From Cyathus striatus (taxonomy: Eukaryota; Basidiomycota; Agaricomycetes; Agaricales; Nidulariaceae): a DNA stretch of 64,000 nt. The position numbers and the translations under genes were made by a program. Shown piece by piece: positions 1-64,000 of this stretch. Positions within the stretch are counted from its first letter, which is position 1. Every line of letters starts with the position of its first letter. The stretch lies in assembly GCA_025738555.1 (NCBI GenBank), contig JAOVFP010000024.1, positions 372,001-436,000 of the forward strand, in the 5' to 3' direction. The notes under the pieces are model-generated. The model had not been told where the DNA came from and made no database searches. It saw only the letters and a program-made list of their open reading frames with translations.

Positions 1-109
1 GGGGCCAATTACACTATTAAACCCGCTGCCCAAGATATATTAGAGTGTAAATAAGGACGAAAACACACATATATAGGCACAAGGCAACTTAGTTATATGA
101 CAATAATAT

Positions 110-1846
110 TCAAGCATCTTCACTGATAGAAGCCTCAGCTTTCTTCTTTTTCTCCTTTTTAAGCCGCTTTCTTTCCCTCCTTTCGTCGTCGTCTTCGACT
201 TCCCCAGTTGTCACTTCAGCTTCTCTCTCCTTTTTCTTGCGACGCTTGCGCTCCGCCTTTTCCAAGTCTTCTTCTACCACACTGGTTTCCGCGACCTCGG
301 ACTTTCGCTTGCGCTTCTTCTCTTTCTCCTTGCTTTTATCGCTGTCTTTTTCGTCGTTTGTTTGAGTCTCGGCAATAGGAGCGGCTGCAACAACTGCAGG
401 TGCGACAGAAGGAATAGATGACGGTTCGTCTCTAGTATAATCAACATAATCCCGACTCCACTCTGTGGGGGTGACACCTTCCAACTTCTCGCCATGTTTT
501 CCAAGTTTACCATCCTTCACCATCTTTTTCTTTTGAAGCGCAATAGGGCCCAATCCCCATCTTCGCGGGTAAGTGTCACGTTCCATGATACACCTTTTAA
601 CCTTGGCCACAACACCGTGGTCGCAGGTCGCCAGCTCAACCGTTGACATCTGAGCAATGGCTAAGGCTATCGCTTCCCCTAGGTAGAGTAAGTAAACGTC
701 ACTCTAAACGAGATTATGATGTAAGAACCTTTTGTCGTCATCAGTACGACTTCTTCATTCAAAGAAATATCCTTTTCATATCTCAACAGTCCAGGTAGCA
801 TGAGCTTCGCACCATAACAAACAGCATTTACGGCGCTGTCTTTCACCACAATACGCTTGTATCCAACCATCAAGGATTCCAACGGCTTGATAACACGGCG
901 CAAATATGATTCTAAAAGAGGGATTAACAATGGCCTCTACAAAACATTATTTGTACTGACCGTCTCTCTCATTGTCATAGAGCCATTGAGCATCCATTAC
1001 ATCATGCATCGTAACCATATCATCGTTTTCGGACATTGCACCACTTCTAACCCTACGAAGTTCTTGCATATGACCGCCAACACCGAGTAATAGTCCAAGG
1101 TGGACGCAGAGGGTACGAATATACGTTCCAGCTTCGCATGAAACCCAGAATACAGCCAAGTTTCTCTTCTCGTCGAACTCGTACAACTTGGATTCATGGA
1201 TTGTACGTATACGCAATTGTCGTTTAACGGCTGAGATGAGGGGGGGTCGCTGGAACAGAGCGCCCGTAAGGGTTTGAAGGGCGCGGGGAAGAGCAGCGGG
1301 ATTTGGCAGACTGTCATGCAAACGGAGAACGCAAACGTATTCCTTTCCTATTGGAAATATGTAAATAGAGTCGAAGGCGACATTTTTGTCACTTCATACC
1401 TGCACCCTGCTGCGATTTCACTAGCCTAGTAGCACGATCGATACATACGATCAAACATCCAGTAACTTTGGGATCGAGCGTTCCACTGTGTCCAGTTTTC
1501 TCAACCCTCAAGATACGTCGCAGCCAAGCTACCACTTCGTGTGAAGATGGATTGGAAGGTTTATCTAGATTAATAACGCCAGACCTGCAGAAAACTACTG
1601 AGAAGACTTTAAAGGGGCCTGGTGAAATACATACTTCACATATGTTGTTATATCACGCTTTAAGGGACTGCAGCCAGAAGGAATGGGGGTAAAATGGCTA
1701 GAGCGAACGAGTAGCTTGTCATAGTTTTTAAGAAGAAGAGGCCATTCAGATGTATCCAGTTGAGGAGCAGCAGACTCAGATTTAATGGCGTACTCGCCAT
1801 CGCGCTGTGCAGTCGCAACCTGGTCTCTAGTTAATGACGACGGCAT
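110..1846 (-). CDS. CBF5: H/ACA snoRNP pseudouridine synthase (Cbf5/dyskerin)
   Basis: This is the catalytic subunit of box H/ACA snoRNPs, which turns uridine into pseudouridine in rRNA and snRNA in the nucleolus. The N-terminal exon (1846 downward) has the dyskerin-family stretch [20 protein letters not shown] followed by SGCSPLKR. The next exons encode the [14 protein letters not shown] and [12 protein letters not shown] regions; the Asp of the latter is the TruB-family catalytic residue. Then come [21 protein letters not shown] and, from about 930 to 540, a PUA domain ([20 protein letters not shown]). The C-terminus (about 380-110) is a Lys/Glu-rich KKE tail typical of eukaryotic Cbf5, with runs such as KRKRKSE and KKEKKKK. 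At least four short introns interrupt the gene. The start is the first ATG before the conserved N-terminus. The family assignment is very safe; exact splice sites were not all worked out. Confidence 0.95.
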
Positions 1847-2128
1847 TGTGATTCAGGTTTTTGTAGAAAAGGCGGTGCTTTGGTTGAGGACAAAGCACAG
1901 ACTAAATGAAATGACCTAAGAAAATGTTACAGGCAATTAGTAAATCGGAGAAACGCACCCAAATACAACTTTTCAAATTTTCAGCAGAGGAACTTTCATC
2001 CACTAGTCGGGAAGTTCCGGTCTATTTGGCATTGTGGTATTTGTCTGTCTCTACTGTTTTAAATACACGACCACATATCACATCGTACTAGTAATCAACT
2101 AGTAGTAACAGGTCTTCAAGCTTGAACT

Positions 2129-7596
<5,468 letters not shown>

Positions 7597-8199
7597 ACTT
7601 ATTCTAACGCTGTAAAATTGCCCAAATTCTTCTCAAGTGGGTTACCAAGAAAATACTGAAATATTCGTCAGTAAGTTAAGTAACGCTTTCAGGAGAGTAA
7701 ACGTTCTCACATGTTCTACTATGTGACAGTAGTATTATAGTATTATGTAGGTCTTCTTTGCACGATATCAACGAAGATCAGTGATTAGACGGCTTGGTTG
7801 GGAAGCGATAAGTCCTAGTCAATGTTCAACTTTGGAGTGCCAGGGCGGATCAGCGCTTGAAACATAAAGCCACTTTATTTACATAAGAATTATGTAACAG
7901 TATCTAATAGTGGGGATCACCAGCCCCTATATGGTGGGAAGCGTGACGTCACACTGGTGACCCAGGTAAAAACTTGACGAATTTGGCGCAGAGTCAACTC
8001 AATCCCACTACTCTCTGATTCTCCGAAGTACTTACTATCATCCATATATTCATAGCAAGTGTAAGATTCTCCTATTTACTTAATACTTGGCTGGATTAAA
8101 ATTACTCAAATAATATTTGCATGATAGGGTAATTACATTTACAGGTGTATACAGGGAGTCCTAGTGATCTTCTATGCCCAAGAAATAGACAATTCGTAT
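7597..8199. other. Intergenic region, DHX29-like promoter and INO80 3' end
   Basis: About 600 bases lie between two minus-strand genes. The region should hold the 3' UTR of INO80 and the promoter of the helicase. No ORF of note and no RNA gene was seen. The only clear motif is a perfect palindrome containing TGACGTCA, listed separately. Confidence 0.6.
7943..7952. promoter_or_regulatory. Perfect ATF/CREB-type palindrome GTGACGTCAC
   Basis: The ten-base palindrome contains TGACGTCA, the full consensus for ATF/CREB bZIP factors. It lies about 350 bases upstream of the helicase start codon, in a plausible promoter position. Function is inferred from the motif alone; a single 8-mer can occur by chance. 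Confidence 0.35.
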
Positions 8200-13768
<5,569 letters not shown>

Positions 13769-14088
13769 GACGGGGAAAGAGAAGAGGAAGGGATGATTCA
13801 AGTTGGACGGTGGTGGTGGTGGTTGAGCATGAAGGAAGGGGATTCGTGGGATGTAAAGCCACGACAGCAAAGCAGGCCGTCAAGCTCTTCAAGCGCTGTT
13901 TGACTCGCAACTGTTCCAGCACAAATCGGGAAAGCGTGCAAGTGTTCAGTACTCAGTCCTTGGTGCAATCTAAACTTATGTCCCCACGCACTTATGTAAC
14001 TGCAGCTCACACTGCCTTCCATTATTTTTACAATCCTATATATTATATAAGTACCACCATGCATTCACTACTCCCATTCCACCTCCAC
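13769..14088. other. Intergenic region, INO80 promoter and fumarase 3' end
   Basis: About 320 bases hold the INO80 promoter and the 3' flank of the fumarase gene. Overlapping open frames on both strands here look like chance products of GA-rich sequence. No recognised motif was seen. Confidence 0.55.
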
Positions 14089-16404
14089 TCAGTTGTCTGG
14101 ATGCAACATCAGCTCAGGTCGCACTTTCTCGTCAAATTCCTCAGGAGTCAGGAATCCTAGCGCAACCGTCGCCTCCTTTAATGTCGTTCCTTCTTTGTGC
14201 GCCTTCTTCGCGCATTTTGCTACATCTAAGTTCCGTTATTATCTGACATTGCCCCTCGGGTGAATATCAAATACTTACTATCGTAACCAAGGTGGCTGTT
14301 CAGAATAGTCGCCAGCATCAATGATTCATTTAGGAGAACATTAATCCGCTTCTCGTTGGCTTGAATACCGACAACACAGTTCTTCGTGAAGGAGCGCGAA
14401 CCTTCGCATTAATCTTATAGTCAGTCCTTTCTTTTGTTTGCACGTGTCGAAATCACATACCATCAGCCAGCAAGCGGATACTTTGCAGAACATTCTTAAT
14501 AATCACGGGTTTAAACACGTTCAGCTGTACAGACATTCTCAGTTTCTTGCCTGCTAAGAAAAGCAAATTTGTCATCCTACCTCAAAATGTCCACTAGCAC
14601 CAGCAACGCTGACTGTTGTCTGATTTCCGATGATTTGAGCTGCTACCATGGTTAAGGCTTCGCATTGAGTAGGATTGACTTTTCCAGGCATGATACTACT
14701 TCCTGGCTCATTTTCGGGTAAACTCAACTCTCCAAATCCACATCGGGGGCCAGAACCGAGGAAGCGAATATCGTTTGCGATCTTCATCAAAGAGCACGCA
14801 ATGACATTAAGCGCACCATGAGCCTCTACCAGAGCATCGTGTGCTGCCAAAGCCTCGAACTTGGTAGATGTTTAATGTAAGTATATTTCCAATTCGAAAT
14901 AAAGACAAACCTTGTTTGGAGCCGTCTCAAACGGTAAGCCTGTTATCTTCGAAATTTCAGCTGCAACCTTGACGTCAAATCCTTTCTTTGTATTTAATCC
15001 CTGGAGGCACCCAGTTGTTATTCTGATGTTGCAAAGCGAAGCAAGAAAACATACAGTTCCTACTGCAGTACCACCTTGTGCAAGACAGCTTAGACGAGGT
15101 AGCACATCTTTGACACGTTCGATGCCATTTGTAACTTGCTGGACATAACCACTAAATTCTTGGCCCAGTGTAAGCGGGGTGGCATCCTAGACAAATTCTT
15201 CAGGAACCGTATCTTATAATACATATATACAAACCTGGAGATGAGTTCTTCCAATCTTGATAATACCATCAAATGCCTTCGCCTTTTCCGCAAGTGCATC
15301 ACGTAATTCTGTCAAGGCTGGTAGAAGGGATTGGTTGATTTCGACAACGGCAGCAACGTGCATTGCGGTAGGAAAGCTGGGACGAATGGTGAACAGTGAT
15401 CCGTCGAAGAAAGGGTATCTAGCCTTACGTATCATTGCTACTCTGGCTCATGTTAACGTGGTCATTGGGGTGTACAGGTTTCTTAGAACCCAGTTCACCA
15501 CCGAGGATTTCAATGGCACGATTAGATATGACCTTAACAAAAGTCAACGAAATAGCTAAAGTCAGAATCAAAGATCAGAATCGCTAACCTCGTTCACGTT
15601 CATATTACTCTGTGTTCCACTACCTGTCTGAAACACGACGAGAGGAAAGTGATCTATCAGCTTGCCGGAAATCACCTGGGAATCGAGATTTGTTGAACAT
15701 TCCATTGCACTTGTTCGAAAATGTTCACACCTCATCTGCAGCCTTTTGAATCGCTTCCCCGACCTTAAGATCCATGCCATAGCTGACGTTAACAACGGAA
15801 GCGGCCTTTTTCAATATACCAAATGCCTTGATTAATGGCGGCGGTAATCTTTCGGTTGGCCCACCAATATCGAAATTCTGCAGAGATCTGGCCATAAAAT
15901 CAAGTTAACGCACTGGGAATTGTGCACTGGTGATTCATACCTCTGTGTCTGCGCACCCCAATACCTGTCGGCAGGAACCTGAAGCTCTCCAAAGGTATCC
16001 TTTTCCACTCGATATTTCTGAGACTGTCATAAATATATGAATAAGAGCAGCTCACATCCCATCTATATTCTTAGCTCACCATGAGGAATGCGGTGGACGA
16101 GAAGAGCCTTGTTCTGGGGCTTCGCGTAGGGTATACCAGCTGCACTCATTAAGGTCACGTGAATAAGACGAGAGTAAAATGGAAGCAGGTGATTCTGACA
16201 TTACGCGCTTGACACCGGAGGGAAGCGTACATAGGCGTGAAGTTGCAGATGATGAGAGAAAGTATACGAGGAAAGATACGACTTGGTGGAAAGGTGTACG
16301 AGACGAAGAGCGTTGCTTGACAGACCTCGATGTCGCGTAATAACGGCTTTTGCCGTCCGATTCCTTCCGGACCGGCGTAGAAAGAGAAAAACTATTATTA
16401 TCAT
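14089..16404 (-). CDS. Class II fumarate hydratase, mitochondrial form
   Basis: Fumarase interconverts fumarate and malate in the TCA cycle. The fumarase/aspartase signature [19 protein letters not shown] lies at about 14700-14640. Other family blocks are [20 protein letters not shown] (about 16010-15960), the [15 protein letters not shown] region (about 15630-15580), GRTHLQ (about 15250) and the C-terminal [16 protein letters not shown] before the stop at 14089-14091. At about 16139-16080 the frame that joins this body reads [16 protein letters not shown], Arg/Ser-rich and without acidic residues, as expected of a matrix-targeting presequence. That frame has no ATG of its own, so a 5' exon must be spliced on. 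A 67-residue ORF (16404-16201) also lacking Asp and Glu could supply it through a GTACGC donor at 16230. The body is certain; the first exon and start are tentative. Confidence 0.87.
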
Positions 16405-16573
16405 TTTAATATTATGTATTTATTAATATTATGTTTATGCTAAAATGACCGGCAACCTCTAATATCACGTGTGAGGAGAAAGAGCGGACTAATATATGTA
16501 CAACATCCGTTAGCTCCTGCACTGTGCAGCTCATCCGCCATACCTTCTTCTCGCAACTCTGTCTCATACAAGG
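16405..16573. promoter_or_regulatory. Shared divergent promoter, fumarase/PEX11
   Basis: The start of PEX11 and the likely 5' exon of fumarase lie back to back, only about 170 bases apart. Both promoters must sit in this AT-rich stretch or overlap the first exons. One gene serves the TCA cycle and the other peroxisome proliferation, so shared control would be plausible. This is an inference from layout; no factor site was identified with confidence. Confidence 0.45.
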
Positions 16574-17643
16574 ATGACCAGTATTATTTCTCAAGCTTTG
16601 TTCCATCCAGCGGTGTCGCAAGGCCTCAAGTATGGTGCAACTACCCTTGGTAGAGATAAGGAACATCATATTGCACAATTGCAGCTGAAGCATACAATAA
16701 CTTTTACCTTAGGCTTACCGTGCGATACAATATTTTTCTCGTTTCCTTGCATGGTACCTCTTGATTAAGGGTGACAAAATTGAGGCTGCTCGTTGGACAG
16801 CCCTTAAAGCTCATCTTGGAATGGCCAGAAAATGTATGTACCCGACACTAAGATACTCGTGAAGTATGATGCTATAGCATTCCAAATTAGTGATGAGATT
16901 AGGAAAACCTCTTGAACATTTACAAGCTGCATTACGTGCATCTATTTCTCCAGGGCCTGCCACTGAAACTATTACAACTGTTGCGAGGCAAATAGGCTAT
17001 TTTGGATATCTGACATACGATGCCATTGTCTGGGTATGCAGTCTACTTTTCGGTCTCTGCATATAAATTGAATATATGAAAACAGGCTAATTCTATAAAG
17101 TTAATTAATTTGACACCGAAAACCGCAAAACGAATCGGGAAAATGTCTTTTCGCTTCTGGTTTGCAGGTATTGTGTTTAGTATTGTAAACAGTGTTTTGA
17201 AAGTGTGTACATTCACTTTAACTGTATACGATAAAGGTCGTACTGATACTTTGTGCTAGATATCGAGGCTCACAAGAGAGACAAAGCGGCTTGAAGCTTC
17301 CAAATCATGGGGAGAGAAGGACCTAAGCGAAGAAGCTGCACGCGAAACAAGACTTGTCACCCTAAATGCGTACGTTCGATACGTTGACGGCAACAAAAGT
17401 CTGTTCTAATGGTTTATAGCGCCCAAAGAGTTACTAGACAGCAATTCATTGTTGATCTTTTGGATGTGTGGATACCTGCTACTGGGGCAGAAATATTAAG
17501 CGTTAGCGAAGGACTGCTTGGAATATTTGGGTACGTATTTGATCGTTCGTAAGATATCAAATCACCTAACCTAATTAAATAGACTGATCTCCTCTCTTAT
17601 TGGAGTCAAGGCACAGTGGAATACAGTCAATGGCAAGAAGTAG
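16574..17643 (+). CDS. PEX11: Peroxisomal membrane elongation/division factor PEX11
   Basis: PEX11 is an integral or tightly bound peroxisomal membrane protein that elongates peroxisomes before fission. The first exon reads MTSIISQALFHPAVSQGLKY and ends GATTLGRDK. After splicing come YRAIQYFSRFLAWYLLIKG and DKIEAARWTALKAHLGMARK, typical of the Pex11 N-terminal amphipathic region. Then follow RLGKPLEHLQAALRAS, ISPGPATETITTVARQIGYF, GYLTYDAIVWANSIKLINL and a C-terminal hydrophobic segment ILSVSEGLLGIFGLISSLIG. The stop TAG is at 17641-17643, after NTVNGKK. About six introns of roughly 50-90 bases interrupt the gene. The order and motifs match the fungal Pex11 family well; exact exon edges were only partly traced. 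Confidence 0.87.
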
Positions 17644-19048
17644 CTGGGGTCCAAGGTTGCACTGTAACGTTTCTCAATAGCTGATCTCTGTTTCCATTAT
17701 GCAGAAAACCCTTTGTAAAACCTATCCGCCTGTTATATATGTAATTTGATTTGATGACAAAAGTCAAAACCAGAATGTATGACAAATTGTATGAAAATGT
17801 TAGATGATACATTCCAAGAAAACTGCAGCTGTTACAGCATTGAACACTAATATGGGAATTTTGATCTAAAGAAATTTATGCTCCAGAACTAATCCTCTTG
17901 ATATTCCTATTGTTGTTGATTCCTAAGATGAAGGTACTCTACTCAAACCTTCTCCATAGGTTCGGGTCCCATACTAAGAGATTAGTTGTAAAAAAATGTC
18001 TAAGCAAGATTATATCCACTAACAATTGGATCATGCATGTCATGAAAGTCTAAATCACATTGTAAGGCCTTAAGCCTTAAATATCAACACCATACATTAT
18101 AATGTTCTTAAAAGGCATGATATAAATGATTCTAAGCCTGTCATATTCCATCATAAGGCACAGGCCTCATTTTAATTCATTTCTAGGCCACAGGGTTTCA
18201 TGAAGCAAAAGTTAAAGTTTTCATAAGATTATACATGGATTCCAAGGTGGCTGTAGTATTATTTAGTTCATAATATTACTTGTAGGCCATCTGAAAAAGA
18301 GTACTGAGTATGGCTGTAGCATCCATTAGATATATTGTGGAGGTACTTACTCTTGTACTTAACTCACTGGCTATAGTAAAACAATGATTTATCACAGAGG
18401 TAGTAAAAAATATAGTAAAATGAATATCCCTCGGCTTGTATACATTAGGGGAAATCAAACCTGGCTCTTTTGTTGTGCCAAGCAGTTCTTTTGTTGAGTG
18501 GGAACTTCATTTTGTTTCAACCAAGGTTTGACACCCCCACATCATATCAAAACAAATGGCTGATGGCTCCAGTGGAGTTCCATCTGGGATTGAAGTTGAT
18601 TCCGAGTGAGTCAAGGAGTTCACATGTGCACCTCCAAATCCGAGTGAGCCAGGCAGTTGCTTACTTCAACTTCAAGCTCCGACACAACATCGACTAGGTA
18701 CACTTGTAATGAGATCGCCTCAAAATGATGTCGCATCCTTTCTTTTGTTTCCATGGGAAGATGTTTTGTTTCAACTGCAAATCATTTTGTTTTGCCAAGA
18801 GGGCAAGTTTGATTTCCCCTATTGTGACTGGGTTTGGGATTATGACAGTGTGACTAATGTAAGTATACAGAGATGTGGGCAGGTCTGGATTAGCCTGGAG
18901 AGAGCTTCAGAGTTGGTTCCAGAACTTGGAAACCCCCCTGCTGAGATGGTGCAAGATCTGGGTGTGATGACTAAAACATCTGCCTGAGATGTATAAAAGA
19001 GCACTGACTTTCTTGTTTACACACAAGGTAAGGGAAGTAGGCAACATC

Positions 19049-19165
19049 ATGGGTAACCCATGGGTATCTGGAGCTCAACCTGTACCCATACCCACACTAA
19101 CCCATACCTGTGGGAATGGGTATGTGTTTGCATGGGTAATCAATACCCATGGTAACCCATGGGTT
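19049..19165. repeat. CCCATGGGTA-type palindromic repeat cluster, copy 1
   Basis: The words GGGTAACCCATGGGTA and relatives recur several times within about 115 bases, alternating with their reverse complements. A second cluster of the same type lies at 30655-30760. This is seen directly. It may be part of a decayed element terminus, but no full element could be delimited. Confidence 0.55.
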
Positions 19166-19204
19166 TTACCATTACTTTTTCAATTATATATTTTGATTGA
19201 TCTA

Positions 19205-19510
19205 ATTGGTCAATTTAAGTGTTTGTAGGCTCATTTTAAATGCATCATGGAGGGTGTATTGTGTACAAAATGTGATACAAATATGGACTGATTTGAAAGA
19301 GTTACAACAGTTTGAATAGAAATTGTTAAATATATTGAAATATTCAATACTAAATTTAGACAGATCCAAGCAATCAATTTAAATGTTCATAGGCTCATAT
19401 TAAACACATTGCTGAGGGTCCTTATCATACAAAACTTGATACAAATATGGATTGACTTGAAAGAGCTACAAGAGTTTTAATTGAAATTATTAATATATTC
19501 AAACAAAATG
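19205..19510. repeat. Diverged tandem repeat, about 170-bp unit
   Basis: Two successive units share CAATTTAA-GTTCATAGGCTC, then TACAAA..TGATACAAATATGG, then TTGAAAGAG.TACAA.AG and an AT-rich tail. A third, separate copy lies at about 30020-30195. The unit is non-coding. It could be a satellite-like repeat or part of an unknown element. Confidence 0.6.
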
Positions 19511-20317
19511 AAAGTGTTTAATTACAGTATACAACCATCAAATGTGACAGAAAAAACATGATGTCGTCATAACTCTTTACTCCTTGCCCCAATTTTCATA
19601 AAAGCCATACGAGGAGATAACGTAGTACTTCATGAATGTCACTGTAAAATATTTAATGCATTGGATGAAGGGAAGGTGGTCAAATATGCAAAATAGTGGA
19701 TGGGAATGAATTATGATCAGCACCACATGGCGTGACAGTCAATTATGTATTACGAAACCATTCAAAATTAGTAGTGCCAAAGTCCCGGATCAGTTTATAA
19801 ATAAAGTTTTAATGTCTTGCAAGATGATGAATACCACACAATCTGTAATCCTATAAAGATATGACACACAGGTCAATAAAAATAATAGAAAATGTAGATT
19901 AGTGCTTGTCCTCAACAACTATATTCCCACTACCTTTTAAGGTAGTTGGGTTATAGGGATGTCTGATTTCCCTATAAGGCGATTTACAGGTTTGTGAATG
20001 GGATCCCAACCTGATTGGCTGGAGCCCTGTGACAATCCTGTGACCGCTGACGAAATTCACTCGTCTCAGATCCTTTTGCCCCCCTATCATCATCCCTCTC
20101 GTTTTTGTCTTCACCTCAAACTTTCCCACTTGTTCATTCTTTCCCTGTTCATTAACATCACACTGTTTTATTTGTCTTTCACATATTCCTGCCTCTCTGT
20201 AAATTATACATTCATTCACCTGGTCTGCTGACAATGTTACCCCCTCTCCCCTCCCTTTATGAACCTTAGAATAGCACCATAGCACCGATATGCATGCACT
20301 CTTCATGAAGTAGCCCT

Positions 20318-20690
20318 TGTTAGCGACAGACGAGCAAAATACTCGAAGCCGAACTTAAACACTCGAATATGAAAGAGAAGTGAGTCTTATTGCTAATCTG
20401 GAATAAACTAGCACAAGAATAATGAACTACTGACTAGAAAGACCGTATTTATAGAAAAGAACCATGAAGTAATTGCATGTACATTAACCTACACTACAAC
20501 GCATGTTACTGTGCTTCTACATTAAGAACTCATGTAATACGTATGGCCGAACTGTGCAACTGTGCCCACAGTTATGATGAGTAACATATGTTGATACGCA
20601 TGGTGTCCGCATTGTAGGTCATGTGACTATCACATGACATAGATAAGATATGATTAGATAAAAGATTAGATAAATGACGAAATCCTAACA
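20318..20690 (-). repeat. 3' LTR of A1
   Basis: The 373-bp LTR begins TGTTAG and ends CTAACA on the plus strand. It differs from the 5' LTR at two positions, about 20432 and 20444, both CpG-type transitions. The purine tract (plus-strand TTACCCCCCCTTTAAG) lies directly beside it at 20691. Confidence 0.95.
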
Positions 20691-20905
20691 TTACCCCCCC
20701 TTTAAGAGTCGTGTCCTCACGACATTTCAATAGATTCTTCTGTTCGTGGGGGTCGTTCTTGGATACAAAGTATGATACGAGGAATGTAATGACCGAGTAT
20801 GAATACGGCCATGCAAAGGATGAAGATTACAATTACGTAGATCAAAAGAGTGATGTTGTTGGAAAGCATTTCGAATAATTATTACTTCGGATAGTTTCGT
20901 TGTAT

Positions 20906-23900
20906 TTATACATTAGGACAATCCGGATTTTCCCGATGAAATTTATTTAAAAGACTTTTTGATCCGGTTAATGATGTAATCGGTTCCCATGTACAATGAT
21001 CATAAGAATAGCCTTTCCATTTAATTTTATAAAGAACCTTCTTCCGATTTATTTTCCAAGCAAGTATTGCTTCTACTTCGTATTGTTCCTGATCGTCTAT
21101 CACAATAGCAGGTGGAGGTTTTGGTTTCTGTTGTGATTTGTATTGTGCAGGAATGTGTTTCGTAAGTAGTTGTGTGTTATACACAGGGTGTTTTCGGTTC
21201 CAGGTTTTCGGTAATTGAATTTCGTATGAGGCTAGTCCTACTTTCTTTATTACCTTAAAGGGTCCGTATCGTTTATCATCTAATTTGGCAACCGGTCTGT
21301 TGGATTTAATATTAATCCCTTCTACGTAAACTAGATCTCCAGGTTTATATTCGGGCGATTCTTTTCTATTTCTATCATATCCTCGTTTCATTGCTTCGTT
21401 GGATAATGTAAGTGCCGCCTTAGCGTTTTCCCTAGCTTTGGTGATTGTAGAAATAAATTCATCTACTCCGATAGTTCGTGATGTTCCGTTTGGTCTAATT
21501 CCTCCATAGGGATGATGTCCATACATTAAATAGAAAGGGGTATATCCTGTTGCTCTATGTACCGTGTCGTTATAATTAAATTCAGTGACTGCTATTCTAT
21601 CTGCCCAATCATCTTGGTCGTAGTTTACGTAAATCCTAAGATATTGTTCTATTTCCTGGTTTACTCTTTCTACTTGTCCATTAGTTTGAGGTCGGTATGC
21701 AGTAGATAAATTCATTTTTACGCCTAGTCGTTTTGTAAATTATTTAGTGAAATGAGATGCAAATTGCGATCCTCTATCACTTATAACACGTTGTGGCATT
21801 CCGAAGTTTTTAAATACTTTTTCTAAATATAATTCTGCTACTCCGGGACTATCGATTTCTTTATTACATGGAATAAAGGCTGCCATTTTCGTGAATCGAT
21901 CAACAACTACCATTAAGAAATCGAATCCTTGGGAATACGGAAGTGGTCCTATAAAGTCGATGGATATAGTATGCCAAGGTCCTTCTGGAATACTATTAGG
22001 ATTTAATAGTCCTATTGGTTTCGATCTATGTATGTTTGTCCTTTGACATGCCTCGCATCCAGAAACATATTTCTTTATATCTGCCATTAATCTAGGCCAC
22101 CAGTAATCTCTCGTAATTAATTCCATTGTTTTATATTCACCATGATGTCCAGATATAGCAGAGTTGTGACATAGTTTAATTATACGTTCTCTGAGTTTTG
22201 CATTTTTAGGAATATAGATTCGATTTTTCCATGTAATTATACCTTCGGATGATTCTTTCCAATCTTTCGTTTTAAGGTTAAGCATTTTAATAACTTCCTT
22301 ATCTCGATTCTTTCTGGATTTTCGAACTTGTTCCATGATATCTTCATCTTCACCATGAACTTCATATGTTTGTCTGAAGTGTTCTGGTTTAAGAAGTATA
22401 ATATTTTCATTATCATGTTCGCCTTGTTCATGTCCAGCTCTTCGTGATAAAAGATCTGCCTTTGTCATTTGACTCCCTGGTTTGTGATGTAACGTGTAAT
22501 GGAATTCTGATAATTCTGTATGCCATCTAGCTTGTCGTCGATTTAACTTTTGAGGTTTTTTGAAATATTGGAGATTTTTGTGATCCGTCCAAATCTCGAA
22601 TATCTGTTTGGCTCCCAAAAGGTACTGTCTCCACGTGTCTAACGCTCTCATTATTGCAAGCATTTCTTTATCGTAGATTTTGTAATTTCGTTCAGTTGGA
22701 CTTAAAGCGTGTGATAAAAAGGCAATTGGTCTCCATTTTCCATCAACTTGTTCCTGGGATAGAATGGCTCCATTTGCGAAGTCTGAGGAATCTGCTTCTA
22801 TACGATATTTTCCATTATCATTCGGCATTGCTAAAATGGGTACCGATATAATTTGATCTTTTAGTTTGGAAAATGCTAAAGCTTGATTTAATTCCCATTT
22901 CCATTCGTTCTTTCCAGTTAATTCATGAAGTGGTTTCGCTATTTTTGCGAATCCTTGAATGAATCTTCTGTAGAAATTAATGAATCCTAGAAATTGTTGA
23001 AGTTCACGTTTATTATTGGGTACTGGCCAATCGACTACTGCTTTTACTTTCTCAGAATCCATTCTTACAGAATTCTTTGAAATAATAAGTCCTAAATATT
23101 CGACTTCAGCTTTTTCGAAGAAACACTTTTCCGGTTTAAGATAAAGTTCATGTTGTTCTAGTTTCCTAAGAACTCTCTTAACCATCTTTCGGTGTTCTTC
23201 TAATGTTTCCGTGAATATCAAAATATCATCCATATAAACGATTACTGTTCCTTTGTTAATTTCTGTCCTAAAGATATCGTTCATCATAGTTTGAAAAGTT
23301 GCTGGAGAATTTGTAAGTCCAAAGAACATGACTAATGGTTCGAATAATCCTTGATTGGTTCTAAATGCAGCATACTGTTCGTCTCCTTCTTTAATTTGAA
23401 CATTATTGTATCCCCATCTGATATCTAACTTGGTAAAATATCGTGCCTTTTTCAATTTATCTACTAATTCTTGAATCAACGGTAAAGGATATCTATTTTT
23501 AACCGTTAATTCATTTAATTTTCGATAATCTTGAATCGGTCTTAAAGATCCATCTTTCTTTTTGATGAAAAAGAATGGTGATGCCCAAGGTGATTTCGAA
23601 GGTCTAATACGTCCTGAATTTAAGTTTTCATCAAGGAATTCATCTAACTGTTTTTGTTCATCTAAACTTAATGGATAGATTTTGCAATCAAATGATGTAG
23701 CTCCCGGGAGTAATTCGATTGCATGATCCCATGGTCTTCGAGGAGGAAGTTTATCAAATGATTCCTTTGCGAATACCCTTTCAAACTCATGATAATACAT
23801 TGGAATAGTTTCTTTCCAATGTTTCTTTGGTTTCTGCTGATTTTGTGCTTCAGCAATTTTCAAAGCCGTAGTTTGAAATGCTCTTAGTTCGATTTGTTCA

Positions 23901-24766
23901 AATATATTGACCGCTATGATATGATCGTCTGATTCAAGATTTATTTGTTCATCTAAATCAGATTCTTCTTCCTCGGGGTTCATCGTATTTATTAATGGAG
24001 TACATTCTATTGGACATCGTGTGAATTTAATTGTTCCTTCATTCCAGTTTATTTCTGGATTGTGAGTTCGGAGCCAATCATGTCCAATAAACATAGATGC
24101 TTTTCCTAGATTGATAACAGCTAATTGTAATATTTCTACATGCCTTCCATGTCGTACTCTTAGTTCCACATAGTCAGTAATAGATCCATCACTATTGAGA
24201 GTTCCATCTGCGTTGTAAACCGGAGAAGGTCGTGGATATTTCTTTGTTGTGAGTTGATGTTCCTCTACAAATTTCCGATTAATACAAGTTCCAGTACTTC
24301 CGCTATTGAGTAATGCTTTTAACCCATATGTTCGTTGAGTATCCAAAGTAGTGACTATTAAATCAAGATCCATTTGATTTCCGTTTGTTCCTCGGATAAA
24401 TCTTTTGGGTCTTTTTAATTCTTCTAACACAAGAATTATATCTTGATCTGAAAGATCGTTTAATTCTGTGATTGTTTTCTGAATTACTTCAGGTCTTCGT
24501 TTAGGGTGTGTCCAAATACTCAATGTGGCTAAAGCAAGTTCCGATGTTTGGTCTTTTAATCTCCGTGCGACCCAATACACGTTTCCAGGTTTTACTTCCT
24601 GATTAGGGAAGGCGCGTTTAGTTCTTTCTTTTTGTAACGATACATATTTCGATTCCAGATCTATCATAGGTACAGTTACATTAGAAGGTACATAAAATGA
24701 GGCCGGCGAGTTTGCGCTCACTGCTGGCCTTGGGGAAAACCCAATTGAGCAATGAGTAGAGCACAT
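20906..24766 (-). pseudogene. A1 pol: protease-RT-RNase H-integrase-chromodomain, one stop
   Basis: This polyprotein copies the element RNA and integrates the DNA. In order it has an aspartic protease (LLNSGSTGT; the usual catalytic Asp is Asn, codon 24305-24307), reverse transcriptase ([11 protein letters not shown] at about 23240), RNase H (IEADSSDFANGA) and integrase. Integrase has the HHCC zinc domain (HHGEYKTMELI, then CEACQ), DFIGPL, SDRGSQF and, after the break, QTNGQVERVNQEIEQYL. It ends in a chromodomain (VEAILAWKINRKKVLYKIKW, then GYSYDHCTWEPITSL), which places it among the chromoviruses. A single in-frame TAA at 21740-21742 separates SHFTK from FTKRLGVK. The pol frame lies in -1 relation to gag and overlaps its end. 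Apart from the stop and the Asn, the frame is intact. Confidence 0.93.
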
Positions 24767-25126
24767 TGCTCTTCCGATAATTTAGTTACATCCGGTGTCA
24801 TTTAAGATTAAGATAATCTAAGGTGCTAACAGGAATCGACTTTGTTCGTGTTACAACACCTGAGTGTCAGGAAATATTTAGCAAGGATATTCTTGGAAAT
24901 TTAATAGGTGATCTTGTACAGCAAAAGCTGTATGAATTGTATGAAACTTGGTATGAAGGATAATGTACAGCAAAGGCTGTATATAATGTCAAGTATAATG
25001 AAAGGGGTATAGTACACACTATAGACTTAATGCTATATTTGATGTGTATATTGTTTAGATCAATGCTTAACTTGCTTAGGACTGGACCTATGACTGAAGT
25101 ATGCAATGATAAACTGTTCTCTGCCT

Positions 25127-25250
25127 CTAATACTGATACTGTTACTGTTACTTTGACTGTTACTTTGACTGTGACTGTGACTGTGACTGCTTCGGTTTCT
25201 GTTTCTGTTACTGTTACTGTTACTGACTGTACTGGCTGTGCTGATAAAAC
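25127..25250. repeat. CTGTTA/CTGTGA microsatellite in D1
   Basis: Imperfect 6-base units ACTGTT and ACTGTG repeat for about 120 bases. The equivalent place in copy D3 (about 56780-56890) has a shorter, rearranged version. A short open frame across it encodes only TVTVTVS-like repeats and is not a gene. Confidence 0.8.
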
Positions 25251-25629
25251 TGTACTAATAACTAATGACTAATGACAAATGGGTGAGACTACTGGGGGGG
25301 GTGGGTAGCTATCTATCTACTGCCAAACTGCCCTCCTTATATACCTTTTCCCAACCTGCTTAGTAATCCAATTCCCACTCTACCATCCTACATTGTTCTC
25401 CAAAACAAGTAATGTGCAAGTGTAGATTTTAGATCTGAGGCTGTACAGGACAATGGTATTTGAGGGTTAGTCAGCAGAGAACAATAGCTTATGTTAGCAC
25501 AATGTGTAATGAATTACATTGTTCTAAATAAAGAGCTACATTGTTCTGGGCAAGAACAATAGGAGTCCATTTATATAACAATGGAGTAGAGAACAATAGA
25601 TACCTATCTGCCATTGTGTAAACAATGGC

Positions 25630-25890
25630 AGTGAAAACAATGGAGTCATATATAAATAGTTTCACATTGTCTTTGGACAATGGGTAAAGAGTACAATGTA
25701 GTTCATTTATTATGAACAATAGGATTGAAAACAATGGAGTTGTATATAAATAGTTTTCTCATTGTCTTCAAAAATAGGTGAATAGTACAATGCAGTTCAT
25801 TTATTATGAACAATAGGATTGAAAACAATGGAGTTGTATATAAATAGTCTCTCATTGTCTTTATACAATGGATGAATAACACAATGAAAG
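25630..25890. repeat. Three 94-bp tandem units, each with a TATA box (D1)
   Basis: The word TATATAAATAG recurs at 25649, 25743 and 25837, exactly 94 bases apart. Each copy is surrounded by GAAAACAATGGAGT upstream and a CATTGTCTT word downstream. The same three-unit array is present in copy D3 at about 57607, 57701 and 57795. It resembles a triplicated core promoter. Confidence 0.8.
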
Positions 25891-27327
25891 AGTGTCATAT
25901 TATCCTTTGTTAGTGCATTGTTTGTGCAAGTGATTAATTATTGATATGTGTATGATGTTTAATGGTGATTTAGGGTTATTTGTTCATGTAAGGTATTGGT
26001 TTGTTCATGTATAGTATTGGGTATATTTGATTAGTAGTGTATTGTATCATGTGATGGTGTGAAGTATTCAGTCATGTGACATTACTGTGCAATTTCTTTA
26101 ATTGTGGTATACAGTGCATTTGCATGCATTATATATAATCAAAAATCATGCCTGACACCGGTAATTCTACTATTCCACTAGTGGAAGCTACGGGTATAGA
26201 ATTGTCCATATTTACATTACGTTGTACATAAGGTTCGCGTGGTTTCTTTGGGCATGTGTTGGACATATGTCCTTTCTCTTTACAATAGAAACAACGACCT
26301 TCTTTCTTTAGTTGGTCGAGATCCATACGATTTCCACCTTGTGATACCGTGAGGTTAGAGTGATCGGGTGTCCTTTGTTGCGTGTTCAGTGTCTGTTGGG
26401 TTCCTGGATTTGTGTTATTTTGGGGACGTCCAGAATTCTGGTTTTGGTTCTGTGGTCGTCCAAGATTTTGCTGAGTTCGTCCAAAATTAGCCTCTCTTCG
26501 GTTCCTTTCGTATTCCGCGGCTTTATCAACCCAATCGATAAGTTTGTCGGTGACCTTAAGTCCTCCGACTTCCATGAGTCTTGGGGCTAGAAGAGGGTGC
26601 ATGCCGCGTCGATATTTGTCTACAAGAGCCGTGTTATCAAATCCCATAAGGTTCATCCATTGCATAAAGTCGATAGTATAATCTTCAACTGGTCGGTTAC
26701 CCTGTACGACTTTGTTGATTTGTTCGATTGCGTTATTCTGAGTTTCTGTAGAGATAAAGAAAAACTGAAGTCTTTCAATGAATGTGTTCCAATCAGCAAA
26801 TGGGCAACCTGTTTTGAATGCATCATGGACGATGGCTGGGGATGTGTTGGTTGCCGGGATGTTGACTTTCTGTGTGTCCTGAAGAGTGGGTTCTTGTCCG
26901 TTATGTAATAGTTTCCATTGTGCTCGTTCTTCATTGAATAAAATTAGATCTCCTAAAAACGTGTCTGCCCATCGTTGGGCTTGGTTGTCCTTTCCTTTTT
27001 TCACTTTTGGTAAAGCGATCGTGATTTTCTTCCAGTCGTTCGTAATATTCTTTTCCTGGAAGTACAGCATCATACGTCTAATCCAATTATTAACCGTATG
27101 GGGATCTCCTTCATAATCTTCTGGAATTTCAACCTTTTCCTTTGGTCGATCTTCCTTGATTCCATCTCTGATTTCTTTAATGACCCCTTGAGTCATTGCA
27201 GAAACGCTTTCTGTGACTAACTGCTTGTTGGCAGGAGTCATGTTGGTCCATCTAGTTACTATTTCGTCTTTCATAAAAACCATTACTATGGCTGTAATGA
27301 AGCCGAGAATAATTTCTCCTGAGATCA

Positions 27328-27762
27328 TTATAGGTCGATGTCGGAGTCAGGGTATGTCGGTGTAGGAAGTTCTCTACCGTCGTTGTCAACGGTGTTAAGA
27401 AGGGTTTCGTATCCTAATGGAGAATAGAAGTCTCTTTCGAAAGGGGAAATGTATCGAGTAGGAGTACTAAATCTAAGTATGTCGTCGTGTCCAGGTTTGG
27501 TGATAATAGTAAGGATTCGGGGAATAGGCGGTGTGGGAAGATGAGGTGGTGGAATATAGTTGGGGATTTGGTGAAGGGATAGGTATGTGTTGGGATCAAA
27601 ATCCGAGTCGTCGGAGTCCACCGACACGGCTCTCGGAGTTTGAGGACGGGAATAGGGTGTTGGACGAGATCGAGGGTTATAGATGGGTACGGAAGAAGAG
27701 GGGATGTGATAGGAGCGAGAACGGAGGGATCGAAGGGTTTGAGAGCGAGTAATTGGTGCCAC
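27328..27762 (-). CDS. A1 ORF1, small basic protein upstream of gag
   Basis: The 144-residue ORF is the first long frame of the element RNA. It starts MAPITRSQTLRSLRSRSYHI, rich in Arg and Ser, and continues with many Pro and Tyr residues and an acidic end (TPTYPDSDIDL). No known domain was recognised. Its stop overlaps the gag ATG (TAATG), so gag translation may depend on termination and reinitiation after ORF1. A decayed version is present at the same place in A2 (about 39620-40030), so it belongs to the family. It could be a matrix-like N-terminal part of Gag. Confidence 0.7.
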   Translation of the reverse strand: MAPITRSQTLRSLRSRSYHIPSSSVPIYNPRSRPTPYSRPQTPRAVSVDSDDSDFDPNTYLSLHQIPNYIPPPHLPTPPIPRILTIITKPGHDDILRFSTPTRYISPFERDFYSPLGYETLLNTVDNDGRELPTPTYPDSDIDL

Positions 27763-28113
27763 CGTGATAGATCGAGTAACAGAAGCTCTTGAGGATGCTC
27801 AGAAACTAGTGAGACGTCCTAAGTTTCACGCACACTTTCTTGCAGATAGAACCAGCTGGGGCAACATGTGGTAGCCTCCCCAGTCACTGGCGCTGTGCCA
27901 AACTTAAGGCAGAGGGCCTTAGATGATCGGTAATTCGGACAGTGTCGGGCTCAACGTTACACCAGTCCTCTCGTACTTCCAAGTACAACGATCAAGTCTA
28001 TCAAATGGAGTGTACGTCTGGTCCAAAGGATCCAAGACGGGGAACGAGATATAGAAAGAAGTTTTGCCGGGGTTCGGCGAGAGAAGGGAAGTTCGGGGTC
28101 GAGGAATGAGGAG
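27763..28113 (-). promoter_or_regulatory. A1 structured 5' leader
   Basis: The stretch between primer site and ORF1 contains hairpin arms CTGGGG/CCCCAG (27856-27861 and 27878-27883). It also has a GTACTTGGAAGTAC palindrome fused to AGTACGAGAGGAC (minus strand, 27965-27977), which equals the core of the sarcin-ricin loop of large rRNA. The leader is recognisable in A2 (about 40080-40380) despite heavy CpG loss. It may serve packaging or translation; this is inferred. Confidence 0.5.
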
Positions 28114-28124
28114 ATTCTTGTGCT
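28114..28124 (-). promoter_or_regulatory. A1 self-primer binding site
   Basis: Two bases inside the 5' LTR, the element strand reads AGCACAAGAAT. This is the exact reverse complement of ATTCTTGTGCT within the same LTR (28219-28229, element strand), which starts 33 bases after the TATA box. No tRNA-type TGG primer site is present. This matches the self-priming arrangement known from Tf1 of fission yeast. Confidence 0.75.
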
Positions 28125-28126
28125 TT

Positions 28127-28499
28127 TGTTAGCGACAGACGAGCAAAATACTCGAAGCCGAACTTAAACACTCGAATATGAAAGAGAAGTGAGTCTTATT
28201 GCTAATCTGGAATAAACTAGCACAAGAATAACGAACTACTGACTAGAAAGACTGTATTTATAGAAAAGAACCATGAAGTAATTGCATGTACATTAACCTA
28301 CACTACAACGCATGTTACTGTGCTTCTACATTAAGAACTCATGTAATACGTATGGCCGAACTGTGCAACTGTGCCCACAGTTATGATGAGTAACATATGT
28401 TGATACGCATGGTGTCCGCATTGTAGGTCATGTGACTATCACATGACATAGATAAGATATGATTAGATAAAAGATTAGATAAATGACGAAATCCTAACA
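28127..28499 (-). repeat. 5' LTR of A1
   Basis: This 373-bp LTR drives the element towards lower coordinates. The TATA box TATAAATA lies at 28262-28255 on the minus strand. The predicted RNA start is about 28229, giving an R-U5 leader of about 103 bases. TGTTAG...CTAACA ends are intact, and GCCCT follows at 28500-28504. Confidence 0.93.
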
Positions 28500-29045
28500 G
28501 CCCTCTTTCTTTCTCCTTTATTACCATTAGTTTTTTCCTATACAACCATGCCTACAGATCCATTCATCCCTGGTGGAGGATTGAAGTAGTGGCCATTTCA
28601 GCACTACCACCAAGACTTCTGCACACTTCCCAATTGCAACAGGCTACTGCATTAGGGTGGATAGTGTGATGCTGGGGTAGGTTATGTTTCTCTGAGAAAG
28701 TATGTCTATTAGTGAATCCATGTATGCTAATTACTCACAATTTGTCTACCAGCTTTCTTTGTTCGTTCGTTCTGTGGATTTCTAGATCATGTTGCATGCT
28801 CTTTTGGTTGTTTGACATTGCTACAGTGCTAATTGTATACATGTTCATTTTTGCTCATCTGCGACTACACTTCATTTGATAACTATGTTACACGTAACGA
28901 ATGGTAATTAGGCCATTCATTGACAGATCTCTTTCTCGGTGCTGTGTACACTGTCTGTTGTTTGGCCTTACTCAATAATTTTTCTTTGAGCTCACTGGGA
29001 ATGACTGCTGCAGTGTACAGTCTGTCTCTGTTTGTCGATTGTTTC

Positions 29046-29396
29046 TCATTGCGCTTTGGTCTTGGCGTCCAGTCTTTCCAGACGGTCTTCTTCTATCAAT
29101 TCATAGTTATGTGCCTGGAGGAAGATTTCGTCGTTGAACTCTCGACAGATTCGAATTGTTTCTTGCCCTGCACTTCTTGATAATGCCACGTAAAGGTGAA
29201 ACAAACTTAGTTTTCCGCATGCCAGGGTCGCAATGTCTACTAATACATTGGAAATAGTTTGACCCTGTGATTGATAATCAGTGAATGCATATGCTGGTGT
29301 GATAAGATATTGCTGTCTTTTGACAGTTCATTTTAGTACTTTTCCATTCATTCCCTCATGTGCTATAAACAATATACCAACTCCCCTTAAAAGTCA
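29046..29396 (-). pseudogene. PIF1-like helicase C-terminal relic (Helitron-type)
   Basis: The minus strand reads GVGILFIAHEGMNGKVLK, then a stop, then TVKRQQYLITPAYAFTDYQS, QGQTISNVLVDIATLACG, KLSLFHLYVALSRSAGQETI and ICREFNDEIFLQAH, ending before TGA at 29046-29048. The order TDYxSQGQT...LYVALSRS matches the C-terminal motifs of PIF1-like helicases, common in fungal Helitrons and their debris. Only this end remains, with at least one internal stop (probably TGG to TGA). No Helitron terminus could be fixed. Confidence 0.75.
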
Positions 29397-30654
29397 GTGA
29401 AGTATACTACACTTACACAATGTAATGGCGAGATAGTTTAAGCTAGTGCTTGTTCAACTAATCAATTGAGTATTAAAAGATGTTTGAATTCAATGCACAA
29501 CAGGAATTAAATCTTGAAACAGGTTTTTTCCGGTAAATGCGGCAATTACAACTTGAATTGCCTTGAAGCTATTTGGGGTAGTTCCATAGTGTCAGCTACA
29601 AAATTTTCATTCCCCTTCTCCCTGCTCCCCTTCTCATTCTCGGGCAATACTAAATATATAGTTCCTTTAATTCAATATCTCTTACTAGTCAAACTGCTGA
29701 GGTAGTGGGCTGTGCCGCTTGCCAGCCTTATTTCTTTATACTTTAAGAGCGATTATTTCCAATTTTTTATAGCAATACAAGCCACAGAAATTTTGAAATT
29801 CACTAAATTATCCAAATCCCTCATTTTGTTTTGCATATAGTCCATCAGAATGTGAATATTTTGAATAGCTAATTTATGGAACATTTTTACAGTATGCTAT
29901 TCCTTACTATTCAAAAAGAATTAGTGTAATAGGTATAGATTAGGGATTAGGAGAAGCAAAATGTGAAAGATTGTCACATGATGTGATGGTGTCACGTTTG
30001 ATGGTTGTATACTGTACATATTCAGGCCAATCCAAGTGCTCAATTTAAATGTTCATAGGCTTGTTACAAGCATGTTGTAGAAGGCCTGTACTGTACAAAA
30101 AGTGATACAAATAAAGGCTAATTTGAAAGAGTTACAACAGTTTTAAAAGAAATTATTAAATGGATTAAAATGTTCAATAATATATTCAGACCAATACAAG
30201 CATCACAAATTAAATAAAAGTTGTATTAAGTCTAATATACAGTAGTATGGAACATGCCCATAGCACATGTAACCAGTATGTACTAGTGCAATCTGTCTAT
30301 TCAAATAAGAAATGAGTGATTGTGATTTAGAGTAGGAATTTTATTGTCCGTGTACAAGGAAAGAGGCAAACAATATCATTCATAGAAATAGAACAAAACA
30401 GCCTAAAAATACAAATGTAGGGTCGTTATGACCGTGAAGCATAGGGCTATTCAGGTATCTAATATTGATAACATACTAAATAAATTGGAGTTGCAATGTT
30501 AGTTTCAATGAACTGTATAATATTATATCACCTAAGCTCAACCCCATGAGCTGAACAAAATGCAAAACTGAGTTTTCCTGTAAACACAAACACTTAGTAA
30601 AAGGTATTAAACTTATGGCAACTTTATTCCTGTCATTTTTATTCAATACACTAC

Positions 30655-30760
30655 CTATGGGTACCTGTGGGTTATGGGTCTCAAAGACCTGACCTGGACC
30701 CATACCTGCTGGTACCCTTACCCATGACCCATGTGGGTATGGTGTACCCATGGTATTGCC
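30655..30760. repeat. CCCATGGGTA-type palindromic repeat cluster, copy 2
   Basis: ATGGGTACC, GGGTTATGGGT, ACCCATACC, ACCCATGACCCAT and TACCCATGG follow each other within about 100 bases, the same vocabulary as at 19049-19165. Confidence 0.5.
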
Positions 30761-31423
30761 TAAAGGGAAGTTGTAGAGAGTGTGAGTGTAAGCAAAATGG
30801 CTTGGTAAGTGACATTGGTACTGAAGTACTGAAGACTTAAGTAACAATGAGTAGTATTTGTAGTATATAGTTTTGTATGTATTGGTCTAATACCAATCTC
30901 TTTATTAGAATCATTACAATTTAGGCTTCTGAATGGAATAAAAATAGATTCACCTTTTTTTGAGCATCTTTACACCACATTATAAGCAATTGTAGAGAAT
31001 GAATGTATTGTGGGACTTCACAGTGGGCCCTTACATCACATTCTAAGGCTCTCTGTGATGCCTTTGGGGACTGTTTAAGGATTCATGTTCAACAATTTGC
31101 ATTATGTGGCAGCTGCTGCCTTAAGGCATTACAATGTACTATAATTCACTGTATGGCAAACTCAACTTTTGTGACACAGTCAGCTTGTCTCTACATGCTC
31201 AGGCAACTGAAATTGTACAACCAGACATGCAATCTGCAAATGCTAAACATAGAAGTCAGTGGAACAAGCTTTGGGGTAGCAAGTAGCAAATGACCCTTGA
31301 CAACCAAATCACATTCCTTAAGAGCTTGTGCCTTAGTTGTTTTCAAGAGTGCTTCCTCTTCACAATGTGATAAAACATCCATGAACACTAGCAGAAACAA
31401 AAGTAGGTGACTATGAGAGTGTG

Positions 31424-31809
31424 TGTTAGTGACAGACAAGCTAAACACTCGAAGTCGAACTTAAACACTTGAATAGGAAGAAGAAATGAATCTTATTGCT
31501 TGTCTGGAATAAACTAGCACAAGAATAGAGAACTATCTAATTAAAGTGACCATATTTATAGTAAATGTCCATGATGTAACCACATGTAAGTATCCTACAC
31601 TACAACACATGTAACTGTGCTTCTACTGTGCAAACTCATGTACTATGTATGTAACAAGCATGGTCAAACTGTGGACTGTACCCATAGTCTTGATGAATAA
31701 CACATGTTGATATGCATGGTGTTTGCATTGTGTGTCATGTGACTTAATCTCATGACAAGATAAGATAATAGATTAGATAAGTGATTAGATAAGTAACAAA
31801 ATCCTAACA
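31424..31809 (-). repeat. 3' LTR of A2
   Basis: TGTTAG...CTAACA, 386 bp. The plus-strand TTACCCCCCCTTTAAGAG purine-tract complement follows directly, as in A1. Confidence 0.9.
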
Positions 31810-32482
31810 TTACCCCCCCTTTAAGAGTTGTGTCCTCATGACATTTCCATGGATTCTTCTAATTGTCAAAGTTGATAATAGTCGATTAGTTATATAATAA
31901 GGATGGGGAGATAATGGGAGATTATGAAAACAGAACAAACAGAGGTGAGGATGATGATAAAGTAAAGAATGATAATGATTTTGTTGGAGTACATGATGGG
32001 AATAATAATTTTGTGTAAGAGATTTCATGAGTTTATATATTGAGGGCTTCCAGATTTTCCCAATGGAATTTATTTAATAGACTTTTAGCTCCTGATAGAG
32101 TGCTAATCAGTTCCCAGGTACAGTCTTCGAATGAATAGCCCTTCCATTTTATTTTATATAATACTTGTTTTCAGTTCTTTTTCCATGCTAGAATCGATTC
32201 CACTTTGTATTGTTCCTCGTCTTTGATTAGAATTGCCGGTGGAGATTTTGGTTTCTTTTGTGATGGATATTGAGCCAGTGTATATTTAGATAATAGTTCA
32301 ACATTAAAAGTTGGATTTTTTCTATTCCACAATTTAGGTAATTTGAGTTTATAGACTGATTTTCCAATTTTTTCAATAATTTTGAAGGGTCTGTATCATT
32401 TATCATCCAATTTTTTGACTAGTCAATCAGATTTAATATTAATTCCTTCTAAATAAACCTTATCACCAATTTGGTAATTGGG

Positions 32483-32819
32483 TGTCAGAAGTAACAAGAA
32501 TAGAGGGGGTGGATGGAGAGAGAATAGAGGATAATGGAGAGCAAAGAGGGTGATAGTGGAGCAAAGACTCAGACACAGACACAGACACAGACACAAAATG
32601 GGGAGGAAACTTGTTAACAACTACCAAGTTACAGAGTGTTTATATACTGAGTAAATCTACCAAAGTCCAACCAAAGTCCTGTAACTAAGGTAACTGACAG
32701 CTGTCAATCTGTCAATCACAAATCTGTCAATCAAGTATCTGTCAATCACAGATCTGTCAAGTATGACAGGTGACAAGTGACAGCTGTCAAGGAAGCTGTG
32801 CAACCCAGAATATCTAACA
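32483..32819. mobile_element. Solo LTR B1 in A2
   Basis: This 337-bp insert reads TGTCAGAAGTAAC at one end and ATCTAACA at the other, with TTGGG duplicated on both sides (32478-32482 and 32820-32824). It contains a CAGACA microsatellite and a TTTATATACTG TATA-like site. A relative, B2, lies at 57188-57498. Non-coding; the ends and duplication identify it as a solo LTR. Confidence 0.9.
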
Positions 32820-33224
32820 TTGGGTGCTTCTTTTTAGTGTTTATCTTAGTAGTATCCCATAGTTTCATTTGCTAATGATAGAGCAGCTTTGGGATTTTCT
32901 CTTGCTCTTTCCATTATTTTAATGAAATTTTCTACTCCTGCTGCTCTTGTTTTTCCTGACAGTTTTATTCCAGTATAAGGATGGAATCCATACATTAAAT
33001 AGAATGGAGTGTATCCTGTGGTTTTGTGTACTGTATTATTATAATTGAATTGACATACATCTGTTCATCAGGCCCAATTGTCTTGGTCATAATTTATGTA
33101 TATTCTCATGTATTGTTCTATCTCCTGATTGACTCTTTCTATTTGTCCATTCATTTGAGGTCGATAGGATGTAGATAAGTTCATTTGAATACCAATTTGT
33201 TTTGTTAATTCCTTTGTGAAAAAT

Positions 33225-33988
33225 TGTTATATCCATGCCCAGCTATATTGTGCCGACATTACTGAAGGTTCCCATGTGACCTTCCAACATACCCAGTCCA
33301 TTCCCGGAACGTACCTGCTATGGGTTTACACTTTCTGACATTCCCACCTGGGAACGTACCTGGAACCTGTCGGGTTTTCTATCAGATACTTTGGATATGT
33401 AGTTTCTCTTATGATGGCCTCACCACGTCATTATACCATTACTCCTCTCTTCCATTCTCACTTGTATGTTTCATTATGGTCAATGTAGTTTAGTTTCTTA
33501 TTCTTCATTCTGAGCACATCATTTGCACCACTACTCCTCTTTGCCCAGTCTTTATTTTGTTTACTTACACTTAGTATTCTGTCTCCAGATTCATATCTAC
33601 ATCTTACTAGTACATATAAATAGTCTTCCAAATGTACTAGGTAGTCTTCAGTATTCATATCAACTCTGTACACTTTCTTCCTACTCTAAGTTCCAAAACC
33701 CACTCTGGGTTCTCCTTCAGGTCTCTCTCCCACTGCCTAGTGTAGTGGCAAAGCCCCTCGCATATTCTGGAATGTTTCCTTACATTGGATATTGTCTGTT
33801 GTGAAATACGAATCATTCCCTGGGGATATCCAGGTAGTGCAGCACATATGCTGAAGCCATGGTTCACTTCTGCACTCCCACTCCTGTTCCCATACCCATA
33901 CTCACTTCGGGTTTCTGTTATAGTTCTCCCATGCCTTCTGGGTGTCTTCACATTTGTTTCCCAGTAGGAAGGGAATCGGTACGTAACA
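33225..33988. mobile_element. Solo LTR C1 in A2 (LTR family of element F)
   Basis: The 764-bp insert starts TGTTATATCC and ends CGTAACA, with AAAAT duplicated (33220-33224 and 33989-33993). The sequence matches the LTRs of element F. It contains CATATAAATAG followed about 35 bases on by CAGTATTCATAT, the presumed RNA start. Confidence 0.92.
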
Positions 33989-36558
33989 AAAATGAGGTGA
34001 ATTGACTTCTTCAATCACTGATGATTTGTCTTGGTACTCTGTAATGTTTAAATATGTTTTGTACATATTTTTCCGCTGTTCCTGCACTATTAATTTCCTT
34101 ATTACATGGTACAAATGCTGCCATTTTAGTAAATTGATCTATGACTACCATTAAGAAATCAAATCCTTCAGATAATGGGAGTGGTCCAACAAAGTCTATA
34201 GATACTGTATGCCATGGATGTTCAGGTACACTATTCGGAATGAGTTTTCCAACTGGGGCAGATCTATGAATATTGGTTCTTTGGCATGCTTCACATCCAG
34301 ATATGTATTTCTTTATATCTGCTATAAGTCTAGGCTACCAATAGTCTCATGTGATAAGTTCCTGAGTCTTGTATTCTCCACAATGTCTGGATACTTCTGA
34401 ATCATAACAAAGTCTAATTATATGTTCCCTTAATTTAGCATTTTTAGGAACATATACATGATCCTTCCATGTGATTATTCCTTCTTTAGACTCTATCCAA
34501 TCTTTAGATTTGAGATTAAGCATTTTGATTACTTCTTTATCTCTATTCTTTCAGGATTTGTGAATTTGTTCCATAATTTCTTCGTCTTCTCCATGGACTT
34601 CATAGGTTTGCTTAAAGTGTTCCGGTTTAAGTAGTACAAGATTTTCATTATCTAAATCTCCTTGATCATGTCCAGCTCTTCATGATAATAAATCTGCTTT
34701 AGTCATTTGATTACCAGGTTTATGATGTAATGTGTAATGGAATTCTTGTAGTTCAGTATTCCATTGTGCTTGGCATCTATTTAACTTTTGCAGTTTTCTG
34801 AAGTATTGAAGATTTTTATGATCTGTCCAGATTTCAAAGATTTGCTTTACTCCTAGGAGGTATTGTCTCCATGTATCTAAAGCTCTCATTATTGCAAGCA
34901 TTTCCTTATTGTAAATTTCATAATTTCATTCCATTGGATTTAAGGCATATGATAAAAAGGCAATTGGTTTCCATTTTCCATCTAATTGTTCCTGAGAAAG
35001 AATAGCTCTGTTTGTGAAATCTGATGAATCAGCTTCAACTCAGTATTTTCCATTGTCATTTGGCATTTCTAAAATTGGTGCTGAAACAATTTGGTCCTTA
35101 AGTTGAGAGAATGCAAGTGCTTGGTCCAATTCCCATTTCCATTTGTTTTTACCAGTTAATTCATGAAGGGGTTTTGCTATTTTTGCAAATCCTTGAATAA
35201 ATCATCTATAGAAATTGATAAACCCTAAAAATTGCTGAAGTTCTCTCTTATTATTTGGGACAGGCCAATCAACTACAGCTTTGACTTTTTCTGAATCCAT
35301 ACAAACAGAATTCTTTGAAATGATAAGACCTAAATATTCAACTTCTGCTTTCTCAAAGAAACATTTTTCTGGTTTTAAAAATAGTTCATGTTCTTCTAAT
35401 TTTCTGAGAACATGTTTAACCATTTTTCAATGCTCTTCTAAAGTTTCCGTAAATATAAGAATGTCATCCATGTAAACAATTACATTTCCTTCATTGATTT
35501 CCATTCTAAATATGTTGTTCATCATAGTCTGGAATATAGCCAGTGAATTGGTGAGACCAAAGAACATCACTAAAGGTTCGAACAATCCTTGATTGGTTCT
35601 AAAGGCAGCATACTGTTCATCTCCTTTGATTCTGACATTGTTGTATCCCTATTGAATATCCAGTTTGGTAAAATATCGTGCCTTTTTCAATTTATCTACT
35701 AGTTCCTGAATTAATGGTAGAGGATATCTATTTTTGACCATCATTTCATTTAGTTTTCAATAGTCCTGGATTGGTCAAAGAGATCCATCTTTTTTCTTAA
35801 TAAAGAAGAATGGAGATGCCCATGGTGATTTTGAAGGTCAAATGTGTCCGGAGTTAAGGTTTTCGTCAAGAAATTCATCAAGTTGTTTTTGTTCATTGAG
35901 ATTCAATGGGTAGATCTTACAATCGAATGATGTAGCTTCTGGTAATAATTCTATTGCATGATCCCAAGGTCATTTAGGTGGAAGTTTGTCAAATGACTCT
36001 TTGGCGAATACTTTTTGAACTCATGATAATACATTGGAACTGTCTCTTTCCAATGTTTCTTGGGTTTCTGCTGATTTTGTGCTTCAGCAATTTTGGAAGC
36101 AGTCATTTGAAAGGTCCTTAATTCAATTTGCTTGAAAATGTTTATCACAATGATTTGATCATCAGATTCAAGATTTATGGGTTTGTCTAAATCCGATTCA
36201 TCTTCCTCAGGGTTCATGGTGTTGATCAATGGAGTACATTCTAGTGGGCAACATGTAAATTTAAGAGACTCTTCTTTCCAATCTATTTCTGGGTTATGAA
36301 TCTTAAGCCAGTCATGACCAATAAACATAGAAGCTTTTCCAAGGTTTGATACAGTAAATTGAATAATTTCTACATGTCTTCCAAGTCTAACTCATAGTTC
36401 AACATAATTGGTAATTGCTCCATCACTGTTCAAAGTTCCATCAGTGTTATATACTGGAGTTGGTCTTGGGAGTTTCTTTGTAGTGATTTGATTGTTTTCG
36501 ATGAATTTTCTATCAATACATGTCCCAGTACTTCCACTATCAAGTAACACTTTAATTC

Positions 36559-37198
36559 TGTTATGATCCAAGCTGGTCTTGTGATGTCTAATCTTGTGAT
36601 CTAGTGATAATGTGATAATGTTGTCATGTGACTTGTCACTACACTTGTAGGTCATATGACGAAGTCGAAGTCGATTCAGTTGTACTTGGTACACACTAAT
36701 GGACTTGGCAGCATTCTCACAGTAACACTTGAGAAGTGAATAGAAGTAGCAGTGTTCTGGGTCTGAGGTATTCTCAAAGAGGTGATAGAGGGGAATAGCC
36801 AGCTATATTGGATGATAGCTAAACTAAGATCAAGCTGAGGAAGCTTTATTGGAATACATGAGCTATTTATACAAAAGAAGCATGGTCTGTTTGCAGAAAG
36901 GTATGCTACTATAAATAAAGTCCATGACTTGCCATGACTTGGCAGAGGTATAAGAAAAGATGAAACACATATGTAAATAGATGAGATGTATCAGTAAGTA
37001 AAGTCTGTGACAGTAGTATGACAAACCAGAGTGGCGGGGATCGGCGAGGGGTAAGGGGTAAGGGATGATGAAGGTGAAACATGTATCATACTATAAATAG
37101 AATGGGATGAGTAAGTAAAAAGATATAAATAGAAGGGTCACATGAAAAAAGGATAGTCTAGTGGGGTTGAGATGAAGAAAGTGTAACAAATTCTATAA
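36559..37198. mobile_element. Solo LTR H in A2
   Basis: The 640-bp insert starts TGTTATGATCC and ends GTGTAACA, with AATTC duplicated (36554-36558 and 37199-37203). Joining the flanks restores alignment with A1 pol. The family is not otherwise represented in the window. It contains an ATTTATAC TATA-like site on one strand. Confidence 0.87.
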
Positions 37199-37629
37199 GT
37201 TTGTTGAGTATCTAAAGTAGTGATCATTAGATCAAGATCCATCTGATTTCCTTTAGATGCTCAAATGAATCTTTTGGGTCCTGAAAGTTCTTCTAACACC
37301 TTAATTACATCTTGATCTGATAGATCATTCAGTTCTTTAATTGTTTTGGAGTTACTTCAGGTTTTTGTTTTGAATGTGTCCAAATACTAAGGGAGGCCAA
37401 GGCAAGTTCTGGGGTTTGGTCTTTTAATCTCCATGTGACCCAATACACGGTTCTGGGTTTTACTTCCTGATTAGGGAAGGTGTGCTTAGATCATTCCTTT
37501 TGAAGCAATACAAATTCAGATTCCAGATCTATCATAGGTACAGCTACATTATAAGGTACGTAAATAGAGGCTGGCAAGTTCGTGCTTACTGCTGGCCTTG
37601 GGGAAAACCCAATTGAGCAATAAGTAAAG

Positions 37630-39620
37630 TGTGTTGTTTCTCTGATAGTTTAGTTATGTCTGGTAGTTCTACAGTATTACTAGTTGAAGCTACAGGTATA
37701 GAATTGTCCATATTTATGTTATGTTGTACATACAGTCTGTGAGGTTTCTTGGGGCATGTGTTGGACATGTGTCCCTTTTCCTTACAGTAAAAGCAGTGTC
37801 CTTTTTTAAGCTAATCAAGATCCATTCGGTTGCCTCCTTGTAATACCATGAGGTTAGATCAGTTTGGGGTGGTTTGCACAGGTTGTCCTTGTTGTGTTCC
37901 GGTGTTTGGAGTTCCTTGTAGTTGATTATAATTCTGATTTTGGGGTCATGGGTTTTGCATTGTGCATCCAAAATTAGCTTCTCGATGATTCCTTTCATAT
38001 TCCATGGCTTTATCAACTCAATCAATGAGTTTGTCCATGACTTTTAGTCCACTGACTTCCATTAATCTCTGGGCTAGTAGTGGATGCATTCCTCTTCAGA
38101 ATTTATCAACCAGGGCAGTATTATCGAATCCAGTCAGGTTCATCCATTGCATAAAATCTATTGTGTAATCTTCAATAGGTCGATTCCCTTGGATGACCCT
38201 ATTGATTTGTTCAATGGCATTGTTCTGTGTTTCTGTTACATCTGTGTCCAGATACATCATGCCAACATTACTGAAGGTTCCCACATGACCTTCCAACACA
38301 CCCAGTCCATTCCCGGAATGTATCTGCTATGGGTTTATACTTCCCAATGTTCCCACCCAGGAATGTACCTGGAACCCGTCGGGTTTTCTATCGGGTATCC
38401 TGGATATGTAGTTTCTCTTATGACAGCCTCACTGCATCATCATTCTATTACTCCTCTCTTCCATTTCTACTTGTACATTTCATTATGGCCTTTGTAGTTT
38501 AGTTCTTTATTCTGCATTCTGAGTGCATCATTTGCACCTCTACTCCACTTTGCCCAGACTTCATTTCCTACTTACTCCTTTGATTTGTTCTTTGTATTAT
38601 ACTTCTACATTTGTACCTATAGGTTCCTACTTAGTATAAGTAATCTTCCAGATGTACTAAGTAGTATTCAGTATTCATATCAACTCTGTACACTCTCTTC
38701 CTACTCTAAGTTCTGAAACTCACTCTGGGTTTTCCTTCGGGTTCCTCTCCCACTACCTAGTGTAGTGGCGAAGCCTCTTCATATACTCTGAAATGTTTCC
38801 TTACATTGTATATTGCCTGTCATGAAATATGAACCATTCCCTGGGGATATCCAGGAGGCGCAGCACATACACTGAAGCCATGGTTCACTTCCACACTTCT
38901 GCTCCTGTTCCTGTACCTGTACTTACTTCACGTTTCCATTATAGCTCTCCCATGCCCTCCAGGCATCTTTGCATTTGTTTCCCAGGAAGAAGGGAATCAG
39001 TATGTAACAGTTTCTGTGGATATGAAGAAAAATCTCATTTGTTCCACAAATGTCATCCAGTCAGGGAATGGACATTGATGTTTGAAGAAGTCATGTTTGA
39101 TCACTGGGGTTGTTTCCATGACTGTGATGTCTGTTGTTTGGGTGTCCTGGAATGTGGGTTTGGTTCCATTATGCATAAGTTTCCATCTTGATCATTCCTC
39201 ATTGAACAAGATGAGATCTCCTAAAAATGTGTCTGCCCATCATTGGGCCTGGTTGTCCTTTCCTTTCTTAATCTTTGGTAAAGCAATGGTGATCTTTATC
39301 CAATCATTTGTTATTTCTTTCTCTTGGAAATATAACATCATCCATCTGATCCAGTTGTTAACTGTTGCTGGATCCCCTTCATAATCTTTGGGGATCTCAA
39401 CTTTATCTCTCTTTTCTGGGATATCCTGCCTAATTCCTTCTCTTATCTCCATGATAAGACCCTGAGTCATAGCCGATATGCTATTGGTAATTGTTTTCTT
39501 ATCTCTGGCAGACATGTTCTGCCATCATTCTACTATTTTGTCTTTCATGAAGATGGCCACCAGGGCTGTGATAAAACCAAGAATGGTCTCAGAAGCAATT
39601 ATTGTGAGAATGGAAGGTAA
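37630..39620 (-). pseudogene. A2 gag relic
   Basis: Fragments match A1 gag: the CCHC knuckle (CPKKP next to KKDTAFTVRKRDTCPTH in shifted frames), NAIEQINRVIQGNRPIEDYT, WADTF and, at the N-terminus, ETILGFITALVAIFMKDKIV. That last stretch shows the hydrophobic start is a family trait. Solo LTR C2 interrupts it; joining its flanks restores ISTETQNNAIEQIN. Confidence 0.88.
38234..39009. mobile_element. Solo LTR C2 in A2
   Basis: The 776-bp insert starts TGTTACATCTG and ends TATGTAACA, with GTTTC duplicated (38229-38233 and 39010-39014). It is a second solo LTR of the F family inside A2, in the same orientation as C1. Confidence 0.92.
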
Positions 39621-40387
39621 TCAGGGACAGGGAGATTGTAAGGTTCTTCATTGCAATTATAGATGGTATTGAGGAGAGTTTCATATCCTTGTTCAGATGT
39701 GAAGCTGTTTCTGAAGGAAAAGTTATCGGGAAGTGGGGTGTATCAGTATCTTCTACTGTCATCATGTCTGGGTTCAGTTACAATTGTGACAATACAAGGG
39801 AGTATAGGTTTGGAGTTAGGTTGTTGTGGGGCGAAGTGATGTGTTGGGATGGATGGGTAGGTGTTTGGATCAAAATCCAAGTCGTCAGAGTCGATCGACA
39901 TGACTCTCAGAGTTTGAGGATAGGTGTAGGGTGTAGGGCGAGATCAGGGTGTGTGGATTGGTACAGATGAGGAAGGGATGTGATATGTGTGAGAATGGAG
40001 GGATCGGAGGGTTTGGGATCAAGTGATAGGTGCCAGAATGATAGACTAGGTATCAGAAGCTCTTGAAGAGGCTTGGAGACTAGTGAGATGTCCTAAGTCT
40101 CACACACACCAATTTGCAGATAGTGCCAGCTGGGGCAACATGTGGTAGCCTCCCCAATCACTGGCACCATGCCAAACTCAAGGCAGAGGGCCTAAGATGC
40201 TCAGTAATTCAGAAGTGTTGGGCTCAACATTACACTATCCTCTTGTGCTTCCAAGCACAATGAGCAAGACTATTGAATGGGGTGTACATCTGGTCCACAA
40301 GGGTCCAAGACAGGGAACAAGGTAAAGAAAGAAGTTTTGCCAGGGTTCAGCAGGAGAAGGGAAGTTTGAGGTCAAGAAACAAGGTGG

Positions 40388-40398
40388 ATTCTTGTGCT
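40388..40398 (-). promoter_or_regulatory. A2 self-primer binding site, conserved
   Basis: The 11-base primer site is still exact and still matches AGCACAAGAAT (plus strand) at 40493-40503 in the LTR, although the surrounding element is heavily decayed. The site contains no CpG, so its survival does not by itself prove selection. Confidence 0.7.
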
Positions 40399-40400
40399 TT

Positions 40401-40786
40401 TGTTAGTGACAGACAAGCTAAATGCTTGAAGTTGAACTTAAACACTTGAATAGGAAGAAGAAATGAATCTTATTGCTCGTCTGGAATAAACTAGCACAAG
40501 AATAGAGAACTATCTAATTAAAGTGACTGTATTTATAGTAAATGTCCATGATGTAACCACATGTAAGTATCCTACACTACAACACATGTAACTGTGCTTC
40601 TACTGTGCAAACTCATGTACTATGTATGTAACAAGCATGGTCAAACTGTGGACTGTGCCTGTAGTCTTGATGAATAACGCATGTTGATATGCATGGTGTT
40701 TGCATTGTGTGTCATGTGACTTAATCTCATGACAAGATAAGATAATAGATTAGATAAGTGATTAGATAAGTGATGAAATCCTAACA
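40401..40786 (-). repeat. 5' LTR of A2
   Basis: 386 bp, TGTTAG...CTAACA. The TATATT-type box TATAAATA lies at 40537-40530 on the minus strand, 34 bases before the predicted RNA start at 40503. Confidence 0.9.
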
Positions 40787-40791
40787 GTATG

Positions 40792-42523
40792 TTACACTTG
40801 AGTTATTGGAGGGTTAGTGTCTTTAAATCAGTTGTTGGTAGGGAATGTTAATGAGATGTGAGGAGCAGAAATAGATGAGAAGAGTGGTCACTGACAACCA
40901 TGAGCACAACTACAGTTGACAAGACATCTGTGGTTCAATTTCAGATGCTCACTTGTTCAAGCTCAAAATTTGATTTTGTGCAAGACCAATTAGAGTCCTT
41001 CATGGGCTCACACTGCTTCCTTGACTACACATTGTGGAGGAGATAAGTTGACAATGCATGGCGAGCATCACACCTGACTATAAGCAATAACTACAACAAT
41101 CCTGGAATAGAGTAGTTAGTAAGTTAAACAATAACAAAGACTTAGCTAGTTTTAATTGAGGTTTTGTGAGTGATACTTCCAATTGACTTCAGACTCAAGA
41201 CTCAGTATGTGTGCACAAAGTTAAAGTCAGAAAGGTAGATGGGATTCCTAGGTCTCTACCCCTTGAGTATATACATTTGCAGCAATGGGATGGGATGGTG
41301 CCACACATACTCTCACATCACCAGAGCCCAGAAAATGTAAGGTATGTGAAGGAATGGGAATTTGAAATGTGTAAGTGAAGGATAAATAGAAAATGAGTGG
41401 TAGTAACTGAGACATGTTGAAACATAATTGAGACACAACAGCACACAGGTGAGTCATGTGTTGTTTGGCACCAGATTCCCAATGTTTGGTCAAGCTGTGC
41501 CACATCTGCAAGTCCACAGATGAAGAGAAAGCAGAAGAAATAGTAAAAAGTGTGCTTTTGCAACACTTCATGAGGTCAAAGTAAGCTGATAAAATGAATA
41601 CAATAAGTATTAGTGTAAATAGAAATAGTGAATAGTAAATAAAGGACAAAATAAATGAGATAGATCGAAATATAAGTAATACACTAGGTTATACCAGTGC
41701 ACCATCTACTTCCTCCACAACATGTCTTGCACTATGGTATTTTGTCACTTGTCATCAATTGACCCTTGAATGATTTCAATGTCTCCATAGTGTTTCATCT
41801 TTGCAGCTGGTGGGGCTGTGCCCATAGCAGGATCAATTACTGAGTCTGCTATTCTCCAGTGGAACAATCAATTTCTACCTCAAAATTGCAAGGTGCACAT
41901 GCTACTTGTGCTTGGTTTGTATCTAACCAGCCCAAGTAGATCTCAGGCATAACTGCCCATGTTATTTGTTCTCAGCCTCATCTTCACTCCATTATTTGGC
42001 AAGAATTTCTGCCTTTACCCTCCCACCTCATCCCTGCTAATCCTCTATTTAACCCATAGCCCTCTTTTATGCTTTCAATTTCACCTTATTTATCTCAATA
42101 CTACCACATTAATAATTACTATCTCACATATCTTGTATTCATGTTTCAGCTCTTTCTTTCTGACCTCTCCATGTACTCCTTCTCTCAATAAAATGGGCTC
42201 TTTTGCAGATGCTGTGTGGTCTTCACATGACCTCAGTATCATTCTCACCTACAATCAATATCGTCTGATACTGTTCATTGGGAAGTCAATAATTGGCCAA
42301 TGCCAAACCAAATGGGTCACATGACCTTTGAACCATACCATATCAGGAGGAAAGTTATCAGGAAGGACAAAAACTGACACTGTACATGGTGTAAATTTCA
42401 GTTTGCAGATACAAAAAGCACCAGAAGAATGAACAACCACATCAAAATTTACACTGTGTAGCTTTTGAGCCAGAATAAATATAATTTTTCTTTAATTATG
42501 TAACCAGACTTAATGTTCTTTAG
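40792..42523. other. Gene-poor region
   Basis: No supported gene was seen here. Open frames are short and shift strand without family signals. The stretch separates element A2 from the glycosyltransferase relic and may include that gene's lost 5' part. Confidence 0.5.
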
Positions 42524-43078
42524 CCTCCCTATGGTATCCGCAAAGCAGATATCCTAGTTGCTACCACCACCAGTGCTCTTGAGAGGCAGAGTCTCAATGC
42601 CTTCAGCAGCTGGCTGCAAACCAACTTCAAGAAGGCCAAGATTCTATCTGTCAGTCCTCTGACATTCAAGTGTATTCCTGAAGTTGTGGAGAAGGAGAAA
42701 GAGCAATGGGCTTACATCATTCTTGGAGAGGGTGCACAGGGAGAAAGGAGAGAAATCTGCTATCTACATGCATATACTCAATATCTTATCATATTTGTAG
42801 CTCACAGATTCATATAGATCTTCTTTGGCTCTGTCCTTCTTCCTAACAACATTGAGATGCTGTATGCTGTCCTCCACATCCTCAAGGAGCTCAACCCAGA
42901 CATTATGGTTATGAGTGACACTGCCTCAGCTGCCCTCCCTGAGGACCTGAATGGCAACAAAAACACCTTCATTGGGCCCTGGCTCCCTCAGCAATATATC
43001 CTCGCACACCCTGTGATTGGATAGCTCCTCTCTCACTGTGCTATCAACAGTACCCTTGAGAGTCTATGCCTCTGCATG
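42524..43078 (+). pseudogene. UDP-glycosyltransferase relic (GT1), cut by a retroelement
   Basis: The plus strand reads NNIEMLYAVLHILKELNPDI, then SDTASAALPEDLNGNKNTFI, then GPWLPQQYILAHPVIG, stop, LLSHCAINSTLESL. The block WxPQ..ILAHP......HC.xNSTLES is the donor-sugar-binding signature of family 1 UDP-glycosyltransferases. The usual Trp after Gly is now TAG. Upstream, an exon-like stretch reads LVATTTSALERQSLNAF and is separated by an intron-like gap with stops. The frame ends at 43078, where the LTR of element A3 begins, so the C-terminal part is gone or lies beyond the nested elements. Confidence 0.78.
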
Positions 43079-43191
43079 TGTTAGCAACAGACTAGTCCAA
43101 AGGACTCGAAGTTGAACTCAAACACTAAGACTAAGGAAGAATGACAAATTGATTACTAGTCTGGATTAAACTAGTACAAAAGTAAGGAACA
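43079..43191 (-). repeat. LTR of element A3, left fragment
   Basis: The sequence starts TGTTAGCAACAGACTAG and follows the family A LTR until element F begins. The remaining 262 bases are at 63445-63706. Together they make a 375-bp LTR, cut by F at GAACA. Confidence 0.88.
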
Positions 43192-43962
43192 TGTTACGTA
43201 CTGATTCCCTTCCTACTGGGAAACAAATGCAAAGACGCCCAGAAGGCATGGGAGAACTATAACGGAAACCCGAAGTGAGTACGGGTATGGGAACGGGAGC
43301 AGGAGTGCAGAAGTGAGTACGGGTATGGGAACGGGAGCAGGAGTGCAGAAGTGAACCATGGCTTCAGCATATGTGCTGCGCCGCCTGGATATCCCCAGGG
43401 AATGGTTCATATTTCATGACAGACGATATCCAATGTAAGGAAATGTTCCAGAGTATGTGAGGGGCTTCACCACTACACTAGGCAGTGGGAGAGAGACCCA
43501 AAGGAGAACCCGGAGTGGGTTTTGGAACTTAGAGTAGGAAGAAAGTGTACAGAGTTGATATGAATACTGAAGACTACCTAGTACATTTGGAAGACTATTT
43601 ATATGTACTAGTAAGATGTAGATATGAATCCGGAGACAGAATACTAAGTGTAAGTAAACAAAATAAAGACTGGGCAAAGAGGAGTAGTGGTGCAAATGAC
43701 GCGCTCAGAATGAAGAATAAGAAACTAAACTACATTGACCATAATGAAACATACAAGTGAGAATGGAAGAGAGGAGTAATGGTATAATGACATGGTGAGG
43801 CCGTCATAAGAGAAACTATGTATCTGAAGTATCCAATAGAAAACCTGACAGGTTCCGGGTATGTTCCCAGGTGGAAACATTGGGAAGTGTAAACCTATAG
43901 TGGGTACATTCCTGGAATGGACTGGGTATGTTGGAAGGTCATGTGGGAACCTTCGGTAACGT

Positions 43963-45349
43963 TGTCATGGGTGAAAGTTGATTTCACATAATGACATGAA
44001 TACAGCTAAATCACTCAAAGATAGAAAAGCAAACACTTAGAAAACTTAATAATACCTTAACAAACAACACTTAATATGCACTTCTATTTCACTATTAATC
44101 AGGAAAACCATACACAAGTAACTAATCAATACACTAACAAATAAAGCTACGTAAACACTAATAGTCCATCACCAATCAGAACAATTATACACAAACAAGT
44201 AACTACAATACCAGTTCATTATTAATCAAGATAAACATGCACAAATAATTAGTCATACTACTGGACCAGCACTAATCAGAATAAACATCATCATACAAAC
44301 AATTATACCCTGTACAAAATAAGAAGGCCTTCAGGTACAAACAAAAGAGCACCATTGTTCTCAAGAGCTATTAATAGCACAACCATTGTGCTAAATATAC
44401 CCATTGTTCTTTCAAGTACTATTAATAGCATTTCTATTGTGCTAAATATACCCATTGTCTAAGATGCTGACTCATGCATCCTAAATTGGAGAACAATGGA
44501 GAAAAGGATGACTCATACTTTCTCCAGTTGGAGAACAATGGGAAAGTAGGTGTGGGATATGATTAGTCAGCAGGAGGGTAAAAGGCATATAAGGAAGAGG
44601 AATTGGCCTGTAGAATTAACAACTTATACCTAGTTTACATTTGTTTGTATCCCTTTGCAGTTGTAGCACACAACCCTTACCTACTAAATATAACCTATAT
44701 ACTTCCCCTCTACCCAGTACACATATTGTCAGAGTCACATATAAAGCGTCAATAGTAAAGTGTGAAACTAATTTGTATTATTTGTGTCTACTCAGATAGT
44801 AAGGCACTGTATCTTCGTAAAGTAACAGCAGCAGCAGCATCATATTTGTGTCCACTCAGATAGTGAGGCACCATATCTTTGTAAAAGTAACAGCAGCAGC
44901 AGCATCATATTTGTGTCCACTCAGATAGTGAGGCACTGTATCTTCATAAAGTAACAGCAGCAGCAGCAGCATCATATTTGTGTCCACTCAGATAGTGAGA
45001 CACCATAACCTTGTAAATTATATATATGCACCCCAGTTGTGAAGTAAGAAGCAGAAACTGTCAGGGACCTCAGCTCCACTTCAACCTTCAACATAATAGT
45101 GACCTATATCTTCAGCCTACCCTTCACCTGCAAGCCCTTGCCACAATCCTAGTTGTTGCACTTGCTATTCACCTACTCTTCTAAACTTATCTACCCACCT
45201 CTACACTTAAATGTACACCTGTGTTCATCATCAAACCTCTTGAGTTAAGGAGAATATCTACAAATAATATCCCCCAACACTCAGGTGCAAAGCATGAATA
45301 AAGTCACTTCCTGCTGACCACCTTAGATATTTATTATCTTAAACTGACA
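43963..45349. mobile_element. Family D element, copy D2, reverse orientation
   Basis: The 1387-bp insert starts TGTCATGGG and ends AAACTGACA, with ACGT duplicated (43959-43962 and 45350-45353). The paralogous LTRs give the empty site and confirm the borders. Reversed, its end aligns with the start of D1 (TTTAAGAT...ATCTAAGGTG, then CACCTGAGTGT). It carries CATTGTTCT words and a 65-bp tandem repeat. Non-coding. Confidence 0.87.
44780..45005. repeat. About 65-bp tandem repeat with CAG runs in D2
   Basis: ATTTGTGTCYACTCAGATAG recurs at 44780, 44844, 44909 and 44976. Each unit includes AGGCAC..TATCTT and ends in a CAGCAGCAG run of variable length. This array is not present in D1 or D3. Confidence 0.85.
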
Positions 45350-45774
45350 ACGTCAGCATGATATAGCTGGGCATGGATATAACAGTATCCCCTTTTTGGG
45401 CTGAGCCCACGAGGTCATACTGTGTGCGAGAAAATATAACTAAAAATAATATGAGAAATCCTATTGGTCAGTGAATGTTCAAATAAGAGAACATATGCAC
45501 ATCTGATTCCTTTCTAACCCTCATCATAGATAAGAGTGGCACTTCAGTGAATATGTCTTCAGAGGAATTTGCTGCCTTCCTAGCCTTTCAAGCGGCTAAC
45601 CAGCAGGCAGAAACTTCGACTCCGGCCTCCTGGAGTAGTTCTGGCAAACCTAGACCAAAGCCAAGGCCTATAAATCCAGCTCCAAGATGAGAGAACACTG
45701 TGTACATCAATGTTTTTCTGGCACCGATTCCATCTGTTCGTTCCGGTAAGGTGGCAGACATGGTTGTACCGCAG

Positions 45775-46438
45775 TGTCATATCCCGTATTGCCTACCTCC
45801 GGACCCCTATGCTCTTACTCCGCCTTTCCCTTTGTTTACTCTGGACTTTGATTATGCTCTTAATATTACTTATTGATTACTGTACATAGATTACTCTCAT
45901 TTCCTTTCTTCTGTTCTACTGAGCTATCCCCTCAGTAATGTAGTATACATTTCGTAGTGAGTCACTTATCATTCTTAAGTGTGCCACTATCAGTTTTACT
46001 TTACACCGCCTTACGTGCTCACTTCTCCGACGTGTTTTATTATGTTTAATTAGTTATAGTCTTCATTCTACGTACACCTACCCTGACCGTACTTCTCCAC
46101 TGGCCTTGGCCAGCAGCCTTTACTTACTCTGAGTCTCTAGTATTTAAGTAGTACTTGATTTGTACTTAGACTTTAGTTTCGTATTGAACTATGTCCTCAC
46201 CCTTCAGTCTGACTTGAGTTACATCTCTTGTCTCCTCATCTCGCGTCTTCTCCGAAGGGCTTGCCCTTACTCCGAAATCCAGGACCAGGAATCCCAGGGG
46301 TGCAGCACATAAGCTGAAGCTGAAGTCCTACCCCCTGAGTTATCATTCTCTGCTTTCGTCTTACACTCACCCCTTGCTTCTCCACAGTCACTCTCTCGTA
46401 CTCCGCCGCCAAGTCAGGCTAGGGGCACGGTCGTGACA
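45775..46438 (+). repeat. 5' LTR of E
   Basis: 664 bp, TGTCATATCCCG...GTGACA. TATTTAAG at 46141 is followed 33 bases later by TAGTTTCGTAT (46174-46184), the presumed start of the RNA. Confidence 0.93.
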
Positions 46439-46440
46439 GT

Positions 46441-46451
46441 ATACGAAACTA
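46441..46451 (+). promoter_or_regulatory. E self-primer binding site
   Basis: Two bases after the LTR, ATACGAAACTA is the exact reverse complement of TAGTTTCGTAT at 46174-46184. Spacer and length equal those of A1, although the sequences are unrelated. Confidence 0.75.
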
Positions 46452-46489
46452 CCACCTTGGATTCCTCACATAACACTTTTCTTTCTCTC

Positions 46490-48283
46490 ATGGCTACCCG
46501 CACGCAGACTCAGACTGCACATGCTAGGAGCCATGAACAATAGCAAAACAATATGCGCCATAGCAATCATCTAGTTGCTCAGCAAGCCTGTGAACATAAC
46601 ACAGCTAACACGCCTCGTCGTGTTGACTCTGCTCCACCTCTCTCTCGGCGGAACGCCCCACCCTCAGCTAGTGCTCTCGTCTCTGGAGGAATTACCTCCA
46701 CTCATCGTGCAGCTCGTGAACTTCAGCCGGTTCACAGCAATCAATTGCACGCTCCACGCCCAATTCCATTGAGTGTTCCTTATGACCCCACCCTTACCCC
46801 CACTGCGTCCATAGAACCAGTGGATACTCAACTACCTCTGGAAGGTGTAGCTGCACGCCAGCAGCAAACACCCACAGCCCATTCACCACCCGCCCAACAG
46901 CCTGTAGCTTCAGGCAGTGGAGGACTTCCTCCACTACCACCTTCCTCTGCTGGCAATTCTGCTGGAGTTGGAAATGGCGCACCTCCAGACGATGCTGGAG
47001 ATGATGATGATGACTCCGGAGATGATGGTAACGGTTCCGGAGATGATGATCAAGGAGATGACGATCAAGGGGACAATGATGAGCAGGCAGGTGCCAGTGG
47101 CAATGGTCCTGGCAGACCAAATGGCCCCAGAGGTCCTCCCTCTAATCCTCCCTCCAATTCTCCCTCGGAACCTCCTTCAAGGCCTCCCTCCAGGGATGCC
47201 TACCGCGACCCTCGTCGCCCAACTGCAAGACCCCACTACAATTTCACCCGGGATGAAATCCTGGAAATGGTGGCCTCTGTGGCGGGTTATTTTGCCCCGC
47301 CATCACCACCTCCACCACCTCCTCCTCCCGTTCGGGAGAAGAAGGTTAACCAGCCGGACAACTTCGACAGCTCCAACACACTTAAGCTGGAGCCCTTCAT
47401 TACGCAAGTCCGCTTGGTGTTCCGGAACAACCCCCAGTTGTACCCGGACAACGCATCTAAAGTCAACTACGCATTGACTTTCCTCCGTGGCTCAGCAAGC
47501 AATCTGTTTGCCACTCATCTCGATGATGATGCATACGAGCCATGGATGGATTCATGGGGCTACTTCATTCAGCTACTCCATACTCATTTCGGCCATACCA
47601 ACCCTGTTGGTGAGGCTGAAATCCGCATATTCTCCCTCCACATGGAGGATAACCAGCATCTCACTACATACGAGATCAAGTTTAATGAGTATGCAGCCCT
47701 CTTGCCTTGGGACGATGCTGCCCTCAACTCGGCATACTACCGTGGCCTTTGTCCTCGTCTGAAGGACACTCTCTCTCATCGAGAGCAAGGCTGGCCTATG
47801 ACCCTTGCCGGGACAAAGAAGGTAGCCCAGGGCTATGATCAGAGGCATTGGGAGCGCAACACCGAGCACAACATTGAGGAGAAGCACAGCAAGTCTGCTG
47901 CCAAGTCTTCGGAGAAGCCTAAGGGCAATCAGAATTCGAAGTCAACTTCGAATTCTTCCTCCTCCTCCAAGACTCCATCCTCCTCTACCTCCTCCTCCGC
48001 CTCTTCTACCTCCGCTTCGTCCTCGGGGAAACCCAAGAACAAGCAAAAGCAGAACCAGTCCAAGGCGCCAGACTTGACTGGGAAGCTTGGTTCTGACGGG
48101 AAGCTCACCCCGGAAGAACGTAAACGTCGCCTAGACCAGAAGCTTTGCCTATTCTGTGGCAACGCCGGTCATCAGGCCAAGGACTGTCGCAAGGCAGCCT
48201 CTGCCGCCAAAGCCCATGTGGCCACTGCCACCTCTACCAAGGCAACTCCCTCGGCAAACTCGGCTGAGAGTTCAAAAAAATAG
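46490..48283 (+). pseudogene. E gag, early stop
   Basis: The likely start is 46490 (MATRTQTQTAHARSHEQ), followed by a TAG at codon 18 (46541-46543, probably CAG to TAG). The frame is then open for 576 residues from the next ATG at 46553. A Pro-rich N-terminus and an Asp/Gly-rich stretch lead to a retrotransposon capsid region (KLEPFITQVRLVFRNNPQLY, about residues 280-420). A Ser-rich linker and one CCHC knuckle (CLFCGNAGHQAKDC, about 48150) follow. It ends SKK-TAG after a run of seven A. Except for the one stop, it is intact. Confidence 0.9.
48274..48280 (+). promoter_or_regulatory. Candidate -1 frameshift slippery site A AAA AAA
   Basis: Gag ends TCA AAA AAA TAG. The heptamer A AAA AAA in the gag frame fits the X XXY YYZ rule and lies directly before the stop. 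The -1 frame is open from here into the protease. A downstream pseudoknot was not worked out. Confidence 0.6.
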
Positions 48284-51200
48284 AGAGCGGCCCCAGTGAC
48301 TCCACACAGGCTGAGGGCTGCGTTAATCTCTCCTGTGCACCTAAGGAGATAAGACTAAATGCATCTGCTCTTTATGATCCCCAAGCTGTAAATATTCCTT
48401 TGACTTCATTTTCTCCAGCTGCGCCGGATATGCCCCTATCTTTTCTCTCGCTCATCGATTCTGGTTCAACCCATTGTTTTGCTGACTCGTCGTTTGTGAG
48501 GGAGCACAACCTTCCCACAACTCCGGTCCCTCCCATTGCACTGAAACTTTTTGACGGTACCTCTAACTCCATACTTACAGAGAGTATTTTATTATCTGTA
48601 ATGTTTCCTACTGGTGAATGCATGGATATTTCATTCTATGTAACTCCGCTTGATTCTTCCTGTTCCGTGGTATTAGGATTTAACTGGCTCTCCCAACACA
48701 ATCTGTTGATTGACTAGACTGAGAGACGTATACTTGGCTTCCAAACCCTGGTCCTAGGAGAATCTTCTCCATCTTTGTTGACACCTGCACTGAAGGCATC
48801 TGCCTCCTTGCAAACCCCTCCATCACCAGCTTTGTCTTCTGTTCCTCCGTCGGACAATAGTCCACCCAGTATCTCGCTCATTAACGCTGCAGCTTTTCTC
48901 CGGGCTAGTAAGCTTGCAGGCTCGCAGATGTTTAGGATACAAGTTGGTGCTGTAGTTTCAGCTTCTGCCGCTGCCATGGCTGCAGAAGCCGTGGACCTTT
49001 CTAGTATTCCTCCAGAATACCACGAGTTCGCTGATGTCTTCAGCAAAACACGAGCAGACACTCTTGCTCCACATCACCCCTACAATCTCCAGATCAACTT
49101 GGAGGAAGGTACGTCTCCTCCAGTCAGTACTGTATATTCACTCTTGCAGTCCGAGTTGGCCTCTCTACAAGAGTTCATCGACAAACATCTCTGGATTGGC
49201 TTCATCCGTCCGTCTCGTTCTCCACACGGAGCACCAGTGCTCTTTGTCTGGAAGAAAGATGGATCCCTTTGACTCTGTGTCGATTTCCGTGGGCTTAATG
49301 CAATCTCCAAAAAGGATTGATATCCCCTTCCCCTTATTTCCGACCTCCTTGACTCTCCTCGCAAGGCTAGAATCTACACCAAGATCGATCTCCGCCACGC
49401 TTACCACTTAGTCCACATCGCTGATGGAGATGAATGGAAGACCGCTTTTCACACTCGCTATGGCTCGTTTGAATGGCTAGTAATGCCGTTTGGACTCACC
49501 AATGCACCTGCAGCTTTCCAACATTTCATGAACGACATCTTCAAGGACATGCTCAATGTGTGCGTTACAGTCTACCTCGACGATATACTAATCTACTCTG
49601 ATAGTCTCGAGGAGCACAAACGGCACATTAAAGAAGTTCTAAAGCGTTTACGCCAACATGGGCTCTATGCCCAGGCGGACAAGTGTGAATTCCACACTGA
49701 ATCTGTTGAGTACTTAGGTTATGTCCTTTCTCCGGGCAGCCTCACTATGTCCCAGGATAAAGTCCAAACCATTAGGGATTGGCCCGAGCCTAAGAAGGTT
49801 AAAGACGTTCAGTCTTTCCTTGGGTTCACCAACTTCTATAGGTGCTTTATCCAGTACTACTCCGACATTGTAGTGCCACTCACTCGTCTTACCTGCAAGG
49901 GTTTGAAGTGGGACTTTTCTCCGGCTTGCCATTCGGCATTTGAGAAACTTAAGGACGCCTTCACTACAGCCCCTGTACTCACTCATTGGGTCCCTGATGC
50001 CCAGATCATTGTAGAGACTGATGCCTCTGACTATGCCCTCAGAGCAATCCTCTCTATTGTCGCTGACGATGGCGATATTCACCCCATTGCGTTCCATTCC
50101 CATACTTTCACCACTCCTGAACTGAATTACGACACCCACGACAAGGAACTCCTGGCCATTTTTGAAGCTTTTCGTGTCTGGTGACACTACTTGGAAGGTT
50201 CTGGTACTCTGGTTGATGTGGTTACTGACCATAAAAACTTAGAGTATTTCTCCACCACCAAGATTCTCACTCGCCGTCAGGCTCGTTGGTCAGAGTACCT
50301 GTCTCAGTTCAATCTGGTTATTCGTTTCCGCCCAGGGAAACTTGGTGTGAAACCTGACGCTTTAACTAGACGATGGGACGTCTACCCTAAAGGGGGGAAT
50401 AACGACTATGCCAAAGTCAATCTGCACAATTTTCGCCCTGTTTTTACCCAAGAACAGCTCATTGCCTCTATCTGTGCCACCACACTCCTTCATCCTGTTC
50501 TCCATGCCAGCATCATTATGGATGTTGAGCAACTCCACCGCGACATCCTCACTGCCCAACCCCTAGACACTGTCGCATCTATCCACCTTCGCAATCCCAC
50601 TAATCGTTGGTCTGTTGGTTCAGATGGCTTACTCCGCCTCGACAACCAGATTTATGTTCCAGATGACGATTCTCTCCGCCTTCGCATTGTCCAGTACAAA
50701 CATGATCATTTACTCACCGGACATCCTGGTCAAAACAAGACCTTGGATAATATTCGACAGGAATATACTTGGCCTGGACTCTGTACTTATGTCAAGGACT
50801 ATTGTAAGTCTTGCACCATCTGCTTATGGTCTAAACCACAGTGTCACCGTCCCTATGGTACCTTGAAGCAACTCCCTATTCCGGAGCGCCCATGGAACTC
50901 TATATCTATGGACTTCATTGAAACACTTCCCATTTCTGGATTTGATAAGTACAATTCAATCCTAGTTATTGTTGACCACCTTAGCAAGCAAGCTATCTTC
51001 ATCCCTTGTCATAACACCATTACCTCCGCCCAGCTCGCTAAGCTCTTTGTCATGCATGTATTCTCTAAGCATGGTGTTCCCAGCCACATTACCTCCGATC
51101 ATGGTTCAGAGTTCGTCTCCCACTTCTTCCGGTCTCTTGGTAAGGTTCTCGACATTAACCTACACTTTACCTCCGGATACCATCCAGAAGGCGATGGACA

Positions 51201-51999
51201 AACTGAATGCATTAACCAAGTCTTAGAACAGTACCTCCGCATTTACTGCAATTACCAGCAGGACAACTGGGCTGATCTCCTTCCCATCACTGAGTTCGCG
51301 TATAACAATACACCGAGCTTGACCACTAATATGACTCCTTTCTTTGCCAATAAGGGTTATCATCCACAGATTACAGTTTATCCCGAATGTGACGTTACCT
51401 CCGTTCATGCTAGGGACTACGCCATGGACCTCCAGGAACTTCATGAAAACCTCAAGGCCGAAATAGCACTTGCTCAGAAGTGCTATCAGGTCAGAGCAGA
51501 CAACTGTCGTTTGCCTGCCCCAGAGTTCAAAGTTGGAACCAAAGCCTTCGTCCATGCTAAGTTCTTTAACACCACTCACCCTTCCAAGAAATTGGCTGAA
51601 AAGTATTACGGTCCCTTCGAGATCATTGCTGAAACTGGTACCCACTCCTGCACCCTTAGACTCCCTTCCAATTTCCGAGCTGTACACCCTGTATTCCATG
51701 TCTCTATGCTCGAGCCTGCAGTTGAAAACACTATCCCTGGTTGAGAGATACCTCCACCTCCCCCTGTGGAAATCGACGGAGATATCGAGTTCAAGATCAG
51801 TGAGATCTGCAACTCCAAGCTAGATCGCCGGTTCAAGAAATGTCCTCTTCGTTACTTAGTCTGATGGACTGGTTATGAAGGAACCGACGAAGAACTCACT
51901 TGGTTGGCTGCCACAGAAGTAGAACATGCTACAGAGCTCATAGAGGAATTTCACACTCGTTATCCCAATAAGCCTAATCCTTCTACTCCTGTTACATAG
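48284..51999 (+). pseudogene. E pol: protease-RT-RNase H-integrase-chromodomain, six stops
   Basis: In the -1 frame after gag come protease (SLIDSGSTHCFADSSF, catalytic Asp kept), RT (VTVYLDDILIYSDSL, about 49570), RNase H (IVETDASDYALRAIL), an integrase zinc domain ending CKSCTICLW, the core (SMDFIETLPIS, TSDHGSEFVS, GDGQTECINQVLEQYL) and a GPFEII-type end. A chromodomain (IEFKISEICNSKLDRRFKKC, then W.GYEGTDEELTWLAA) follows to the TAG at 51997. Stops lie at 48715 (TAG for Trp), 49270, 49318, 50182, 51742 and 51862 (all TGA; Arg is expected at most). The TGA stops fit CGA to TGA decay. Confidence 0.92.
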
Positions 52000-52323
52000 A
52001 TTTTCTCTGCTTACATCTCTGTTTCTCCGCTATAGTTTCTTGTATATCCGTATCCGTCTTCTTGACCAAAGGTTGAAGATTGACACTTCTCCAGACACCG
52101 CTTGCATGATGACCACTATGTTTAATAAGCATAGCTGATTCATCACTTTGCATACTTAACGAGGTGGGCTGAGAGTGGAAGTACGGAGTTGTATTGGTTT
52201 TCTCCTAAGGTGTTTCTCTTTACTCCGTCTTATCGTTTACTCTTACTTTTCATTCTCCTCACGTCAAAAAATCATTAAAGTCCACACAAAACAAGTATTT
52301 ACATTTTTTCCACCTACTGTACA

Positions 52324-53963
52324 CTACTCTTCGTCTTCGTCTTCTTCCTCTTCATTACTCCCGGACTCATTAGTCTCCGCTGGAGTACCCTCCTCTGCCG
52401 CCTGCGTGGTTGTCATCAACCTATTCAACGTTCCCATCAACTCCATATGCATGTTGACATTTCTCCCCAAGGCCTCCATCAGCAAGTCCGATAAGGGACT
52501 CCCGGAGTTGAGCTGCATTGCCAGCTTGTCACGCTCATTCTCCGCTTGGTACAGCTGGTCCCTCAGGATCTTACACTCAGCGTCAAACATCTTCCCCTTG
52601 GCCCACAATTCATCCACCTGTTTCTCCACGACCTCTAACTTCAACCTTGCCACTGCCAGTTGCATCTGCAACTCCTCCACTAGCTTCTCCTGCCCCACAC
52701 CACCAGTCTGCATCTTCTCCAGACCTCTTCTCCGCTCCTCTGCGTTCCCCGGGACTACAGTCCCCCACATTATTCCCTCATTTTCACATCTCCCCTTCTT
52801 CGTCCGACATGCCTCGCATGCCTTGTGGTTCATCTTCTTTCCCCTAGGAGCAAGTCAGAACAACTCCGAAAAGAGAAATGGACAACTTACTCGAGATCCA
52901 ATAGGCACTCCCTGTTTAACTTACTGCATACATTGCAAGGGGCCTTGGGCAAGACATACGCCTCTTTCTCCTTTTTCTCCGCAGCTGTCTTGGCTTTCTC
53001 CACACCCTTACCCTTCTTCTCTGCCGATGCCCTCACTTCTCCCATCTCGACGTCGGACTTGTCCCCAGCCTGGCTCTCTGTGCCGGTACGACTCTTGCTC
53101 CCAGACTGGCTAGCCTTGCTGCTAGCATTGTCTTCCACCGCCTCGTCGTCGATCAGAGTCTTGCTCTTCATTCCCTTGCGTTGGGAAGTCCGGGTCATAG
53201 TCTTCTTTTTAGGCAGTTTTGGCATCGCCTCTGTCGTGTCCTCCGGATTTGTGTTGGTGTGCCTTCTCTTGGAGCCACCCTCGTTCTCCATCCGCTGGAC
53301 ATTCTTCCCCACCTCTTCCTCCAGAGTTATGGTGTGGCCTTCAGCCTCCAGCTGCTGAACAGTGTGTTCATGGTCAGCAATCTGCTCTGCACTCATGTAA
53401 GTACCTACCTGTGGGTTGGTTGTTACCTCTGGCTCTACCACAGTAGTTGGAACTCCTACATTCATAGGCCCTACCTCTGCCAATGCTTCCTCTACCACTT
53501 TTTCCACCAGAGTCGACTCGTCCACTGGCATCACCAAACTATTGGCATTCCTATGGGTTCGTAAGGACATCTCCACCAATTCTCGACTAAACGAGATTAC
53601 TCCCAACCTTGCAACTGTTGTCTCGTACTCTGCGTGTATTGGCGGAGTAGTGCCTTGTGCTGTCGATTCCTCCGCTGGGCGACCAGTTAGTCGTGCCATC
53701 GTTTGAGCAACCCTCGCTTTTGTCTCTTCCTGCTTACGTTTCTTTTCTCGTACCGCCTCCAGTTGTCAATCTCCCTCATCCACTTCCATTGCATCTTCCT
53801 TCTCCGCCTCACCCTCTGTCCCATCCTTCTCGGCTCCCTTTTTCTCCACCTTCTCACCCCTCAGCTCCTTTTCGAGGGCTTCTACCTCCACTCATCTGTG
53901 AAGGAGTAATCTAAGTTTCTCCTCATGCATTGGGTCTTCAATCGAAGGAACAGAGGCAGACAT
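52324..53963 (-). pseudogene. E antisense zinc-cluster gene with intron, two stops
   Basis: This spliced gene runs against gag-pol between the chromodomain and the 3' LTR. The ATG is at 53963 (MSASVPSIEDPMHEEKLRLL). The exon is Glu/Lys-rich, then acidic with basic clusters (RKGMKSKT), and ends with CNVCSKLNREC (52937-52905). A 47-base intron (52890-52844) has a perfect GTAAGT donor, a CTGAC branch-like site and a TAG acceptor. Exon 2 has CEACRTKKGRC (52818-52786), giving CX2CX6C-13-CX2CX6C. A long coiled coil (EKLVEELQMQLAVARLKLEV, then KILRDQLYQAENERDKLAMQ) and an acidic tail (NEEEEDEDEE) finish at 52324. Zinc cluster, coiled coil and acidic end recall Gal4-type factors, but the cluster is internal. 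Two TGA stops upstream of codon MARLTG are consistent with CGA decay. Confidence 0.78.
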
Positions 53964-54037
53964 TTTTAAGCGGTCACGTGTAAATGAGTTGGTGTAGCGG
54001 GGTAAAAATGATTTTGATTTTTCCTCCACAGCTGACC

Positions 54038-54045
54038 TTTATATA
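54038..54045 (-). promoter_or_regulatory. TATA box of the E antisense gene
   Basis: On the minus strand TATATAAA lies 82 bases before the antisense start codon, within the element and outside the LTR. It suggests the antisense gene has its own promoter. Confidence 0.5.
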
Positions 54046-54127
54046 TCTGGACCTGATGTCAAAACGCCGATCAAATTTTCAAAAGCCTATTGTTTGATCA
54101 CATGCTCAGGCCTCGAGGCTCGGCCTT

Positions 54128-54138
54128 AAGGGGGGAAT
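54128..54138 (+). promoter_or_regulatory. E polypurine tract
   Basis: AAGGGGGGAAT directly precedes the last two bases before the 3' LTR. It would prime plus-strand DNA synthesis. Confidence 0.8.
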
Positions 54139-54140
54139 AC

Positions 54141-54804
54141 TGTCATATCCCGTATTGCCTACCTCCGGACCCCTATGCTCTTACTCCGCCTTTCCCTTTG
54201 TTTACTCCAGACTTTGATTACGCTCTTAATATTACTTATTGATTACTGTACATAGATTACTCTCGTTTCCTTTCTTCCGTTCTACTGAGCTATCCCCTCA
54301 GTAATGTAGTATACATTTCATAGTGAGTCACTTATCATTCTTAAGTGCGCCACTATCAGTTTTACTTTACACCGCCTTATGCGCTCACTTCTCCGATGTG
54401 TTTTATTATGTTTAATTAGTTATAGTCTTCATTCTACGTACACCTACCCTGACCGTACTTCTCCACTGGCCTTGGCCAGCAGCCTTTACTTACTCTGAGT
54501 CTCTAGTATTTAAGTAGTACTTGATTTGTACTTAGACTTTAGTTTCGTATTGAACTACATCCTCACCCTTCAGTCTGACTTGAGTTACATCTCTCATCTC
54601 CTCGTCTCGCATCTTCTCCGAAGGGCTTGCCCTTACTCCGAAATCCAGGACCAGGAATCCCAGGGGTGCAGCACATAAGCTGAAGCCGAAGTCCTACCCC
54701 CTGAGTTATCGTTCTCCGCTTTTATCTTACACTCACCCCTCGCTTCTCCGCAGTCACTCTCTCATACTCCGCTGCCAAGTCAGGCTAGGGGCATGGTTGT
54801 GACA
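54141..54804 (+). repeat. 3' LTR of E
   Basis: 664 bp. At many sites where this copy keeps CG the 5' copy has TG or CA, and the reverse, so both have decayed separately at CpG. Confidence 0.93.
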
Positions 54805-56486
54805 CGCAGGTCATAAATCTGATGGAGATGAGTGTCGGGAGTGGGTCAGGATCATTGGGAGAGGTGGCAGGATCTGGATATGAGGTGGAAAGTGGCAGAA
54901 ACATCGGCAAAGGCAAGGGCAAGGGTAAAGGTAACTCTGGGGAGCCAAAGGAATGACAATACCATCATACAGTGCCCTGCACAAACTGTCAGGATTGGGG
55001 AACTGATTGTTATTGGTTAAGGGAGTCCAACAGGTGAGTAAATCATGATTATCAGTCTGTATAGTTTATAGGAACTCCCTGTAGTGCTTGCATTGCTTGT
55101 GGAGTGATTAAGGGAAAATGTTCCCTTAGTACTCAAGGCTGGAACAAAGCCAGAACGAGTTCCGTCTCATCCATGCATTCGGAACACTCAGATACCCACA
55201 TGGGTCCCCCATCCATTGCACCATCTTGCCAGTCATCTTGTCAAAGCATGAAGCAGGCTCAGATCAATGATACAGATGATGAATTTATTTGTCCTTCATC
55301 CATGGTAGCGGGTCCATTGTTCTGATCCTCTAGTGCAAACGATTCTGCTAATCTGGTCTCCTTGTCCACATCCATGAATGTCGCAACATCCGTCCTAAGT
55401 GCTATGCAGTTGCAGAACGACACCATCATCTCTCAGCAGAGGGAGATGATTACTCAACTCAGAAACCTTGCAGATACCAATTGCCAAGTGGTAGGCGAAC
55501 TTGGTAAGCTAACCCGAGTCATTGCCAAAGTATCCGAGCATGTCATCCATGTTTCCAATATTGAAACCTTGCTCGTGGAATGCCTCTGGGAACCGGATGC
55601 ATACAAGGAAGATGTAATGGGTGCCGGAAACACTTCGGAAGGTGAGGTAGTTCCTCAGGTCGAATTGCAGACACAGAAAAAGTGATGAAAATGGTCGTAA
55701 CATGTTACCAAAGAATTATTGTACTTGTATCTCGCTTTTTTGCTTGTTATTCATTGTTTTTGGTTTTTGTATAAGGTGAAACTGCAAGCGGATAATAAGT
55801 AACGTGAAATTAAGAAATAGGAGTAGGGCTGGGCTTATCTGGATAGCAAGAGTGGAACTCTTTGATGATATCCATAGTGTGTTCCAGTTCTGTAGCCGGA
55901 AGCCATGAGAACTCTTCATCAGTCCCTTCATACCCTAGCCAGCATACGTAGTACCTCAGTTTGCAATGCAAACGACGATCCAGTTTAGAGTCCAAGATTT
56001 CTGAGACCTCGTATTCAATATCACCATCAACCTGGACAGGTGGTGGTGGAGGAATAATACGATCTGGAATAGTATTTTCAGTATTGGGTTCAAGCATGGA
56101 TACATGGAATACTGGGTGGACTGCATGAAATTGTTCTGGAAGGCGCAAGGTACGCGAATGTGATCCGGCAAGTGCGATGACTTCAAAAAGTCCTAGGAAC
56201 TTTTCTGCAAGTTTCCAGGATGGCCGGGTTGTCCGGAAGTACTCGGCTTTGACGTATACCTTTGTCCTGATGGGGAATGTGGGTGTGGGTTTGCGACACG
56301 CATTGGCGGGTGCTTGGTAACGTTTCTGTGCACTGAGTATTTCAGTTCGAAGCATCTCATGAAGTTCCTTGAGGTTTACTGCGAAGTGCTGGGCACAAGT
56401 GGAAGTGAGATCACGTTCCAGATGTATCGCAAGGTTTGGGTGATAACCCTTGTTTGCGTAGAACAGTGAAATTCCTGTGGTTGTGC

Positions 56487-58117
56487 TGTTGTTTAAGATT
56501 AAGTTAATCTAAGGTGCTAACAGGAATCAACTTTGTTCATGTTACAACACCTGAGTGTCAGGAAATATTTAGTGAGGATATTCTTGGAAATTTGATGGGT
56601 GATCTTGTACAGCAAAAGCTGTATGAATTGTATGAAACTTGGTATGAAGGGTAATGTACAGCAAAGGCTGTATGTAATGACAAATATAATGAGAGGGGTA
56701 TAATACACACTATAGACTTGGTGCTATATCTGATGTGTATATTGTATAGATCAATGCTTAACTTGCTTAAGACTTGACCTATGACTGATTCTGCTTCTGT
56801 TACTGTGACTTCTGACTAATACTGTGACTGTTACTGATCTGTTTACTGTTGCTGATACTGATACTATTTCTGACTGGACTGGCTGTGCTGATAAAACTGT
56901 ACTAATAACTGATGACTAATGACAAATGGGTGAGACTACTGGGGGTGAGTAGCTATCTATCTACTGCCAAACTGCCCTCCTTATATACCTTTTCCCAACC
57001 TGCTTAGTAATCCAATTCCCACTCTACCATCCTACATTGTTCTCCAAAACAAGTAGTGTGCAAGTGTAGATTTTAGATCTGAGGCTGTACAGGACAATGG
57101 TATTTGAGGGTTAGTCAGCAGAGAACAATAGCTTATGTTAGAACAATGTGTAATGAATTACATTGTTCTAAATAAAGAGCTACATTGTGTCAGAAGTAAC
57201 AAAGAATAAAGAGGGTGATGGAGGATAATGAAGGGCAAAGAGGGTGATAGTGGAGCAAAGACTCAGACACAAACACAGACACAAACACAAGATGGGGAGG
57301 AAACTTGTTTACAACTATCAAGTTACAGAGTGTTTATATACTGGGTGTGTCTACCAAAGTCCAACCAAGGTCCTGTAACTAAGGTAACTGACAGCTGTCA
57401 ATCTGTCAATCAGATATCTATCAATCACAGAACTGTCAAGTATGACAGGTGACAAGTGACAGCTGTCAAAGAAGCTGTGCAACCCTGAATATCTAACACA
57501 TTGTTCTGGGCAAGAACAATAGGAGTCCATTTATATAACAATGGAGTAGTGAACAATAGATACCTATCTGCCATTGTGTGAACAATGGCAGTGAAAACAA
57601 TAGTGTCATATATAAATAGTTTTGCATTGTCCTCAGACAATGGGTAAATAGCACAATGTAGTTCATTAGTTATGAACAATAGGATTGAAAACAATGAAGT
57701 TGTATATAAATAGTTTTCTTATTGTCTTCAACAATAGGTGAATAGTACAATGCAGTTCATTTATTATGAACAATAGGATTGAAAACAATGGAGTTGTATA
57801 TAAATAGTCTCTCATTGTCTTCATACAATAGATGAATAAGACAATGAAAGAGTGTCATATTATCCTTTGTTAGTGCATTGTTTGTGCAAGCGATTAATTA
57901 TTGATATGTGTATGATGTTTAATAGTGATTTAAAGTTATTTGTTCATGTAAGGTATTGGTTTGTTCATGTATGGTATTGGGTATATTTGATTAGTAGTGT
58001 ATTGTATCATGTGATGGTGTGAAGTATTCAGTCATGTGACATGACTGTGCAATTTCTTTAATTGTGGTATACAGTGCATTTGCATGCATTATATATAATC
58101 AAAATTCATGCCTGACA
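56487..58117. mobile_element. Family D element, copy D3, with B2 inside
   Basis: It starts TGTTGTTTAAG and ends GCCTGACA. The 4-bp flanks are GTGC (56483-56486) and GCGC (58118-58121), one C to T change apart. Coding sequence on both sides rejoins in frame when one copy is removed. Without B2 it is about 1.3 kb and very close to D1, including the three 94-bp TATA units (57607, 57701 and 57795). Confidence 0.9.
57188..57498. mobile_element. Solo LTR B2 in D3
   Basis: The 311-bp insert starts TGTCAGAAGTAAC and ends ATCTAACA, with CATTG duplicated (57183-57187 and 57499-57503). D1 shows the empty site (CTACATTGTTCTGGG). It is a sibling of B1 and the youngest layer of the nest. Confidence 0.93.
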
Positions 58118-61111
58118 GCGCTCAGTGCATTATTGTAAGCAAATTCAGCAAGAGGTAAGAGATCACACCAGTTATCCTGCTGGTAGTTGCAGTAGGCCTG
58201 AAGGTATTGTTCCAGAGTTTGATTTGTGCATTCCATTTGGCCGTCACCTTTGGGATGATAACCCAAAGTGAAATGCAAAGTGATGTCAAGGGCCATACCA
58301 AGGGAATGGAAGAAATACGATACAAACTCAGAACCATGATTGGAAGTGATGTGTTCTGGGACTCTGTGCTTGGAAAAGACATGAAGTATGAATAGAAGTG
58401 CAAGGTCAGAAGAAGAGCAAGTGGTATAAGTGGGAATGAAGATAGACTGCTTGGAGAAATAATCCATGATAACAAGTATAGAATCATACTTGGAAGCTGA
58501 TGATTTTGGAAGTTGATCTATGAAATCCATAAATATCGAGTGCCATGGGCGTCTGGGAACCAGAAGTTGTTTCAGGGTTCCATACAGGTGATGGCACTGT
58601 GGTTTAGAACACATGCAAGTATTACAAGACTTACAATAGTCCTTTACAAACATCCATATAAGCGGCCAAGTATATTTGCATCAAATTAGCTTGAGGGTCT
58701 TGTTCTGTCCAAGGTGTCCTGAAAGCAGGTGGTCATGTTTGTATTGTAAAACCTGAAGCCAAAGGGTTCCGGAGTCTGGAACATAGATCTGGTTATCTAG
58801 ACAAAGGAAACCATCTGGGGTTACAGTCCAACGATTCTCAGGAGTCTGCATTTGGATAACTGCGACTGGGTCATTAGGGAGAGCTGATAATATATCAGTA
58901 TGTAACTGTTCAATGTCCATGATAATACTAGCACGAAGAGTGGGTACAATAAGTGAGGTTGCTTGGAGAGAAGTGATAAGCTGTTCCTGGGTGAACACTG
59001 GACGATAGTTATGTGGATTGACCTTAGCATAGTCGCTATCCCCCTCTTTAGGGTAGACATCCCATCATCTAGTCAGAGCATCCGGCTTCGCCCCGAGTTT
59101 TCCAGGTCAAAAGCAGATAACTAGATTGAACTGGGAAAGATACTCAGACCATCAGGCTTGTCGTTGGGATAAGATCTTGGTTGTGGAAAAGTATTCCAAG
59201 TTCTTGTGGTCTGTGATGACATCGATGGGTGAACCGGAACCTTCCAGGTAATGATGCCAGACTTGGAATGCTTCAAAGATAGCAAGCAATTCTTTGTCAT
59301 GGGTGTTGTAGTTTAACTCGGGAGGTGTAAAGGTTCACGAGTGGAAAGCAATAGGGTGAATCTTGCCATCATCGGAAACTATAGACAGGATAGCAGCCAA
59401 TGCGTAATCCGAAGTGTCAGTTTCCACAATGAGCTGCTTGTCGGGAACCCAATGGGTAAGGATGGGTGCTGACATGAAAGCGTCCTTAAGTTCAGTGAAA
59501 GCGGAACAGCATTTTTCTGAGAAGTTCCATGGATTACCCTTCTGGGTAAGGCAGGTGAGTGGAACAACTATGTCAGAATAGTTGTATATAAAACGCCAAT
59601 AGAAATTAGTGAACCCAAGGAAAGATTGAATGTCTTTTACTTTCCTTGGTTCGGGCCAATCTTGAATAGTCTTCACCTTTGTTGGAGACATGGTGAGACC
59701 GTTGGGCGATAGTATATATCTGAGATATTCCATGGATTCCGAGTGGAACTCACACTTATCCATGTGCATGTACAACCCGTGCTTCCAGAGTCGACACAGA
59801 ACTTCCCTGACATGTTGGCGATGTTGCGCAAGGTTATCAGAGTATATAAGGATGTCATCCAAATAAACTATGATGCACACATCAAGAAGATCTTTGAAAA
59901 TGTCATTCATGAAGCGTTGGAAACCCGCAGGTGCATTGGAAAGTCTGAAGGGCATGACTAGCCATTCAAAGGATCCATAGCGAGTCCAGAAAGCGGTTTT
60001 CCATTCATCGTCCTCAGCTATGTGGACCAGGTGGTATGCATGACGCAGGTTGATCTTGGTGTAGATACAGGTGCGATGGGGACTGTCGAGCAAATCTGAA
60101 ATGAGTGGCAAAGGATAATGATCCTTTTTAGAAATAGTGTTCAACCCACGGAAATCCACACAAAGCTGAAGTGATCCATCCTTCTTGCGGACAAAAAGGA
60201 CAGGAGCCCCATGCAGAGAGTGCAAAGGTTGAATGAATCCAATCCAGATATGTTCATCAATGAAATCCCAAAGAGCAGAAAGCTTGGATTGGGAAAGGGA
60301 ATAGATCTGACCTACAGGAGGTGAAGCACCTTCCTCTAGGTTGATCTTTAAGTCATAGAGACAGTGAGGGGCAAGTGTATCTGCCTGGGACTTGCTAAAT
60401 ACATCAGCAAACTCATGATACTCAGATGGTATGGAAGAGAGATCCAGAGCTTCCTCAGGATTGAGGGCAGTGGCGGAAGCAACAGCACCAAGCTGGATAC
60501 AGAAAGTCTGTGCTCCCTCTAAATGGCATGCATGCAAGAAGGTGGTACCATTTATTAGCAAAATGCTAGGAGGAGGTAGCAGAGACTCATCAGGAGTGAC
60601 CAGAGATGGATTCTTGGAAGTGGAACCTGGTTCCAAGGTATCAGATTTGAGTGGAAGTTGCTTGGAAGTGACTGGAGTCTGGAATGTTAATGAGCCTGAT
60701 ACCCAGTCAATCAACAGATTGAAGCAGGTGAGCCAATTGTATCTTAGGACTGCAGAACACACAGAATCAAGAGGTGTCACATAGAGTTCAACTGTGATAC
60801 ATTCACCAGTAGGGAATAGTACAGGCAGTGTAACAAACTCAGTTATTACATGGTTGCTGGTGCCATCAAAGAGTCTGAGAGCGATGGGTGGAGTAGGTGA
60901 GGTAGGTATAGCATGTGTCTGAATGAAAGATGAATCCATAAAACAATGGGTAGAACCCGAATTGACTAGAGCACTATATGAAACTGTACAGGGTGTAGGG
61001 AGAGCATGGATGGTACTACAAAGTGGAATGTGAAGTGCATTGGGGTCTGAAAGAGCAGAAGCATTGAGTCTTACCTGTATCAGCTGTGCACAAGGGGGAA
61101 CAACATGGTCC

Positions 61112-62656
61112 TCAGCTTGTGTGGTGTCCAGAGGACTGCTCCCTATTTTTTCGAACCTGAAGCCTGGTTGGAAAGAGGCGTGGACCTGCAGAAGCCGACA
61201 TAGGAACTGAAGTGGCTAATCCAGATGCCCAGGCTCTAGCCATGGAAGAGGCAGAGCAGGGACATTCTTTGGCACAATGTCCCGGATTCCTGCAGAACAA
61301 GCATAGATTGTTGTCCATGCAATGCTGATGTTCTTGTGGCAAGAGTTTGCCATCTCGACCAACCTTGTCATTCAATTCCAGCCTCTGTTGCTGAGGAGGC
61401 TGCAAGGAACAAGGCAGGTGACTACCAGCACAATGGGGATAGCTTGGATGGGGTACATATTGGCCCAAAATGAGGCAGGAAGGCACCGGGGTGACTGCAG
61501 GGTGGTTTATGGAAGCTCTAGCAGAGCTATCCGGAACCTGCAAACCCTGAGGCTGGTGGGATTCCCATGTACGCTCGGACTGGCATTCCCAGTACCGACT
61601 ATCGATCCCTTGAGCTAGCTTAATCATCCCGCACTTTGTGGTAGGTTTCCCAACATGAGAGATCTCATCCTTAATGCGACCTGGAAACCTGGAATAGAGT
61701 TGGTGGCATAAGGATTTATCATTCCAGTCAGTGCGCTGTGCAAGCCTGTTGAACTGTACAAGATATTTGGACAGTTTCTGTGAATCCTTCATAACGAGGA
61801 CATCCAGATCATTCTCAGCATCCCCTTCCGGGTTTGCTAACTCAAAGTTATCCTCTAGCATGATGACGAAAACCTCCCAAGAGTGAAGGAACTCATCATC
61901 AGCATAGGGGTTGGAGAGGGTCACCACAATGAGCTGAAGTGCGGTATCCCGAAGATATGTGAGAGTGAAGTTGACCTGGGAATGTCCATCCGAGTATTGG
62001 GAAGGATTATTCCAGAAGTAAATCTGACACTGAGTGATGAACTGCTCCAACTTCTCAGCACTGGAACCGTCAAAAGTATCTGGCTTTTGAATGTTACGTT
62101 CCCAACGTGATCCCGACGTACCCCGGGTGGTTTCTGCAACTCTCAAGAGAGCTTCGGCAAGCTGGTCTTCCTGGGAGTGGCACGCAAGAGGTGTGTGCCT
62201 GGGATTGTCGACATCATCCTCATCACCATTATCCCCTGAGTCTGAGGATGGTGGAGACAGAGGGTTGGGCTGAGAAGGAGGTGGAAGTGGTGGCCCAATG
62301 GTACCACCATTGGAGCCGTGACTCTCAGGAGTGTCCCAGTCTGCTGCAACTGTACCATATGACAGTGGAGTGCCATCTGGAGGAGCCTGAGCAGATCTGA
62401 GGTTCCCAGCTGCAGGAACAGAAAGTAGCTGAGCAGAAGTCAAGGGTGGACCCAGGAAAGTAGCACTAGGAGGTGGTGCTGGGCTGGGTGTAACCCGAGA
62501 CGGTGTAGAAGGTAGAGAACCTGAAGTACTCCTTGGAGGCTGTTGCCTCATAGCTGCACAGGTGGCACAAGCACCCACAGCATTGGTATGACTAGTGGTA
62601 TGTGTTGTGCGAGTAACCGAAGTCCCAGTTGGAGCCATGATAGAAGAGATATCCAA
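61112..62656 (-). CDS. F gag
   Basis: The 514-residue frame starts at 62656; the second ATG at 62638 (MAPTGTSVTRTTHT) is the more E-like start. A Pro/Ser-rich N-terminus leads to a capsid region (KLEQFITQCQIYFWNNPSQY, about residues 200-350) and a CCHC knuckle (CLFCRNPGHCAKEC, about 61280). The E-like end SKK-TAG is present in another frame (TCG AAA AAA TAG near 61145), so a small indel has shifted the last part of this ORF. Otherwise it is open and long for such an old element. Confidence 0.85.
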   Translation of the reverse strand: MDISSIMAPTGTSVTRTTHTTSHTNAVGACATCAAMRQQPPRSTSGSLPSTPSRVTPSPAPPPSATFLGPPLTSAQLLSVPAAGNLRSAQAPPDGTPLSYGTVAADWDTPESHGSNGGTIGPPLPPPSQPNPLSPPSSDSGDNGDEDDVDNPRHTPLACHSQEDQLAEALLRVAETTRGTSGSRWERNIQKPDTFDGSSAEKLEQFITQCQIYFWNNPSQYSDGHSQVNFTLTYLRDTALQLIVVTLSNPYADDEFLHSWEVFVIMLEDNFELANPEGDAENDLDVLVMKDSQKLSKYLVQFNRLAQRTDWNDKSLCHQLYSRFPGRIKDEISHVGKPTTKCGMIKLAQGIDSRYWECQSERTWESHQPQGLQVPDSSARASINHPAVTPVPSCLILGQYVPHPSYPHCAGSHLPCSLQPPQQQRLELNDKVGRDGKLLPQEHQHCMDNNLCLFCRNPGHCAKECPCSASSMARAWASGLATSVPMSASAGPRLFPTRLQVRKNREQSSGHHTS

Positions 62657-62664
62657 GGTATAAG

Positions 62665-62675
62665 TATTTGTATAC
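62665..62675 (-). promoter_or_regulatory. F self-primer binding site
   Basis: After the 5' LTR the element strand reads GT and then ATACAAATACT. Its complement AGTATTTGTAT matches AGTATTGGTAT in the LTR (about 63004-63014) at 10 of 11 bases, about 35 bases after a TATAAATA box. The layout equals A1 and E. The coordinates include the two-base spacer. Confidence 0.6.
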
Positions 62676-63439
62676 TGTTACATACTGATTCCCTTCCTAC
62701 TGGGAAACAAATGCGAAGATGCCCAGAAGGCATGGGAAAACTATAATGGGAACCTGAAGTGAGTATGGGAATGGGAATGGGAGCGGGAGTGCAGAAGTGA
62801 ACCATGGCTTCAGCATATGTGCTGCACCACCTGGATATCCCCAGGGAATGGTTCATATTTCACGACAGATGATATCCAATGTGAGGAAACATTCCAGAGT
62901 ATGCGAGGGGCTTCACCACTACACTAGGCAGTGGGAGAGAGACCCAAAGGAGAACCTGGAGCAGGTTTTGGAACTTAGAGTAGGAAGAAAGTGTACAGAG
63001 TTGATACCAATACTGAAGACTACCTAGTACATTTGGAAGACTATTTATATGTACTAGTAAGATGTAGATATGAATCCAGAGACAGAATACTAAGTGTAAG
63101 TAAACAAAATAAAGACTGGGCAAAGAGGAGTAGTGGCACAAATGATGCGCTCAGAATGAAGAATAAGAAACTAAACTACATTGACCATAATGAAATGTAC
63201 AAGTGGGAATGGAAGAGAGGAGTAATGGTATAATGATGTGGTGAGGCTGTCATAAGAGAAACTACGTATCCGAAGTATCTGATAGAAAACCCGACAGGTT
63301 CCGGGTACATTCCTGGGTGGGAACATCGGGAAGTGTAAACCTGTAGCAGGTATGTTCCTGGAATGGACTGGGTATGTTGGAAGGTCATGTGGGAACCTTT
63401 GGTAATATCAGCACAATATAGCTGGGCATGGATATAACA
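62676..63439 (-). repeat. 5' LTR of F
   Basis: 764 bp, TGTTAC...GATATAACA on the plus strand. It is the intact partner of the split 3' LTR and the reference for solo LTRs C1 and C2. GAACA follows at 63440-63444. Confidence 0.93.
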
Positions 63440-63444
63440 GAACA

Positions 63445-63706
63445 ACTAACTAAAGTGACCATATTTATAGTACTATCCATGAGGGAATTGCATGTAACTA
63501 CATCTACACTACAACACATGTCTACTGTGCATACTCATGTACTATGTATGTAAAAGGCCTGGCCAAACTGTGCACTGTGCCTATAGTCTTGATGAATAAT
63601 GTATATTGATATGCATGGTGTCTGCATTGTAGATCATATGACTAGTCATGTGACAGTAAGATAAGATAATAGACAATTAGATAAGATAATGAACAAGATC
63701 CTAACA
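63445..63706 (-). repeat. LTR of element A3, right fragment
   Basis: This continues the family A LTR that begins at 43079 and ends CTAACA at 63706. The TATATT-type box ATATTTATAG is kept. The purine-tract complement (TTTACCCTCCCTTCAAGAG) follows. Confidence 0.88.
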
Positions 63707-64000
63707 TTTACCCTCCCTTCAAGAGTCATGCCCTCACAACATTTCCATTGATTCTTCCAATTGTTGAAGTCAATAATAATCATAGAGTCAAAGAAGGAGT
63801 CATGGAAGGTAGTGTCTGATAAGAAAAACAGAAAGGCAAGCAGTGAAGATAACAATAATGTAAAGAACAAGGATGACTTCATCAGTAAGCATGATGAAAT
63901 TTATTTAATTCACAGAGGATTGGTCATATCTTTATATATTTAATGCTTCTGGGTTTTCCTGATGGAATTTGTTAAGTAAGCTCTTGGCTCCTGTTAGTGC
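63707..64000 (-). mobile_element. Element A3 internal part, continues beyond window
   Basis: After the purine tract, the sequence resembles the end of A1 and A2 with the last residues of the chromodomain region (about 63945-64000). It is decayed at CpG. The rest of this third family A element, including its 5' LTR, lies outside the window. Confidence 0.75.

What the first reader, a model, noticed from the sequence alone, without database searches (positions are those of the whole stretch)
52324..53963. Spliced antisense Zn2Cys6-type gene inside chromovirus E
Seen: a minus-strand frame of about 530 codons between integrase and 3' LTR, with a textbook 47-base intron (GTAAGT, CTGAC, TAG), its own TATA box at 54045-54038, two CX2CX6C halves joined only after splicing, a long coiled coil and an acidic tail. 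Known: this cysteine spacing with a following coiled coil is the Gal4-type binuclear zinc cluster. Inferred: the element encodes its own regulator or host-factor mimic on the opposite strand, comparable in logic to antisense genes of complex retroviruses. I know of no description of such a gene in fungal LTR elements.
Basis: partly seen in the sequence, partly recalled or inferred. Interest (0 to 1): 0.86.

Follow-up and report, generated by a model that had tools for sequence, protein, structure and literature searches.

The report
Hidden antisense gene in fungal retrotransposons
A jumping gene family in a fungus carries, on its opposite strand, a spliced gene for a probable DNA-binding protein that selection preserves about as strictly as the jumping gene's own integrase, and that varies far more than the rest of the element.

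Summary
Window 53963-52324 (minus) is a two-exon gene in a chromodomain Ty3/gypsy element (LTRs 45775-46438 and 54141-54804), with its own TATA box, a 47-nt intron between two CX2CX6C half-clusters, a long helix and an acidic tail. This copy has two in-frame TGA stops. The host genome (107 Mb, a fungus) has 81 near-full-length matches to exon 2, 66 without a stop. Of the 40 copies best matching integrase DNA, 40 carry exon-2 sequence on the opposite strand (3 only in pieces). Splice signals are present in 34 of 34 copies, with two unrelated intron interiors. Exon-2 dN/dS is 0.16, integrase 0.18 in the same 20 copies; exon-1 about 0.29. Shifted frames give about 1 or more, apart from the reverse frame sharing third positions.

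Beyond the finding: (1) a related chromovirus, into which this element jumped, has its own conserved spliced antisense half-cluster gene; (2) exon 1 is a hypervariable, partly shuffled cassette (10-31% divergence against 3-7% in integrase and LTR).

[quoted passage not shown] The cluster is Zn2Cys6-like with swapped halves, under Pfam's cut-off. Regulatory function is inferred.

The parts
45775..54804 (+). Chromovirus E: whole LTR element, target-site duplication CGCAG
   Evidence: LTRs 45775-46438 / 54141-54804, 664 nt, 95.9% identical, no gaps; TSD CGCAG
46553..48283 (+). gag (Retrotrans_gag; CCHC knuckle below its cut-off)
   Evidence: Pfam PF03732 E=5.9e-10
50518..51996 (+). integrase, SH3 and chromodomain, broken here by two stops
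   Evidence: Pfam; an open relative (L043) gives PF00385 Chromo 31.9 bits over cut-off 25.1; stops counted
52891..53963 (-). antisense gene exon 1 (variable N-terminus, basic stretches, first CX2CX6C); two in-frame TGA in this copy
   Evidence: dN/dS 0.29-0.33
52844..52890 (-). phase-2 intron, 47 nt, splitting the zinc cluster
   Evidence: GT..AG in 34 of 34 copies, lengths 46-48; interior 52% identical between groups A and B/C, shuffled control 50%
52324..52843 (-). antisense gene exon 2 (second CX2CX6C, long helix, acidic tail)
   Evidence: dN/dS 0.15-0.17 in close groups; AlphaFold helices 48-112 and 116-150 of 172 residues
54038..54051 (-). TATA box of the antisense promoter with an abutting TCCGGA-like palindrome
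   Evidence: TATATAAAGG in 17 of 20 copies (window's own included), a TATAAAAGG form in 2, region missing in 1; TCCGGA exact in 14 of 19, the other 5 (this copy among them) differ at the CpG
45526..45774 (+). outer element: first part of its own antisense gene (family 2), cut by insertion of E; start codon lost in this copy
   Evidence: compared with L073-L075
54810..55033 (+). outer element antisense gene, rest of exon 1 with first CX2CX6C (54978-55010)
55034..55084 (+). outer element antisense gene, 51-nt intron splitting its cluster (phase 2)
   Evidence: same GTGAGT...TGTAG, 51 nt, in 6 of 7 fetched relatives
55085..55685 (+). outer element antisense gene exon 2 (second CX2CX6C, coiled-coil-like stretch), one in-frame stop
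   Evidence: dN/dS 0.25 over 8 copies, window's included; 66 protein matches in the genome, fragments included

Best explanation
Shown: a clade of fungal chromoviruses carries a protein-coding gene on the antisense strand between integrase and 3' LTR, with a conserved TATA box and one short intron that joins two Cys3 half-clusters, kept by purifying selection. Because the intron is antisense to the genomic RNA, reverse transcription should not remove it, which explains how a retroelement can keep an intron (inferred from orientation). Inferred: the product is a nuclear, coiled-coil dimer that binds DNA through a Zn2Cys6-like cluster and acts in trans on the element's own promoters (LTR and antisense TATA, next to a conserved TCCGGA), tuning transcription or copy number. 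The recombining N-terminal and cluster cassettes would give different copies different partners or target specificities.
For: Exon 2 dN/dS: A-A 0.16, B-B 0.17, A-B 0.15; with the half-identical group C 0.31-0.37. Exon 1: 0.29 without one frameshifted copy, 0.30-0.33 with it. CpG-type codons removed: exon 1 0.27-0.29, exon 2 0.15, A-C 0.38. The same 20 distinct copies give 0.16 for exon 2 and 0.18 for integrase (one search had entered the window copy twice, same value). Ten low-ranking copies give 0.27 among themselves and 0.20 against the others. Splice sites in 34 of 34, with intron interiors no more alike between groups A and B/C (52%) than shuffled (50%). Six Cys kept in 32, 32, 34, 34, 34, 34 of 34. 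Both exons open in 11 of 34 copies. Exon 2 on the opposite strand in 40 of 40 integrase-selected copies, 3 in pieces. Second family with the same layout, a split cluster and a phase-2 intron, dN/dS 0.25. Cluster regions of both families align, hhalign E 5e-5 for one comparison, probability 67%. Weak matches of the halves to LAC9 and LEU3 (E 0.14 and 1.5). Helix 48-112, pLDDT 84-97 over residues 51-110.
Against: No expression data. Zn_clus is below the Pfam cut-off, with swapped halves and a 13-residue loop, so zinc and DNA binding are not shown. The cluster-half allele does not covary with the LTR (Mantel r 0.10, p 0.24) or the promoter (r 0.14, p 0.13), which speaks against simple operator co-evolution. 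AlphaFold pTM is 0.32 and the whole cluster could not be modelled. No homologue outside this genome was found, in a database that may hold few fungal proteins. Copies were mostly chosen by best match.
Confidence: 0.55

Rival explanations
1. Anti-silencing factor: the protein binds the element and removes or blocks host cytosine methylation or heterochromatin, in the manner recalled for VANC proteins of plant VANDAL transposons. The cassettes vary because the host silencing side changes.
For: dN and dS both fall by 25-41% (groups A-A) when CpG-type codons are removed (against unfiltered), suggesting that the host methylates the family. A variable island under constraint could reflect an arms race.
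Against: No homology to any known anti-silencing protein in the Pfam and protein searches. No 60-codon block of exon 1 has dN/dS above 0.43.
Confidence: 0.2
2. Integration or nuclear-import accessory factor: the coiled-coil protein rides with the pre-integration complex and directs it to chromatin.
For: Basic stretches and a long helix. Found in 40 of 40 integrase-selected copies, 3 in pieces. The 2020 review suggests nuclear or pre-integration roles for antisense genes (PMC7264820 section 7).
Against: The gene has a separate antisense promoter rather than being made with Gag-Pol (inferred from the TATA box). The element already has a chromodomain.
Confidence: 0.17
3. Antisense RNA only: the transcript makes double-stranded RNA or a noncoding RNA and the frame is incidental.
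For: TE-derived antisense lncRNAs are reported in a fungus (PMC10648671, search listing only). The transcript would overlap the genomic RNA.
Against: Protein-level selection close to that on integrase, conserved cysteines, frame kept while intron sequence and length change.
Confidence: 0.03
4. Constraint comes from an overlapping sense gene, or the frame is a chance open frame.
For: A 220-aa plus-strand ORF (52451-53113) overlaps in the window copy.
Against: Sense-strand frames carry on average 2.9-3.0 (exon 2) and 5.6-8.6 (exon 1) stops per copy.
Confidence: 0.01
5. Transduced host gene carried as a passenger.
For: The host has 19 Zn_clus matches over the cut-off.
Against: Present in 40 of 40 integrase-selected copies and in two diverged families under selection. 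No host progenitor stood out in the match lists, which I did not examine one by one. Ancient capture is still possible.
Confidence: 0.04

Closest known systems
Boty-like chromoviruses of Botrytis/Sclerotinia with antisense gene brtn (Zhao et al. 2011; cited in PMC7264820, PMC8365987, PMC4227169)
   Same: Fungal LTR element with chromodomain and an additional antisense gene between pol and 3' LTR
   Different: Zhao 2011 itself was not seen; none of the passages I read reports a zinc cluster, intron, selection test or allele shuffling for brtn. Homology could not be tested.
Plant aORF-3R elements: maize Grande (gene23), rice RIRE2, Retand (TRP28), PvRetro13
   Same: Antisense gene between pol and 3' LTR; own upstream promoter and nuclear protein in Grande; possible DNA binding in Retand (PMC7264820, PMC11963269 passages)
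   Different: Retand is described as non-chromovirus; other or no domains (TRP28, SMC); the word intron has no hit in either text; the host is a fungus here
HTLV-1 HBZ / HTLV-2 APH-2 antisense genes
   Same: Antisense nuclear regulator of a retro-element, cited as an analogy in PMC11963269
   Different: bZIP protein, start in the 3' LTR (recalled); no homology claimed
Gal4-type Zn2Cys6 zinc cluster proteins (PF00172; LAC9, LEU3)
   Same: Two Cys3 half-clusters followed by a long helix
   Different: Halves in swapped order, 13-residue loop in E (9 in family 2), score under the Pfam cut-off, carried by a retroelement

Membership tests
Chromovirus (chromodomain Ty3/gypsy) | gag, RT, RNase H, integrase between LTRs | tested here: met
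Chromovirus (chromodomain Ty3/gypsy) | chromodomain at the integrase C-terminus | tested here: met
   Full and over the cut-off in relative L043, 31.9 vs 25.1 bits; only a partial match below the cut-off in the broken window copy
Antisense aORF between pol and 3' LTR (aORF-3R) | position between pol and 3' LTR, opposite strand | tested here: met
   Opposite to integrase in 20 of 20 antisense-selected copies and 40 of 40 integrase-selected copies; 3' LTR in the window
Antisense aORF between pol and 3' LTR (aORF-3R) | present in most copies, conserved like gag-pol | tested here: met
   40 of 40 (3 in pieces; best 40 of 323 candidates, 94-100% identical); dN/dS exon 2 0.16, exon 1 about 0.29, integrase 0.18
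Antisense aORF between pol and 3' LTR (aORF-3R) | antisense transcription from own promoter | not testable with these tools
   Conserved TATA only; no RNA-seq
Boty brtn family | sequence homology to BRTN | not testable with these tools
   BRTN sequence not at hand; Zhao 2011 did not appear in the library listing
Zn2Cys6 (PF00172) | C-X2-C-X6-C-X5..12-C-X2-C-X6..8-C (recalled pattern) | tested here: inconclusive
   E has a loop of 13; family 2 has 9 and fits
Zn2Cys6 (PF00172) | curated Pfam cut-off 21 bits | tested here: not met
   13.2 (442 aa) and 20.4 (43 aa) for E; 10.3 and 17.8 for family 2
Zn2Cys6 (PF00172) | basic half first, in canonical order | tested here: not met
   In E the second half matches profile 1-15 and the first half the second half of LEU3 (weak); in family 2 the first half matches profile 17-34
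Zn2Cys6 (PF00172) | binds two Zn and DNA | not testable with these tools
   needs protein

The most novel reading that the evidence does not exclude
The antisense gene is the element's specificity locus: a recombining, hypervariable DNA-binding regulator whose alleles decide which element copies recognise and restrain (or release) one another, like an immunity or incompatibility region. It would be maintained as shuffled cassettes while integrase and LTRs stay nearly uniform across the family, and be shared by at least two chromovirus families since their common ancestor.
Probability: 0.15. Interest if true: 0.87.

Novelty: new variant of a known kind. Interest (0 to 1): 0.66.

Why it matters
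The function of antisense genes in LTR retrotransposons is still unknown (PMC7264820). This family offers codon-level evidence that such a gene is a protein gene, an intron that would mark the antisense mRNA unambiguously, a domain that suggests DNA binding, and natural allele swaps between near-identical elements. Together these make the function testable. It also shows how a retroelement can keep a spliced gene. If the cassette variation reflects specificity, LTR elements would have something like a repressor-immunity locus.

Tried and rejected
Chance ORF or overlapping sense gene: rejected by frame controls and sense-strand stops. Controls are not perfectly clean: the reverse frame sharing third positions gives 0.22-0.24 (exon 2) and 0.42 (exon 1), distant A-C pairs give 0.55-1.10, and small sets give 0.75-1.30 in shifted frames. 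CpG decay mimicking low dN/dS: filtered and simulated. Neutral means of 0.52-0.77 show that part of the departure from 1 is method bias, but the exon-1 mean (0.29) is below every simulated pair (minimum 0.39 over three settings of 200) and the exon-2 A-A mean (0.16) below the minimum of 0.20; A-C values were not simulated. Selection of best-scoring copies: ten low-ranking copies added, and copies picked by integrase instead. Outside homologues: three protein searches, none at E 0.001, 0.1 and 0.1. Operator co-variation with the cluster-half allele: not found. A host progenitor gene: none stood out. PDB comparison: only weak hits, for family 2 GATA-like first.

Dropped or odd rows: L013 (frameshifted start) was included and dropped; L042 (internal deletion) and L047 (5' end missing) were dropped from the Mantel test, leaving 18 of 20; L059 and L062 were left out of the exon-1 group means; 22 of 34 copies entered the exon-1 set, those left out having mostly many stops or a disrupted exon 1. 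In family 2, L076 was not matched by the intron pattern and L078 is out of frame just before the intron. One search held the window copy twice; one search repeats it with 20 distinct copies, same ratio. One search was given 46 of the 103 rows, those near the integrase places.

Literature searches for a prior zinc-cluster or spliced antisense gene in LTR elements; none seen in those listings (several list only the best rows), and the library lacks most subscription papers. Papers seen as passages or sections: PMC7264820 (sections 5 and 7 plus passages), PMC11963269, PMC8365987, PMC4227169, PMC5987419 (passages). The rest were search listings only.

Full report
WHAT IS THERE. Chromovirus E occupies window 45775-54804: two 664-nt LTRs, 95.9% identical without gaps, with target-site duplication CGCAG. 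Gag, RT/RNase H and integrase are recognised. The chromodomain is broken here but full in an open relative. Between integrase and 3' LTR, on the minus strand, lies the reported gene: exon 1 53963-52891, intron 52890-52844, exon 2 52843-52324, 530 codons with two in-frame TGA in exon 1. A TATA box lies at 54045-54038.

IS IT REAL. The window lies in a 107.45-Mb genome of 24 contigs. It has 19 Zn_clus matches over the cut-off, against none in 14 control genomes; I take it for a fungus, unnamed. Exon 2 has 103 matches, fragments included; by my count 81 cover at least 160 of 173 residues and 66 of those have no stop. I examined 34 copies in detail, the window's own included (L009-L038, the best 30 by protein score, and L059-L062). 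All 34 have donor and acceptor; introns are 46, 47 or 48 nt. Group A introns read GTAAGT...CTGAC...CTAG; groups B and C read GTAAGA or GTGAGA...ACAG or TCAG. Interiors are 91% and 94% identical within A and within B/C but 52% between them, against 50% for shuffled letters. The spliced frame survives this exchange. Both exons are open from a methionine near the usual start in 11 of 34 copies. The six cysteines are kept in 32, 32, 34, 34, 34 and 34 of 34.

SELECTION. Nei-Gojobori dN/dS for exon 2 is 0.16 (A-A), 0.17 (B-B), 0.15 (A-B), 0.31 (A-C), 0.37 (B-C) and 0.27 (C-C). For A-A and A-B four control frames give 1.04-2.23 and the reverse frame sharing third positions 0.22-0.24; against distant group C the controls fall to 0.55-1.10. 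Exon 1 gives 0.29 without the frameshifted L013, 0.30-0.33 with it; its control frames give 0.98-1.30, the third-position-sharing one 0.42. Removing CpG-type codons changes little: exon 1 0.27-0.29, exon 2 0.15, A-C 0.38. Neutral simulations average 0.52-0.77, so the method itself falls short of 1. In the same 20 distinct copies exon 2 gives 0.16 and integrase 0.18, with 1.07 and 1.41 for shifted integrase frames. Because most copies had been chosen by protein score, ten low-ranking ones were added: 0.27 among themselves (shifted frames 0.75 and 1.00), 0.20 against the others. Copies chosen by integrase DNA alone carry exon-2 sequence on the opposite strand in 40 of 40, three only in pieces; that search scored the best 40 of 323 candidates, all 94-100% identical, so remoter integrases were not tested.

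A HYPERVARIABLE CASSETTE. Across 20 copies, mean pairwise divergence per 150-nt stretch is 3-6% in integrase, about 7% in exon 2 and 4-7% inside the LTR, but 10-31% in exon 1. Group C elements have integrase 94% identical to E yet exon-2 protein only about 51% identical. Over 18 copies, distance matrices of integrase and LTR agree (r 0.72), and exon 2 follows both (0.59, 0.56). The first half-cluster block does not follow integrase (r 0.05, p 0.35) or LTR (0.10, p 0.24), nor the N-terminal block (0.08, p 0.13); the N-terminal block does not follow integrase (-0.01) but weakly follows the LTR (0.27, p 0.002); the two middle blocks weakly follow integrase (0.30, 0.23). So shuffling is clear for the cluster half and N-terminus and partial elsewhere. 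Exon-1 blocks of 60 codons have dN/dS 0.15-0.43: the variation looks old, constrained and reassorted, and positive selection is not shown.

A SECOND FAMILY. E is inserted in an older minus-strand chromovirus (LTR-like repeats 43192-43959 and 62676-63405, 88.7%; gag-like, RT, integrase and chromodomain). Just beside E on the plus strand, thus antisense to the outer element and between its chromodomain and its 3' repeat, is another split cluster with a 51-nt intron (55034-55084). The genome has 66 protein matches, fragments included. Six of seven fetched relatives have the same intron; exon-2 dN/dS is 0.25 over 8 copies (shifted frames 0.77 and 1.30) and exon-1 0.29 over 6 (1.14 and 0.96). Both introns lie between the third and fourth cysteine in phase 2. 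The cluster regions align across families (hhalign E 5e-5 for one comparison, probability 67%). E and the outer element are 73% (RT, 206 aa) and 70% (integrase, 177 aa) identical, whereas the third chromovirus of the window (20317-28425), with at most about 290 nt between its pol frame and its repeat, is 47% and 40% identical to E. One acquisition before the two families split is the simplest reading (inference).

WHAT KIND OF PROTEIN. Variable N-terminus, basic stretches, cluster, long helix (residues 48-112, pLDDT 84-97 over 51-110, then 116-150; overall pLDDT 70.9, pTM 0.32) and acidic tail. The halves match Zn_clus in swapped order and below the cut-off; the best solved-structure hits for E are LAC9 and LEU3, weakly. 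I call it Zn2Cys6-like, not a member.

MECHANISM. The antisense promoter is well conserved: TATATAAAGG in 17 of 20 copies and a close form in 2, with TCCGGA beside it in 14 of 19 and CpG-type variants in the other 5. Zinc cluster proteins commonly bind CGG triplets (recalled), so autoregulation is a fair guess. The most likely role is a trans-acting nuclear regulator of the element. Anti-silencing and pre-integration roles remain open. The lack of covariation of the cluster half with LTR or promoter counts against simple operator co-evolution.

KNOWN OR NEW. Antisense genes at this place are known in plants and in fungal Boty (brtn) (PMC7264820 sections 5 and 7; PMC8365987; PMC4227169; Retand, PMC11963269 passages). 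New here, as far as ten paper searches show: a conserved intron, a split zinc-cluster-like domain, codon-level selection tests, presence in two families, and cassette shuffling. I have not seen Zhao 2011 itself.

Noticed in passing
window 43192-63405: E sits inside an older chromovirus whose own antisense zinc-cluster gene it interrupts; this second family has 66 exon-2 matches in the genome, fragments included.
   Followed up: yes
L059-L061; C23, C13, C7: Elements with integrase about 94% identical to E (two of these three appear) carry an exon 2 only about 51% identical, joined to a B-type intron and cluster half: a cassette swap.
   Followed up: partly
window 54047-54130: GATCAAA/TTTGATC-like inverted repeat, a CACGTG-like box and a GGCCTCGAGG-GCTCGGCC stretch between antisense TATA and the polypurine tract, largely shared by the copies; possible regulatory sites.
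   Followed up: partly
window 44779-45039: Four head-to-tail copies of a 65-nt repeat upstream of the family-2 antisense gene, near the outer element's 3' repeat.
   Followed up: no
L032 and L030 (C1:2122479, C8:2742653): Copies that look mosaic within the antisense gene (N-terminal, middle and cluster blocks from different groups).
   Followed up: partly
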